Shown here: one piece after another, positions 1 to 64,000 of the stretch
How positions within the stretch are numbered: the stretch's first letter is position 1
Layout of the letters: every line of letters begins with the position of its first letter
Origin: Acholeplasmataceae bacterium
GTDB taxonomy: Bacteria; Bacillota_I; Bacilli_A; Acholeplasmatales; Acholeplasmataceae
Reading direction: 5' to 3'
Assembly: GCA_021108415.1 (NCBI GenBank)
Contig: JAIOQX010000006.1
Location: 310,001 to 374,000, forward strand
Length of the DNA stretch: 64,000 bases
Program-made: the position numbers and the translations under genes
Notes under the pieces: model-generated
Told to the model about the DNA's origin: nothing
Seen by the model: only the letters and a program-made list of their open reading frames with translations
Databases searched by the model: none

Positions 1-348
1 GTTGTCATTGGACTTGCGATAGGAGTCAAAGCACCTTTAATTGAGATGGATATCATCGGATACATATTAGCAATCATCTTATTAACACTAATTGAAAACT
101 TTGTAAAAATATTATTATTCAAATATTTTATGAGAATACTAATTTTATCCATGGGATTGTTATCTGTTTTAACACAAATCATTATTTTATATTTAATTGA
201 TGTAATCGTTACGACAGGGTTTCATTTTCCAGGGGTTGAACAACTTATCATCTTCTCATTTATATTTAGCGGATTAAGATTTGTGTTATCGGTATATTTA
301 AGAAGATGGTTATATACAAAAAAAATAAAGTTTTTAGAAGGTAGGTAA
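1..348 (+). CDS. YvlD-like small integral membrane protein (5' end outside window)
   Basis: The reading frame is open from base 1 (it reads VVIGLAIGVKAP before the first internal ATG at 46), so the gene starts upstream of the window and only its last 115 residues are seen. They are strongly hydrophobic, with about three membrane segments, and end in a basic tail (YLRRWLYTKKIKFLEGR). In Bacillus the gene just before hprK-lgt is yvlD, a member of the phage-holin-IV-like/YvlD membrane family. The same position three bases before hprK and the similar topology support that assignment. Function is unknown in the family; the holin name reflects topology only. The family call rests mainly on context. 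Confidence 0.6.
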   Translation, partial: VVIGLAIGVKAPLIEMDIIGYILAIILLTLIENFVKILLFKYFMRILILSMGLLSVLTQIIILYLIDVIVTTGFHFPGVEQLIIFSFIFSGLRFVLSVYLRRWLYTKKIKFLEGR

Positions 349-351
349 ATC

Positions 352-1293
352 ATGAAATTAAAAGTTAAACATTTAATGAATGACCTAGGATTAAAAATTA
401 TTGCAGGTAAAAAAGGTTTAGAAAATGAAATTAAAGCAGAAATGTTATCAAGACCAGGTGTTGAACTTGCTGGTTTTCTTGATTTTTTTGATAATGAACG
501 CTTAATCCTAATCGGATCAAAAGAAGATCATTTTATGAATTTATTACCAGAAGATGTTAAAAGATCAAGAATTGAAGATATCATGATGCAAAAACCACCA
601 GCAATCATATTTTCAGTCAACGTAGAGATTAGTGATTTATTTATAGAACTCGGTGAAAAATATGAAGTTGGTATCATTAAAAGTGATACAAGAACAACTG
701 CTTTAAGTTCTGTTTTGTATGCTTACCTGCATTCAAAACTAGCACCTAGAACAAGTGTTCATGGTGTCTTAATTGATATTGACGGCATGGGAACTTTAAT
801 TACTGGTAAATCAGGCATTGGTAAATCAGAAACTGCTTTAGAACTCATTAAACGTGGTCATATCTTAGTCAGTGATGACCGTGTAGATATATTCGAAGCA
901 GCTCAAGGTGTTTTAATCGGTAGTGCGCCTAAAATATTAGAAAAATATATTGAAGTCCGAGGTATTGGGATTGTCGATGTTGTTTCTATGTTTGGAGCAG
1001 GTGCATATCGAGAAACTAAAAAAATTAGAATCGTTGTTGAATTAGAACATTGGGAACAAGGGAAATTCTATGATCGCTTGGGTATAGAAACACAAACGGT
1101 TAAATTCTTTAATACTGAAATCGCAAAAATTACGATTCCAGTTCTACCTGGTCGAAATGTAGCAACATTAGTTGAAAGTGCTGCAATGAATCAAAAATTA
1201 AAGTTTTTAGGATATAATGCTGCAAAAGATTTAACAGAAGCTGTATCTAAAAAAGCAAGAAGAGAAAGAAAGGACGAAGAAGACGATGATTGA
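352..1293 (+). CDS. hprK: HPr kinase/phosphorylase
   Basis: Bifunctional enzyme that phosphorylates or dephosphorylates the regulatory serine of HPr, the PTS carrier, and so controls carbon catabolite repression with CcpA. The 313-residue length is typical. The P-loop GKSGIGKSET lies at about residues 152-161, preceded by the conserved HGVLIDI segment and followed by SDDRVDIF; the downstream EVRGIGIVDV signature is present. The start at 352 is preceded by GGTAGG. It overlaps lgt by 8 nt, reproducing the Bacillus hprK-lgt-ppaX order. It ends in TGA, which helps show that UGA is a stop in this organism. A CcpA-type cre-like site in front of hutH in this window fits an HprK-dependent circuit. 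Confidence 0.97.
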   Translation: MKLKVKHLMNDLGLKIIAGKKGLENEIKAEMLSRPGVELAGFLDFFDNERLILIGSKEDHFMNLLPEDVKRSRIEDIMMQKPPAIIFSVNVEISDLFIELGEKYEVGIIKSDTRTTALSSVLYAYLHSKLAPRTSVHGVLIDIDGMGTLITGKSGIGKSETALELIKRGHILVSDDRVDIFEAAQGVLIGSAPKILEKYIEVRGIGIVDVVSMFGAGAYRETKKIRIVVELEHWEQGKFYDRLGIETQTVKFFNTEIAKITIPVLPGRNVATLVESAAMNQKLKFLGYNAAKDLTEAVSKKARRERKDEEDDD

Positions 1294-2254
1294 TTACTTG
1301 AAGAAAAACAAACAAGGTGTTTATTTATATGGAGGTATATTTTTAGGTGTTGTTTTATTAATTACACTAGCAGTATCTTCTTTAAATGGATCCCCTTTAG
1401 ATTCATCTTTATCACATGATATGGTTTTAAGAAATGAAACTGCAATTAATCTAGGGTTTGCGTCTATTGCATGGTATGCAGTATTTATCTTAACTGGAAT
1501 TATAGTTGCAGGGACACTTGCTTACTTTGAATTTAAAAAACTAGGATGGGATCCTGATGCATTATTTGATGGATTTTTATTTGCTGTACCACTGTCTATC
1601 ATAGGATCTAGATTATATTATGTTATTTTTGATCCATCACCTAATTATGAAAATTTCATTGATGTTATTAACATCACTCAAGGCGGACTAGCTATCCATG
1701 GAGCTGTAATCACAGCAATAGTTTTTCTTATTTTCTTTGCTAGAAAGAAAAAACTTAATTTTTGGGTATTAGCAGATATGATGGCTATTGGATTTTTAGC
1801 AGGTCAAATCATTGGTCGCTGGGGAAATTTCATGAATGGTGAAGCTCATGGTCCAGTGATTCAAAGTCAATTTATTTTAAATGTATTACCTAACTTTATT
1901 AAGGTCAATATGACAACTGCCGCAGGAACAATCATCCATCCAACATTCTTCTACGAAGGATTATGGAACTTTACAGGGCTTGTGTTCTTATTAATTACAA
2001 GACGTTTTAAACTATTTAAAGTTGGAGATATGATTGGTCTATATCTGATATGGTATGGTCTAGGTCGTGGATTAATTATAGAACCACTAAGAACTGATCC
2101 ATTGTTTATCTTTGGCTTTAAAGCAAATATTTTATTATCGTTAACTTTATTTGCTGGCGGTGGCGTTTTAGTCCTTATTTTAAAGAGAGTTTTCTTTAAA
2201 GATTTAAACTATTATAATGAAATGTTGGTGACTCATGAAGACAATCCTATTTGA
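1286..2254 (+). CDS. lgt: prolipoprotein diacylglyceryl transferase
   Basis: Membrane enzyme that moves a diacylglyceryl group from phosphatidylglycerol to the lipobox cysteine of prolipoproteins. The Lgt signature GRWGNFMNGEAHG is at about residues 177-189, and several membrane segments surround it. The 322 residues are slightly longer than many orthologues because of an extra N-terminal segment (about 50 residues) before the conserved SIAWYAVFI start region. The gene overlaps hprK upstream (8 nt) and ppaX downstream (20 nt), so translation is probably coupled. Its substrates probably include the several lipobox proteins in this window (11305, 23721, 36990, 37698, 41926, 46041). Confidence 0.97.
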   Translation: MIDYLKKNKQGVYLYGGIFLGVVLLITLAVSSLNGSPLDSSLSHDMVLRNETAINLGFASIAWYAVFILTGIIVAGTLAYFEFKKLGWDPDALFDGFLFAVPLSIIGSRLYYVIFDPSPNYENFIDVINITQGGLAIHGAVITAIVFLIFFARKKKLNFWVLADMMAIGFLAGQIIGRWGNFMNGEAHGPVIQSQFILNVLPNFIKVNMTTAAGTIIHPTFFYEGLWNFTGLVFLLITRRFKLFKVGDMIGLYLIWYGLGRGLIIEPLRTDPLFIFGFKANILLSLTLFAGGGVLVLILKRVFFKDLNYYNEMLVTHEDNPI

Positions 2255-2867
2255 TTTAGACGGTACTTTAATTCAAACACCTACAATTATATTAGAAGCA
2301 TTTAAACAAACATTTCAAGCTTACTTAAAAGATGTTGAATTAAATGATAAAGTATTATCTAATTTCTTAGGACAGACTTTATGGCAAACGTTTAATTTTT
2401 ATACTGATGATGAAGATTTAGTTGATCAAATGATAAAGCATTACAGAAAAGTTTCAAATGAAATGATAGAACTTGGATTAGAAGCTTATCCAAACGCAAA
2501 AGAAACTATTTTATATTTAAGAAAAAATGGATGTAAGATTGGAGTCGTTACCTCTAAACTAAAAGATGTTGCGTCATATCATCTTAAATTAACTAACTTG
2601 TTTGAACATATAGATATTTTAGTTGGATATGATGATGTTCAAAATCATAAACCACATCCTGACCCACTTTTAAAAGCTTTAGAGATTCTAAATATAAAAA
2701 AAGAAGATGCTTTATACGTTGGCGATCATGAAAATGATATAAGAGCTGCAAAAAAAGCAGGTATTGAAAGCTGTGCTGTGACATATTCTCACAGACTACA
2801 AGAAATGTTAGCGGAACAACCAGAATATGTGATTGACGATTTAGATAATTTAAGAGATATAATTTAA
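2235..2867 (+). CDS. ppaX: HAD-family pyrophosphatase PpaX
   Basis: HAD phosphatase of the PpaX/phosphoglycolate phosphatase type. PpaX hydrolyses the pyrophosphate released when HprK dephosphorylates P-Ser-HPr. Motif I FDLDGT is at residues 6-11 (nucleophile Asp), motif II is VVTSK, the motif III lysine lies in KPHPDP, and motif IV is VGDHENDI. The length (210 aa) matches the family. The start lies 20 nt inside lgt, in the same hprK-lgt-ppaX order as Bacillus, which favours PpaX over a generic phosphoglycolate phosphatase. Substrate choice is inferred from context. Confidence 0.85.
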   Translation: MKTILFDLDGTLIQTPTIILEAFKQTFQAYLKDVELNDKVLSNFLGQTLWQTFNFYTDDEDLVDQMIKHYRKVSNEMIELGLEAYPNAKETILYLRKNGCKIGVVTSKLKDVASYHLKLTNLFEHIDILVGYDDVQNHKPHPDPLLKALEILNIKKEDALYVGDHENDIRAAKKAGIESCAVTYSHRLQEMLAEQPEYVIDDLDNLRDII

Positions 2868-2898
2868 ATAGATAAAAATTTTAAGGAGATATAAAAAT

Positions 2899-3816
2899 AT
2901 GTTGTACGATGTTTTAATTATTGGAGCAGGTCCTGCAGGTATAACTGCAGCAATCTATGCGAAAAGAGCAAACTTAAAGGTTGCTATGTTTGAAAAAGAT
3001 ACACCAGGTGGACAATTATCAAAATATAATGAAATTGAAAACTATACAGGTGCTAAAAAAGTTGCTGGATATGAATTAGCTACAATGATGATTGATCATG
3101 CATATGAGCTAGACATAGAAGTTTTATATGATGAAGTTACTAAAGTTGAACTAGACGGAAGCGTAAAAAAAGTAGTTACACCAAATCAAACTTATGAAGC
3201 TAAAGCAGTTATTATAGCTACAGGTAATGTACCTAGAAGATTGGGTGTTGAAAATGAAGATGAACTTGCGATGAACGGCATCAGCTGGTGTGCAATTTGT
3301 GATGGTCCCTTATATAAAGACCGTAAAGTTGTCGTTATCGGTGGAGGAAACAGTGCTGTTGAAGAAGCAAGCTATCTTGCAACACTAGCAACTCATGTTA
3401 CAGTTGTTCAAAACTTAGATGACTTAACTGCAGATGAAAAAGCTCAAGAAATCTTAAGATCAATGAAAAATGTAGATATTAAATATTCTACAGTTGTATC
3501 TAAATTCTTAAAAGATGATAAAGGATTAACTGGAGTTGTCATTAAGTCAACCGTAGACGGTAAAGAAGAAACTGTAGATGCAGATGGTGTGTTTGAATAT
3601 GTTGGATTAATTCCTGTAACTGATATGGTCAAAGATTTAGGAATCACTAACAAATATGGTTATGTTGAAACTAATGAAAAGATGCAAACTAAAGTTGATG
3701 GAATCTTTGCAGCAGGAGATGTAATTACTAAACAAATTAGACAAGTTGTAACTGCAACTGCAGATGGTGCAATCGCAACACAAAATGCCTTGAGATATTT
3801 GGAAACTTGGAAATAG
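2899..3816 (+). CDS. trxB: thioredoxin reductase
   Basis: FAD/NADPH-dependent reductase that keeps thioredoxin reduced. The FAD-binding GAGPAG motif is at residues 9-14, the redox-active CAIC pair at about 131-134 (SWCAICDGP), the NADPH motif GGGNSA at about 150, and the C-terminal FAD motif GIFAAGD. Length 305 aa is typical. AAGGAG lies upstream of ATG 2899. The gene is separated from whiA by a single base. In many Firmicutes rapZ and yvcK sit between trxB and whiA; here they are absent from this position. Confidence 0.96.
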   Translation: MLYDVLIIGAGPAGITAAIYAKRANLKVAMFEKDTPGGQLSKYNEIENYTGAKKVAGYELATMMIDHAYELDIEVLYDEVTKVELDGSVKKVVTPNQTYEAKAVIIATGNVPRRLGVENEDELAMNGISWCAICDGPLYKDRKVVVIGGGNSAVEEASYLATLATHVTVVQNLDDLTADEKAQEILRSMKNVDIKYSTVVSKFLKDDKGLTGVVIKSTVDGKEETVDADGVFEYVGLIPVTDMVKDLGITNKYGYVETNEKMQTKVDGIFAAGDVITKQIRQVVTATADGAIATQNALRYLETWK

Positions 3817-3817
3817 A

Positions 3818-4759
3818 ATGAGCTTTGCGAAAATTGTAAAAGAAGAATTAGTCTCTATACCTATCGGTTTAGAAGAACAGTTAGCTGAATTTTCAGCTTT
3901 CCTAAATCTTCATACGGAATTTCATATTGAGAACAAGTTGAAAATGCTTGATTTCAAAACGAACAATCCAACCGTTGCAAAACGGTTTTTACAATTGGTT
4001 AGAACACTTTATCAAGCTGAAACAAGCTTAATCACACAAAAACAAATCAAATTAAATCAAAGACAAACAGTTATTATCCGTATACAGTCCAAAGTCGAAG
4101 ATATTGTTAATGAACATGGGTTGTTAGAAGACTCTATTGAAAGCCAGAGGTTGTTAACTCAATCACCAGAGGCTAAGAGAGCATATTTGAGAGCTGCATT
4201 TTTGTCAAGTGGATCTGTGAATCATCCTAAAACCGCAGAATATCATCTAGAGATATATACTCCTGATGCTGATCGTATTGTATTCATTCAACAAATGATG
4301 AATGCATTTGATTTAAATGCCAGAGTGACTCATAGAAGAAACGGATATATTGCATATTTGAAAGATGCTGAAGGTATTAGTGATTTTCTTCAAGTCATAG
4401 GTGCTCAAAATAGTGTGTTTAAATTTGAAGATATTAGAATCAAAAGAGATTTTAATAATTCTATTAATAGAGTGATGAATTGTGAAATAGCAAATGAAAA
4501 AAAGACAATTGTCGCAGCATATCAACAAATCAAAGATATTGAGTTAATTGAAACATATATTCCAGAAACGCATATATCTGAAAAAATAAAACAAATTATG
4601 GAATTAAGAAAAGATAATCCAGAAATCTCTTTAAGAGAGCTCAGCGAATTGTATGAAGAAAAATATAAAGAAAATTTGAGCAAATCCGGATTAAACCATA
4701 GATTTGCAAAAATCAAACAAATGGCTGATCAAATTAGAGAAAGCAGGGATATCAAATGA
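3818..4759 (+). CDS. whiA: WhiA family DNA-binding protein
   Basis: WhiA combines a degenerate LAGLIDADG homing-endonuclease-like N-terminal region with a C-terminal helix-turn-helix and influences cell division and chromosome segregation in Gram-positive bacteria. Here the 313-residue protein has the expected MSFAKIVKEEL start, the central EAKRAYLRAAFLSSGSV segment, the conserved NRVMNCEIANEKKT stretch and the C-terminal HTH (SLRELSELYEEKY, then SGLNHRFAKI). It begins one base after trxB and overlaps acpS by 4 nt (ATGA), so it is part of the same operon. Confidence 0.95.
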   Translation: MSFAKIVKEELVSIPIGLEEQLAEFSAFLNLHTEFHIENKLKMLDFKTNNPTVAKRFLQLVRTLYQAETSLITQKQIKLNQRQTVIIRIQSKVEDIVNEHGLLEDSIESQRLLTQSPEAKRAYLRAAFLSSGSVNHPKTAEYHLEIYTPDADRIVFIQQMMNAFDLNARVTHRRNGYIAYLKDAEGISDFLQVIGAQNSVFKFEDIRIKRDFNNSINRVMNCEIANEKKTIVAAYQQIKDIELIETYIPETHISEKIKQIMELRKDNPEISLRELSELYEEKYKENLSKSGLNHRFAKIKQMADQIRESRDIK

Positions 4760-5115
4760 TATTAGGTATCGGAATAGATTTAGTTGAACTAGATCGAATT
4801 GAAGCATTACTTGATGAACGCTTCATCAACCGGATATTGAGTTTAGAAGAGTTATTAATCTTTAATGACATAAATAACGAACAAGTTAAACTAAGCTATA
4901 TAGGCGGAAGATTTGCAGCTAAAGAAGCAATCTTTAAAGCTATATCCAAAGGTAATGGTAATGCTAGATATACAGATTTCTCTATTTTAAATGATGAATT
5001 TGGGAAACCATTTGTTGTCTCATCACATTTTGTAGATGAAATTATTCATATTACAATAACGCATACAGACAAGTATGCGATGAGTTATTGTCTGATTGAA
5101 AAAAAAGAAAGTTAA
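4756..5115 (+). CDS. acpS: holo-[acyl-carrier-protein] synthase
   Basis: Transfers 4'-phosphopantetheine from CoA to the serine of acyl carrier protein. The 119-residue protein has the two family motifs: GIGIDLVELDRIE at residues 4-16 (Mg-binding Asp) and RFAAKEAIFKAI at about 52-63 (catalytic Glu/Lys). The start overlaps whiA by four bases. It appears to be the last gene of the hprK-acpS run, because a separate promoter follows at 5155-5183. Confidence 0.95.
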   Translation: MILGIGIDLVELDRIEALLDERFINRILSLEELLIFNDINNEQVKLSYIGGRFAAKEAIFKAISKGNGNARYTDFSILNDEFGKPFVVSSHFVDEIIHITITHTDKYAMSYCLIEKKES

Positions 5116-5154
5116 TTTAACATTATCTATATATTTACATATTTAGATAAATAG

Positions 5155-5183
5155 TTGTATTTTTAATTAAATTTAGGTATAAT
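5155..5183 (+). promoter_or_regulatory. SigA-type promoter for the 5207 gene
   Basis: TTGTAT (5155-5160) and TATAAT (5178-5183) are separated by 17 bp, just downstream of acpS and 24 bases before ATG 5207. The spacing and a perfect -10 make this one of the clearest promoters in the window. Confidence 0.75.
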
Positions 5184-5206
5184 TTTTTATGATAGGATGT
5201 GAAAAC

Positions 5207-5854
5207 ATGGCGAAAAAACAAAACAAAAACGCAAAAAAAAGACAAAAAGCAAAACAAACAGCACCTCAACCTAAAAAGCCAACTGTTAGTCCAATAAAGG
5301 GTAAAAGAGAACCTTCTAAAGGTGAAATTAAGTTCTTTAGAATTGGTGTAGCAATTATAGCTCTTGGTTTAGTGGTTGCGGCTATTGTAATCATTGTTAA
5401 TAATTATATGACTCAAGAAGAAGTGAATCCATATGAAGATTATAATCACTTACAAACAGAAGAGTTAGCAGCAATAACAAAATATGTTAACAATACAACA
5501 TATGGAGATCTAGATTATTTTACAGGTAAATCACAATATGCGGATTTAAGAGTTATCTTAAATCAATATGACGTATTCTACTTTTATTTTTATCACAGTT
5601 CAGATATTAATGAAGATATAAAAGCAGAAATTGATGCGATGGAAGATATAGTTGACTCAGCATTATTGTTTATCGATTTAGATGCATATGAAAACATTAC
5701 TTTACTTGAAGATGCAAATTTAACTCATTTAAGTTTAAGTGCTGATGCAAATGATATGTTACTCATATATGATGTGCAACCAGAAAGTATTGATGATTTC
5801 TTCACTTTAGAAACAGAAGCAGCAGATATCATTGATCAATTAGGAAATCTATAA
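5207..5854 (+). CDS. single-pass membrane protein, unknown function
   Basis: I do not recognise this 215-residue protein. ATG 5207 is chosen over the in-frame ATG 5189 because AGGATG lies 6-13 bases before it, while the upstream ATG overlaps the promoter. The first 45 residues are extremely basic (MAKKQNKNAKKRQKAKQ and on), followed by one hydrophobic segment (GVAIIALGLVVAAIVIIVNNY) and an acidic outside domain rich in Asp, Glu and Tyr. The domain contains no cysteines, so a thioredoxin-like redox role is not supported. It is monocistronic between its own promoter and a terminator, upstream of tex. Confidence 0.7.
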   Translation: MAKKQNKNAKKRQKAKQTAPQPKKPTVSPIKGKREPSKGEIKFFRIGVAIIALGLVVAAIVIIVNNYMTQEEVNPYEDYNHLQTEELAAITKYVNNTTYGDLDYFTGKSQYADLRVILNQYDVFYFYFYHSSDINEDIKAEIDAMEDIVDSALLFIDLDAYENITLLEDANLTHLSLSADANDMLLIYDVQPESIDDFFTLETEAADIIDQLGNL

Positions 5855-5873
5855 AAGGGCTGTGCCCTTTTAT
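5851..5873 (+). terminator. Rho-independent terminator after the 5207 gene
   Basis: The arms ATAAAAGGGC and GCCCTTTTAT flank a TGT loop. The hairpin overlaps the stop codon of the upstream gene. Confidence 0.75.
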
Positions 5874-5894
5874 GTTATATAAAGGAGTAAAAAC

Positions 5895-8072
5895 ATGAAT
5901 GAACAAATAATTAATGGGATTAAAAAACAATTAAGTATCGGGGATAAACAAGTTAGAAGTGTCCTAGATTTGTTAAATGAAGGTAATACAATACCATTTA
6001 TTGCAAGATATCGTAAGGAAGCAACTGGCGGCCTTGATGAAGAACAAATCAACGAGATTCACAAGACTTGGGAATATCAAAATAACTTACTTGATAGAAA
6101 AGAAGCAGTCATCCGTTTAATCGATGAAAAAGGGATGTTAACTAAAGAGTTAAATGAACAAATCTTAAAAGCAGATAAACTTGTCGAAGTTGAAGATTTA
6201 TATCGTCCATTTAAAGAAAAGAAAAAGACGAAGGCAACAGAAGCTGTAGCTAAAGGCTTAGAGCCACTAGCAAACTTTGTTTTAATGTTTCCAGAAACTT
6301 CTATCGAAGATGAGGCTAGCAAATTTGTTAATGATAAAGTAGCATCAATCGAAGAAGCAATTGAAGGTGCTAAATATATTATTGCTGAAATGATTTCAGA
6401 TGATGCAAATTATCGTAAATCATTAAGAGCTGAAATGGTAAAAGTAGGAGTTGTAGCTACATCTTTAAAGAAAAACGCTGTTGATGAACGAAAAGTTTAT
6501 GAGATGTATTATGATTACTCAGAACCAGTAAAGCATATGAAACCACATCGTATTTTGGCGATCAATCGAGCTGAAAAAGAAAAAGTGATTTCAGTAAAAA
6601 TTGATTTAGATAAAGAAACAATGACATCGTATTTAGAAAAAAAGATGATCAAAAATACAGAATCACCTGCTACACCTTTAATCAAGGAAGCAATTGAGGA
6701 TGCATTAAAGCGTTTAATTTATCCTTCATTAGAAAGAGAAGTAAGATCGGAATTAAATGAAATAGCCGAAGAACAAGCAATAGAAGTATTTGCAGATAAT
6801 CTTCAAAAACTTCTTTTACAACCTCCACTAAAAGGTAAAGTTGTATTGGGGGTTGACCCAGCTTTTAGAACAGGTTGTAAACTAAGTGTGTGTAACGAAC
6901 AAGGTCAAGTCTTAGAAAAAGGTGTTATTTATCCACATGAGAAAACTAAAGGTGGGACTATAACAGATGAACAAGTCATGAAATCAAAACGAGATATTCT
7001 TCGTTTAGTTCATAGACATAAAGTTCAAGTGATTGCAATAGGAAATGGCACAGCAAGTAGAGAAACCGAAAGTTTCATCGCAGACTTAATTAAAGAAGTA
7101 GACATGAAAGTTCAGTATGTTATCGTTAATGAAGCTGGTGCATCTGTCTATTCAGCAAGTGAGCTTGCAAGAGAAGAGTTTCCTGATTTTAGTGTTGAAG
7201 AAAGATCTGCAGCATCGATTGCTAGACGTCTTCAAGATCCTTTGTCTGAATTGGTTAAGATTGATCCTAAGAGTATTGGTGTTGGTCAATATCAACATGA
7301 TGTTGCACCTAAAAAATTAAATGATAGTCTAAATTTTGTCGTTACACAAGCAGTTAATAATGTTGGTGTTAATGTTAACACTGCAAGTAAAGCATTATTA
7401 ATGTATGTTTCAGGTTTAAATAAAACAAGTGCTACAAATATTGTTAAATATAGAGATAAAATTGGTAAGTTTAATAATAGAGAAGATATTATTAAAGTTC
7501 CCAGACTTGGAGATAAATCATTTGAACAAGCAATTGGATTCTTACGTATCCCAGAAGGCGTTGAACCTCTTGATATGACTGCAGTCCATCCAGAGAGTTA
7601 TCCAGTAGCAAAAGAAATTATGAAAAGATATAATTTAACTGGAGATATGTTTGGTAAAGATGAGGTCAGACTAATCGTTGAACATATGGATAGATCTAAG
7701 CTGCAACAAGATCTTAATGTCGATCAATATACTTTAACTGATATCCTAGATGCATTTATCGCACCGATTAGAGATCCAAGAGATAAGTTTGCGCAACCTA
7801 TATTAAAAAGCGATATCTTAAAATTAGAAGATTTAGCTGTAGGTATGGAACTAGAAGGAACTGTTAGAAATGTAGTTGACTTTGGTGCATTTATAGATGT
7901 TGGATTAAAAGAAGATGGCCTACTACATATTTCAAAGATGTCTAATAAGTTTATCAAACACCCTAAAGATGTTGTAAATGTAGGAGACATTGTAAAAGTG
8001 TACGTTCTAAACATTGATACAAACCGTGGTAAAGTTGGACTTACTATGTTAGAAAACACAATACAAAAATAA
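5895..8072 (+). CDS. tex: Tex-family RNA-binding transcriptional accessory protein
   Basis: Tex is a cytoplasmic nucleic-acid-binding protein linked to transcription and stress survival. This 725-residue copy is full length. It has an N-terminal helical region with the conserved NTIPFIARYRKEATGGLDE block (about residues 32-50), a YqgF/RNase H-like domain starting GVDPAFRTGCK (about 319), helix-hairpin-helix repeats (KALLMYVSGLNKTSA, then VPRLGDKSFEQ) and a C-terminal S1 domain (GTVRNVVDFGAFIDVGLK, about 655-672). AAAGGAG precedes ATG 5895. It is flanked by terminators on both sides. Confidence 0.96.
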   Translation: MNEQIINGIKKQLSIGDKQVRSVLDLLNEGNTIPFIARYRKEATGGLDEEQINEIHKTWEYQNNLLDRKEAVIRLIDEKGMLTKELNEQILKADKLVEVEDLYRPFKEKKKTKATEAVAKGLEPLANFVLMFPETSIEDEASKFVNDKVASIEEAIEGAKYIIAEMISDDANYRKSLRAEMVKVGVVATSLKKNAVDERKVYEMYYDYSEPVKHMKPHRILAINRAEKEKVISVKIDLDKETMTSYLEKKMIKNTESPATPLIKEAIEDALKRLIYPSLEREVRSELNEIAEEQAIEVFADNLQKLLLQPPLKGKVVLGVDPAFRTGCKLSVCNEQGQVLEKGVIYPHEKTKGGTITDEQVMKSKRDILRLVHRHKVQVIAIGNGTASRETESFIADLIKEVDMKVQYVIVNEAGASVYSASELAREEFPDFSVEERSAASIARRLQDPLSELVKIDPKSIGVGQYQHDVAPKKLNDSLNFVVTQAVNNVGVNVNTASKALLMYVSGLNKTSATNIVKYRDKIGKFNNREDIIKVPRLGDKSFEQAIGFLRIPEGVEPLDMTAVHPESYPVAKEIMKRYNLTGDMFGKDEVRLIVEHMDRSKLQQDLNVDQYTLTDILDAFIAPIRDPRDKFAQPILKSDILKLEDLAVGMELEGTVRNVVDFGAFIDVGLKEDGLLHISKMSNKFIKHPKDVVNVGDIVKVYVLNIDTNRGKVGLTMLENTIQK

Positions 8073-8079
8073 AATAATA

Positions 8080-8115
8080 GGGGATTTAAAAAGCTTTAAG
8101 TCCCCTGTTGTTTAA
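8080..8115 (+). terminator. terminator after tex
   Basis: GGGGATTTAAA pairs with TTTAAGTCCCC (one T-G wobble) around an AAGC loop (8080-8105), followed by a T-rich tail. Confidence 0.8.
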
Positions 8116-8151
8116 AAGTTATATGAAGTTAATGTATAAACATAAAAATAG

Positions 8152-8180
8152 TTGACAAAAATCAAAAAATACGTTATTCT
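8152..8180 (+). promoter_or_regulatory. promoter of the tRNA-Ser/tRNA-Glu transcript
   Basis: A perfect TTGACA (8152-8157), a 17-bp spacer and TATTCT (8175-8180). The predicted transcript starts near 8187, at a GC-rich dyad. Confidence 0.85.
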
Positions 8181-8186
8181 ATAAAA

Positions 8187-8200
8187 GCGCGAAATCGCGC
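8187..8200 (+). other. GC-rich hairpin at the 5' end of the tRNA precursor
   Basis: GCGCGA (8187-8192) and TCGCGC (8195-8200) form a perfect dyad around AA in otherwise AT-rich DNA. It sits exactly where the transcript should start and 13 bases before tRNA-Ser. Likely a 5' cap hairpin on the precursor or a growth-rate discriminator; role inferred. Confidence 0.55.
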
Positions 8201-8213
8201 ATCACAAACGATT

Positions 8214-8304
8214 GGAGAAGTACTCAAGTGGCTAAAGAGGCGCCCCTGCTAAGGGTGTAGGCTGGGAAACTGGTGCGAGGGTTCAAATCCCTCCTTCTCC
8301 GCCA
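8214..8304 (+). tRNA. tRNA-Ser (anticodon GCU)
   Basis: The 91-nt class II tRNA has a 7-bp acceptor stem (GGAGAAG with CTTCTCC), discriminator G and encoded CCA. The anticodon loop CTGCTAA lies in an anticodon stem CCC/GGG, giving GCT, and a long variable arm (GTGTAGGCTGGGAAACTGGTGC region) is typical of serine tRNA. The T-arm is GAGGGTTCAAATCCCTC. It is co-transcribed with tRNA-Glu 8 bases downstream. Confidence 0.95.
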
Positions 8305-8312
8305 TCGTTAAT

Positions 8313-8388
8313 GGCCCGTTGGAGAAACGGTTAACTCACATGCCTTTCACGCATGCACTCACGGGTTCGAACCCCGTACGGGTCACCA
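8313..8388 (+). tRNA. tRNA-Glu (anticodon UUC)
   Basis: 76 nt. The acceptor stem is GGCCCGT with ACGGGTC (one G-T pair), discriminator A and encoded CCA. The anticodon loop CTTTCAC gives TTC; the T-arm is ACGGGTTCGAACCCCGT. Its last 12 bases (TACGGGTCACCA) recur at 10740-10751, and in part at 14652-14663, so the 3' end has apparently served as an integration site. Confidence 0.95.
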
Positions 8389-8450
8389 ATATAATCATAA
8401 AACAGCTCATTTAGGATAATAAATGGGCTTTTTATATGGAGTTTTATATA
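8377..8450 (+). repeat. direct repeat copy 1: tRNA-Glu 3' tail plus terminator
   Basis: These 74 bp are identical to 10740-10813. The repeat starts inside the tRNA-Glu acceptor stem and covers CCA, spacer, terminator and about 16 bases beyond. I read it as the left boundary (reconstituted tRNA plus left end) of an integrated segment. Confidence 0.85.
8404..8434 (+). terminator. terminator of the tRNA transcript
   Basis: AGCTCATTTA and TAAATGGGCT pair (one wobble) around GGATAA, followed by TTTTTAT. An identical copy lies at 10767-10797. Confidence 0.8.
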
Positions 8451-8917
8451 GTTTAAATAATTTTTGGCAGCAATTTTATTTCAAATTTACCAATATGAGG
8501 ACAATAATTAATAGAAGATCTATTTTATTTAAAAAACTATTAAATTTATGACCATATAAGTAAAATTTTATCTAGATGTTAGAAATTCATCTTAAGTTTT
8601 AAAAAATCATCTATAAACATGACTTATATTAATGTAAGTTTGGATGTTTTTTTGTTATGCTAAAAGAATATGCTTTATAAAAATCACAAATCACATTTTT
8701 TAGGTTTTACACAATTGATTCGTATATATATGTAGCAGCTTATTTTAATAAATTGTAATAAGAAGATATTCCTATCATGATAATGCAGAATAATTGAAAT
8801 TATCATGATTTGTTCTTTTCTAGAGCATAAAAATATAGACTCTACGAAATAGATACATATATAATGAATCAGCCTATATATTTATGTGTTACAATTAGTA
8901 CGAGTGGGGTGCATACG
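8451..8917 (+). other. 467-bp region before the XRE gene
   Basis: No protein gene seen. It contains a perfect 11-bp inverted repeat (listed separately) and an AT-rich segment ending in TTATGTGTTACAAT, a possible -10 region just before the XRE gene. A similar sequence precedes the decayed copy of that gene at 21717. Confidence 0.5.
8774..8809 (+). repeat. 11-bp perfect inverted repeat upstream of the XRE gene
   Basis: ATCATGATAAT (8774-8784) and ATTATCATGAT (8799-8809) around a 14-nt spacer, followed by TTGTTCTTTTCT. It could act as a terminator or as an operator for the adjacent XRE regulator. Confidence 0.55.
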
Positions 8918-10588
8918 ATGTCGATATCTGAAAATATTAAAATATTAAGATTACAAAAAAACATGACACAAAAAGAACTTGGAGATTCGCTTCATATAAC
9001 TGATAAAACCATAAGTAAATGGGAAAACGGAAGAAGTGTTCCTGACATCTATATGATAAAGAAAATAGCTATTGTTTTTGATGTCAATTATGAAATTATA
9101 GTTGAAGGACAAGCGTATAATCAAAAAAACAAAAATATTGGAAATTTGATTAAATGCTTTATTTCTGAAAATAAGAAATTTGTGGTGCTTTCAATTATAT
9201 TAATTTCATTACTTATAGCACTTAGTTTTCTACCACCAAAGATAGCATTATTTGTTGGAATATTAGCAGCAACAGCCTATATCATATATTTAATGATTTC
9301 AACATCTAAGTGGTATATTATCAGTTTATTGGTAATTTTAATTGAAGTTGGAATGCTTACGGATAATTATTTTGACAATAATTTAGGATATATTGTTATC
9401 TTGTTAATATTTGTGACACTTATTTTAATAGGTATCCGAACATTTAAATTTAAAAAGAATAGAGATATCCACGTGGAGTATAGTTTTTTAGGAAACTGGA
9501 ATATAATCATTGCTTCAATTATCTTAATTATAGCCTTCAAAGTTGAGTATAAAGGTCAAATTAATGATGTAAAAATGATAGTAAGTAGATACCCTTATTT
9601 TTACATATATATGCTTGCTTTTATCGGACTTATTATTTTGAATCAATACTTTTTAAATAATAGAGTCTATAGAGAAAAAGTCATATTGTTTATCAAAAGA
9701 AGAATTTTAATAGTTATAGTATCTACACTCGTAATTGTTACACTATCAACCATTGGAGTGACTGGGTTAAGTCTCGCAAAAGATCACGTTTATACTAAAA
9801 GTATATATGCTTGGAAATCTTATTATAGAGATGATTTTACAAGTGAACAAATAAATGAATTAAATAGTACTTATGGAGAAGACAATGTTACATTATTCAG
9901 ATACGTAGAAGTAACTACAGATTTACAAGTTTATGCATATACTTCAAATTTTATAGACAATGGTGTCATTGCTTTTGATATACGGAGATTAACACATATT
10001 GAAAAACCGATTTTATTGTATGGAAAAATTTGGAATAAAGATTCAAATGATAAAGTTGTTGTGATTGATAAGGATACAGCTATAAATCAATTTGGCAAAG
10101 TTAATGTTGTGGGAAAAGATTTAATGATAAATAATCAAAAATGGGATATCATTGGTGTAGTATCTAACACGACTTCAGCCAAGGCAAATATAGATAGAGC
10201 GATTTCAAATGGCATAGATCCTAGTGAAATTCAAAGTGATTCATATGTCTATGTGCCATACTATTTTAAAGATTTTGAAGCATTTGAAATTGCTGAAGAA
10301 AAGCATGATGCATTTATCATTAATACTCAAAAACTAATGTCTACAAAGAAGGATGCTAATCCAATCATTGATATCTTAGTTGATGGAAACAATTATGATT
10401 CTGATTTCAACTATGGTGATAGATTAATAAAAATAGGGATCACAACAGGAAGCGATGTAGTCTATGAATATCTTAGTTTAAGAAAAGGATTACTGTTAAG
10501 TACAAGTCTATTGGTAATTTTTATTGGAAGCGTCGAACTATTACCGTATGTAAAAAGAAGTAAAAGTATTTTTCCAAAAAAAAAATAA
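8918..10588 (+). CDS. XRE-type HTH fused to membrane domain and MacB-like extracellular domain
   Basis: Putative membrane-bound regulator of 556 residues. ATG 8918 is chosen because GTGGGGTG lies just upstream and the protein then begins directly with the HTH (MSISENIKILRLQKNMTQ); an in-frame ATG at 8864 adds 18 poorly fitting residues. Residues about 7-61 are a typical Cro/CI HTH (TQKELGDSLHITDKTISKWENG). About seven membrane segments follow (residues 80-300). Then comes an outside domain of some 220 residues with features of MacB periplasmic core domains (KVVVIDKDTAINQFG, then KWDIIGVVSN). One final membrane helix precedes a basic tail. It is the only gene in cassette 1. Ligand and target are unknown; the dyad at 8774-8809 is a candidate operator. 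Confidence 0.75.
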   Translation: MSISENIKILRLQKNMTQKELGDSLHITDKTISKWENGRSVPDIYMIKKIAIVFDVNYEIIVEGQAYNQKNKNIGNLIKCFISENKKFVVLSIILISLLIALSFLPPKIALFVGILAATAYIIYLMISTSKWYIISLLVILIEVGMLTDNYFDNNLGYIVILLIFVTLILIGIRTFKFKKNRDIHVEYSFLGNWNIIIASIILIIAFKVEYKGQINDVKMIVSRYPYFYIYMLAFIGLIILNQYFLNNRVYREKVILFIKRRILIVIVSTLVIVTLSTIGVTGLSLAKDHVYTKSIYAWKSYYRDDFTSEQINELNSTYGEDNVTLFRYVEVTTDLQVYAYTSNFIDNGVIAFDIRRLTHIEKPILLYGKIWNKDSNDKVVVIDKDTAINQFGKVNVVGKDLMINNQKWDIIGVVSNTTSAKANIDRAISNGIDPSEIQSDSYVYVPYYFKDFEAFEIAEEKHDAFIINTQKLMSTKKDANPIIDILVDGNNYDSDFNYGDRLIKIGITTGSDVVYEYLSLRKGLLLSTSLLVIFIGSVELLPYVKRSKSIFPKKK

Positions 10589-10662
10589 CTACAAATATCG
10601 AGTTATACGGTTTGATTTATTAATATATTTAGTATTGATTCTAATCAATAAAGTATATTTAA

Positions 10663-10751
10663 GGTCACCAAAACTACCAGTGAAATAAAGATATCCATAA
10701 CAGTCTAGACTGAAATACACTGCTATTAGTGTGAATACCTACGGGTCACCA
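10663..10751 (+). repeat. 89-nt terminal block, copy A
   Basis: Aligns without gaps to 14575-14663 with 65 of 89 positions identical (hand count). Both copies keep GTCACCA near the start, an inverted pair CAGTG (positions 16-20) and CACTG (56-60), and end in TACGGGTCAxCA, the tRNA-Glu 3' tail. Interpreted as the right end of an integrated cassette. Confidence 0.75.
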
Positions 10752-10813
10752 ATATAATCATAAAACAGCTCATTTAGGATAATAAATGGGCTTTTTATAT
10801 GGAGTTTTATATA
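10740..10813 (+). repeat. direct repeat copy 2: tRNA-Glu 3' tail plus terminator
   Basis: 74 bp identical to 8377-8450, including the hairpin terminator (10767-10797) but only the last 12 bases of the tRNA. Similarity continues weakly past the repeat (TTAAATAA). It marks the end of cassette 1 and the beginning of cassette 2. Confidence 0.85.
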
Positions 10814-10934
10814 TATTAAATAACTTTTTAAATAATAGTTTTATAGATTTTTGGATCGTATGTATAAAGTTTTCAATAAATTTAATATAAGATCTTAAGA
10901 TTGTAAAACTTATAACAAAATAATTAAAACTATC

Positions 10935-11235
10935 ACCAGGCGAAGAAAGTCCATAATAAGTCTATAAAATGTGTATAAAAAGGTAACTTATGCTGATATA
11001 AATTTTCGATAATACTTTAAGTGCTTGACCTAGCAGCTGCTCTTTTAGAATAAACAACAACGAGCGGTCCCATAAGTAATAGCAACTTACGATATATAGA
11101 GCATTACAAATCTCTTTAAGCCGTGTCATAATTTCTGTGTTTTGACATAAAAATTCGGACTTTTGGCTTGAACATCGGCTCAAGACAAGCATTCTCCATC
11201 ATGCTTATACCCATAAAAGCATCTTGTGCCATGAG
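10935..11235 (-). pseudogene. possible decayed coding remnant
   Basis: The minus strand here is less AT-rich than the surrounding spacer. It reads in protein-like fragments across frames (one starting MAQDAFMGISMMENACLEP and running about 38 codons to a stop, another running 76 codons). No single intact frame, no ribosome-binding site and no recognised family. It could be an eroded gene or simple non-coding DNA. Confidence 0.25.
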
Positions 11236-11304
11236 AATTTATTTTAAAACTATTCATTCTTTGATATAATATAAGAAAGTGAATTAAAAAGGGGAGGTAA
11301 ATAC

Positions 11305-14300
11305 ATGAAAAAAAGCTTAATTATCATTTTTACAATTGTAATGATTATTGTAATGAGTGGGTGTGAACCAAACGATAACCTAGAAGACCAACCACCAATT
11401 GAAAGTAAGTACTCTATTGATGATTTCTATAATGAGATTGTTGTTATTGAAGAAAGATTAGATGAACTTACTGATGGTGAAGAGGTAGAAGCTAGTCGTT
11501 CATTTTTTGATTACAATCTTAAATTAGTATCAGGGACAAAGAAATTAACTAGAGATGAGTTGTACAATAATCGTGATGAAAGTGATATTGTTTCAGAAGA
11601 CTATTTAGAACAGTTGATCAATACAAGAATGTTTATTGAGGGTATTAGAAATATTATTGAAAATGCCGAAGAGGATATACAGCTTGGTGTCCGCTTTGAA
11701 ATAGAGACGGAAGAACTAGGGCAATTCGTAGGTGTTGAACAAGGGGAGTACAAGTTTGTACTCGCCGAAGATGGATATGTATTAATTGAATCTTTAACTG
11801 AATATGGGAGCCATCAGTATTTGAAAACAGGAATAGAAGATGACATCTTAGAGTGTTCAAGTTTGCACCATTCATACAATGGTGGTAGTTCAAAACCTAG
11901 TGATAATCCAGAGATGCACTTTAATTACTTCACATTTACAGAAGGTGAAGATGCTGTCTACATTAATTATCTAGGTGATAACTCATCATTAAGGTATACC
12001 AGTATAGAAGAAAACCGCCAGTTCACTATCTCTAGTGGTGCTGGTATGGTTGAAGGACCAACTCCACTTGATGGATATAACTTATCAGTATATGATAGTG
12101 AAACAAATGTTAGAACGCATATTGAAGTAGCAGAAGGCGTTGTAGTTGGAGAATATTATTTGGTTCTTGATGATCTTGGATCTGTCTTTTCATACGATGG
12201 TGGAAGTTATTTAGAAGGTACAATCAAATTACAAGTCAATGCACTAAATGCTACAGGATGGGATTACGCAATTGTTCCAGAAAGTGGTGTGAATGACGAA
12301 ATAAACGAAGTGATTGGTCTATATGACAATGAAGATAACCAGTTATATAATGGTAGAGTAAATTATAATGATTCTCCCGGTAATGGATTTATGGGAATCT
12401 GGCTAGAGTTTACAGAATATGAAGAAATCAACGATGAGGTACTCTCTTTGAATATGCTTGGAATTGATCTTGATCATCCAAAAGCAAACAAGGCATTTTT
12501 AGATCAGATAAGAATACATGATTTACAAGGTATAGAAGAAGCGACACAAATTGAAGGATTGGACTTCTTTGCTTCAGATTTACATGGTGAACTATACGAT
12601 TATATCGATCAAGATATTAGAAACGATTTAGAAGGAGTAGTGAGTGATCCTATCATTACCGAAGGTGACGTTGAAGAGTTCAATCAAGCTATGGCTATGT
12701 TTAATGAAAACCTAGACCAAGATCAAAAATTTGAACTATCAAGCAACACAACAATAGAGATCAAGGATGGAGCATCATTACTTTCCTCTTCAACAACTAG
12801 AATAACCATAACTTACGACCTAGAGCAAAGATACTTTAGATTCAATACGCTTACAGATAATGCATATAATGATCAATATACTTATTATTTATTCAATAAT
12901 GAACATGGGCTTCTAGAGTATGAAATAGAGAATCCTATGGGGACTACCGATGTTGTCGATAAAGATTCCTCAGAACAAGCATTCTTAGATGCTGTAAGTG
13001 AGTTTATAGGAGATGAATCTGCGACAGATGGTGTTAAAGAAATTACCAAAAATAGCGATACAGAGTTTGAACTTGTTGTAACTTCACAATACTTCAACAC
13101 AGGTGGTGTTGATGTGGTGAAACTATATGAACAAGCAGGTATAAGAGGATTTGAAGACCAGGAAGTGACGATTCTAATTGAGTTTAGTGAAGACTTCACT
13201 GCTTATGAAATATCTTATACAATTTATGGATTAGAAACCATAGGTGAAGAAGCTTATGAAGTGTCTATAGAATCATCACAAACAACGGAAATTGTTGACA
13301 CAATAAATTATATTGATCCTAATGAGTTATCTGGTTTGTATTGGTACTTCCCACAATCTAAGGATGGAATTACTACCTTTATAACACTAGAAGCATACAA
13401 TCAGATTGGATATTTCAATCGTGGTGTAAACTGGTTTGGCATTGATGCTACCGAATTAGGAGATTATAAAGTTACTATAGGTAATAATTCATCATTGGAA
13501 TTTACAGTATATGATAAAGATGGGAACACAGTAGAATTGCTAGGTAATACATTCACATCTACATATATAGGTAAGTATTATATTGAATATTATGCAGATT
13601 ATCCAGAAATGGGAAACGTCAGTGTATTGTTTTCAGCAACACCAGAACACATAGTAATTACACTTGATAATAATGGTGGTGTTGAAAATATAAATTATGT
13701 ACCAGATGGCAACAATCATTTTAGGATTATTGTTCCTGAAAGCGATCAAGACCGTATCTTAAGATTTGAAAGTGAAATCTTAGGAGACCATGAATATGTA
13801 CATTATTATATTTACGATCCTCATGCAGGTGAAGAAGGCCATATTTATAATGGGGAAGCGTTTAACTTAGATGATAAATATATGGATGATGAATGTATAT
13901 TCTATATACCAAAAGGAGAACTGTATGAGTTTTGGACAGGAGGTTCTGAAGAACCGTTTGAATTTATTCTCACATACACTTTCATAGAGATGAATGATGA
14001 GTTCCAAAGAGATCCAATTACGCTATCTCACTACACAGAAGAGTTCTTTACTTGGTATAATGAAGATAATTTAGAATCTTTTGTTTATTTCACTGTTGAC
14101 GAAGATGGACTATATGTTCTAGATATGACATATAACCAGTTTGATCGTGGTTATGTAAATGCTGAGGTATATACTTCAGAAGGAACAATGATTAATGATG
14201 AATGGAGCTCTTCAATCAACCTAACAGCAGGAGATTATTATATTCGTTTCACATTTGATGACAAAGGTGGGTACACCCCATTTAAGGCAATCATCTATGG

Positions 14301-14325
14301 TGATATTTGGAAACGAGATATCTAA
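11305..14325 (+). CDS. large secreted lipoprotein with repeated beta-domains
   Basis: 1006 residues of unknown function. The signal peptide ends in a lipobox (VMSGC, Cys about residue 22), so it should be lipid-anchored on the outside by the Lgt pathway. The mature part is acidic and rich in Tyr, Asn and Gly. It seems to contain several beta-sandwich units; two near the C-terminus (around VNWFGIDATELGDYKVTIG and SFVYFTVDEDGLYVLDMTY) resemble bacterial pre-peptidase C-terminal (PPC) domains. GGGGAGG stands 9 bases before ATG 11305. It is the only intact gene of cassette 2 and has no intact neighbours in its transcript. A surface-binding role is a guess. Confidence 0.75.
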   Translation: MKKSLIIIFTIVMIIVMSGCEPNDNLEDQPPIESKYSIDDFYNEIVVIEERLDELTDGEEVEASRSFFDYNLKLVSGTKKLTRDELYNNRDESDIVSEDYLEQLINTRMFIEGIRNIIENAEEDIQLGVRFEIETEELGQFVGVEQGEYKFVLAEDGYVLIESLTEYGSHQYLKTGIEDDILECSSLHHSYNGGSSKPSDNPEMHFNYFTFTEGEDAVYINYLGDNSSLRYTSIEENRQFTISSGAGMVEGPTPLDGYNLSVYDSETNVRTHIEVAEGVVVGEYYLVLDDLGSVFSYDGGSYLEGTIKLQVNALNATGWDYAIVPESGVNDEINEVIGLYDNEDNQLYNGRVNYNDSPGNGFMGIWLEFTEYEEINDEVLSLNMLGIDLDHPKANKAFLDQIRIHDLQGIEEATQIEGLDFFASDLHGELYDYIDQDIRNDLEGVVSDPIITEGDVEEFNQAMAMFNENLDQDQKFELSSNTTIEIKDGASLLSSSTTRITITYDLEQRYFRFNTLTDNAYNDQYTYYLFNNEHGLLEYEIENPMGTTDVVDKDSSEQAFLDAVSEFIGDESATDGVKEITKNSDTEFELVVTSQYFNTGGVDVVKLYEQAGIRGFEDQEVTILIEFSEDFTAYEISYTIYGLETIGEEAYEVSIESSQTTEIVDTINYIDPNELSGLYWYFPQSKDGITTFITLEAYNQIGYFNRGVNWFGIDATELGDYKVTIGNNSSLEFTVYDKDGNTVELLGNTFTSTYIGKYYIEYYADYPEMGNVSVLFSATPEHIVITLDNNGGVENINYVPDGNNHFRIIVPESDQDRILRFESEILGDHEYVHYYIYDPHAGEEGHIYNGEAFNLDDKYMDDECIFYIPKGELYEFWTGGSEEPFEFILTYTFIEMNDEFQRDPITLSHYTEEFFTWYNEDNLESFVYFTVDEDGLYVLDMTYNQFDRGYVNAEVYTSEGTMINDEWSSSINLTAGDYYIRFTFDDKGGYTPFKAIIYGDIWKRDI

Positions 14326-14574
14326 TTAAACAGCAATAGAAAATGGTGCTTTCAAGATTGAGAATACCATTTTTGATTTCTGATTTTCTTGCTATTATTG
14401 TGATGAGAGATTAAGAATTGAAACAAAACATTACTTATAATATATTAAGTAGAAATGTATTTAATATTGTGAATTAAATTGAATATGGTCAGAACACAAT
14501 TATAAGTTACAATTAAAAATGATATAACGAGTCGTATCACGAGAAATATCTTTCAATCAGTCTAAATATCACAA

Positions 14575-14663
14575 TGTCACCATATCTATCAGTGAAATAT
14601 AGATGTCCATATCGGGCTAGTCTGATAGTCACTGAAAAAAACGTGAGCCTCTACGGGTCAACA
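14575..14663 (+). repeat. 89-nt terminal block, copy B
   Basis: Same length as 10663-10751 and about 73% identical without gaps, ending in the tRNA-Glu tail TACGGGTCA followed by ACA. The CAGTG/CACTG inverted pair is kept in place. It is more diverged in the last third, suggesting an older insertion or a different cassette family. Confidence 0.7.
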
Positions 14664-14676
14664 TCGCTATCAGAAT

Positions 14677-14707
14677 CCCCATTTCTTATTTGAGATGGGG
14701 TCTTTTT
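14677..14707 (+). terminator. terminator after cassette 2 (tRNA-terminator-like)
   Basis: CCCCATTTC and GAGATGGGG (one wobble) with TCTTTTTATT after it. It occupies the same position relative to the tRNA tail as the terminators at 8404 and 10767 but has a different sequence. It may be the native chromosomal terminator of tRNA-Glu. Confidence 0.75.
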
Positions 14708-14811
14708 ATTACAGAGATAAGATTGTCTACTATGAAAGAAATATGGTAAAATTGTATAGATAAAAAAAATTATAAATAAAAGATATTGTATTTGGATAAA
14801 GAAGGTAAATT

Positions 14812-15738
14812 ATGGTTGAAAGAAAGATAAGAGATAATAATGAAAATATCCTACATCTATATATTTGGAATAAAGTAGATAACCCAATTGGAGTTATACA
14901 AATTGTCCATGGAATTAATGAGCATGGATTAAGGTATTGCAACTTTGCAGAGTACTTGAATAAAAACGGATATATAGTCTACCTTCATGATCAATTATCC
15001 CAAGGCAACAGTAGACGCAAAGAAGAAAATGTAGTGTATTTTGGTAAAAACGGAATAAACAATTTAAAAGTTGGAGTTGACTCTGTTTACAATGAGATAA
15101 AAACAGATTATCCTGATTTAAACATATATGCAATAGGGCATAGCTTGGGTTCTAGTGTACTTCGATCCTGTTTGATAGATAATAACTTAAAGTATCGAAA
15201 AGTTGTATTAAATGGTACAGGATTAACTTCTACAAGAGGTATGGGGATAATCATCATCATTGGAAGATTCTTAAAACTATTTGGGGCAAAAAAACCAAGC
15301 AAATTCTTTGATAATATATTCAGATCAACACAATTAAAACTTCGAGAAAAAGTAGAGATGAGCCACTTCATAGAGTGGCTAACTAGAGATAAAAAACAAA
15401 ATGAAATAGATAAATCTGACAAATACTTATATATTAGATTAAGTGTTAGTGTATTTGTGGACATGATAAAATTATTTAAACACGTTAATAAAAAACAAAA
15501 CATAGTTAAAATATCAAAAGACAATACGATTCTCTTGATAAGTGGCACACATGATCCAGCTACTAATTATGGAGATGAGACCAAAGCATTACATGAGCTT
15601 ATGAATTTATATCACATCGAGTCTAAATTATACTTGATAGATGAAGGAAGACATGATTCTTTTCAAGAAATAAATAAGATTGAAATATATAACGAAGTAA
15701 TCAAGTTTTTAAACAATAAAAAAGGAGTAAAGACTTAA
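14812..15738 (+). CDS. alpha/beta hydrolase, monoacylglycerol lipase/lysophospholipase type
   Basis: Predicted serine hydrolase of 308 residues, probably cytoplasmic (no signal peptide). It has the oxyanion-hole motif VHGINEH (about residues 29-35), the nucleophile elbow GHSLGS (about 109-114), the acid in SGTHDPATNYGD and the catalytic histidine in DEGRHDSFQE. This order is that of the Hydrolase_4 (serine aminopeptidase S33-like) family, which includes lysophospholipases. It is the first gene after the tandem cassettes. The AAAGGAG near its 3' end lies too far upstream to serve proC directly. Confidence 0.85.
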   Translation: MVERKIRDNNENILHLYIWNKVDNPIGVIQIVHGINEHGLRYCNFAEYLNKNGYIVYLHDQLSQGNSRRKEENVVYFGKNGINNLKVGVDSVYNEIKTDYPDLNIYAIGHSLGSSVLRSCLIDNNLKYRKVVLNGTGLTSTRGMGIIIIIGRFLKLFGAKKPSKFFDNIFRSTQLKLREKVEMSHFIEWLTRDKKQNEIDKSDKYLYIRLSVSVFVDMIKLFKHVNKKQNIVKISKDNTILLISGTHDPATNYGDETKALHELMNLYHIESKLYLIDEGRHDSFQEINKIEIYNEVIKFLNNKKGVKT

Positions 15739-15769
15739 AGTGATTCATATCGCATTTGTTACACTTTAA
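15735..15769 (+). other. inverted repeat overlapping the hydrolase stop codon
   Basis: TTAAAGTG (15735-15742) and CACTTTAA (15762-15769) around 19 bases, immediately before proC. It may be a weak terminator or a structure affecting proC translation; no T-run follows. Confidence 0.4.
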
Positions 15770-15784
15770 ATCTTAAATGATAAT

Positions 15785-16585
15785 ATGAATCTAAACATAG
15801 GATTTATAGGAGTAGGGAATATGGCAAAGGCCATATTCGATTCACTTGTAAAGAGCACACATCAATTACCGACATCCATTTATCTATATGATATTGATCT
15901 TAAAAAGACTTTAAATTTAAGCAAAGCACATAATGTCAATGTTGCAAAAAGTATAACAGAAATTGCATCAACATGTGATGTCATTGTATTAGCGGTTAGA
16001 CCACATGAACTAGATTCTGTTTTTGATGAGCTATCTTTAGTTTTAAAAAACCAAATCTTATTTTCAGTTGCAGTTGGTATTACCTTAGACAAATTGAGGA
16101 CACTAGCAAAGAAAGATGTGACTATAGTAAGAACAATGCCAAACATAGGAGCAATGATCGGTAGAAGTGTAACATCTTATTGTGTTAATAAAGAAGTATC
16201 AAAAGATGAATCAATAATTATTGATACATTTCTTAATTCATTTGGAAAAGCAATAGAAATTAAAGAAGAAAAATTTGATGAGTTTACAGCATTATGTGGA
16301 TCATCACCAGCATTTTACTTAGAGATAATGGAGTCAATGATAAATTATGGATTAGACAGTGGCTTTACATATGATGCTGCAGTAAAGATGGTATCAGAAT
16401 CTATGATCATTTCAGCTGAATTACTTCAAAAATCAACATTAAAAACAGATGAACTTATAAAAAAAATAGCAACTCCAGGTGGCACAACCGCCGCTGGCCT
16501 CAAGGTTTTAAATAAGTATGGCATAAATAAAATAATCACTGAAACTCTGCAAACAACAGCCAGAGAGTCTAAAAAAACCAAGTAA
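15785..16585 (+). CDS. proC: pyrroline-5-carboxylate reductase
   Basis: NADPH-dependent last step of proline synthesis. The 266-residue protein starts with the Rossmann motif GFIGVGNMAKAI (about residues 5-16) and has the conserved TMPNIG, CGSSPAFY and PGGTTAAGLKVL motifs of the family. The N-terminal glycine motif leaves no alternative start, yet no clear ribosome-binding site precedes ATG 15785; a hairpin lies just upstream. No proA or proB is near, so it may serve salvage, or the other steps are elsewhere. It follows the hydrolase by 46 bases. Confidence 0.94.
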   Translation: MNLNIGFIGVGNMAKAIFDSLVKSTHQLPTSIYLYDIDLKKTLNLSKAHNVNVAKSITEIASTCDVIVLAVRPHELDSVFDELSLVLKNQILFSVAVGITLDKLRTLAKKDVTIVRTMPNIGAMIGRSVTSYCVNKEVSKDESIIIDTFLNSFGKAIEIKEEKFDEFTALCGSSPAFYLEIMESMINYGLDSGFTYDAAVKMVSESMIISAELLQKSTLKTDELIKKIATPGGTTAAGLKVLNKYGINKIITETLQTTARESKKTK

Positions 16586-16734
16586 GTCACATCACTGAAA
16601 AAATTAATCTATTCAGATTGCTAAAGTATCATGTATTCAAAACTATCAGTTGTTTTGAAAATCCTAAATGTCTTATTATGTATGTGGGAGAATTCATGCA
16701 TAAACTAAACAAAAAAAATCAAGGAGGTATTATT

Positions 16735-17091
16735 ATGGCAACGGCAGTATTACAAGGTAGAGGGTGTATAGAAGATATTGTTTCAGTTTTAGAAGATAAT
16801 ATATCAAAATCTGGAATAACCAATCAACTGATTTACAAGGCGAAGCGAGGAGTAGAAGATTCTTCAAGTTATTTATTGGTATTTGAGAAGTTCTATTATA
16901 GAAACTCAAGTAGAGCGAGTCTTTCGATTATGGTAACTGAAGTTGATGAAATAATTACAGTGGATGTTGCTGGCAGTGGTGGAGGTCAAGGTGTAATTTT
17001 CAGATTTAATTGGGGTGCAGAATCAAATTTTGTAAGTTTGGTGAGTGACGCTCTATTAGGGTTAGGTTTTAAAGTTATTTCAAGTTCGTAA
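16735..17091 (+). CDS. DUF6054-like small protein
   Basis: 118 residues from ATG 16735, chosen because AAGGAGG stands 7 bases upstream; the frame is open back to 16618 but without such a site. The sequence shows VFEKFYYRNSSRASLS, DVAGSGGGQGVIF, FNWGAE and a final ALLGLGF segment. From memory this resembles the DUF6054 proteins of Clostridia, small alpha/beta proteins of unknown role; I could not check that match. No signal peptide or membrane segment. It stands alone, followed by a 470-bp gap with a terminator. Confidence 0.65.
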   Translation: MATAVLQGRGCIEDIVSVLEDNISKSGITNQLIYKAKRGVEDSSSYLLVFEKFYYRNSSRASLSIMVTEVDEIITVDVAGSGGGQGVIFRFNWGAESNFVSLVSDALLGLGFKVISSS

Positions 17092-17571
17092 AAAAGCAAA
17101 GAGCCAAAAACCGATAAAAGAAGATTTATTATTGGGTTTATGATAGTTTCGATATTAAGTGTATTTTGTAATATGATATAAGATTTTTTAAACTAAAGAT
17201 AAATATATGTATTAACAATTCACAATTAATATTAAACAGAAGATATCCTTAAAAAGCTATTTCTTCAATTTAAGTAGATATTCACTAATTACACAACCTA
17301 ACCTAAAACCAAACCTAGGTTAGGTTTTTAGATACTATTATTACACATTGATTAAAGATCTATTAAACCAATAAAAGAGATAGTCCATAAAACTATGTTA
17401 AATCGTAATAAAAAGAATCAAGCATGAATAGCAAAAAAAGAATAATAAATTCAATGAATCAAGGAGTTATGGAAAGCTATGATTTTTGAACAATGAATCT
17501 TTATTGTATTACATATGTTATTGGTTATATAATGCTTATTGTGATATTCTATTTAATAAGAGGTGATAAAT
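17092..17571 (+). other. 480-bp gap with a terminator
   Basis: Apart from the hairpin at 17295-17329 and a TATAAT at 17528-17533 ahead of the PfkB gene, I see no gene or repeat here. Confidence 0.5.
17295..17329 (+). terminator. strong terminator
   Basis: AACCTAACCTA (17295-17305) and TAGGTTAGGTT (17316-17326) are perfect 11-bp arms, followed by a T-run. It lies about 200 bases beyond the DUF6054-like gene. Confidence 0.75.
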
Positions 17572-18468
17572 ATGAGAGCTTTAGTTTTAGGTACCGCAGG
17601 AGTTCAAGTTAATATACCAATTGAATCTTTTCCATATCATTACAAATCAATACATTTTATGGATGATAAAGTTGAAATGGATATCGCTGGTGTTGGATAT
17701 TCACACTTAAATATATTGGGAAAATTAGGAGACGAAGTTACTTTTTTAACAGGTATTGGAAATGATGTTTTTGGACAGGTAGTCAAACAAGCTATTATTA
17801 ACACAAATGCAAAATGTATTATTGAAAAAAAGGATAAAGCAACATTAGTTTCAACCATTTTATATGACAAAGAAGGGAATCGCTCTATTCTAAGAGAAGG
17901 TAGAAAAGATTATCTATATAAAATGAAACATGAAACATACAAGAACCTATCAGATGATTTTGATGTGGCATTGTTCTCAATGGCTGGATTCTCTAGAGAT
18001 TTACTACATGTTGTTAGCGCTAAAAAAATTCCAATCGCAACCGACTTGCAGGATGTTAGTAATTTATCAAATGAATATGGTAGAGATTTTATGAACTTAT
18101 CAGATATAATCTTTTTTAGCGATGACAACTTTAAAGGAGATATTCATTTACTTGTGTCTAACCTTTATAAAGAACATAACTATAAGATTATTGGTGTAGG
18201 ATTAGGCAATAAAGGGTGTTTGCTCTGTGAGAATGGTAATATACAATATTATCCAGCAATTTCTGTTAATGTTGTTAATACTGTTGGAGCTGGAGATGCA
18301 TTATTTGCATGTTTTATCCATTGTTATTTTAATGGTGATGATGCGGATACCGCAATTATGAAAGCACAAATTTTTGCATCAAATAAAATAAGATACAAAA
18401 CAGCATCACAAGGCTTCCTAGATAAAGAAACTTTAAATAACTTATATAAAGAGTATGATAAGGAGTAA
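17572..18468 (+). CDS. PfkB-family carbohydrate/nucleoside kinase
   Basis: Ribokinase-fold sugar or nucleoside kinase of 298 residues. ATG 17572 follows AAGAGGTG. N-terminal signature: DIAGVGYSHLNILGKLGDEV (about residues 37-56) then TGIGNDVFGQ. The C-terminal PfkB motif NTVGAGDALFACF (about 239-251) holds the catalytic Asp. The substrate cannot be told. Three bases after its stop comes a protein-kinase-like gene, so the two form a bicistron. I infer a linked function because the spacing is tight and the pair has no other close partner. Confidence 0.88.
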   Translation: MRALVLGTAGVQVNIPIESFPYHYKSIHFMDDKVEMDIAGVGYSHLNILGKLGDEVTFLTGIGNDVFGQVVKQAIINTNAKCIIEKKDKATLVSTILYDKEGNRSILREGRKDYLYKMKHETYKNLSDDFDVALFSMAGFSRDLLHVVSAKKIPIATDLQDVSNLSNEYGRDFMNLSDIIFFSDDNFKGDIHLLVSNLYKEHNYKIIGVGLGNKGCLLCENGNIQYYPAISVNVVNTVGAGDALFACFIHCYFNGDDADTAIMKAQIFASNKIRYKTASQGFLDKETLNNLYKEYDKE

Positions 18469-18471
18469 GCT

Positions 18472-19551
18472 ATGAATGATAGACAAAAAAAGCAAATGGA
18501 TTTTCATAATAGTAATGAAAATATTATTATAGGCGATCAATCTAAATTACCAATAAGTATAAATCTTTTGAAAGATCCTCTAAAATTAGAAGCATTAGGA
18601 TATGTAGAGAAAATCTTCGATAATGGATTAACTGCAACTGTCTATAAGTTGAAAATTGACAGTAAAACATATAATCTTAAGATTAAGAGAGAAACAAGTC
18701 TTGTCAAAAATATAGATGGACAAACATCCTATTTAAATGAAATACAAAGAAGAAGAGATTTTGAGATGTTTAGAAAATCAGATTCTATAATAGATGCTGG
18801 AATTGTAAAAACTATTTATGCAGACTATCGTCTAGGCATTATGTTATCTGATTGGATAGATGGGTTTGTACCAGTTAAATATACAAGGAAAATAATCAAA
18901 AATCTATTTAAGTTAACTTGGAACATAGAGAAGTATGGTGTAATGGAATGGGATTTATGTTCAGGTAATCTTTTAGTAAATGAACAAGAAGATATATTCC
19001 TATTTGATTTTGGATATATGTATTCCCATAATCCATTGACAGATTTTAATTCAGAAGGAAAGTCTAATCCATTATTTAATAGCGTAGAAAGGTTTGAAAC
19101 CCGAGCCTTTTTACCTTATTTGTTAAATATAAAAGATGAGAAAGATATATTAAAATTTTATAAAATAGAAAAGGAAGAAGCGGTTGAGATATTTAAAGAA
19201 AAAATTAAATGGCTCATAAGTAAAAATGCAGATGATGATATTATTGAAATGAATAAAATCGAATTAGATAAATGGAGCAACGCTTTAAAAAGCAAAAAAG
19301 CGTTAAAGAAACTTTATGCTTTAGAGTCTCTACGTTCATATGTATTAGACATACATGATGATATATCTGGAAAAAGTTGTTCGAAACATACAATTCAAAA
19401 GATTGATGTGGTAATGAAGATAATTAGTTCAAATCATGATTTCCTTTCAGAAAACAACGGATATCTATGGGATGATATAGGCTTATCAAAGATTGAATTA
19501 TTGGTAAAATATAATAATATTAGAGAACTTGCAAATAAATATCAATTGTGA
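18472..19551 (+). CDS. protein-kinase-like/aminoglycoside-phosphotransferase-like protein
   Basis: 359 residues, cytoplasmic. It has a kinase-like fold: a possible nucleotide-binding lysine in YNLKIKRE (about residue 64), then EWDLCSGNLLV (about 161-171), which matches the catalytic loop pattern D-x(4)-N, and LFDFGYMY (about 178-185), a DFG metal-binding motif. This arrangement is shared by lipopolysaccharide-kinase, RIO/ABC1 and aminoglycoside phosphotransferase families; I cannot place it further. AAGGAG lies before ATG 18472, inside the end of the PfkB gene. The C-terminal 130 residues are helical and charged with no recognised domain. Substrate, protein or small molecule, is unknown. Confidence 0.7.
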   Translation: MNDRQKKQMDFHNSNENIIIGDQSKLPISINLLKDPLKLEALGYVEKIFDNGLTATVYKLKIDSKTYNLKIKRETSLVKNIDGQTSYLNEIQRRRDFEMFRKSDSIIDAGIVKTIYADYRLGIMLSDWIDGFVPVKYTRKIIKNLFKLTWNIEKYGVMEWDLCSGNLLVNEQEDIFLFDFGYMYSHNPLTDFNSEGKSNPLFNSVERFETRAFLPYLLNIKDEKDILKFYKIEKEEAVEIFKEKIKWLISKNADDDIIEMNKIELDKWSNALKSKKALKKLYALESLRSYVLDIHDDISGKSCSKHTIQKIDVVMKIISSNHDFLSENNGYLWDDIGLSKIELLVKYNNIRELANKYQL

Positions 19552-19676
19552 TCTTGTGGGAATATAAAACTTACATTTAGATGGAATACTTGATATATGA
19601 TAAGTAATAAGTCGCAAATAAAAATAATCTAATGAGCCATATCACAAATAGTTGTAACTCTTGACATAAACACAAC

Positions 19677-19700
19677 AAAAAAGCCAGTTCAGGTTTTTCT
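19677..19700. terminator. possible bidirectional terminator
   Basis: AAAAGCC and GGTTTTT (one G-T pair) around AGTTCA, with A-run and T-run on either side. Confidence 0.45.
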
Positions 19701-19818
19701 TTTATAAAATACCAATAATCTATTGTAAAACGTGCTATAATATAATTATTGTAAATTAAATAAAACATTGTTTTTAATTTATGTAATAACATAAGATAAA
19801 TGTTGGGGGAGATATCAA

Positions 19819-20892
19819 TTGAAAAAACTAAAATCTAAAAAAATAAAAATTGTAACAAGATTTCTTATTGGAATAGTATTGGCATCAGTAATAACATTCG
19901 TTTATATACAACCAGTTCTTAGTAGGGGAACTCTAAAATATATTAAAGAGTTTTCAGATTATAAAGATAATGATTTTTACTTTAATAACAACAGTATGGA
20001 TATTACAATTCCTTCTACAGATAGAGGGCTGTCTTCTTATGAAACTTCTGATATTTTTTCGACTGATCTTAGTTTGATAAACACAATGAATACTGAGTGT
20101 TATTTTGTAAACACACCAGTCTATACAAAATGTAATGTGAATTATAATGAGTATCAGGTAAAAGTAAGACGTAATTTGAACTCGATAACATATAGTATTA
20201 AACAAGAAAATAAGCACATTGAGCTAAAGATGAATAAAGGTAAAGGTATGTCAGTTGAGACGAAATACTATAATGATGGAAAACCTAGTTCTACTACTTT
20301 TGCAGAATATGTTTATAATGATCACATGTATTCCTATGTAATTGCTGATGACAATGAATTGTATATGTATGAATATGTAGATGTTGAATTTGGGAAGTTG
20401 TTTGAATATGATAATAGGGGTGAATTAGGTCATGCGACAAACTACTATGATGTTGACAAACAAGTGAATTATTATGTAGAGTTTTATCCAAGAAATTTAG
20501 TGATTGATTACACAACTATAAAATACACAAATGAGTATAATAACATAGAGGCCTTAGTAAGTATAGATAGTCCACAATCATATAGGAAATTTCAAAGAGT
20601 AAGATGGAACTTACTTCATTTAGATAACGATAACATGATAAATGAATCTGATATCACATATATTGATGGTATGCCTTTCTATGATAAAGATATAGATTTA
20701 AACATCAGAACCAATGAGGATGATGTTTTGGTTTTGGATATCGATGGTCTTTTTAGTGATTTTTTTACAGATGAAATGATAGACACAGAAATAGATTATA
20801 TATTAAATAACTATGAAGCGTGGTATTTAGAGTATGGAATTACAGTCGATTCAACTACTTTTGACAGATACTATTATCCTGAGACAGATTAA
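19819..20892 (+). CDS. single-pass anchored extracytoplasmic protein, unknown
   Basis: 357 residues starting at TTG 19819, with GGGGGAG 10 bases upstream. A basic start (MKKLKSKKIKIVTR) and one membrane segment (about residues 14-32) precede a long hydrophilic domain rich in Tyr, Asp and Asn, with two close cysteines (NTECYF and YTKCNV) that could form a disulfide. No lipobox. I do not recognise a family. Two ~90-residue parts with YxxE/DY-rich strands suggest beta structure. Monocistronic. Confidence 0.65.
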   Translation: MKKLKSKKIKIVTRFLIGIVLASVITFVYIQPVLSRGTLKYIKEFSDYKDNDFYFNNNSMDITIPSTDRGLSSYETSDIFSTDLSLINTMNTECYFVNTPVYTKCNVNYNEYQVKVRRNLNSITYSIKQENKHIELKMNKGKGMSVETKYYNDGKPSSTTFAEYVYNDHMYSYVIADDNELYMYEYVDVEFGKLFEYDNRGELGHATNYYDVDKQVNYYVEFYPRNLVIDYTTIKYTNEYNNIEALVSIDSPQSYRKFQRVRWNLLHLDNDNMINESDITYIDGMPFYDKDIDLNIRTNEDDVLVLDIDGLFSDFFTDEMIDTEIDYILNNYEAWYLEYGITVDSTTFDRYYYPETD

Positions 20893-21089
20893 GCTATATT
20901 GATATATTCAATAATTAAAGAGATAAGGTTGGACTGTTGTGAAATAAACAGAAGGTATCTGGACATCAGATTTTAGTAAAGTTGAGATTCACACAGATAA
21001 TTGTTGATGTTAATCAATAAATGATAAAAATGATTTATTATTTTTATGTTATAATATAAAAAACTATTTCTATAAAGGGGGAACTAAAA

Positions 21090-21566
21090 ATGAAAGCTAC
21101 GATGAAATTGAAAATATGGGGTTTTACTCAATTGGCTATAGCAGTTCTACTGATAATTTTAGGTAGCACCGTTTTTCGAGATATAAGTTGGGACGGCATT
21201 ACTTGGAAGCCAAATTTTGCACTTTTTGTTCCAGGCATGTTTTTAGCCGTTTTATCTCTACCAATTATTGTATCGGGATTTAATCCACAAATTGTAAAGT
21301 TTGGATCTAAGTTACAGTCAGAAGTAATAGATTATGCAGGTGAAGATATGAGACAGGCAATTTCTAAGTCTGCACATACAGTAATACCAGCGGTAACACC
21401 ATCAATTAAGCAAGCTTTATCAGAAATTAAGAATGAAAAAACAAAAGATGAAGATGATTCAATAGAGGAAGAACTCATTGAAGCTAAAAAACTACTAGAT
21501 GATCACTTGATTAGTGAAGATGAATATAAACAAATGAGAAAAAGTATCCTTGGTATTAAATCCTGA
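21090..21566 (+). CDS. two-TM protein with C-terminal SHOCT domain
   Basis: 158 residues. Two membrane segments (about residues 12-28 and 45-65) are followed by a linker and a C-terminal SHOCT-type motif (EAKKLLDDHLISEDEYKQMR). SHOCT domains are short helical oligomerisation modules found on many unrelated bacterial proteins; the role here is unknown. GGGGG precedes ATG 21090. A strong terminator follows at 21662. Confidence 0.75.
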   Translation: MKATMKLKIWGFTQLAIAVLLIILGSTVFRDISWDGITWKPNFALFVPGMFLAVLSLPIIVSGFNPQIVKFGSKLQSEVIDYAGEDMRQAISKSAHTVIPAVTPSIKQALSEIKNEKTKDEDDSIEEELIEAKKLLDDHLISEDEYKQMRKSILGIKS

Positions 21567-21661
21567 TAGTCTACTTTATAAACATACTTAAAGGCGATAT
21601 CAAGAATTATAAAGGATATAAAAAGATATAGCAGAATATATGAAATTATTAAATGATCAAG

Positions 21662-21691
21662 AGTTCTTCTCATCATCGAGAAGAACTTTTT
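21662..21691 (+). terminator. strong terminator
   Basis: AGTTCTTCTC and GAGAAGAACT are perfect 10-bp arms around ATCATC, followed by TTTTTCTT. Confidence 0.85.
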
Positions 21692-21716
21692 CTTATGTAC
21701 AAATATATATTGGTCG

Positions 21717-21815
21717 ACCTATAATATTTATGTGATACAATAAAAACTAGTAGGGTGTATATGATTTAGAAATTTGCAAATATTAAGATTAAAAATACAT
21801 GACACAAAAAGAAAT
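21717..21815 (+). pseudogene. decayed 5' fragment of an XRE gene like 8918
   Basis: The stretch with ATTTATGTGATACAAT, then GTAGGGTGTATATGATTTAG and AATATTAAGATTAAAAATAC, parallels 8875-8980 upstream and downstream of the XRE start, down to ACATGACACAAAAAGAA, which is identical in both. Frame is lost after the start region and the rest of the gene is missing. The matching upstream sequence shows that promoter and leader were copied too. Confidence 0.7.
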
Positions 21816-21938
21816 TTTACGATAATTGAAGAATATTTGGATACCTTAACAAAAGATGATGTTTTTCATTTCAAAGTTAATGAATCCATTAAATGAATAA
21901 GTATATAATATAAATAGTATTGAAGAGAGGTCTTTTCT

Positions 21939-22700
21939 ATGAACAAAGCTTATATCACAGGTATCACAGGTACGGTAGCACCATATCTAAAAGTCGAGTT
22001 AGAGAAAAACGGGTATAAAGCATATGATAAACATATTAGAATTAATGATGACTCTGATATTTCTTTATCGATAGATTATCTTAGAGAAGTTAAACCCAAT
22101 ATTGTTTTTCATTTAGCTATGGGAAGCAAAAAATGGGCAGAAGCACTATCAAAATACTGTTTTGATCATAACATTATTTTTGTTTACATCTCGACTGCAT
22201 CTGTTTTTGAAGATAATGCAGGTGGACCTTATAGGAAAGACACCGTTGTTACAGTGACTAACGATTATGGCGCATATAAGTATGCATGCGAGAATCTAGT
22301 AAGAAAGGTTAATCAAAATGCGTATGTTTTACGTATCGGTTGGCAGATCTCTGATAAAGCTGATATGACATCTAACAATATGTTCCACTTTATCAAAGAT
22401 CAATTAGATCAATATGGATCTATTCATGTAAGCACCTGTTTTTATCCATCTGTATCGTTTTTAAATGATACAGTAAAAGCGATCAGAACAACTATAGAGA
22501 ATAATCCTGCGGATTTATACTTAATTAATAGTAATGATACTTTATCACTTTATGATATCATCCAAGCACTAAAGACTAGATTTAATAAAGAATGGAAGAT
22601 ACAGGGTAATCAAGATTTATGTAGAAATGATATCATGATTGATGAGCGCGTACAAATTGTAAAGCTAAAAGAGATTTATGATTTATTTATGCTTAAATAG
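21939..22700 (+). CDS. RmlD-like NAD(P)-dependent sugar epimerase/reductase
   Basis: 253-residue short-chain dehydrogenase of the extended/atypical type. It has a glycine motif GITGTVAPYL (about residues 8-17), the catalytic Ser region ISTASVFEDN, and the YxxxK pair in YGAYKYACE (about 110-118). Overall organisation follows dTDP-4-dehydrorhamnose reductase (RmlD) and related proteins, but no rhamnose or nucleotide-sugar genes are nearby, so the substrate is open. GAGAGG precedes ATG 21939. Confidence 0.8.
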   Translation: MNKAYITGITGTVAPYLKVELEKNGYKAYDKHIRINDDSDISLSIDYLREVKPNIVFHLAMGSKKWAEALSKYCFDHNIIFVYISTASVFEDNAGGPYRKDTVVTVTNDYGAYKYACENLVRKVNQNAYVLRIGWQISDKADMTSNNMFHFIKDQLDQYGSIHVSTCFYPSVSFLNDTVKAIRTTIENNPADLYLINSNDTLSLYDIIQALKTRFNKEWKIQGNQDLCRNDIMIDERVQIVKLKEIYDLFMLK

Positions 22701-22818
22701 ATAATTGCAGCAGTAAAGAAACACATGATAACGATAGTTGTCTAAAAATTGATGATCACTTTTAAGGATATACCTTTTAGTAACTGATATAATAAATTTA
22801 AGAAAAGGACGTGTTTAT

Positions 22819-23631
22819 ATGAAATACTTAAAAATGAATAACGGATTAACTATACCTGTACTAGGCACTGGTACAAATACTTTTGGAAAAGAAAATAATG
22901 ATTTTTTTGCCAAGATCACCTATGATACTAAAGAACTCTCCTCTGCAATCAAACTAGGTTATAGATTAATAGATACTGCTATCTATTATCGCAATGAAGC
23001 AGTTATTGGTAAAGCAGTTAGGGAATCAAACATTGATAGAAGTGAATTTTTTATCACATCCAAAATTCCTGAGAAAAAAGAATTTATTGAAACAGATGAA
23101 TCTGTTAAATATCATGTAGAACAATCGCTTAAAGCTTTGGATATAGGTTATATTGATCTATATTTAATGCATTTTCCACTTGAAACTAACCAAGAGAACT
23201 TAAGAGTGTGGCGCGTATTAGAGGAATTTGTAAAAAGAGGTCTTATTAAATCGATTGGTGTGTCTAATTTTAATGAAGATCAACTAGCATATTTGATAAA
23301 GCATGCAAGTATTAAACCTGTACTTAATCAGTTCCAATCATATCCAGGTAAGCATCAACAATCATTAATAGATTTTTGTAAAGCTAATGATATTATTCCT
23401 GAAGCATATCAATCACTTGCTAAAATAGATGTTAAAATTAAAGAAGTATTGATCAAACTTGCTAAGCCATATAAGAAAACATGGAGTCAGGTTGTTTTAA
23501 ATTATCAAATCAATGAAGGTTTAGTCGTGATTCCTAAATCACATAGTAATCAACACCAGTTTGAAAATTTCGATGTATTTGATTTTAAATTAACCAATAA
23601 AGATATAGAAACTATAAAAGCTATGTGTTAA
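22819..23631 (+). CDS. aldo/keto reductase
   Basis: NADPH-dependent carbonyl reductase with a TIM barrel, 270 residues. The catalytic tetrad is visible: Asp in GYRLIDTA, Tyr in YYRNE, Lys in ITSKIPEK and His in LMHFP. The family signatures IGVSNFNEDQL and VIPKSHSNQHQFEN (cofactor site) are present. It resembles the 2,5-diketogluconate reductase/YtbE-type group; the true substrate is unknown. AAAGGAC precedes ATG 22819, and a TATAAT lies near 22790. Confidence 0.9.
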   Translation: MKYLKMNNGLTIPVLGTGTNTFGKENNDFFAKITYDTKELSSAIKLGYRLIDTAIYYRNEAVIGKAVRESNIDRSEFFITSKIPEKKEFIETDESVKYHVEQSLKALDIGYIDLYLMHFPLETNQENLRVWRVLEEFVKRGLIKSIGVSNFNEDQLAYLIKHASIKPVLNQFQSYPGKHQQSLIDFCKANDIIPEAYQSLAKIDVKIKEVLIKLAKPYKKTWSQVVLNYQINEGLVVIPKSHSNQHQFENFDVFDFKLTNKDIETIKAMC

Positions 23632-23720
23632 AACTCATTGCACTTTATTTATAAATATGATACTCTAGTTATAAAGTGAAATTTATAGGTTCTAATAATT
23701 TATGCTTTATGGAGGGTAAA

Positions 23721-24446
23721 ATGAAAAAAGTTTTAAATGTTTGTTTTCTATTTATTTTTGGCATAATTATGGTTGGATGTGCAAAAACATATGACTTTAA
23801 TTATGATGATATAAAACAAAACAACACGAGCTCTACAGTTTTAACAACTGAACTAACTCTAGATGTAGTCAACAACAACATATATGATTTACTAGTATTT
23901 GAAAGTAATGAAAGTGAAAACTTCGTTTTTGTAGATAAGGGCACAGTTAAATATATGAGTTTTATTTTCTCTATAATTAATAGTGAAATTGATCAAATCA
24001 AAAAGAAATATTCGATCACTGATATGATTGAATTTATTACCCTTGATATTGAGAAGCAACGAGTTTATATCGTACCTACCTCAGCTAATGAAAACAATCT
24101 TAAAGATGTATTCGTAATTGATTTTGATATTGATGAAGTGTTACTTACTATAGACTCATATGATAAAGATAGTTTGATAAGTTATCATGAAGTATTAAGT
24201 AGTATAAATACAAGCAGTATTTTAAATGCAGTGTTAAAAAGTGAAAATGAATTGATGCTATTTTCTTTCTTATCAGGATTAGATACCGTGAGTAAGATAG
24301 CATTGTTGGAAGGGTTTGCACCTTCTTATAGTGTCTCTGAAAATGAAATAGATTTTAGAGTTGTCGCTTTTGACCATAACGGGATTCATTTTTATGAAGA
24401 TGAAAGCATTATTGATATAGAGGAAACAGTTGTCGAAGTACATTAA
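23721..24446 (+). CDS. lipoprotein of unknown function
   Basis: 241 residues from ATG 23721, selected because GGAGGG lies 5 bases upstream and the signal peptide then starts properly (MKKVLNVCFLF); the frame is open back to 23676. The lipobox is IMVGC. The mature protein is acidic and Ser/Asn-rich without a recognisable domain. It faces the ABC transporter operon across a bidirectional terminator. Confidence 0.75.
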   Translation: MKKVLNVCFLFIFGIIMVGCAKTYDFNYDDIKQNNTSSTVLTTELTLDVVNNNIYDLLVFESNESENFVFVDKGTVKYMSFIFSIINSEIDQIKKKYSITDMIEFITLDIEKQRVYIVPTSANENNLKDVFVIDFDIDEVLLTIDSYDKDSLISYHEVLSSINTSSILNAVLKSENELMLFSFLSGLDTVSKIALLEGFAPSYSVSENEIDFRVVAFDHNGIHFYEDESIIDIEETVVEVH

Positions 24447-24468
24447 CTTAAAAAAAATGACTAATATA

Positions 24469-24501
24469 AAAATCCCGTTTCTTAATTGAAACGGGATTTT
24501 T
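24469..24501. terminator. bidirectional terminator
   Basis: AAAATCCCGTTTC and GAAACGGGATTTT, perfect 13-bp arms around TTAATT, between converging genes. Confidence 0.9.
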
Positions 24502-24556
24502 AATTCAATATTTATATTTAATTACATGTTTGATAAAAAATATAGAAAATTATTAT

Positions 24557-25582
24557 CTAGCGTATTAAAAATGAAAATATAATTGCTGCAAACATAGGAA
24601 CAAAGATAAATATTAGATCTTTTGGTTTAATTTTAACGGATCTTCTATAGATGAAAAATCCAATAAACCCTGCAGACATTAGAATTACAAACATAAGATA
24701 AGAAGTTAAACCAATGAGATTAAAAGTAGATAAAGTAAGTAAGAATAATAAAGAAGGAATATAAAATAAATAGCCTAATTTAGATGAACTTATTGATCCA
24801 ATATACTCTGTTTTTTGTGATTCTATATTTTTTAAATCATAAATAAACATACATATACCTAAACTAATAAAAATAATTAAGTTTATGATAATCATGATCC
24901 AATCACTTCCAGTAACTATCCCATATCCAGAATTTCCAAGTCCAGCTCCTCTCATCAAAGATGTACTAATTAAACTTAAAGCATAAAATGGATTAAATAT
25001 AAAACTAGAAGAAAAACCTACATATAGACTTACGTTAAAGGCAAAGCTTAAAGATAGAAAAAACAATTGAAACAAAATGATAAATGCGATGCCATCAATG
25101 ATATTTTTAGCTCTCAAGAATGCAAAAGTTGATAGTGTGTAAATAATAAGTATAAATAAAATAACAAGCATATAAAGAAATAAGAAATATTTAAATTGGT
25201 ATATAAAAGGATATCTAACATTAAGTGCAATCAAGCCCAGTAGAAAAATACTTGTCCAAACAATTACCGCTTGAAGTAGACCAAACAAATAATGAGATAG
25301 AAATAAGTCTTTTCTTGAAATCGGAAGCGCATAAAACAAATCAACTTCTTTTTCATTTCTAAGTGATCCAAATCTAAAGATCACAATGATAGTTACAATA
25401 ATCATCATAAGCACGACAGATAAATTAAAGATGAGCGGATCATCATAGCTGACCATGCCATAATTGTTTCTATCTAAAGAAGAAGATAGCAGAGTAATGA
25501 TTAATATAAAAGATGGAATCATAGCCATAACAATTGTTTGTAATAATTTTTTAGATAGTAAATACTTTAAATAGAGTTTCAT
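24557..25582 (-). CDS. ABC transporter permease, YtrC/D-like
   Basis: 341-residue integral membrane protein with about eight membrane segments and an early RFGSLRNEKEVDLFYALPISR segment typical of ABC-2-type permeases for antibiotic or peptide export. It overlaps the ATPase gene by 4 nt and is the last gene of a three-gene operon led by a GntR regulator. That arrangement matches Bacillus ytrA-ytrB-ytrC/D, which responds to cell-envelope antibiotics. Substrate not known. Confidence 0.85.
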   Translation of the reverse strand: MKLYLKYLLSKKLLQTIVMAMIPSFILIITLLSSSLDRNNYGMVSYDDPLIFNLSVVLMMIIVTIIVIFRFGSLRNEKEVDLFYALPISRKDLFLSHYLFGLLQAVIVWTSIFLLGLIALNVRYPFIYQFKYFLFLYMLVILFILIIYTLSTFAFLRAKNIIDGIAFIILFQLFFLSLSFAFNVSLYVGFSSSFIFNPFYALSLISTSLMRGAGLGNSGYGIVTGSDWIMIIINLIIFISLGICMFIYDLKNIESQKTEYIGSISSSKLGYLFYIPSLLFLLTLSTFNLIGLTSYLMFVILMSAGFIGFFIYRRSVKIKPKDLIFIFVPMFAAIIFSFLIR

Positions 25583-26439
25583 GATTGACCCCCTTGATGC
25601 ACCATAAAATATTCTTCAAACGAAAGTGGAAGTTCATCCTTTATTCGATATAAACTTTCATCTATATAAAGATTTATATCATCGGTTGCTTCAATAACTA
25701 GTGTAAGAATTCTACCATCTTGTTGATAGTACTGTGGTTTTTTGTTGAGAGTAATCGGATTGATATCATTTAAGATAATTTGATATTTAATCAATTTGTG
25801 CACTTCAGTATCAATGTTTCCATAGTGCTTAAAGTGACCATCATCAATTAGACCAAATGTATCACAAATATCTTCTAGTTCACGAAGTGAATGGGAAGTT
25901 ATAATCATGATTTTATCTTTATGATCCTCAGAAATCATTAGTTTTTTAAACTTCAGTCTTGCTGCAGGATCTAGGCCATCAAAAACTTCATCTAATAAAA
26001 GATATTTTGCTCCAGATGCAAAAGCTAAAGCTATATATCCTTGACGCTTCATGCCTTTAGAAATTTGTGATAAATTCTGATTAACATTGAGTCCAAACTG
26101 ATTTAATATACTCTCAAATAAATGATTATCAAATGGATAAAAGACCTTGTATAAATCAGCTAAATCTTTAAATGACATTTGATGATTAAATGGTGGTTGA
26201 TCAGATAAATAAAATAATTTTTTCTTTGCCTCTACATGATCAAAAACGGATTGTTTATCAATATTAATTACTCCCTGAGAAGGCTTAATAATGCCCATAA
26301 CCATTTTAAGCAATGTAGATTTACCCGCACCATTTATACCAATGAGTCCAAAGATTGTACCATTTTCTAATTTTAGACTTAGATTCTTTATTACTTGATT
26401 TTCATCATAGTTTTTGTATATATTTTTTATTTCAATCAT
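25579..26439 (-). CDS. ABC transporter ATP-binding protein, YtrB-like
   Basis: 286 residues. Walker A is GINGAGKST (about residues 34-42), the signature is the variant SQISKGMKRQ rather than LSGGQ, and Walker B is LLLDEVFDGLD followed by the switch His in ITSHSL. The signature deviation is common in ABC-2 exporters of this type. It overlaps the regulator gene upstream by 8 nt and the permease gene by 4 nt. Together they form one exporter. Confidence 0.93.
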   Translation of the reverse strand: MIEIKNIYKNYDENQVIKNLSLKLENGTIFGLIGINGAGKSTLLKMVMGIIKPSQGVINIDKQSVFDHVEAKKKLFYLSDQPPFNHQMSFKDLADLYKVFYPFDNHLFESILNQFGLNVNQNLSQISKGMKRQGYIALAFASGAKYLLLDEVFDGLDPAARLKFKKLMISEDHKDKIMIITSHSLRELEDICDTFGLIDDGHFKHYGNIDTEVHKLIKYQIILNDINPITLNKKPQYYQQDGRILTLVIEATDDINLYIDESLYRIKDELPLSFEEYFMVHQGGQS

Positions 26440-35900: not shown

Positions 35901-36839
35901 ATACCTACCGCAACACAAGTAGCAGATTTTAGAGCAGATCATGCAACTGCATTAGCATTAACTCTAGCAACTGTTCAAGTCAGTGATCAAGCAATTGTTC
36001 AAACTGCATTAACTGCATATGATGCATTAACTCCAGCAGCTCAAACAGAACTATCAAGTGAAAAAGCATTATTAGACAGTTTAGTTTTAGAAATCTTAAC
36101 AGATGAGGCAACTGAGTTAGTACTAGAAGCGGAACGATCAAATCTTCAAGCTGATGTCGATAGTGCACAAGCAGTAGTTTCACAGTTACCTAGCGGTACG
36201 GTTAAAACAGATCTTCAAGATAGATTAGACACAGTTCAAAATGTAATACATACACAAGCAGCAAATCAAGTGGATGTTCTAATTCTTGCGATTCCAAGTT
36301 CAGGATCAATTTCTCTAAGTGATGCAACTCAAATTACTCAAGCAAGAGCAGCATATAGCGCATTAACAATTGAAGCAAAAGCGTTGGTTGCTCAACTTAG
36401 TATATTAACATCTGCAGAAACAGAGATAAGCAATCTTCAAACAGCAACTAACGCTGTTATATTAGCTGAAGGATCACAATCACAAGCAGATGTGAATGCA
36501 GCACAAAGCTTAGTTACAGCATTAGTCAATGGAACTTCAAAAACAGCACTGCAAAATAGATTGACTGTTGTTCAAGATATTATTGATGTTGCAGCAGTAA
36601 AAGTAATTATAACAAATTACTTTGGATCAAATTCAGTTGTGGTATCAAGATTAAATAGTAATACTATAAAGCAAACAGCATTCTTAGCTAAAGCTAATGA
36701 GATAGTAGATTCACTTGATGTAGTGATAACAATTACTAATACCAATAGAATCAGTTCAACAAATACAATCTATACGATAACCGTTAGCAAAAATGGCGCA
36801 AGTCAAAGTTTTACTGTTTCGGTAACATTTACAAGATAG
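32949..36839 (+). CDS. 1296-residue repeat adhesin under c-di-GMP control
   Basis: Start ATG 32949 is used. An earlier in-frame ATG (32907) lies inside the riboswitch stem and cannot be the working start; the site before 32949 is weak (GGTAAAAAG). N-terminus: FRKKS, hydrophobic segment and FAYWASN, as in the 28910 protein. The body has two kinds of helical repeat, about 55 residues each: type A (around VSDKxAVQQALxAYxLLxxEAQ; about nine copies) and type B (AExxYLQADLDAAQxLVxxLPS; five copies). Two copies of a 160-residue lectin-like beta domain (FEAQxYDSGLTGTVxING) are interspersed. Residues 60-582 and 583 to about 1105 are a 523-residue duplication. A short C-terminal beta unit ends the protein, without an obvious wall-anchor motif. 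Confidence 0.85.
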   Translation: MSKLKFRKKSIIVKLLLILMISNFSISFAYWASNIMGSEVVSSSSVGVGEWDYTNEVLTFRDDYSTVLSLTTETVQVSDKIAVQQALAAYGLLTSQSQTELTPEADLLTDLLAEIIAFENSEFLDFEAQAYDSGLTGTVDINGRTWYANDVYISNDSSYDVWNDTRSLALRNNAYFQSNDLFINGIDSISLYHGALNYGNGSSFQFYVEYELGSNPGTWVRLQSGGVDLVIDIISSTPLSYTEIDVNIAEAVNIRFTADISSTDYLNLDDIRIYEHVVTSSLEVETFRTIYAGALDLTPATVQISDKVSVQQALAAYDLLSVEAQAELTSEKTLLDSLILEINIQEAYVEATNAVITAESTYLQADLDAAQVLVSALPSSSEKTALQNRLDDVQDIIDEISLFETTYASTLSLSVATVQVSDKIAVQQAIAAYNSLSLEAQGQLTSQKALLDSLLAEIYEQIPTETQVSEFRSDHATALALTLGTVQVSDQAIVQAALDAYDLLTPAAQAELSSEKALLDSLILQISIDQATTAVENAETSYLQADLDAAQLLVSLLPSGIIKTDLQDRLDTVQDGIDSIITFRDDYSAVLSLTTETVEVGDKTAIQQALTAYGLLSSEAQAQLTPEVDLLTDLLAEIIAFENSEFLDFEAQPYDSGLTGTVVINGRTWYGNDIYISNDPSYDVWNDTRSLALRDNAYFQSNDLFINGIDTITLYYGALNYGSGQTYQFYVEYELGSNPGTWIRLQSGGSDLVVDIISSTPLSYTEIDVNITEAVNVRFTANNSSTDYINLDDIRIYEHVVSSALEVETYNTIYTGVLDLSLVTVEISDQNTIQAALDAYDLLSVEAQTALTSEKALLDSLILEINNQIQLSQATAAVENAETTYLQADLDAAQTLVTALPSSTEKTALQDRLDDVEDVIDEISSFETTYASTLLLSVATVQVSDKTAVQQAIADYNLLSINAQAQLSSQKALLDSLLAEINEQIPTATQVADFRADHATALALTLATVQVSDQAIVQTALTAYDALTPAAQTELSSEKALLDSLVLEILTDEATELVLEAERSNLQADVDSAQAVVSQLPSGTVKTDLQDRLDTVQNVIHTQAANQVDVLILAIPSSGSISLSDATQITQARAAYSALTIEAKALVAQLSILTSAETEISNLQTATNAVILAEGSQSQADVNAAQSLVTALVNGTSKTALQNRLTVVQDIIDVAAVKVIITNYFGSNSVVVSRLNSNTIKQTAFLAKANEIVDSLDVVITITNTNRISSTNTIYTITVSKNGASQSFTVSVTFTR

Positions 36840-36870
36840 TATATAAAAAAGCATTAAATTAAAAACATAA

Positions 36871-36906
36871 AAAAAGAATACTTCAATTTGAAGTGTTCTT
36901 TTTCAT
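36871..36906 (+). terminator. terminator after the repeat adhesin
   Basis: AAGAA.ACTTCAA and TTGAAGT.TTCTT with one internal mismatch, followed by TTTTTC. Confidence 0.75.
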
Positions 36907-36989
36907 ATAGTAAGGATAGTTTCTTAATAATTTAGTGAATAATAATGTTATAATGAAATATAATTAAGATACTTAGGAGAATGAGAAAC

Positions 36990-37643
36990 ATGAAAAAATT
37001 ATATATATTATTACTTATAATTGTAATGGCATTATCTGGATGTGAAACTAAAAACGATGATGAAGTGTTAGATGAAGAAGATCAAATAGAAGATACTATA
37101 GATTATGAATCACTACCATATTATCTTTATATTAAAGAAACCAATCCAGTTGTTACGATCACTATCAAAGATGGCGGAGAAATGAAATTACAATTATTTC
37201 CTGATGTAGCACCAAACACAGTTAATAATTTTATTAACTATATTCAAAATAATTCCTATGATGGATCAACCTTTCATAGAGTTATTGAAGATTTCATGAT
37301 TCAAGGCGGTATTGTATCCAATACATCGTGTCCAATATTTGGAGATTTTAGCTCAAATGGTTTCACAAATGATTTATCACATGATCGAGGAGTTATCTCT
37401 ATGGCTAGAACGTCAATAAAAAATAGTGCAACCAGTCAGTTTTTTATTGTTCATCAAGCAAGTACATTTTTAGATGGTCAATATGCGAGCTTTGGTGGGC
37501 TAATCAGCGGATTTGATATTTTAGATATCATTGCTGAAGTTCAGACAAATGGTGCAGATACACCAATTAATAATATAATTATAGAAAGTATAAATGTTAA
37601 GTTAAATGGATATACATTTTCAGAAACTATATGTGCTATTTGA
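36990..37643 (+). CDS. lipid-anchored cyclophilin-type peptidyl-prolyl isomerase
   Basis: 217 residues. ATG 36990 gives proper spacing from AGGAGA (36975-36980); the in-frame ATG 36981 abuts it. Signal peptide with lipobox ALSGC, then an acidic linker and a cyclophilin domain: STFHRVIEDFMIQGG (active-site Phe/Arg) and SQFFIVHQAS, with ASFGGLISGFDILD in the usual place. It should assist folding of exported proteins outside the membrane. Two Cys beyond the lipobox (SCPIFG and ETICAI) are unusual for a surface cyclophilin. Confidence 0.92.
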   Translation: MKKLYILLLIIVMALSGCETKNDDEVLDEEDQIEDTIDYESLPYYLYIKETNPVVTITIKDGGEMKLQLFPDVAPNTVNNFINYIQNNSYDGSTFHRVIEDFMIQGGIVSNTSCPIFGDFSSNGFTNDLSHDRGVISMARTSIKNSATSQFFIVHQASTFLDGQYASFGGLISGFDILDIIAEVQTNGADTPINNIIIESINVKLNGYTFSETICAI

Positions 37644-37697
37644 TGAATCATGATATAATATTTATAAACTAAATCTTAATTCGAAAGAGGGGAATTT

Positions 37698-38501
37698 ATG
37701 AAAAAAATATTAATAATTTGGTCTATGATTATACTTTTATTTATAACTACAGCATGTAGTGCTAGTGAAGATCTATCTGAATATATACCTGAAGATGAAC
37801 AGCAAAATGTTTTATTAGCTGATGATATACCAGAAAGAAAAATCATATATAAAGTTAATAGTCAATATGATGTTACCAATCTTGATGAGAGCATACAAAC
37901 ACTAAGAAATCTTATAGATTTGGATGAATGGTTTGACCAAGAGAATATTGGATCAAGCCAAGCAACTTTTACTATAAGAGTAAAGACAGATCGTCTAGAT
38001 GACTTTTTAAGTGAATTAAACAGCAATTTTCAATTAAGAAGTTTTACAAAAACTAGTCAAGATGTATCTCTACAGTATCAAGATAAAACAAACAGAATTG
38101 ATTCACTTAATCTACAAATAACAAGGCTGCAAGAACTATATGAAGATGCATCTCTTTCTGATATGCTAACGATTAATGAGCAATTATCAAACTTGGAGAT
38201 TGAATTGATGAATCTAGAAGGAGAACTAAATTTATTTGATAGTCTGGTTGATTACAGCGAAGTGAATGTCACATTTTATGGAAGTAGAATAGTCACTAAA
38301 TTGCCATTCTTCAATAGACTTGGAAATGGCTTTGTCAATGGACTTAATGCGGTTTTCATTGTTTTAGATGGTATTGCAATTGGATTGATGAATATACTAC
38401 CTTTTGTTCTTATTCTGGGTCCAATTGGTTATGGAGGATTTATAGTTAGGAAAAAATACATGCATAATAAAAAGACTAAAAAAAATAAAAATGATGAGTA
38501 G
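37698..38501 (+). CDS. DUF4349-type lipoprotein
   Basis: 267 residues. Lipobox TTAC with Cys at about residue 20. The domain (about 55-215) begins with IIYKVNSQYDVTNLDESIQ, has a coiled-coil middle (SLNLQITRLQELYEDASLSD), and ends in YSEVNVTFYG. This is the DUF4349 pattern. A C-terminal membrane segment (about 220-250) and basic tail follow, so the protein is fixed at both ends. GAGGGG precedes the ATG. It lies 54 bases after the cyclophilin; they may share a transcript. Function unknown. Confidence 0.85.
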   Translation: MKKILIIWSMIILLFITTACSASEDLSEYIPEDEQQNVLLADDIPERKIIYKVNSQYDVTNLDESIQTLRNLIDLDEWFDQENIGSSQATFTIRVKTDRLDDFLSELNSNFQLRSFTKTSQDVSLQYQDKTNRIDSLNLQITRLQELYEDASLSDMLTINEQLSNLEIELMNLEGELNLFDSLVDYSEVNVTFYGSRIVTKLPFFNRLGNGFVNGLNAVFIVLDGIAIGLMNILPFVLILGPIGYGGFIVRKKYMHNKKTKKNKNDE

Positions 38502-38507
38502 AAAACC

Positions 38508-38547
38508 AAAAAAGAGAACTGGCTCAAACGAGTCAGTTCTCTTTTTT
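38508..38547. terminator. bidirectional terminator
   Basis: AAAAGAGAACTG.CTC and GAG.CAGTTCTCTTTT around AAAC, with A/T runs on both sides, between converging genes. Confidence 0.9.
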
Positions 38548-38554
38548 GTTTAAA

Positions 38555-39334
38555 CTAGATAGTTTCATAATTTTCTTTTTCATTATGCTTATTAATATAC
38601 TTTGGAAATTCAAATGACAGTAAATAAAATAAGTAAACTGTAATATATCCAAATAGAAGAATTGCTATCATATATATGATGTTTATTCTAAATGCTCCAA
38701 TTTCAACTACATTTCCCAAACTATAAAAATACTCTAGTGGTGTACCCGGTTCAGGGTGCTCAGTATAAAAATAATTAGAAGGTGAATTAAAAAGGAGTCT
38801 AAAGATATTATTTACAACAGAGCTAATTATATAAAGTAACGTAACCAGTTTGGCCACCTGGAAATATTTTTTTAATGTAATATGGATGAAACCAGAAAAA
38901 TATGCATATAGTGTAATAATGACTATCAACATATGGCCTAATATGTATGCAACGCCTCTAAAATTAAGAATACTAGAGTAGTGTTCTAATCCATCAGCAA
39001 AAAGTAAAGACAGATAGGCAAGTGGGAGGTTAAATAGAAATGCTAATCCAAATAATGTGTCATCTCGTTTATAAAAAGCAAACAGTAAAACAAAATTTGC
39101 AAAATGACATATCTGCAGTGGTATTAGCTCTGGACTAAATATAAATCCTTGAATGATAAAGATTTCAATATTCCTAAAAAGAAGAAGAAGTATCGAAAAT
39201 AATACTAAAAAAAGACCTATTTTTCTTTTAGAGTCTTCAGACTTATCTTTATATGCTATATATAGAATATAAGCAATGATAAAGGGCGATATAATCATGA
39301 AATAATGCAAAAATGACCATAAATGAAATTTCAT
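38555..39334 (-). CDS. YwaF/TIGR02206-type integral membrane protein
   Basis: 259 residues with about seven membrane segments. The features LIPLQICHFANFVLLF, then a Gly/His-rich loop (YILGHMLIV) and YFYTEHPEPGTPLEY resemble the TIGR02206 (YwaF) family of membrane proteins of unknown function, distantly related to TMEM164. Start ATG 39334 has AGGAAT upstream on the minus strand, a weak ribosome site. Monocistronic. Confidence 0.75.
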   Translation of the reverse strand: MKFHLWSFLHYFMIISPFIIAYILYIAYKDKSEDSKRKIGLFLVLFSILLLLFRNIEIFIIQGFIFSPELIPLQICHFANFVLLFAFYKRDDTLFGLAFLFNLPLAYLSLLFADGLEHYSSILNFRGVAYILGHMLIVIITLYAYFSGFIHITLKKYFQVAKLVTLLYIISSVVNNIFRLLFNSPSNYFYTEHPEPGTPLEYFYSLGNVVEIGAFRINIIYMIAILLFGYITVYLFYLLSFEFPKYINKHNEKENYETI

Positions 39335-39724
39335 AAATTTATTCCTCTAAATTATTATATCAAAAAACCAACTATTTGTTATCCCTAGAGTAGTCGGGTC
39401 TTCTAATTTAATTAATCATTTAGTTCTTTTTAATAAGTTGTAGCATATGAAAGCGGACTAATCATTATTTAATATGTTCGAATAAGTAGATACATTATAT
39501 GTGATTTCAAGAATAGAATTAAAATGATTTTAAAAAAATACTTTGAAAAATAACTAAATTTTAACAATTAATCTTGGTTTAAAGGGAAAAATAAGATAAA
39601 AAGTATCTTTATTTTAAATATATTGTTTAATTAGTTTGATTTTATTCGTTTTTAGTGTATACTAATAACTGGTGGAAGCTAGTAATGGCGGTAAATCAAT
39701 AAAAAGAAAAAAGGAGTAATTAAC
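39335..39724 (+). other. 390-bp gap between the YwaF-like gene and csp
   Basis: It contains the csp promoter and leader. Upstream of that the DNA is very AT-rich; a short ACTCTAGGG dyad (near 39384-39400) is the only other feature. No gene seen. Confidence 0.5.
39635..39663 (+). promoter_or_regulatory. cold-shock gene promoter
   Basis: TTTGAT (39635-39640), 17-bp spacer, TATACT (39658-39663), leaving a leader of about 55 nt before the coding region. Confidence 0.65.
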
Positions 39725-39922
39725 ATGACAGGAACAGTAAAATGGTTTAATTCTGACAAGGGATATGGATTTATCTCTACAGAAGAAGGTAAAGATGTAT
39801 TTGTACACTTTAGCGCAATTCAAACCGAAGGATTCAAATCACTTGATGAAGGCGACAAAGTAGAATTTGACGTTGCAAACAGCGATCGCGGCGAAACAGC
39901 AGCAAACGTTGTTAAACTATAA
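39725..39922 (+). CDS. CspA-family cold-shock protein
   Basis: 65-residue OB-fold RNA chaperone. RNP1 is KGYGFI (about 15-20), RNP2 is VFVHFS (about 26-31); MTGTVKWFN is the usual start. AAAGGAGTAA precedes the ATG. It has its own promoter and two terminators. The coding region is richer in GC than its neighbours, as expected for a highly expressed gene. Which csp paralogue it is cannot be told. Confidence 0.96.
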
Positions 39923-39942
39923 TTTTCAAATGAGTCTATAAG

Positions 39943-39976
39943 AAAGAGTTCTCTAGTAATAGAGACTCTTTTTTTA
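39943..39976 (+). terminator. terminator after csp
   Basis: AAGAGTTCTCTA and TAGAGACTCTT (one bulge) around GTAA, followed by a T7 run. Confidence 0.8.
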
Positions 39977-39999
39977 TTTATTAAAGGAATATAGAACTA

Positions 40000-40036
40000 A
40001 AAACGACTTAAAAAATATCGTAAGTCGTTTTTTTAT
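40000..40036. terminator. second terminator after csp
   Basis: AAAACGACTTA and TAAGTCGTTTT, perfect 11-bp arms with T7 afterwards. It could also act in the other direction. Confidence 0.8.
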
Positions 40037-40159
40037 TTACTAATGTTAAATAAAATGATAGAATAAATCAAGCAATTATTTTGATATTCAAAGTAAATTA
40101 TCAATTTTATGAATAACCTATAAAAACAATGTTACAAAGTAACAGTCAGGAGAATTTAA

Positions 40160-41545
40160 ATGCATAAGTTTACAATTATACAAGGAGGTATGGGTGTTGG
40201 AGTTTCCTCATACCAATTAGCTAAAGAAGTATCAAAAGCAGGAGAGTTAGGTGTCGTCTCAGGAACAGCACTTGCACTCACGTTTGCAAGACGATTGATG
40301 AGAGGTGAACAAGATTATGTTGATGCACTTCATAGTTATCCTAATCAGGAAGTTGTAAAGAAAATAGAGAAGAAATATTTAGATCAACTAAATATAGACG
40401 GATCTTATAAAATGGTTGAGATGCCCACATTAAAGCCTTCTTTAAGTTTTATTGAGTTAATGGTTGTTTCTACGTATGCAGAGGTTTATTTGGCTAAAAA
40501 GGGGCATCAAGGTGTAGTAGGCATTAATTTCTTAGAAAAAATTCAAATGCCTACACTATATTCTGTATATGGAGCAATCCTAGCTGGGGTTGATTATATC
40601 TTAATGGGTGCAGGAATCCCTGTTAAAATGCCCTTGGTTGTCTCTAAACTAACTAAACATGAAACAGTTAGCCTTCCAATTAAAGTCTATGGAGACACAA
40701 ACCATACAGAGATGATATTTGATCCTAGTCTGCTAAATTTAAGTCATATCAAATTAAATAGACCAAATTTCTTTGCGATTATATCATCGCATACTTTAGG
40801 AGCATATTTGATGAAAAGTGATTTTGGATCTCCAGATGGTTTTATCGTTGAAAAACATATTGCAGGAGGTCATAATGCACCACCAAGAGGAAATTATCTC
40901 ATCAATGAATTAGGGGAACCTATTTACGGAGCTAAAGATGAAATTAATTTAGAAGCAATAAAAAAATTAGGACTACCCTTTTATCTAGCTGGAGGTTATG
41001 GAAATCCAAATGCATATAAACAAGCTTTAGATTTTGGAGCAAATGGTGTTCAAGTTGGAACTATATTTGCTTTAAGTGATGAATCTGGATTTGAACCACA
41101 TTTAAAAAAATCAATATTAAAAGAGATTATTGAATCTGATATCAAAGTAATCACAGATGCAAAAGCATCTCCTACAGGTTTTCCTTTCAAAGTCGCACTT
41201 GCTTTAGATACATTAAGTGAAGAAGCGTTATATCAAAAGAGAAGACGTATATGTGACTTAGGCTATTTAAGAGAACCATATCAAAAAGAAAATGGAACCA
41301 TAGGGTATAGATGCCCATCAGAACCAGTAGAAGACTATGTCAAAAAAGGAGGTAAAATAGAGGATACTTATGGTAGAAAGTGTTTATGTAATGGGTTGGT
41401 CTCTGCGATGGGTTTGCCTCAAAAGCGTGATGGCAAGTTTGAATTACCACTGGTTACATCAGGTGATGAAATAAACCTTGTAAAACCATTGATTAGAGAT
41501 TTATCATATCATGCAGTAGATGTTCTAAATTATATTAAATCATGA
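40160..41545 (+). CDS. nitronate monooxygenase-like flavoprotein
   Basis: 461-residue FMN-binding TIM-barrel protein of the nitronate monooxygenase/2-nitropropane dioxygenase superfamily. Seen motifs: IIQGGMGVGVSS (N-terminus), LMGAGIP, HIAGGHNAPPRG (flavin/catalytic region) and LAGGYGNPNAYKQAL with NGVQVGT (phosphate binding). It is longer than the 310-360 residue class and carries a C-terminal segment with cysteines (RRICDLGYL, YRCPSEP, KCLCNG), as in a longer subgroup related to PfaD. The cysteine-rich end might bind a metal. The substrate is not known. It is followed after 12 bases by a small membrane protein. Confidence 0.85.
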   Translation: MHKFTIIQGGMGVGVSSYQLAKEVSKAGELGVVSGTALALTFARRLMRGEQDYVDALHSYPNQEVVKKIEKKYLDQLNIDGSYKMVEMPTLKPSLSFIELMVVSTYAEVYLAKKGHQGVVGINFLEKIQMPTLYSVYGAILAGVDYILMGAGIPVKMPLVVSKLTKHETVSLPIKVYGDTNHTEMIFDPSLLNLSHIKLNRPNFFAIISSHTLGAYLMKSDFGSPDGFIVEKHIAGGHNAPPRGNYLINELGEPIYGAKDEINLEAIKKLGLPFYLAGGYGNPNAYKQALDFGANGVQVGTIFALSDESGFEPHLKKSILKEIIESDIKVITDAKASPTGFPFKVALALDTLSEEALYQKRRRICDLGYLREPYQKENGTIGYRCPSEPVEDYVKKGGKIEDTYGRKCLCNGLVSAMGLPQKRDGKFELPLVTSGDEINLVKPLIRDLSYHAVDVLNYIKS

Positions 41546-41557
41546 AGGAGAAAAAAA

Positions 41558-41848
41558 GTGAGAGTTACTAAGTTTTTAGGGAAAGTAAATGTAGTTATTA
41601 ATATCTTTTTAATAATAGTATTTATTTCATTTTTGGCTCAAACACTAACTGGAAATAATAGTGGAGCGGGTCTAGCAATGGCAGTTGCTGCCATGGCGTT
41701 TATTGTTGTCGCAATTATTCTAACAATCCCTTTTATATATTTTCTAATCAAGTATAAACTAGAAGCGATTAAGTTTTATTTTTATTCACATATAGCATTT
41801 TTATTAATTAGTGTTCTAATTCTTATTGTGAGTTTATCCATAGGATAG
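41558..41848 (+). CDS. small membrane protein, three TM segments
   Basis: 96 residues, starting with GTG 41558 after AGGAGAAA. Three hydrophobic segments (about 10-28, 38-62 and 70-95) and few polar residues. Unknown family. It follows the nitronate monooxygenase-like gene closely and is likely part of the same transcript. Confidence 0.65.
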   Translation: MRVTKFLGKVNVVINIFLIIVFISFLAQTLTGNNSGAGLAMAVAAMAFIVVAIILTIPFIYFLIKYKLEAIKFYFYSHIAFLLISVLILIVSLSIG

Positions 41849-41879
41849 AAAACATTTTAAAGTAAAACATAAAAAAAAT

Positions 41880-41915
41880 AGACATATGAGAAAATTATTC
41901 ATCTCATATGTCTTT
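41880..41915. terminator. bidirectional terminator
   Basis: AGACATATGAG and CTCATATGTCT, perfect 11-bp arms, with A- and T-runs, between converging genes. Confidence 0.85.
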
Positions 41916-41925
41916 TATTTTTGAT

Positions 41926-43089
41926 TTAAAAAGCTTCTTTTTGAACAACATAGATATAACCCCTCCAAGCATCTAAGAGTTCATTAAGCAGGTATTGTCT
42001 TTCTACTAAAGCATCACTATATTCTGCAGGATCGTTTACCAAAGCATACCAATTATTGTTTTGATATATGAATCCCTTTAAAACAATTAAGTGACCAGAA
42101 GGATAAGCCATGATACTTCCATGAAGCAAATCTTTATGAGATGTACTTATAGATAGAACTATTGGAATATCTTGTTCAATATAATTCATAAGTGTTGATA
42201 AACTGTTACTATATTCAACTCTTGAGTATAAGTCAAAACCGCCTGCGTAACTAGTATTAAAACTCCAATTACCATATAATTTAGCACCTTTGTCATATAT
42301 AGCAGACGCAACATTTTCAGGGGATAAACTATAATCGTAATAGTTTAAGATCATTGATAGTGAAGTTGGAGAGCATATTAAATTACCTATATTTGGTATA
42401 CTAAGCTGTTGTTGTGATGGAACATTTATACTATAGGTGTTTAATGATGATGTATTAAAATCTGGTAGAGTATTTGATAAAACAGTTGTTATACTTAAGT
42501 TTTTAAGCTTGGTTTGATCTGTTTGACTTTTATTAAAAATAATTTTAAATTTTACTTGGTTAATATCATTTTTCTTTGCGATAAGTGTATCAATTGATAT
42601 CCTTGCATACTCATCTTCTTGGCTGCTAAAAGAAGACTTATAACTTTCTTTCCATAATGCCATTGAAAAATATTTACTAAATCCTTGGTCATTACCAACA
42701 GAGATTAAGATACTTACATTAGAGAATTCATCTATTAATATATTCCAACTTGGTACAAGTTCAGTAAACGATGAAAGATAAAAGCTCTGAGTTTCTAAGA
42801 TGCCTTGTTCTTGATAATCATCTAATTGAATATATTGATCTTCATATACTAAATTAGAACAAACATCACTATGCTCCCATAAAATAGAAGCAGTTAGTGT
42901 TTCAGTTTGATTAAGTGTTATTTGATTATTTAATTGACAACGATTATCATTCATATCTTTATCCTCATCTTTCGAATCAGTAATATCAACTGGGTCATCT
43001 ATAACATTATCATTGGAAGTCTGACAAGCAGTTAAAACCAACAATAGAAAAAGCAAAGTCATAACAATATATTTTTTCAAAACAATCAC
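41926..43089 (-). CDS. lipoprotein with C39-like peptidase domain
   Basis: 387 residues if translated from GTG 43089; a TTG at 43080 is more suitably spaced from GAGGAG. Lipobox VLTAC. The C-terminal half is a papain-fold C39-like (PF13529) domain: catalytic Cys in LICSPTSLSMIL (about residue 238), His in GHLIVLKG and Asn/Asp in ALVNDPAEY. The first half is Ser/Thr-rich, without a known domain. An extracellular cysteine peptidase or amidase is likely; the substrate is open. It lies downstream of a LacI regulator and an ABM-fold protein. Confidence 0.82.
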   Translation of the reverse strand: MIVLKKYIVMTLLFLLLVLTACQTSNDNVIDDPVDITDSKDEDKDMNDNRCQLNNQITLNQTETLTASILWEHSDVCSNLVYEDQYIQLDDYQEQGILETQSFYLSSFTELVPSWNILIDEFSNVSILISVGNDQGFSKYFSMALWKESYKSSFSSQEDEYARISIDTLIAKKNDINQVKFKIIFNKSQTDQTKLKNLSITTVLSNTLPDFNTSSLNTYSINVPSQQQLSIPNIGNLICSPTSLSMILNYYDYSLSPENVASAIYDKGAKLYGNWSFNTSYAGGFDLYSRVEYSNSLSTLMNYIEQDIPIVLSISTSHKDLLHGSIMAYPSGHLIVLKGFIYQNNNWYALVNDPAEYSDALVERQYLLNELLDAWRGYIYVVQKEAF

Positions 43090-43128
43090 ATCTCCTCAGA
43101 ACAATTCTATTGAGTAAAGTCGTATAGA

Positions 43129-43419
43129 TTATATTAGTGTTAATTTATTGAAGTCTATAGAGTGTACCATACCTTCTATCGCTTTTCTAAAAGCGTTGAT
43201 ATGAGGCTTTGAATCATGAGCTATCCATGCTTCTTTAGTAGCCCATATTTCATAAAACATAAAAATACTTGGATCATCAAGATCTTGATGTAAATCATAT
43301 TTGATACAACCTATCTCAGATCTTGTAGGTTTAAGTATCTTTATGAGTTCAGTCTTAACAAATTCTATACTATCTTTTTTTGCAATAAATTTAACGATTA
43401 TTGGGTATTGATTTTTCAT
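43129..43419 (-). CDS. antibiotic biosynthesis monooxygenase (ABM)-fold protein
   Basis: 96 residues with the dimeric ferredoxin-like ABM fold: PIIVKFIAKKD at the N-terminus, EIGCIKYDLHQD, MFYEIWATKEAWIAH and the final histidine-containing KPHINAFR. Same size as YgiN-type quinol monooxygenases; ABM-fold proteins also include haem-degrading and detoxifying members, so the reaction is unsure. It sits 25 bases after the lacI-type gene in the same direction, so it is probably co-transcribed with it. Confidence 0.85.
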   Translation of the reverse strand: MKNQYPIIVKFIAKKDSIEFVKTELIKILKPTRSEIGCIKYDLHQDLDDPSIFMFYEIWATKEAWIAHDSKPHINAFRKAIEGMVHSIDFNKLTLI

Positions 43420-43444
43420 AATTTCCCTTTCTTTACTTGAAATT

Positions 43445-44428
43445 TTATATTTGACTACTTTCTCTTTTTATTATTTCAGCTGAAATAATAAATGAGCTCT
43501 CATGATGCTCTTTTTTTAAAATTCTTAATGCCAGTTCAGCAATTTTAATACCATATTCATACCAATCGATATGCGCTGTAGTAATTGTTGGATCGTGATA
43601 TCTAGCTTGATCAATATTATCGAATCCTGTAATTAAACAATCTGTGGGTACTTTATAACCATTTTCGGTTAATGCTTTTATAGCGCCAATTGCCAGTTCA
43701 TCATTGCAGCAAACTAGTCCATCAAAAGGTAGCTTAGATTTTGAATCTATATGATTTGAAATAACTTCCCATCCTTTATAAATTGTAAATGCATCTGCAT
43801 CATAAACGATATCGGAATCAAACTGTATTTGAGTATCTGCCAATGCTTTTTTATAGGCTTCAAATCGAATTGTATTGTGATAAGAAGCGTGAGACCCCAA
43901 TATAAATCCTATACGCTTACACCCTTGATCAATTAGATGTTTTGTTAGTTGATATGTCGCATTAAAATTATCAACAGAAGTGGTATAAATGTTTTCTCCA
44001 ATTGAATTTTGATCAAAAGTGATGATAGGAACATATGCTGATAAATCTTTAATTGTTTTTTGAGTTGTTTTACCGTCCATGATGATCGCAAGATCGACAC
44101 TGTGATTTTTAATCATTAACATATCATCATCTGTGAAGGTAACAATCATGTTGTATTTGTCTTCTATGTTTCTTAATACATGAGCTATACCAGCTAAAAT
44201 GGATGGATGAATTGTACCTTGAAAACCAGGAACAAAAACACCAATTTTATTAGTGCTTTTGTGTTTTAAGCTACGCGCATTTGCGTTTGGAATATAATTG
44301 AGTTCCTTTGCAACTTTACGTATCTTTTCTTTTGTTTTTTCTGAAATTGTAGAATGGTTACTTAATGCATAAGAAACTGTTGAAACAGAAACGCCACAGT
44401 GCTTTGCAATATCTTTTATGGTTACCAT
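43445..44428 (-). CDS. LacI-family transcriptional regulator
   Basis: 327 residues. N-terminal HTH (TIKDIAKHCGVSVSTVSYALSNHSTISEKT) with hinge helix, then a periplasmic-binding-protein-like sensor (GVFVPGFQGTIHPSILAGI and FDNIDQARYHDPTITT). The ligand is not deducible; the next-upstream gene is a secreted metallophosphoesterase, not a sugar enzyme. A perfect AAAACGTTTT dyad lies 55 bases upstream of its start and a related one before the metallophosphoesterase, suggesting both are targets. Confidence 0.92.
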   Translation of the reverse strand: MVTIKDIAKHCGVSVSTVSYALSNHSTISEKTKEKIRKVAKELNYIPNANARSLKHKSTNKIGVFVPGFQGTIHPSILAGIAHVLRNIEDKYNMIVTFTDDDMLMIKNHSVDLAIIMDGKTTQKTIKDLSAYVPIITFDQNSIGENIYTTSVDNFNATYQLTKHLIDQGCKRIGFILGSHASYHNTIRFEAYKKALADTQIQFDSDIVYDADAFTIYKGWEVISNHIDSKSKLPFDGLVCCNDELAIGAIKALTENGYKVPTDCLITGFDNIDQARYHDPTITTAHIDWYEYGIKIAELALRILKKEHHESSFIISAEIIKRESSQI

Positions 44429-44482
44429 AAATACCTCTTTATATAAATATCATACATTAATTATACCAAACATTATGTAGAC

Positions 44483-44494
44483 TAAAACGTTTTA
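44483..44494. promoter_or_regulatory. LacI-type operator before the regulator gene
   Basis: TAAAACGTTTTA, a 12-bp perfect palindrome with the central CG usual for LacI-family sites. Confidence 0.6.
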
Positions 44495-44501
44495 AATAAA
44501 A

Positions 44502-44541
44502 AAGAGCTGATAAGTATAATATATCCTTATTCGAAGCTCTT
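44502..44541 (-). terminator. terminator after the metallophosphoesterase gene
   Basis: AAGAGCT and AGCTCTT with an inner TAAG/CTTA pair; on the minus strand a T-run follows. Confidence 0.75.
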
Positions 44542-44556
44542 ATTTATTTAATCTAT

Positions 44557-45846
44557 TTAAGTATTAATTGTTTTTATTAAAGGTTCACTAAATCTATTAG
44601 TAACACTAATCGCAACAATAGTAATTTCGTAGGATCTACCTGGCATTAAAGGCTCATTAATTTGACGAGTAATCTGATCGGGACTTTCAATTTTATAGAA
44701 CTGAGAATTCGGTTTTAAAACTGTAACAACTTCATTAGTTTGCAAGTCTTTTACATAAATATGATAATAATACACAAACTGTTGATCTAATGCTTGATCA
44801 AATGTTACAAACCAATTGTTTTGTACCTTATTGAGATTGATATCAGCAGTTTCATTAAAATATGGATTTGTTCCATCGTCATACCAACCAGTCGTATAAG
44901 TAAAGCCATCTCTACCAAGTGGTATATCTATTAAATAATCACCGTCTAGTTTTATTGAGTTTTCCATTTGATTATCATCTATGACATGTCTTTCAATAAT
45001 AACTTTATTAGTATCAGTTACTTTGATAATCGCAAATTGTCCAACTGATGCTGAATCTTGTGCACCTGTGTAATCTGCTTTTTCATAGAATAAATAAGTT
45101 AATGAACTATTATTAAAAGAAGTGAACTTATCTTGATGAATTGTTCTAGGATCCTGTAAGGCTGGATGTGAATGACCACTTATATGAACCACTTGAGCGT
45201 ATTTTTCTAAAACTTCTTTATAAGTAGTTCTACCGTTACCAGTAGAATTGACTGTTGTTTGATATGCAGGATAGTGAATGAGGACAAATACTGGTTGATC
45301 TGGATGTTCTTGTGTAGCAATCTCTAGTTGTTCGTCTAACCAAATAGCTTGAGAGTCTAAAAATTTATCACCATAATGGACACCAAGTGTGATAAAAGTA
45401 TATCCTTTTACATTAAAGACATGATCAATTCCATATCCCATGGTTTCTGTGAAAAATGCGTGTGAATCAGATTCGTTTCTACCATTCTCATGATTACCTA
45501 AATTTACAATGACTTCGGTATCTCCAGAGACCTCTTGATTAAGAATACTCATAAAGCTAGCATATTGAGGATCATGACCCCCATCTGTAAAATCACCATT
45601 TATGACAACTGCATCTAAGTTATTTGTATTTTGATAGCTTAATTTGATTGCTGATGCAAAACGATCTTGCTCTATGGACGGATAACTTTTTAGATGAATA
45701 TCGCTGATTGCGGCAAATTCTAAGACTATGTTTTCTTGATCGACGCTAGTAGAAGCAGTTTGAGTTTTTGAATTTATGTTGATACTGAGACCTAAAGAAA
45801 ATAACATCATGGTAAGTAACCCCCAAATCATCGTTTGATTTTTCAC
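44557..45846 (-). CDS. secreted calcineurin-like metallophosphoesterase
   Basis: 429 residues. A signal peptide or N-terminal anchor (MKNQTMIWGLLTMMLF region) precedes the metallophosphatase core: SDIHLKS (Asp/His), NGDFTDGGHD (Asp), LGNHENGRNES (Asn/His), VLIHYPAY (His) and SGHSHPALQD (His-x-His). These are the five metal-site motifs, all present. The C-terminal 130 residues form a beta domain (FTYTTGWYDDGTNPYF and on) that may bind a substrate or wall. Substrate not known. An AAACGTTTG dyad stands 80 bases before the start, as an operator for the LacI protein next door. Confidence 0.9.
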   Translation of the reverse strand: MKNQTMIWGLLTMMLFSLGLSININSKTQTASTSVDQENIVLEFAAISDIHLKSYPSIEQDRFASAIKLSYQNTNNLDAVVINGDFTDGGHDPQYASFMSILNQEVSGDTEVIVNLGNHENGRNESDSHAFFTETMGYGIDHVFNVKGYTFITLGVHYGDKFLDSQAIWLDEQLEIATQEHPDQPVFVLIHYPAYQTTVNSTGNGRTTYKEVLEKYAQVVHISGHSHPALQDPRTIHQDKFTSFNNSSLTYLFYEKADYTGAQDSASVGQFAIIKVTDTNKVIIERHVIDDNQMENSIKLDGDYLIDIPLGRDGFTYTTGWYDDGTNPYFNETADINLNKVQNNWFVTFDQALDQQFVYYYHIYVKDLQTNEVVTVLKPNSQFYKIESPDQITRQINEPLMPGRSYEITIVAISVTNRFSEPLIKTINT

Positions 45847-45928
45847 AATAGTATACCTCCTAAACCTGTTCTTATATACTTAATATAAATCAAAATGATA
45901 GACAAGTCAACATAATTGTTTAATTTTA

Positions 45929-45940
45929 TCAAACGTTTGA
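45929..45940. promoter_or_regulatory. LacI-type operator before the metallophosphoesterase gene
   Basis: TCAAACGTTTGA, perfect 12-bp palindrome, sharing AAACGTTT with 44483-44494. It lies between the metallophosphoesterase and the diverging lipoprotein gene at 46041. Confidence 0.6.
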
Positions 45941-46040
45941 TTTTTTATTGCATTTATTGCTGCATTGGTATAAAATAAATTTAAATAATAGAAAAAGTCA
46001 GTATAAGCAATATATATTTTAATAAGAAAGAAGTGTTTAT

Positions 46041-47954
46041 ATGAGAGAAAACAAAACATTGAAATTAGTAAAAATAGTGATGATTCTTATACTATTTACG
46101 GTTTTTTTAAGTGCATGTAATAAAAAAGATGACCCAATAGATCCAATAAATGAAAACACAATAACATCTTTAATTTCAGATGGTGTCAAATGGATGGATC
46201 CAACTTATGTCTATGCCCAAGATAATGGAGTTAATCCATTAGCTTTTGTTGCTTATGATAAAAGCAGTGATGCAAACCCCGTATTATCAAAGACTATTGA
46301 TGAGTCAACTGAAGATTATAAAAAATTAGTTCTCTCTATAAAAGGACAATATTATATTCAACTAAATATTATTTCTAAGAAATACGAAGTATCTTCTGAA
46401 ACAAAACAGTCATTTAAAATTAAACTAACTGATGAATATGAATACTATGAGTTTGACTTAGCAGATGAAGATTATAATATTTTTAAAGATTTGATTATTA
46501 GAATCGAGATTATAGCAACTGCGGGGGCTAGCAGACATTTTGGATCTTTTGAAATCAATCAATTTGCTTTTGATAAAGATGAAATGACAATTGAAAGTTA
46601 TAGAGACACAAACAGCTCACCTATGGTTAACTTATATGAAACGAGTAGTGATACATTTGATGTGAATCAGTATTGGTATGGATATAAGCACTTATTAACC
46701 ATTTCAGATATGAGTTCAAGTCAAAAGGTTAATTATTCTATATTGCCTGGGCCAGATGTTAAAGTAAGTACCATGGTAGATGGAGATTTTTCTGATTATA
46801 ATTATATGAACTTTAGATTTAAAGGTGATGAAGGAACTAAAATTTCTATAACAGTAAGGACAACTTATAAAGAAGTAGATGAAGTTCTACCTACTGTTAA
46901 TTTAGAGCTTAACGGGCAATTTCAAAACGCAACATTATATTTAGATGAACTGTCTGATTTGACTAAAGATGCGATTAATGAAATCTTAATTTATATTCAA
47001 GAAGATATGGTAATACCTACAACAGGACAATTTGAGATCTTAAAAGCAGAATTTAGCAATGAAGCAGCTGTAGGAAAATATGTTGATGCGATTAATTACT
47101 ATTTAGGCGACCAAGAAGATTTTAGTTTTAATCAATTGTGGTATGGAGAAAATGATATGACTGCAAGTTTTGTATACGACACAAGCGAAACGATAGTCAC
47201 ATATGAAAAACAATCAGCAACAAGCGCGATATACTCAAAAGTAGAAGGTCATTTATCTGATTTTGCATATATTAATGTAGCAATCACAACTGAGCCATAT
47301 GCTGAATTCTTATTTCAAGTAACAACTCGTTGGTCTGAAAGACTGGATCATCATTTGATAGCAGATGAATTAGGAAACATAGAATTTACGATGTCATTTG
47401 GATTACACTATTTTGATATAGATATTGATGGAATCGAAGGATTTAGAATAACACCAGATGTAAATGATTCTCAAAGCTCTGGAAGCTTTTCAATTCAAGT
47501 ATCAGAGTTTAGCAACACTGCGGATGTATCTTACGATGTCACACAAGAAATTGATATTACTGATTGGATGCAAATAGGAAACGTATTTTCAATAGAAACC
47601 CTAAATCAAGAAATATCTTGGACACAGGGAGATGGGTATGAAACTCTATATACAAGAGTTTATGGATCTTTTGTACAAAACAATCAATTCTATTATAAGT
47701 ATATAGATTTTATTGCGGTTGTTGGTCAACAAACAACTGTTCAATTTGAAGTTGATACAGCAATTTATGAATTAACTTTAGTACCTGGACAAATACATTA
47801 TCAAATCAATTTGAGTAACCCGACAACAGGTGTAGCAGACTTTTGGAAATTTACTGAGGGGTTTAATTTATATTTACATATTAATACAGAGCAAAGTGGA
47901 GTGATTAATTTATCTTCATATCTGTTTACCAATGATCTACTTATTATAGATTAA
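46041..47954 (+). CDS. large lipoprotein with three repeated beta-domains
   Basis: 637 residues. Lipobox FLSAC with Cys at about residue 26. The rest is made of repeated units of about 150 residues: each has an xxFxxNQxWYGxxxxx entry (VNQYWYGYKHLL, FNQLWYGENDMT, ITDWMQIGNVFS), a VDGDFSDYNYMNFR-like middle (the second is VEGHLSDFAYINVA) and an FxIxxxEFSN end. The units resemble carbohydrate-binding jelly-roll modules but I could not assign a family. It diverges from the metallophosphoesterase and shares the region with the LacI-type operator. AAAGAAG precedes ATG 46041. Confidence 0.75.
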   Translation: MRENKTLKLVKIVMILILFTVFLSACNKKDDPIDPINENTITSLISDGVKWMDPTYVYAQDNGVNPLAFVAYDKSSDANPVLSKTIDESTEDYKKLVLSIKGQYYIQLNIISKKYEVSSETKQSFKIKLTDEYEYYEFDLADEDYNIFKDLIIRIEIIATAGASRHFGSFEINQFAFDKDEMTIESYRDTNSSPMVNLYETSSDTFDVNQYWYGYKHLLTISDMSSSQKVNYSILPGPDVKVSTMVDGDFSDYNYMNFRFKGDEGTKISITVRTTYKEVDEVLPTVNLELNGQFQNATLYLDELSDLTKDAINEILIYIQEDMVIPTTGQFEILKAEFSNEAAVGKYVDAINYYLGDQEDFSFNQLWYGENDMTASFVYDTSETIVTYEKQSATSAIYSKVEGHLSDFAYINVAITTEPYAEFLFQVTTRWSERLDHHLIADELGNIEFTMSFGLHYFDIDIDGIEGFRITPDVNDSQSSGSFSIQVSEFSNTADVSYDVTQEIDITDWMQIGNVFSIETLNQEISWTQGDGYETLYTRVYGSFVQNNQFYYKYIDFIAVVGQQTTVQFEVDTAIYELTLVPGQIHYQINLSNPTTGVADFWKFTEGFNLYLHINTEQSGVINLSSYLFTNDLLIID

Positions 47955-47974
47955 TAAAATATTATAACTCTTTT

Positions 47975-48006
47975 AAAGAACATATTAAAAATATGTTCTT
48001 TTTTAT
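47975..48006 (+). terminator. terminator after the 46041 lipoprotein
   Basis: AAGAACATAT and ATATGTTCTT around TAAAA, then TTTT. Confidence 0.85.
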
Positions 48007-48090
48007 ATGATAGTATGATATACATGTATTACATATACTTAAAAATAGTGATATAATAAGATTAAATATTAAAAGGAGATGAAACTAATA

Positions 48091-49074
48091 GTGAATAAAA
48101 GTATAAAGCATAAAGCTATGACATTAACTGAATTATTAGTTGTCGTCGTCCTTTTAGGAATAATAGCTAGCATAAGTGTTGTTGTCATTGGTAATCTAAT
48201 TTCTAATACAGAAACAAAGGCATATCAAAAAACAGTTGATGCATTAAATGATGCGACTAAAAATTATATATTGTGGGATCAAATTTCTACTGAAGATGCA
48301 TTTGAAGGACTAGAAACAAATAGTGAAAGAATATCACTGCTTTTTACACAAGGATATATTACACAAGTTGAGCAGCCTAATGCACCATATTCATTTGTAT
48401 GGGATATCGTTTCACAATCTTGGACACTTTCATCAGAGGCAATTATAATTATTGATCCATTTGATGTTGATTATAATTTCAATGAGGATTCTTTAACTGA
48501 AGTTATTGAGCAAGGTGGTGTTATCTCTACTGGATCTTTTACAGATAACGGAACTAGTATTAATACATCTTATGGTGTTTTATTTATAGATAATAATAAA
48601 ACCGAATATACAATTGAAGTGAGCGCACAACTTAACAATCAAACTTATGGGGGATATGGAATATTCTTTGAAACGTTAATTGATGAAAATAATAAAGATA
48701 CAGGATTTATTTTACAAGTTGATAGAGGCTATTCTAGAGGAGAAATCATTATTAGACCTAGAATAGGTGGATCTGAACAGTCACCAATTTTTAGATATGG
48801 AGTTGGATTTGATGACTCAGGAGATTTTGTAACATCTGGTGGGGAAAGAGATAATTCTAATCCTTGGTGGGCAGAAAGACATGACATCAAATTAGTTGTA
48901 GAAGATATATCAGATGCAACTTATAATAAACAAATATCAGTTTATGTAGATGATTTGTTTTTATTTACACATAAATTTACATCACAAATCACTTCACAAA
49001 ATTCATCTGACAATCAAACTGGTCTTAGAGTTTGGACATTAAATACCATTTTTTACAGTTTTAAAGTAACCTAA
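48091..49074 (+). CDS. prepilin-like protein with a lectin-like C-terminal domain
   Basis: 327 residues from GTG 48091; AAAGGAG (48072-48078) abuts the ATG at 48079 and is better placed, though long, for GTG. A short basic leader (NKSIKHKA) is followed by MTLTELLVVVVLLGIIASISVVV, which matches type IV prepilins, with cleavage after Ala and Glu at position 5. An alpha-helical stalk runs to about residue 75. The C-terminal 190 residues (VISTGSFTDNGTSINTSYG and on) look like a concanavalin-type jelly roll. No PilD, PilB or PilC gene is adjacent, so assembly depends on genes elsewhere. Confidence 0.75.
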   Translation: MNKSIKHKAMTLTELLVVVVLLGIIASISVVVIGNLISNTETKAYQKTVDALNDATKNYILWDQISTEDAFEGLETNSERISLLFTQGYITQVEQPNAPYSFVWDIVSQSWTLSSEAIIIIDPFDVDYNFNEDSLTEVIEQGGVISTGSFTDNGTSINTSYGVLFIDNNKTEYTIEVSAQLNNQTYGGYGIFFETLIDENNKDTGFILQVDRGYSRGEIIIRPRIGGSEQSPIFRYGVGFDDSGDFVTSGGERDNSNPWWAERHDIKLVVEDISDATYNKQISVYVDDLFLFTHKFTSQITSQNSSDNQTGLRVWTLNTIFYSFKVT

Positions 49075-49098
49075 ATCAAAAAATAAAAGGAGAAAATC

Positions 49099-50091
49099 AT
49101 GTATACAGCAAATCCAAAAAGATATGAAAAAATGATTTATAATCGAGTAGGAAAAAGTGGATTATTACTGCCACAATTATCCCTTGGTTTTTGGCAAAAT
49201 TTCGGAGAAGAAAAACCATTTGAAGAGGTTAAAGAGATAGTTTTAGCTGCTTTTGATCATGGCATCACACATTTTGACTTAGCAAACAACTATGGTAGAC
49301 CATGGGGAAGTGCTGAGCGAAATTTAGGTAAGATATTAGCAAACGAATTAAAACCTTATCGTGATGAACTTATTATATCTACAAAAGCAGGTTATTATAT
49401 GTGGGCTGGTCCTTATGGAGATATGGGAAGTAGAAAGTATTTGTTTGCATCTCTTAATCAATCTTTAAAAAGATTAAATTTGGAGTATGTTGATATTTTT
49501 TATCATCACAGACCTGATTATGACACACCACTAGAAGAAACAATGAAAGCTTTAGCTGACATTGTGCATATGGGTAAAGCATTATATGTGGGGATTAGTA
49601 ATTATCCAGCAGATAGAGCAGTAGAAGCTAAAAAACTTTTAAAAGAATATGGAGTTGATTTATTGATACATCAACCAAAGTTTTCAATGTTGAATCGCTG
49701 GATTCAAGATGAAGGATTAGTTGATGCGATGGTTGAAGAAGGTGTTGGCATTATACCTTTTAGTATTTTATCGCAAGGTCTTTTAACGACAAAGTATTTA
49801 AAAGAGATTCCAAAAGATTCACGTGCTGGAGATAAAGCAAATCCGTTTTTAAATGAAAATAATATCACAAAAGAAGTTTTAGATAAAGTTGTTAAACTTA
49901 ATGAAATTGCAATCAAAAGAGGTCAAAGTTTAGCTGAAATGGCAGTAAGTTGGACGTGTCAGTCAAAAGGTATTTCTAGTGTTTTATTAGGCGTAAGTAG
50001 AATGGAACAATTATTAAGTAATCTAAAAGCTATAGATAACTTAGAGTTCAGTAAAGCTGAACTAGATCTAATAGAAAGCATTACTAGATAA
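49099..50091 (+). CDS. aldo/keto reductase, YghZ/GPR type
   Basis: 330 residues. The family marks are MIYNRVGKSGLLLPQLSLGFW, the catalytic Asp/Tyr in THFDLANNYGRPWGSAE, Lys in ISTKAGYYMWAGPYGDMGSR and His in FYHHRPDYDTPLEET. This group (YghZ, L-glyceraldehyde 3-phosphate reductase, related to voltage-gated K+ channel beta subunits) is characterised by the YMWxGPYG motif, present here. Substrate assignment follows from family. AAAGGAG precedes ATG 49099. Confidence 0.92.
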   Translation: MYTANPKRYEKMIYNRVGKSGLLLPQLSLGFWQNFGEEKPFEEVKEIVLAAFDHGITHFDLANNYGRPWGSAERNLGKILANELKPYRDELIISTKAGYYMWAGPYGDMGSRKYLFASLNQSLKRLNLEYVDIFYHHRPDYDTPLEETMKALADIVHMGKALYVGISNYPADRAVEAKKLLKEYGVDLLIHQPKFSMLNRWIQDEGLVDAMVEEGVGIIPFSILSQGLLTTKYLKEIPKDSRAGDKANPFLNENNITKEVLDKVVKLNEIAIKRGQSLAEMAVSWTCQSKGISSVLLGVSRMEQLLSNLKAIDNLEFSKAELDLIESITR

Positions 50092-50107
50092 ACAAAACGA
50101 ATACATA

Positions 50108-50146
50108 AAAAAAGCTATAACTTTTAAAAGTTTTAGCTTTTTATTT
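50108..50146. terminator. bidirectional terminator
   Basis: AAAAAGCT.TAACTTTT and AAAAGTT.TAGCTTTTT, between converging genes. Confidence 0.85.
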
Positions 50147-50158
50147 TTACTTAATTAC

Positions 50159-51310
50159 CTAGATGATTGAAACACCATCTTCAGGTAATACACTATAAAA
50201 TGAGGGTTCATATCCGATTTTATTTGTATAGATTTCTTGAGTAAGTTTAGTAATTTTTTCTAGTTCATCAGTTTTGACGATTGCTACCACACATCCACCA
50301 AAACCTGCACCAGTCATTCTTGCACCAACTGCACCTGAATCAAGTAGAGCATCAACTAGGGTATCAAGTTCTATACCTGTAACCTCATAATCATTTTTCA
50401 ATGACATATGAGATGCTGTCATCAGTTTTGCAAATGCTTCGATGTGTCCATCTTGTAAAGCTTTGGATGATAGAATGGTTCTCATTTGTTCTGTTTGAAC
50501 ATGACGCGTTCTACGATATACAGTTTCAGATAAAAGATCTTTAGAGAGTTCTAGTTGCTCATCGGTTAAACTACAAAGATTTTTAATACCAAACTTAGGT
50601 TTTAATATAGAAAGTGAATCTTGACATTCTTGATATCTCTCATTGTATTTAGAATCAGCTAAGCCTCTTTGTTTGTTGCTGTTGACAATTAACAAACTGT
50701 ATTCTTTTAAATATAATGGAATTTGTTGATAGTCTAGCGTGTCAGTGTTTAATAAGATTGCATGATTTTTCTTAGCTGTTGCGATAATGAATTGATCCAT
50801 GATTCCTGAATTAACACCAATAAAGTTGTTTTCTACATTTTTGCCTAATATAGCCATTTCCGGTCTATTTAGTTTAAGGTTATTTAATTGATCAAAAATA
50901 TATATGATTAACAGTTCTAAGGATGAAGAAGAAGATAATCCAGCATTAACAGGAAGTGTGCCTTCAATATATAAATCAATTCCAAATTCTATTTTATAGC
51001 CTTTATCAAGAATAGCTTTAATAGATCCTTTAATATAATCAGCCCAAGCATGTGTTTGATCTTTAACCAAATGATCTAAATCAAATATATATGCTTCTTT
51101 TGAAAAAGGATTTGAAAATACTCTGACATATCGATCATCTCTCATAGCCGCAATCCCATATGTCCCATAACTTAAAGCACAAGGAAAAACAAATCCACCG
51201 TTATAATCAATATGTTCTCCAATTAGATTAACCCTGCCTGGTGAATAGTAGACTTGACCATCGGTTCTATTAAAATGTTTTTTAAAGTTTTCAATCATAT
51301 TTTTTTTCAT
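50159..51310 (-). CDS. galK: galactokinase
   Basis: Phosphorylates alpha-D-galactose at C1, the first Leloir step. 383 residues with the galactokinase signature GRVNLIGEHIDYNGG (about 26-40), GHMP kinase ATP motif VNAGLSSSSSLE and C-terminal MTGAGFGGCVVA. It overlaps galT by four bases and is last in the galR-galT-galK operon. galE is not in the window. Confidence 0.97.
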   Translation of the reverse strand: MKKNMIENFKKHFNRTDGQVYYSPGRVNLIGEHIDYNGGFVFPCALSYGTYGIAAMRDDRYVRVFSNPFSKEAYIFDLDHLVKDQTHAWADYIKGSIKAILDKGYKIEFGIDLYIEGTLPVNAGLSSSSSLELLIIYIFDQLNNLKLNRPEMAILGKNVENNFIGVNSGIMDQFIIATAKKNHAILLNTDTLDYQQIPLYLKEYSLLIVNSNKQRGLADSKYNERYQECQDSLSILKPKFGIKNLCSLTDEQLELSKDLLSETVYRRTRHVQTEQMRTILSSKALQDGHIEAFAKLMTASHMSLKNDYEVTGIELDTLVDALLDSGAVGARMTGAGFGGCVVAIVKTDELEKITKLTQEIYTNKIGYEPSFYSVLPEDGVSII

Positions 51311-52782
51311 ATTAATTCATCCTCAATAAATGATTTAAATGCATCTAGGCCTTCTTTGTTTTGTTTAAAACATCCACTATCTTCTAATATAGCCACAAAT
51401 ACTTGACCTATTTTTTGTTCGATGAGATGATCTACATTTTGACCATCAACTTGATTTTTAGATAATATATCGTTAGCAAATTTTTCATGTTTCATTGCTA
51501 ATTCTGGTAAAGGTTTTTTATTTAATAAATATGCTTTCACATGCTTCATTTCTTCTTTTAATCTTGCTGGAAGAATAGCTAAGCCCATGGCTTCAATAAG
51601 ACCGATATTTTCTTTTTTAATATGCCATTTGTCAGCGTGTGGATGAAAGATACCATAAGGATGTTCATCACTTGTTTGGTTATCTCTAAATATTAAAGTT
51701 AACGTATAAAAGCCATCTTTAATTCTTGCAATAGGTGTTATGGTATGGTGAGGAACATCATCACTATATGCTTTAATACTCAAATCAGGATTGTTATAGT
51801 TTTTCCATTTATCTAATATAAAAACAGCTTTATGAATTAAATCATCTTTTGATGTACTCTTAATGACTAGTGTAGACAATGGCCATTTTTTTAATTCATA
51901 GGTAATGCCTTCTTTTTCCCATAAAGATAATGTATCAGCTTTTTCTATTGGAAAAACATAGTTTCCACCTTGGTAATGATCATGAGATAAAATAGATCCA
52001 CCTACAATGGGTAGGTCTGCATTAGATCCAAACAAGTAATGATCAAATTGTTCACATAGCTCAAGTAAGTTTTCAAATGTGTTTTGATTAATTTTCATAG
52101 GTCTATGTTCACTTGATAAAACAATCGCATGTTCGTTATAGTAAGTATAAGGAGAATATTGTAAAAACCACGACTCATGATTGATATCAAGTTCGATTAA
52201 TCGATGTTGATCCCTAGAATCTCTTGAAGGATTTCCTGCAAAACCTTCACTTTCTGCACATAATACACATTTTGGGTAGGATAAACTCTTAACCTTTGAT
52301 GCAGCAAGAATGCTTTTTGGATCTTTTTCTGGTTTTGATAAATTAATGGTAATTTCTACATCACCATAAACAGAAGTAGTTTTAAAGAATTCATTCTTTT
52401 TAATACGTTCATCTCGTATATAGTTTAGATGTTTCATATAATCATAGTACCAAGTTGTTGCGAGGCTATGTTTTTGATTGTATAAAGCAAAAAATATCTC
52501 TTCGATGTCAGAAGGCAGTTTTGCAAATACATTCATAATTTTTGCGTCAAATAAATCTCTTGCGACTTGTGAGCCATCTAGGATTTGTTTTTGTTCTAGT
52601 ATATCTAAAATTGGATCTAGAGCTTCTGAAGGATATTTAATGGATTCAAAGGCTACACTTTGATCTGTAGGTTCGATTTGTAAAAGTCTAAATAATTGAT
52701 TTTTAACATAGGTGTAATCACGCTCTTTGATGACACCTTTTTGAATTTCATACAAAATTAAGTTTTCGATATGGTTTAACAT
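51307..52782 (-). CDS. galT: galactose-1-phosphate uridylyltransferase, class II
   Basis: 491 residues, the long Gram-positive GalT class. It has SYPKCVLCAESEGFAGNPSRDSRDQHRLI-type region (about 170-200), HAIVLSSEHRPMK, GGSILSHDHYQGG (His-x-His) and DDVPHHTITPIARI. The class is distinguished from the 350-residue class I enzyme by length and by these motifs. It exchanges UMP between UDP-glucose and galactose-1-phosphate. The gene overlaps galR by 7 nt and galK by 4 nt. Confidence 0.95.
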   Translation of the reverse strand: MLNHIENLILYEIQKGVIKERDYTYVKNQLFRLLQIEPTDQSVAFESIKYPSEALDPILDILEQKQILDGSQVARDLFDAKIMNVFAKLPSDIEEIFFALYNQKHSLATTWYYDYMKHLNYIRDERIKKNEFFKTTSVYGDVEITINLSKPEKDPKSILAASKVKSLSYPKCVLCAESEGFAGNPSRDSRDQHRLIELDINHESWFLQYSPYTYYNEHAIVLSSEHRPMKINQNTFENLLELCEQFDHYLFGSNADLPIVGGSILSHDHYQGGNYVFPIEKADTLSLWEKEGITYELKKWPLSTLVIKSTSKDDLIHKAVFILDKWKNYNNPDLSIKAYSDDVPHHTITPIARIKDGFYTLTLIFRDNQTSDEHPYGIFHPHADKWHIKKENIGLIEAMGLAILPARLKEEMKHVKAYLLNKKPLPELAMKHEKFANDILSKNQVDGQNVDHLIEQKIGQVFVAILEDSGCFKQNKEGLDAFKSFIEDELI

Positions 52783-53759
52783 GAGGATACCTCCTTAGTG
52801 GTCTTTCTTAAAATTAGCTTAGTTGGGATAATAACTTTTTGAGTGATCGCTCTACCTTTTATTTTTTCTAAAAGTAAATTGACTGCAACTTCTCCCATAT
52901 GTTCTTTATAAATTTTAATAGTTGATAACGGTGGAATTGTATAAGCACTTTGTTCAATATCATTGACACCAATCACTGACACATCATCAGGAACTTTTAT
53001 ATCTGCTTCATAAAGAGCTCTAAGAGCACCAATCGCCATGTTATCACTTGCGATAAGATAAGCATCTACTAGATTATTACTTGCGATGATTTTTTTCATT
53101 AAGTCATAACCTGATGCAATATTAAATTCACCAATGTGGATATGTTCATGTTCTTTAACATAAGATTTAAAGAACTGTTCGCGTCTATCTCCGATCGGTT
53201 GTCTAAGCGTATGTGTGTATTCTCTACCACCAATATAGCCTATCTTTTTGATATGTTGACTTCTTAGAAAATCTATTGCTTCTTTAAAAGCATGTTCAAA
53301 ATCAATTGTAACACTATCGAAAGTGTTAACATCAGGAGATGAATCTACAAAAACGATGTGTTTATATATTTTTTTAAATTTTGATATTTCTTCTGTATCA
53401 AATTTACCAATTGCAATTGCACCATCTGCAGGAGTTAATGGTTGTGACAGACTATCGTGAAATATTTTTATGATTTCTATGCCTTGATCATGCGCTGCTT
53501 TTTCAACACCCAATCTAATAGATAGATAATAGTTATCTTCTAATTCTTTAGCACGAGTATACCAATGGACAAGAGCGATGGTTAGATTTGATTTTGATTG
53601 TTTGTTTTTCTTTGTTTGATAACCAAGGTTTTCTGAGACTTTTAAAACCTTTGATCTTGTTTGATCTGAAACATTTAATGTCTTATCATTAGTTAAAATT
53701 CGAGAAACAGTTGATATGGACACGTTTGTTTCTCGTGCAATATCTTTTAATGTAGCCAT
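52776..53759 (-). CDS. galR: LacI-family galactose operon repressor
   Basis: 327 residues from ATG 53759 (GAGGTGAT eight bases before it); GTG 53768 would be in the Shine-Dalgarno region. HTH is TLKDIARETNVSISTVSRILTND, followed by a sensor domain (GVNDIEQSAYTIPPLSTI). It leads galT and galK, so a galactose-responsive repressor is inferred. Two dyads of GTAAAT/ATTTAC type stand before it. Confidence 0.88.
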   Translation of the reverse strand: MATLKDIARETNVSISTVSRILTNDKTLNVSDQTRSKVLKVSENLGYQTKKNKQSKSNLTIALVHWYTRAKELEDNYYLSIRLGVEKAAHDQGIEIIKIFHDSLSQPLTPADGAIAIGKFDTEEISKFKKIYKHIVFVDSSPDVNTFDSVTIDFEHAFKEAIDFLRSQHIKKIGYIGGREYTHTLRQPIGDRREQFFKSYVKEHEHIHIGEFNIASGYDLMKKIIASNNLVDAYLIASDNMAIGALRALYEADIKVPDDVSVIGVNDIEQSAYTIPPLSTIKIYKEHMGEVAVNLLLEKIKGRAITQKVIIPTKLILRKTTKEVSSC

Positions 53760-53807
53760 GAAAATCACCTCATTTATTTCATTATATCAATTTATAAATA
53801 AAATGTA

Positions 53808-53823
53808 TAGTAAATATTTACTA
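53808..53823. promoter_or_regulatory. GalR operator 1
   Basis: TAGTAAATATTTACTA, a perfect 16-bp palindrome about 50 bases before galR. Confidence 0.65.
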
Positions 53824-53851
53824 AAATTATATGATTTATAGTGTAGTTTTA

Positions 53852-53872
53852 AAGTAAATATATAATTTACTT
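53852..53872. promoter_or_regulatory. GalR operator 2
   Basis: AAGTAAA-7-TTTACTT, sharing GTAAA/TTTAC with operator 1, 28 bases further, on the MATE side. It lies close to the upstream boundary of the MATE promoter (TATAAT 53885-53890). Confidence 0.55.
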
Positions 53873-53918
53873 ATAAAACCGTGTTATAATAAATTGGATT
53901 TAGTTAATGGAGATTATG

Positions 53919-55310
53919 ATGACAACAAAACAAAAAAACAAACATTTTTATAGCGTGTTAATAAAAATAGCTGTTCCTATCTTTTTTTCACAGCTTTTAG
54001 GTTCACTATTGGGGATTATTGATACTTTTATGGTTACAGAGCTAGGTGATGATGCATTGACTGCTGTAGGTATAGGTAGTCAATTTTTATTCTTACTCAA
54101 TATCATTCAATTCGGATTATTTTCTGGTTTTGGTATTTTTATAGCACAATATTATGGTTCAAAAGCATATGATAATATATCTAAAGTATTCTTTTTGATG
54201 TTATCATCAGGATTAGTGATTGCTCTATTCTTTTTTGGATTCACACAACTTTTTCCAGCACAAATCATTAAATTATTTAATTTGAATGAAACACCTAATC
54301 AAAATGTTATAGATTTAGGTGTTCAATACATAAGTTTTATTGGATTTAGTTTCTTTTCAATGACCATTGCATTTTCAATCAGTATGCTCTCTAGAAATGT
54401 TCAAAAAGTTTTAATGCCTTCTATTTTTCAAATCTTTGGTGTTTTATTAAATACAGCATTAAATTATGTTTTGATAGGTGGTAGATTTGGATTTCCTGCA
54501 TTAGGTGTTAAAGGAGCAGCAATAGCAACAATTATATCATTTACTGTTGTTGCACTCTTATCAATTTCTTATTTATTCTTAAGTAGAGAAAGTGCACTTA
54601 AAATACATCTATCATCTATAAAAAGAATTACTTTCAAATTTTCTAAAAAATTATATAGAACTGCCCTACCTGTGGTTCTTAATGAAAGCTTTTGGGGTCT
54701 AGGCATGACTGTATACCTAATAGCTTATGGATTAATCGGTGAAAAAGCGGTAGGATCTATTTATTTGTCAAATCAGATCAATTCTCTTTTCTGGGTAGCT
54801 ACGATAGCTGTTGCTAACGCTTCAGCAATCATGCTAGGTAATAAATTAGGTGAAAACGAATTAGAAACTGCAAAAGAATGGGAGAAGCGTTTTAGGAAAC
54901 TTGGATTTGTATTTGGTATAGCTTTAGGAACTATTTTATTTACTCTAGCTCCAATTATTGTTCCTTTATTTGGTAACCTTACTGATGAGGTCAAAGATAT
55001 GGTTATTATAATCTTGCGTATCTTTGCAGTCTATGCACCTATTAAGTTCTTAAATGCTATTATTATAGTTGGAAGTTTGAGATCAGGTGGGGATACAAAA
55101 TATGCCTTATTTTCTGAAGTAACAGCTTTATGGGGTTTAGGCGTTCCATTGGCATTTATCTTATCGTATTTTTCTAACCTACCATTATATATGATTATTG
55201 TTTTTGTAAACTTTGAAGAAATATTTAAACTATTCTTAGTTTATAGAAGAAGTGCATCTGGTAAATGGATTAAAAATTTAACACTTGATCCATTAAATAC
55301 CAAGATATAA
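53919..55310 (+). CDS. MATE-family efflux transporter
   Basis: 463 residues with twelve membrane segments in two halves. ATG 53919 is used because GGAG lies 6 bases before it; ATGs at 53907 and 53916 are too near or upstream. Signature regions: VPIFFSQLLGSLLGIIDTFM, LGDDALTAVGIGSQ and QYYGSKAYDNISK in the first half, and SAIMLGNKLGENELETAKEW in the second. A Na+- or H+-driven exporter of cationic or other compounds. It diverges from galR and shares the intergenic region with both operators. Confidence 0.93.
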   Translation: MTTKQKNKHFYSVLIKIAVPIFFSQLLGSLLGIIDTFMVTELGDDALTAVGIGSQFLFLLNIIQFGLFSGFGIFIAQYYGSKAYDNISKVFFLMLSSGLVIALFFFGFTQLFPAQIIKLFNLNETPNQNVIDLGVQYISFIGFSFFSMTIAFSISMLSRNVQKVLMPSIFQIFGVLLNTALNYVLIGGRFGFPALGVKGAAIATIISFTVVALLSISYLFLSRESALKIHLSSIKRITFKFSKKLYRTALPVVLNESFWGLGMTVYLIAYGLIGEKAVGSIYLSNQINSLFWVATIAVANASAIMLGNKLGENELETAKEWEKRFRKLGFVFGIALGTILFTLAPIIVPLFGNLTDEVKDMVIIILRIFAVYAPIKFLNAIIIVGSLRSGGDTKYALFSEVTALWGLGVPLAFILSYFSNLPLYMIIVFVNFEEIFKLFLVYRRSASGKWIKNLTLDPLNTKI

Positions 55311-55320
55311 TAAGATACCA

Positions 55321-55357
55321 AAAAGAGAAACCTAAAGTTATGGTTTCTCTTTTTTAT
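55321..55357. terminator. bidirectional terminator
   Basis: AAAGAGAAACC and GGTTTCTCTTT, perfect 11-bp arms, between converging genes. Confidence 0.85.
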
Positions 55358-55384
55358 TAAAACAATTTAAGTGTATTTATTTTA

Positions 55385-56017
55385 TTAGGATAACTCTTTA
55401 TATATAAGTGTAAGCATCTCATCTTTTATGTAGTGAGTTCTTTTTAGTATATGATCATATTCTTTAGTATAAAAATCTTTAGTTTCTTGATTAGTTAATC
55501 CAGAGAGATTTATAGCAACATTATATAGTGCACCTTCGATACCAGAAGAAAGAGATAAAATTGCGACACCTAAATCTGATATAGCTTGTTTATTTCCATG
55601 AGCTAATATAATAGGTAGTAACTCTAAAGCTTTTAGTGAAATAACCGAAACTTTATAAGGGATTTCAATTGCATATAGAGTTGCATCTTCAATAGCTTTT
55701 GATCTAAGTTCTGGCTCATCTTTAGATAATTTATATGCATTCATAATTTCATTGAAAGCAAGAGTATCTTTATCGATAAGTATGATCAGTTCATCCTTAA
55801 TTGCTAGAAGATAATTTAGAGCGTTTTCGAAATCTAGTTTAATAGATGAGTCAAGATTTAAAAACTTCTTTTTAGATATGGTTAGATGGCCTACCATTCT
55901 AGCAAGAGAAGTACCTAAACTTGATATGAGTGCTGAAACACTACCGCCACCAGGTGCAGGTGAGTTAGAGTCTACTAGATTAATAAAATCTATAATTTTA
56001 TGTTCTACAAGTTTCAT
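55385..56017 (-). CDS. fchA: methenyltetrahydrofolate cyclohydrolase/formimino-THF cyclodeaminase
   Basis: 210 residues of the FTCD_C family: VDSNSPAPGGGSVSALISSLGTSLARMV near the N-terminus, in segments, is the folate-binding glycine-rich loop. It closes the formimino-THF to methenyl-THF step (release of ammonia). The gene overlaps hutI by 4 nt and is last in the operon. In animals it is fused to ftcD, here it is separate. Confidence 0.9.
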   Translation of the reverse strand: MKLVEHKIIDFINLVDSNSPAPGGGSVSALISSLGTSLARMVGHLTISKKKFLNLDSSIKLDFENALNYLLAIKDELIILIDKDTLAFNEIMNAYKLSKDEPELRSKAIEDATLYAIEIPYKVSVISLKALELLPIILAHGNKQAISDLGVAILSLSSGIEGALYNVAINLSGLTNQETKDFYTKEYDHILKRTHYIKDEMLTLIYKELS

Positions 56018-57279
56018 TTTTTTCTCCTTTGTAGGGATTTGTTTTTCACAACTATTTTCCCTTTTTTAATTACATCGGTCACATGATTGATTCCAAAATG
56101 ATAAAACATATAGGCAAGATTTGGAACATCAAGCAAAATAATATCAGCTTGTTTTCCTTTTTCTAATGATCCAGTGCGTTCAGAAATTCCTAAATGATAT
56201 GCAGCATTAATCGTCACAGCATTTAAAATTTCTTCTGGAGATATTTTTAAGTGATTGGCAGAAAGTTGACAAATGAGTTGAAAATTTTCAGTGGGACAAC
56301 TTCCAGGATTGTAGTCAGATGATATAGAAATCGCACAACCTTGATCAATCATCTTTCTTGCATTTGCATATGGTTTGTTCAAATAAAAAGAAGTACCTGG
56401 AAGTATATTTGCAATTGTATTTGAGTTAGCAAGTGATCGAATATCCTTATCACTAATTGCCATTAAATGATCAACACTAGTTGCACCTAGTTCAACTCCA
56501 AGACCAGCACCACCAAGTGAATCAATTTCGTCAGCATGTATTTTAATTTTAAAATCTAAATCAAGTGCAGCTTGTAAAATTTCTCTAGAATCTTCAATTT
56601 CAAAAACTCCTGTTTCACAAAATACATCTACAAAATTTGTAAGATTTGAAGATTTTATATAAACTAAATCCTCTTTCATTTTTTGGATATACTCATTTTT
56701 TGAATGACTAAATTCTTTAGGAACAGCGTGTGCACCCATGTAAGTTGATATGATATCGACTGGATGTTTTCTGTTCAATTCATGCATAACTTTTAACTGC
56801 TTTAACTCTGTTTCTAAATTTAGTCCGTATCCGCTTTTACCTTCAACAGTAGTTACACCAAATGAGAGCATAGTATCTAAAGATTTATTTGCTTGATTAA
56901 AAAGTTGATCAAAAGTTGTATGTCTTGTCTTTTCTACTGTGCCTAAAATACCTCCGCCGTTTTTTAAAATCTCTAAATAAGGGACCCCTTTTTTCAATTT
57001 TTCAAATTCATCTTCTCTAGAACCAGCGTGAACTAAATGTGTATGAGAATCTATGAATCCAGGCAGACAAATTTTGTGATTTGCATCAATAAGTATGGTC
57101 GAAAAATTGATATAGTTTTTAAAATCGCCTGAATTAACTTCTAAAATGGTTTCATCTTTGATTGCAATAAACGCATTAGAAATCATTTTAATTTTAGACA
57201 TGGAATTTCCTTTTACAGGCGCTTTTTCGGTCGATGTATAAAGTTTTCTAATATTATAGATGATTAAATCCGCAGTCAT
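56014..57279 (-). CDS. hutI: imidazolonepropionase
   Basis: Third step of histidine breakdown, opening 4-imidazolone-5-propionate to N-formimino-L-glutamate. 421-residue amidohydrolase with metal ligands in FIDSHTHLVHAGSRE (about 79-93), the conserved EGKSGYGL, DVFCETGVF, KIHADEID, and SSDYNPGSCP motifs. Overlaps of 4 nt with both neighbours show a tight operon. Confidence 0.96.
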   Translation of the reverse strand: MTADLIIYNIRKLYTSTEKAPVKGNSMSKIKMISNAFIAIKDETILEVNSGDFKNYINFSTILIDANHKICLPGFIDSHTHLVHAGSREDEFEKLKKGVPYLEILKNGGGILGTVEKTRHTTFDQLFNQANKSLDTMLSFGVTTVEGKSGYGLNLETELKQLKVMHELNRKHPVDIISTYMGAHAVPKEFSHSKNEYIQKMKEDLVYIKSSNLTNFVDVFCETGVFEIEDSREILQAALDLDFKIKIHADEIDSLGGAGLGVELGATSVDHLMAISDKDIRSLANSNTIANILPGTSFYLNKPYANARKMIDQGCAISISSDYNPGSCPTENFQLICQLSANHLKISPEEILNAVTINAAYHLGISERTGSLEKGKQADIILLDVPNLAYMFYHFGINHVTDVIKKGKIVVKNKSLQRRKK

Positions 57280-58250
57280 AATTTCTCCTTAAAATGATAC
57301 TCAATTATTTTATTTTTTTCAAAGTCACGTAAATTTAAATATTTTTTTGCTTGTTCAATTATATCATTAAAACTTAAATTTTTTGGAATATTTAAGAAAT
57401 TTGAGCTAAAATAGTACTTTAAAGAGCTATAAATCGCATTATAAGGGCATAAACCAACTATTTCTGATGAAGTAACTTTTACATCATATCTTAAAGATTC
57501 CATTTTGATCGTTTCATAAATTCTGTAGATTGGATTCTTTTTATAGTCTAAAATATTCATTGTAACTTGAACATGACCTCTATCTTTTAAGTATGCCGGT
57601 CCTGCTTGAACATATTGAAAACCTCCACTAGATTTACGAATTGTTTTTGCAAGTTTTTTTGCGACTTCAATATCATCAGTATCTAAATCTATGTTATAAG
57701 CAATCAACGGATCTCTAACTCCAACTGCCGTCACTCCAAAAGTCTTATGAATATTTGATGTTCCAAAATCGGGTTTCCAAATTTCATTTTTTAGTTTTTC
57801 TTCCATACCTTCAAACTCACCTTTTCTAATTGAAGGAAGTAGAACTCTATTTTTTTGTGTTGCAGCTTGCGCATATAAAAATATTGGGATGCTAAATTTT
57901 TTAGAAATTTGAGCACTTAATTTTTTTGCAATTTCTATGCACTCTTCTTTTGTCATATTTTCAATAGGAATAAATGGAACAACATCGACTGCTCCCATTC
58001 TTGGATGCTGTCCTTTTTGATGATTCATGTCAATATGAATGAGTGCCTGTTCGAAAAAATTTACAAGAGGTAAAATCATAGATTCTGGATCTCCAATTAT
58101 TGTAACAACTGTTCTATTATAATCTTGATCTGATTCGTAAGAAACTAATTTAAATCCTTCTTTATTTTTTAGAGGTTCAACAATTTTTTCAATGATATTT
58201 TTTCTTATGCCTTCTGAAAAATTTGGAACACATTGAACAATTTTTTTCAT
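57276..58250 (-). CDS. ftcD: glutamate formimidoyltransferase
   Basis: 324 residues: CVPNFSEGIRKNIIEKIV at the N-terminus, HQKGQHPRMGAVDVVPFIP (conserved His region), GPAYLKDRGHVQVTMNILDY near the middle. It moves the formimino group of formiminoglutamate to tetrahydrofolate, yielding glutamate. This identifies the route as the formiminotransferase type rather than hutG-type. It overlaps hutU and hutI by 4 nt each. Confidence 0.95.
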   Translation of the reverse strand: MKKIVQCVPNFSEGIRKNIIEKIVEPLKNKEGFKLVSYESDQDYNRTVVTIIGDPESMILPLVNFFEQALIHIDMNHQKGQHPRMGAVDVVPFIPIENMTKEECIEIAKKLSAQISKKFSIPIFLYAQAATQKNRVLLPSIRKGEFEGMEEKLKNEIWKPDFGTSNIHKTFGVTAVGVRDPLIAYNIDLDTDDIEVAKKLAKTIRKSSGGFQYVQAGPAYLKDRGHVQVTMNILDYKKNPIYRIYETIKMESLRYDVKVTSSEIVGLCPYNAIYSSLKYYFSSNFLNIPKNLSFNDIIEQAKKYLNLRDFEKNKIIEYHFKEKL

Positions 58251-60259
58251 TTCTTTAAACCTCCTTTTTTTAAGATTTGGTTTAATACTTTTTCATTTAC
58301 AACATAGGGTTCTGTTACATGATGATCATTTCCCAGTGAATTGAAATGTTTAATTGTCTCGATTGCATTTTCATTTCTTGCCCACGATCTTCTAGCAACT
58401 CCAGCCATGACATCATAAGTTAAAGCAGATTTTAAAATCTCATCAACTTTCGTAGAACCATCTAAAACCATACCATAACCCCCATTGATAGCTTTTCCAA
58501 TTCCAACGCCGCCACCATTATGAAGTGAGACTAAACTCATACCTCTAAGTGCATTTCCTAAAGCTACATGAGTTGCCATATCTGCCATGATGTTTGATCC
58601 ATCTTTTATATTAGCGGTTTCTCTAAAGGGACTATCTGTTCCACCTGTATCATGATGATCTCTTCCTAACATGATTGGACCAGTTTTCTTTAATCTTACT
58701 AAATTATTAAAAGCTAGGGCAATGCGTAGTCTACCATATGCATCTTGATATAAAATTCTTGCTTTTGTACCAACAACTAAATTGTTTGATTTAGCATTAA
58801 TAATCCAATCATAATTATCTTTGTCTTGAAATCTTTGACTTGGATCAATAAGACTTGCAGCCACTTGATCTGTTAAGTCAAGATCTTCATCTTTACCTGA
58901 TAAACATACCCATCTAAATGGACCATAGCCATAATCAAAAAGAAGTGGTCCCATTAGATCTTCTACATAAGAAGGATAGATGAATCCATCTAAGTCATCT
59001 TTGTTGTTTTTGCATATTTCAGTAAGTCCTGAATCATATAAAGCTTTTAAAAAACTATTTCCATAATCAAAAAAGTAAGTTCCTTTTTCGCTTAGTTTTT
59101 TAATTGCTTGATAATGTCTATGAAGTGTTTGGTTAACTTTTTTTATAAATAATGATTTATCTGTATTTAATAGATTTGTTCTTTCTTCAAATGATATATC
59201 TGCTGGACAATAACCACCATCATAGACAGCATGACAGCTAGTTTGATCACTTAATAAATCAATATGGATATCCTTAAGATTTGCATATTCTAAGAGATCA
59301 ACAATATTTCCTTGATATGCGATTGCAATTGCTGATTCTTTATCTTGATTGGATTTAGCAATCTTGAAAGCCTCTTGTGGTGTATATGCTATTTGTGAAA
59401 CCCATTTTTGATTAAATCTTGTTTGTATTCTTGAAGGATCAACTTCTGCAATAATACCAACACCACCAGCAATCTCTATAGCTTTTCCTTGTGCACCACT
59501 CATACCACCTAATCCTGATGAGACAAATAGTTTACCCGATAAGTTTTGATCATTTGGTATATTTAACTTTAATCTACCAGCATTAAGTAGAGTTGAATAA
59601 GTCCCATGAACGATACCTTGGGGACCGATATACATAAAGCCACCAGCTGTCATTTGTCCATAATTTGCAACCCCTAATGCTTGTGCTCTATTAAACTGAG
59701 CCATATTATCAAAAGCACCAATCATTAAACCATTAGTTAAAACAACTCTAGGTGCATCTTTATGAGATAAGAATAACCCTAAAGGATGTCCTGATAAGAT
59801 GGATAGTGTTTGTTTGTCTGTCATGATTTCTAGATATTTCTTAATTAAAAGATATTGCATCCAATTTTGACAGACTTGACCAGTCTCTCCATACGTTACT
59901 AATTCATAAGGATATAAGGCAACATCAAAGTCAAGATTGTTGTCAATCATGACTTGGAAAGCCTTGCCTTCTAGCGTTTGACCTTTATATGAATCAATCG
60001 CTCTACCTTTGATATGTCCTTTGGGTCTAAATCTATATCCATAAATCCTTCCCCTAGTGAGCAATTCATCTAGAAATTCTGGCCCACAAATCTTATGCCA
60101 TTTGTTAGGTATATAGCGTAGGGCATTTTTTAATGCGAGTTGTATTTCTTCATTATTTAAGTTCATCTCTCGCTTAGGTGCTCTTCTGATGGTTGGATCA
60201 AATGTTGGATAATCAGGTAGTTCATCAAAAATATCTGTTAAACTAATGTTATTTTTCAA
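58247..60259 (-). CDS. hutU: urocanate hydratase
   Basis: 670 residues from TTG 60259, preceded by AAAGGAGAGG on the minus strand; the frame is open upstream to an ATG at 60301 but that lies inside hutH and has no ribosome site. NAD-dependent hydration of urocanate. Motifs: YETGQVCQNWMQY-like region at about 145-157 (VTYGETGQVCQNWMQYL), SGLGGMSGAQGKA (NAD), DQTSCHAVYDGGYCP. It belongs to the long class (about 670 aa) found in Firmicutes such as Streptococcus. Confidence 0.95.
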   Translation of the reverse strand: MKNNISLTDIFDELPDYPTFDPTIRRAPKREMNLNNEEIQLALKNALRYIPNKWHKICGPEFLDELLTRGRIYGYRFRPKGHIKGRAIDSYKGQTLEGKAFQVMIDNNLDFDVALYPYELVTYGETGQVCQNWMQYLLIKKYLEIMTDKQTLSILSGHPLGLFLSHKDAPRVVLTNGLMIGAFDNMAQFNRAQALGVANYGQMTAGGFMYIGPQGIVHGTYSTLLNAGRLKLNIPNDQNLSGKLFVSSGLGGMSGAQGKAIEIAGGVGIIAEVDPSRIQTRFNQKWVSQIAYTPQEAFKIAKSNQDKESAIAIAYQGNIVDLLEYANLKDIHIDLLSDQTSCHAVYDGGYCPADISFEERTNLLNTDKSLFIKKVNQTLHRHYQAIKKLSEKGTYFFDYGNSFLKALYDSGLTEICKNNKDDLDGFIYPSYVEDLMGPLLFDYGYGPFRWVCLSGKDEDLDLTDQVAASLIDPSQRFQDKDNYDWIINAKSNNLVVGTKARILYQDAYGRLRIALAFNNLVRLKKTGPIMLGRDHHDTGGTDSPFRETANIKDGSNIMADMATHVALGNALRGMSLVSLHNGGGVGIGKAINGGYGMVLDGSTKVDEILKSALTYDVMAGVARRSWARNENAIETIKHFNSLGNDHHVTEPYVVNEKVLNQILKKGGLKK

Positions 60260-61778
60260 AGATATCCTCTCCTTTAAAAAGTATATTAAAGACTGTTTCA
60301 TCTTTTAGTAGTGTTTCTATTTTATGAATATGTGGATACATGATCTCATCTGATTCTATAAATGGTATATGCTTAGATATTAATTCATAAGCTAATTTAG
60401 TTTTCTTGCCTAATTGAGTAGAACCTCTAAAATGAATGGCTTGGGTTGCTGCAAACATCTCTAGTGCAATAACCTTATAAGTATTGTCTAATATGTCTCT
60501 AGCTTTTCTAGTTGAAATAGAACCCATTGAAACATGATCTTCTTGATTTGCAGAAGATGGAATTGAATCAACTGATGCAGGATGTGCAAGGACTTTGTTT
60601 TCACTGACTAATGATGCTGCAGTATATTGAGTAATCATAAATCCTGAATTCACACCAGAACAAGTCGTTAAAAATGGAGGGAGTCCATTATTTAATTTAG
60701 GATTGACTAATCTTTCAAGTCTTCTTTCAGATATATTTGCAAGTTCTGCAATAGCCATACCAAGGTAATCAAAACCTAGGGCAAGTGGTTGACCGTGAAA
60801 GTTTCCAGCACTCAAGACTTGTTTTTCTTCAACAAAAAGTAGGGGATTATCAGTGACTGCATTCATTTCCTTGTTTAAGATATCTAGAACATGCCAAAAA
60901 ACATCTAAAGATGCACCATGAACTTGTGGAGCACATCTGATAGAATAAGCGTCTTGAACTCTTTTTTCACTTTGATGAGTCGTATTTAGACTTCCTGATA
61001 AACCAGAAGTAATGTGTTTAGCTATATTGATTTGTCCTTGGTGATGTCTGATGCTTTGAATCTTAGGATCAAAGGCATCAATGATCGCCTCTAGAGCTTC
61101 CATAGTTAAAGCTAGGGAAAGATTTGCAAATTTGAGTAATCTAAATGCGTCATATAAGACAAGGGCACCAATGGCAGACATGCCTTGTGTTCCGTTGATT
61201 AAACTCAAACCTTCTTTAGGTGATAGATGATCTAGCGCTTTAAGATCAGCGAGCTTTAATGCTTTAGAAGCTGGCATTCGCTCACCTTTATAAAAGACTT
61301 CACCTAATCCAAGAAGAGGTAGACTCATATGAGACAGTAAAGCTAAGTCACCACTAGCACCTAAACTACCTTTTTCAAAGACTACAGGTATGATGTTCTT
61401 ATCTAAAAATGAGATCATCAATTCAAGAGTTTCTAAACGTGTTCCACTATATCCTTGAATGAGTGCATTAATACGTAGGAGGATCATTGCTCTTACGCTT
61501 TCCTCGTTAAGAGGATCACCAACACCACAAGCGTGGCTCTTAAGTAGATTTAATTGAATAAGAGATAGCTTATCTTTTTCAATTTGAACGTTTGCTAAAT
61601 CACCAAATCCAGTGTTTATACCATAAACAGGATTATCAGATGTCGCAAGTTCTAAAACAAAAGAACTAGCTTTGTTAACTAATTCGATACTCTTTTCTGA
61701 TAGTTTTATGGTCTCATGATGCCGTGCAACTGATACCAACTGGTTTAAGGTCAGTGAGTGACCGTCTAATATAATCAT
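60249..61778 (-). CDS. hutH: histidine ammonia-lyase
   Basis: First step, histidine to urocanate plus ammonia. 509 residues; the MIO cofactor triad Ala-Ser-Gly is in GSLGASGDLALLSH (about residues 139-152). GTQGMSAIGAL and the C-terminal HKIETLLKDE region are present. ATG 61778 gives the usual start MIILDGHSLTL; an in-frame stop lies 12 bases upstream. The nearest Shine-Dalgarno (AGAGAGGA) is 29 bases off, with a palindrome between. First gene of hutH-hutU-ftcD-hutI-fchA. Confidence 0.97.
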   Translation of the reverse strand: MIILDGHSLTLNQLVSVARHHETIKLSEKSIELVNKASSFVLELATSDNPVYGINTGFGDLANVQIEKDKLSLIQLNLLKSHACGVGDPLNEESVRAMILLRINALIQGYSGTRLETLELMISFLDKNIIPVVFEKGSLGASGDLALLSHMSLPLLGLGEVFYKGERMPASKALKLADLKALDHLSPKEGLSLINGTQGMSAIGALVLYDAFRLLKFANLSLALTMEALEAIIDAFDPKIQSIRHHQGQINIAKHITSGLSGSLNTTHQSEKRVQDAYSIRCAPQVHGASLDVFWHVLDILNKEMNAVTDNPLLFVEEKQVLSAGNFHGQPLALGFDYLGMAIAELANISERRLERLVNPKLNNGLPPFLTTCSGVNSGFMITQYTAASLVSENKVLAHPASVDSIPSSANQEDHVSMGSISTRKARDILDNTYKVIALEMFAATQAIHFRGSTQLGKKTKLAYELISKHIPFIESDEIMYPHIHKIETLLKDETVFNILFKGEDIFEK

Positions 61779-61788
61779 ATTGTGTTTT

Positions 61789-61807
61789 CATAAATCAATG
61801 ATTTATG
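61789..61807. promoter_or_regulatory. perfect palindrome in the hutH leader
   Basis: CATAAATCA-A-TGATTTATG (19 bp) directly between the Shine-Dalgarno and the ATG of hutH. Either an operator or an RNA hairpin; see findings. Confidence 0.6.
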
Positions 61808-61820
61808 TCCTCTCTTTAAA

Positions 61821-61834
61821 TGTAAGCGCTTTAT
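61821..61834. promoter_or_regulatory. cre-like site (CcpA) in the hut promoter
   Basis: TGTAAGCGCTTTAT matches 12 of 14 positions of the TGWAANCGNTNWCA cre consensus (hand count). It lies just after the expected hut transcription start, a repressing position, and HprK in this window supplies the signalling partner of CcpA. Confidence 0.65.
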
Positions 61835-61842
61835 ATATATTT

Positions 61843-61851
61843 ATTGTATCA
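61843..61851 (-). promoter_or_regulatory. extended -10 of the hut promoter
   Basis: On the minus strand TGATACAAT (61851-61843), an extended -10 (TG-n-TACAAT). No good -35 is seen at 17 bp. Start predicted near 61836. Confidence 0.5.
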
Positions 61852-61918
61852 CAAAACATAAAAAACTTATAGGTATTATGTGCAAGTATTTTATGTGTGA
61901 TTTTATATATTTTTCATG

Positions 61919-61924
61919 TATAAT
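61919..61924 (+). promoter_or_regulatory. -10 box before fumarase
   Basis: TATAAT about 17 bases before ATG 61941; no convincing -35 at the standard distance. This leaves a very short leader. Confidence 0.45.
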
Positions 61925-61940
61925 TAGAGTAGGTGATACT

Positions 61941-62780
61941 ATGAGAAATATAGAAGTTCAACATATAACAAATATGGTAAAAGAACTCGCATTAGATGCT
62001 AATTGTGATCTAGGAGTTTCTTTTATGGATGTTTTAAGAGAAAAGATAAAACAAGAAAAATCGGATATAGGTAAAAATGTTTTAAAACAGATTGTTGAAA
62101 ATGATGAAATAGCTAAAAACGATGGTGCTCCTATGTGTCAAGATACCGGATTAGTTGTCTGCTTTGTGGAAGTTGGATATGATGTTCATATCGTAGGTGA
62201 CTTATATGAGGCTATTAATCAAGGGGTAAGAGAAGCATACGACGAAGGTTTTTTTAGAAAGTCTGTTGTTGACGGACCTTTTACTAGAAAAAACACTACA
62301 GATAATACACCAGCCATTGTTCATGTTAAATTAGTATCTGGTGATCAAATAAAAATAACACTAGCTCCAAAAGGTGGAGGTAGTGAAAATATGAGTTTAG
62401 TTAAGATGCTAACACCTGCTGAGGGTATTGAAGGTATAAAGAAATTAGTATTGCATACTATTTTTTATGCAGGAGGTAAACCTTGTCCACCTTTAATTGT
62501 TGGAATTGGAGTGGGTGGCAATTTAGAAAAGTCAGCATTGCTAGCTAAAGAAGCTATATTAAGAGAAGTTAATGATGTGAATCCTGATGAAGACTTAAAA
62601 AAATTAGAAAAAGAAATACTTGATGATATTAATAAATTAGGTGTGGGTCCTATGGGATTTGGTGGATCAACAACAGCACTTGCGGTTAAGATTAATACAT
62701 ATCCATGCCATATTGCTTCACTACCAGTAGCAATCAATCTACAATGTCATGCCTCAAGACATAAGACGGGGGTATTATGA
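61941..62780 (+). CDS. fumarate hydratase class I, alpha subunit
   Basis: 279 residues. ATG 61941 is chosen because AGGTGAT precedes it. It is the iron-sulfur N-terminal subunit (PF05681): cluster cysteines in GAPMCQDTGLV (about residue 59), KPCPPLIVGIGVGG (about 183) and LQCHASR near the end. Together with the following gene it makes the two-subunit class I fumarase/tartrate dehydratase type enzyme, converting fumarate and malate. Sequence motifs do not separate fumarase from L-tartrate dehydratase; fumarase is the more likely given the hut context. It overlaps the beta gene by 4 nt. Confidence 0.88.
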   Translation: MRNIEVQHITNMVKELALDANCDLGVSFMDVLREKIKQEKSDIGKNVLKQIVENDEIAKNDGAPMCQDTGLVVCFVEVGYDVHIVGDLYEAINQGVREAYDEGFFRKSVVDGPFTRKNTTDNTPAIVHVKLVSGDQIKITLAPKGGGSENMSLVKMLTPAEGIEGIKKLVLHTIFYAGGKPCPPLIVGIGVGGNLEKSALLAKEAILREVNDVNPDEDLKKLEKEILDDINKLGVGPMGFGGSTTALAVKINTYPCHIASLPVAINLQCHASRHKTGVL

Positions 62781-63334
62781 TGCACATAACTACACCTATA
62801 AGATTAAAAGATATTGAAAAGATGCATGCAGGAGATATGGTTTATATCTCTGGAGTCATCTATACAGGTAGAGATCAAGCACATAAAAAAATGGTAGATG
62901 CACTTAATCAAGGAGAAAAACTTCCTTTTGATTTTGAAGGACAAGTGATTTATTATGTAGGACCAACTCCAGCTAAAGAGGGAAGACCTATTGGCTCTTG
63001 TGGACCTACATCAAGTTATCGAATGGATCCTTATAGTCTTCCACTGATGGAAAAAGGATTAAGAGTTATGATAGGCAAAGGGGATAGAAGTGATCAATTC
63101 ATTAAAGAGATGATTGGTCAAAAAGCTGTCTACTTACAAGCAGTTGGTGGAGCTGGAGCACTATTGTCAAAGAAAGTAATAAAAAGTGAAGTCATTGCTT
63201 ATGAAGAGTTAGGCCCAGAAGCTATATATAAATTAGAAGTTAAAGATTTTCCTGTAACAGTTACATATGATATATATGGTGGGAATCTTGTTAAAGATGA
63301 AGTTAATAAATATAGAAGCATTGAAATAGATTAA
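62777..63334 (+). CDS. fumarate hydratase class I, beta subunit
   Basis: 185 residues (PF05683 family): ISGVIYTGRDQAHKKM at about 22-37, YYVGPTPAKEGRPIGSCGPTSSYRM in the middle and AVGGAGALLS. It forms the active site with the alpha subunit. ATG 62777 overlaps the alpha stop. Immediately afterwards comes the orphan RHS segment without a promoter between. Confidence 0.88.
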   Translation: MMHITTPIRLKDIEKMHAGDMVYISGVIYTGRDQAHKKMVDALNQGEKLPFDFEGQVIYYVGPTPAKEGRPIGSCGPTSSYRMDPYSLPLMEKGLRVMIGKGDRSDQFIKEMIGQKAVYLQAVGGAGALLSKKVIKSEVIAYEELGPEAIYKLEVKDFPVTVTYDIYGGNLVKDEVNKYRSIEID

Positions 63335-63348
63335 AAAATAAGAAATAA

Positions 63349-63933
63349 GTAGATATTGATATTGCTGCATATTGTGCAAACAATCCAGTAATGTACGTAG
63401 ATCCTAGTGGGGAGTTCTTTGTTTCACTTATGATAATTGGATTAGTTGCAGGTGCTATAATTGGAGCAACTGCCGGAGGAATAATAGCAAATAATATTGC
63501 TAAAAATGAAGGTGCTGAAGGTTGGGAATTATTTGGTTGGACAATGGCCGGTATAGTTGGTGGTGGTGTTATTGGTGGAGCATTGGGTGCTGGAATTGGA
63601 TCACTTATTACTAACGCAACTGGAATTTACGGACTCTCAATTACAAAGTATTATATACTTCCAATAAAACAAGTTACCGTTTTGGGACATTATGGATATT
63701 CCGCTACTGCAGCGAGTGTTGGAGCAGGGTCTTATCAGATCAGCACAAAACTATACAATTCTCTTAGTCCCACAGTGAGATCAACAAACAATATGCAATA
63801 TATAAAAGATGCTATACAAGCTGGCTCACAGTTTGAAATTATACCTACTAGAGTGGTAGACTCCTCATGCATGTTGTATTACGAACTGCGATATTTAGTT
63901 GAAAGAGGCATTCAGTGGATATCCGGATATTAA
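63349..63933 (+). pseudogene. orphan RHS C-terminal tip (putative polymorphic toxin module)
   Basis: The frame is open from 63349 with an upstream stop at 63346. It starts with DIAAYCANNPVMYVDPSG, the end of the RHS-repeat core (AY-x-NNPVxYVDPxG), with no start codon or RHS barrel in front; an ATG at 63391 is internal. What follows (about 175 residues) is a Gly/Ala-rich hydrophobic stretch and a C-terminal domain with KYYILPIKQVTVLGHYGY, SATAASVGAGSY and TNNMQYIKDAIQAGSQFEI. Such variable tips are usually toxins in RHS/WapA proteins. It is a displaced tip or a truncated gene; whether it is translated is doubtful. Confidence 0.75.
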
Positions 63934-63956
63934 TAAATACTTTAAAAGTATTTTAA

Positions 63957-63962
63957 TATAAT
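63957..63962 (+). promoter_or_regulatory. -10 box before the last gene
   Basis: TATAAT 21 bases before TTG 63984; no clear -35. Confidence 0.4.
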
Positions 63963-63983
63963 AGAAGAGGATGGTGAATTATT

Positions 63984-64000
63984 TTGTCAAAAACCAAAAG
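63984..64000 (+). CDS. start of a gene cut by the window end
   Basis: TTG 63984 after GAAGAGGATGG, reading MSKTK. Only five codons are visible. By position after an RHS tip it could be an immunity gene, but this cannot be judged here. Confidence 0.35.

Follow-up and report, generated by a model that had tools for sequence, protein, structure and literature searches.

The 3' end of the tRNA-Glu gene in this Acholeplasmataceae bacterium (assembly GCA_021108415.1, contig JAIOQX010000006.1) is followed by two successive segments that start with copies of the tRNA tail and contain no recombinase, which raises the question of whether they are mobile gene cassettes and, if so, which enzyme might move them. 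To address this, we analyzed a stretch of 64,000 nucleotides around the locus (hereafter the window) together with the whole 1.78-Mb genome and the genomes of relatives, which are designated by G numbers below. The original prediction had inferred mobile one-gene cassettes stacked at tRNA-Glu and served by an enzyme encoded elsewhere, and this interpretation was supported by the comparison of genomes. It had, however, suggested looking for a tyrosine recombinase, while the evidence described below points to large serine recombinases.

ARAGORN placed tRNA-Ser(GCT) at 8214-8304 (+) and tRNA-Glu(TTC) at 8313-8388 (+), and the same order of tex, tRNA-Ser and tRNA-Glu was observed in the relatives fetched. 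The block at 8377-8465 recurs at 10740-10828 with 97% identity over 89 nt, of which the first 74 nt are identical, and only these two full copies of the 89-nt left block are present in the whole genome (E 5e-41 and 4e-37, with the next hit at E 0.02). The right-end blocks preceding positions 10740 and 14652 align over ~89 nt and both end in TACGGGTCA(C/A)CA. An HMM built from homologous blocks of relatives scored these blocks (10663-10751 and 14575-14663, both +) at 66.6 and 67.4 bits, respectively (nhmmer, E ~1e-18), although the first of the two was among its 35 seeds. Own-genome hits of the blocks in other sequence were chance matches.

These boundaries define cassette 1 (8377-10739, +, 2363 bp) and cassette 2 (10740-14651, +, 3912 bp), whose left ends are 97% identical. 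The left end of cassette 1 (P' arm, 8379-8465, +) restores the acceptor end of the tRNA and brings a terminator, while the crossover TA is placed at 8377-8378 after the tRNA arm (B arm), at 10740-10741 after the P arm of cassette 1, and at 14652-14653 after the P arm of cassette 2. Each cassette holds one long ORF on the tRNA strand and no recombinase. The cargo gene of cassette 1 (8864-10588, +) encodes a 574-aa protein with HTH_3, membrane and MacB_PCD parts, homologues of which are cargo in other arrays (G006, G021 and G046), whereas that of cassette 2 (11305-14325, +) encodes a 1006-aa lipoprotein without a Pfam match. The region originally delimited, which ended at 14707, takes in the terminator after the last tail, but the recombination point is at 14652. 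A third copy of the tRNA tail with one mismatch is followed by a terminator that resembles another type of cassette left end (14652-14712 for tail and terminator, +) and is probably the start of an older unit whose right end has decayed. The rest of the variable region (14812-22700, +), including hydrolase, ProC-like, DUF6054, PfkB, kinase-like and other genes, was not found at this place in the four genus mates examined. The far side of the hotspot is marked by a conserved chromosomal aldo/keto reductase gene (22819-23631, +), which is 75-85% identical and located downstream of the array in G001, G002, G003 and G004.

Comparison with relatives revealed that this arrangement is not confined to the window. 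In Acholeplasmataceae, and in at least one more family of the order, the site 3' of tRNA-Glu holds 0 to 5 or more cassettes with the same right-end block. Exact TACGGGTCACCA occurred in 75 of 88 family genomes, a count that includes the tRNA-Glu genes themselves, against one hit for the reversed pattern. The right-end block was represented by 35 seed copies (nhmmer E down to 2e-22), and we found 67 distinct right ends, 34 tRNA junctions and 53 complete cassettes of one to five genes (A/B-type median 2.25 kb), with coding almost all in the direction of the tRNA (29,843 versus 699 aa). Hits of the junction pattern outside Acholeplasmataceae (Bacteroidetes, Burkholderiales, Brevibacterium and Holophagae) were attributed to chance because they match little beyond the pattern itself (13-17 bits, against 60-80 for most true blocks), and no exact junction was found in viral contigs. 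The cargo includes Fic, ParE, RhuM, HepT/MNT-like and Phd/YefM proteins as well as matches to models of candidate defence systems, which marks the site as a place to look for conflict systems in Mollicutes.

The variability of the site was also apparent from empty and partially filled loci. An empty site is present in G037, which resumes where the insertions of G041 end. In G051, tRNA-Glu directly joins the sequence to the right of the 2307-bp G041 cassette, although the G051 contig with this cassette-free junction is short (3785 bp) and its ends are permuted. Interestingly, one whole cassette is 91.6% identical over 2228 bp between G006 and G021, two genomes of different genera whose tex regions are only 77% identical, which indicates horizontal transfer.

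None of the cassette arrays contained a tyrosine integrase. In contrast, pairs of tandem large serine recombinases were found inside the hotspot in four genomes of three genera (G001, G004, G049 and G027), on larger elements with the same block at their right ends. An SCC-type Cch helicase (NF047345 SCCmet_Cch1) accompanied the pair in G001, G004 and G027 (E 4e-45 to 6e-47; E 4e-45 to 4e-49 for the autonomous elements overall), HTH_56 was detected in G004, G049 and weakly in G027, and RadC in G004. The Cch scores (155-168 bits) are far below the curated cut-off (700), and the CcrB/CcrA models match unrelated prophage serine recombinases of these genomes equally well, so that only Cch, gene order and location tie the element to SCC. 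Such helper elements were found in only 6 of 160 genomes of the order, and two of these (G025 and G106) are unresolved as to site. The genome of the window itself has no Resolvase-domain protein (no PF00239 hit), and its cassettes lack Cch.

The anatomy of the junctions resembles that of serine recombinase sites, with the centre CCCG-TA-CGGG. The motif learnt from P arms at offset 16 scored best on tRNA-Glu at offset 11 in 7 of 10 tRNA variants, and 31% of the P' arms had their best match at offset 16 against 3% after shuffling. This 5-bp shift, which places the distal motif nearer the centre on tRNA-Glu than on the cassette arm, is the published difference between attP and attB for serine integrases (PMC3783163). 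Since the tRNA arm is essentially one sequence, the shift rests on few independent observations, and about half of the left arms (49 of 101) fit the motif best elsewhere (offset 7), because type-1 and window-type left arms carry TATGA, CATGA or CATAA at the expected place. A minority of right ends (class C) look like copies of the tRNA arm and are not explained by the simple scheme.

Taken together, the window holds part of a chromosomal array of mobile gene cassettes, which are precise units, are shared between genera and have a common right-end block. For their movement we infer, with fairly high confidence but without having observed recombination, circles or junction reads, that a pair of large serine recombinases encoded with the Cch helicase on a larger element that uses the same site excises a cassette as a circle by joining its right arm (P) to its left arm (P') at the central TA, and then inserts circles at the TA of the tRNA-Glu 3' end. 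In this scheme the incoming left arm restores the acceptor end (CGGGTCACCA) and supplies a terminator, so that the tRNA stays functional and the older cassettes are pushed away from it. Most cassettes, including both in the window, carry no recombinase and would move in trans like recombinase-less SCC elements. Because the genome of the window lacks such an enzyme, its array is probably stranded until a helper element arrives.

Among the alternatives, the possibility that the cassettes are served by a different recombinase and share only the site with the Cch elements appears unlikely. Prophage pairs of large serine recombinases, which are more common in these genomes than the Cch-linked pair, would be candidates, but they lie elsewhere and next to phage integrase modules, while the Cch-linked pair lies within the array in all four resolvable cases, with the 89-nt block at the end of the element. 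Slightly less probable is that these are ordinary genomic islands moved by a tyrosine integrase of a prophage or ICE that has since been lost. tRNA 3' ends are classic sites for such islands, the genomes carry several phage integrases, and filamentous prophages with a tyrosine integrase are integrated next to this tRNA pair in G007. However, the G007 prophage repeat begins in tRNA-Ser and lacks the 89-nt block, no integrase family follows the arrays, G003, G036 and G105 have hardly any besides Xer, and the symmetric motif spacing fits serine recombinases. Moreover, no tyrosine integrase was seen in the four known helper elements with this block. A true integron or integron-like array, in which a tyrosine recombinase recognises the 89-nt block as a folded single strand (attC), is very unlikely, even though short cassettes in one orientation with a conserved ~89-nt element at the right end and toxin-antitoxin cargo are integron-like. 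The Xer pair is the only tyrosine recombinase family common to the array genomes, the other integrases seen there being prophage-type modules and a tandem pair at a sugar locus. RNAalifold of 35 blocks on both strands found no long hairpin, only a short invariant core repeat of 4-6 bp (GTGA..CC/GG..TCAC) without compensatory changes in the four GTGA/TCAC pairs. A one-off tandem duplication of the tRNA-Glu 3' region, which could have produced the 97% repeat, is refuted by arrays with different content in many species, empty sites and a cassette shared across genera.

The evidence also leaves room for a broader reading, which we consider about as likely as not, in which the site is a serine-recombinase counterpart of the integron: a standing cassette platform at tRNA-Glu in Acholeplasmatales, where an SCC-like helper with two large serine recombinases moves a shared pool of one- to five-gene cassettes in trans across genera and families, with cassettes added at the tRNA-proximal end. 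The papers we searched, which did not cover most of the subscription literature, describe no such system in Mollicutes. It would extend the cassette-chromosome way of life to wall-less bacteria and to a tRNA site, and it offers a natural two-component system of helper pair plus minimal cassettes with many comparable att sites, in which the question of how recombinase-less SCC elements move and gather becomes testable.

The closest known systems are the staphylococcal cassette chromosome (SCC, SCCmec) and its ccr-less pseudo-SCC forms, with which the arrays and their helper elements share large serine recombinases (which the Ccr models do not separate from those of prophages) with a Cch (DUF927) helicase, insertion at the 3' end of a conserved gene that stays functional, tandem composite arrays and elements without recombinase (PMC7581432, PMC10061031). 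On the other hand, the site is the tRNA-Glu 3' end with the centre CCCGTACGGG and not the 3' end of rlmH with the core TATCATAA (PMC6222049, PMC10061031), the cassettes are mostly 0.4-5 kb and far smaller than typical SCC elements, the proteins are distant (sub-cut-off matches), and the hosts are Acholeplasmatales. The Enterococcus cassette chromosome (PMC6222049) likewise represents SCC-like elements outside Staphylococcus with ccrAB, dyad-symmetric att sites and variable cargo, but it sits at rlmH, its elements measure 21-78 kb, and tandem ECCs with several ccr were not seen. Integrons and CALINs also form arrays of short co-oriented gene cassettes without a recombinase, each ending in a conserved element, while the arrays described here have no IntI, no folded attC and a double-strand type site with a central TA. 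The ssrA-specific genomic islands of Dehalococcoides (PMC3146451) combine a CcrB-like serine recombinase with insertion at the 3' end of an RNA gene and multiple tandem islands, only 16 of 31 of which carry the integration module, but no Cch was listed in the parts of that study consulted, they use the tmRNA gene and one large plus one small recombinase (DsiB and DsiA), the characterised vcr islands are ~12 kb, and they belong to a different phylum.

The repeat and block structure of the original prediction, in which two successive segments begin with the tRNA-Glu 3' tail and a terminator and end in related blocks, was confirmed. tRNA-Glu lies at 8313-8388, and the first 89 nt from position 8377 recur at 10740 with 97% identity, the first 74 nt being identical, while no other full copy was found in the 1.78-Mb genome. 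The two right ends are related over about 89 nt and end in the tRNA tail. Each of the segments has one long gene on the tRNA strand.

To investigate which organisms carry this arrangement, we examined the corresponding place in related genomes (designated G followed by a number). The gene tex and the pair tRNA-Ser/tRNA-Glu keep their order in nearly all relatives fetched, so the same place could be read in about 18 genomes, while in two more the contig ends there. Behind tRNA-Glu the tail recurs once or several times in G001, G002, G003, G004, G006, G019, G021, G036, G042 and G055. A scan of 84,980 species with a 20-nt junction pattern found 25 stretches, of which about 21 lie in records of Acholeplasmataceae, 'Tenericutes' or Bacillota MAGs, including Acholeplasma equifetale, Peloplasma aerotolerans, strain zrk7 and strain MO-XQ, while the four others are chance matches that lack the rest of the block. 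Within the order, 20 of 160 genomes have an exact match, three of them in a second family, where tRNA-Glu with cassettes was confirmed.

Comparison of these genomes indicates that the array is mobile, even though no recombination reaction was seen. Within one genus (g12), G037, which is 97.7% identical upstream, has an empty site, while G041 has a 2307-bp cassette plus further insertions, and in G051 tRNA-Glu is joined to the sequence found to the right of that cassette in G041, although the G051 contig is short and permuted. Interestingly, one cassette is 91.6% identical over its whole 2228 bp between G006 and G021, which belong to different genera and are only 77% identical in the tex region. 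The cassettes next to tRNA-Glu differ between the window and its nearest relative, G004. The conserved gene on the far side, an aldo/keto reductase at 22819 in the window, lies about 60 kb from tRNA-Glu in G004. The region 14.7-22.7 kb of the window is probably an older part of the array with lost boundaries. A GntR regulator plus ABC transporter set lies beyond the hotspot in the window (24557-26779, minus strand) but inside an array cassette in G004 (locus L087:1891-4122; 66% identity for the ATPase), hinting at exchange between chromosome and cassettes. A 345-aa protein at 27202-28239, located outside the window's hotspot, is 46% identical over 209 aa to one in the G003 array (near C1:81221). 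In G000 (C3:40001-60000, locus L024) a displaced stretch with boundaries near 51.8 and 57.6 kb on the minus strand was noticeable, which has two degenerate tRNA-Glu-tail/terminator junctions but no tRNA. It carries GIY-YIG-like, macro-domain and ADP-ribosylglycohydrolase-like genes, named by eye only, as well as proteins also found in the tRNA-Glu hotspot of G004, and is possibly part of the array moved by a rearrangement.

In total, 53 complete cassettes of 0.4-5.7 kb were delimited, with a median of 2.25 kb for the A/B type, and coding by ORFs of at least 90 aa runs in the tRNA direction for 29,843 aa against 699 aa. The left end restores the acceptor end CGGGTCACCA and brings a terminator. 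The right end is a block with consensus GGTCACCAAAACTATACGTGAAATAAAGATATCTATATCAGTCTAGTCTGATAGACACTGAAAAAAACGTGAACCCC, followed by TACGGGTCACCA, while variant B has CTCGG...CGTGAACCAG. Identity between all junctions starts at TA, the centre of the palindrome CCCG-TA-CGGG in tRNA-Glu. A motif (CAGTG, CCGAG or CCGTG) lies 17 nt from TA on the right arm, and a weight matrix of this motif (offset 16) scores best on the tRNA arm at offset 11, 5 bp nearer, in 7 of 10 tRNA variants. On left arms its best match is at offset 16 in 31% of cases against 3% after shuffling. A distal motif 5 bp nearer in attB than in attP is the published rule for serine integrases (PMC3783163). The part of the block more than ~25 nt from TA is conserved as well, and a second recombinase or an accessory protein may bind there. 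A minority of right ends (class C, such as those at loci L066:4484, L068:7538, L071, L076:7125, L092 and L095) do not fit this pattern and look like the T-arm half of tRNA-Glu (attB-like) instead of the 89-nt block. The 35 blocks examined for folding do not share a long hairpin, although these seeds were chosen by their core and the invariance of the core pairs is thus partly by selection.

No tyrosine integrase is in any cassette array, and none of the integrase families in these genomes follows the arrays. Tyrosine recombinases were observed in other settings, among them two identical stretches 12.9 kb apart in G000 (C1:427283 and 440224, loci L032 and L033), each with a 289-aa phage-type integrase, which represent a duplicated prophage or an assembly repeat. 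Two adjacent tyrosine recombinases upstream of nucleotide-sugar genes (G000 C2:354481-355907, loci L034 and L035; also L114, L115 and L125) are conserved in several relatives and mark a possible switch or insertion site at a surface-sugar locus. In G007, tandem 9.65-kb prophages with a Zot-like gene and a tyrosine integrase lie beside the same tRNA pair (loci L083 and L090), but their repeat starts in tRNA-Ser and each copy carries a complete tRNA-Glu, while one integrase copy is broken.

In contrast, large serine recombinases (LSRs) do occur in the hotspot as tandem pairs, at C1:92164 and 93690 in G004, C1:99837 and 101348 in G001, and C50:28312 and 29832 in G049, as well as on C1 of G027, whose contig runs from tRNA-Glu through a further boundary to the LSR pair and a right-end block at 32024. 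These elements also encode a Cch-like helicase (NF047345 in G001, G004 and G027; HTH_56 in G004, G049 and weakly G027), and in G004 a RadC-family protein and DUF3846. Homologues of the second LSR exist in 6 of 160 genomes, four of them in the array, while the remaining two are not resolved (contig L207 of G025, which carries no tail, and a contig of G106). The window's genome has no Resolvase-domain match. Since models for CcrB and CcrA match unrelated prophage LSRs just as well, the tie to SCC rests on Cch, gene neighbourhood, site use and array habit.

The 105 cassette proteins include Fic (6), HTH_3 (6), MacB_PCD (4), HD domain (3), RhuM (3), ParE (3), CopG-type RHH (3), HepT-like and nucleotidyltransferase (2 each), Phd/YefM (2) and AAA_21/AbiEii-like (2) proteins as well as ABC transporters, and matches to the PADLOC models SoFic, PDC-S05 and PDC-S23. 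The gene of the window's first cassette belongs to the recurrent HTH_3+MacB_PCD family.

SCC and ECC at rlmH (PMC7581432, PMC10061031, PMC6222049) and the ssrA islands of Dehalococcoides (PMC3146451) share the logic of a large serine recombinase (whose role here is inferred), the 3' end of a conserved gene, tandem arrays and members without the recombinase. What differs here is the tRNA-Glu site, the very small cassettes, the long conserved right end, the spread over two families of Mollicutes and the rarity of the helper, and we therefore regard the array as a variant of this known type of system rather than as a member of SCC in the strict sense.
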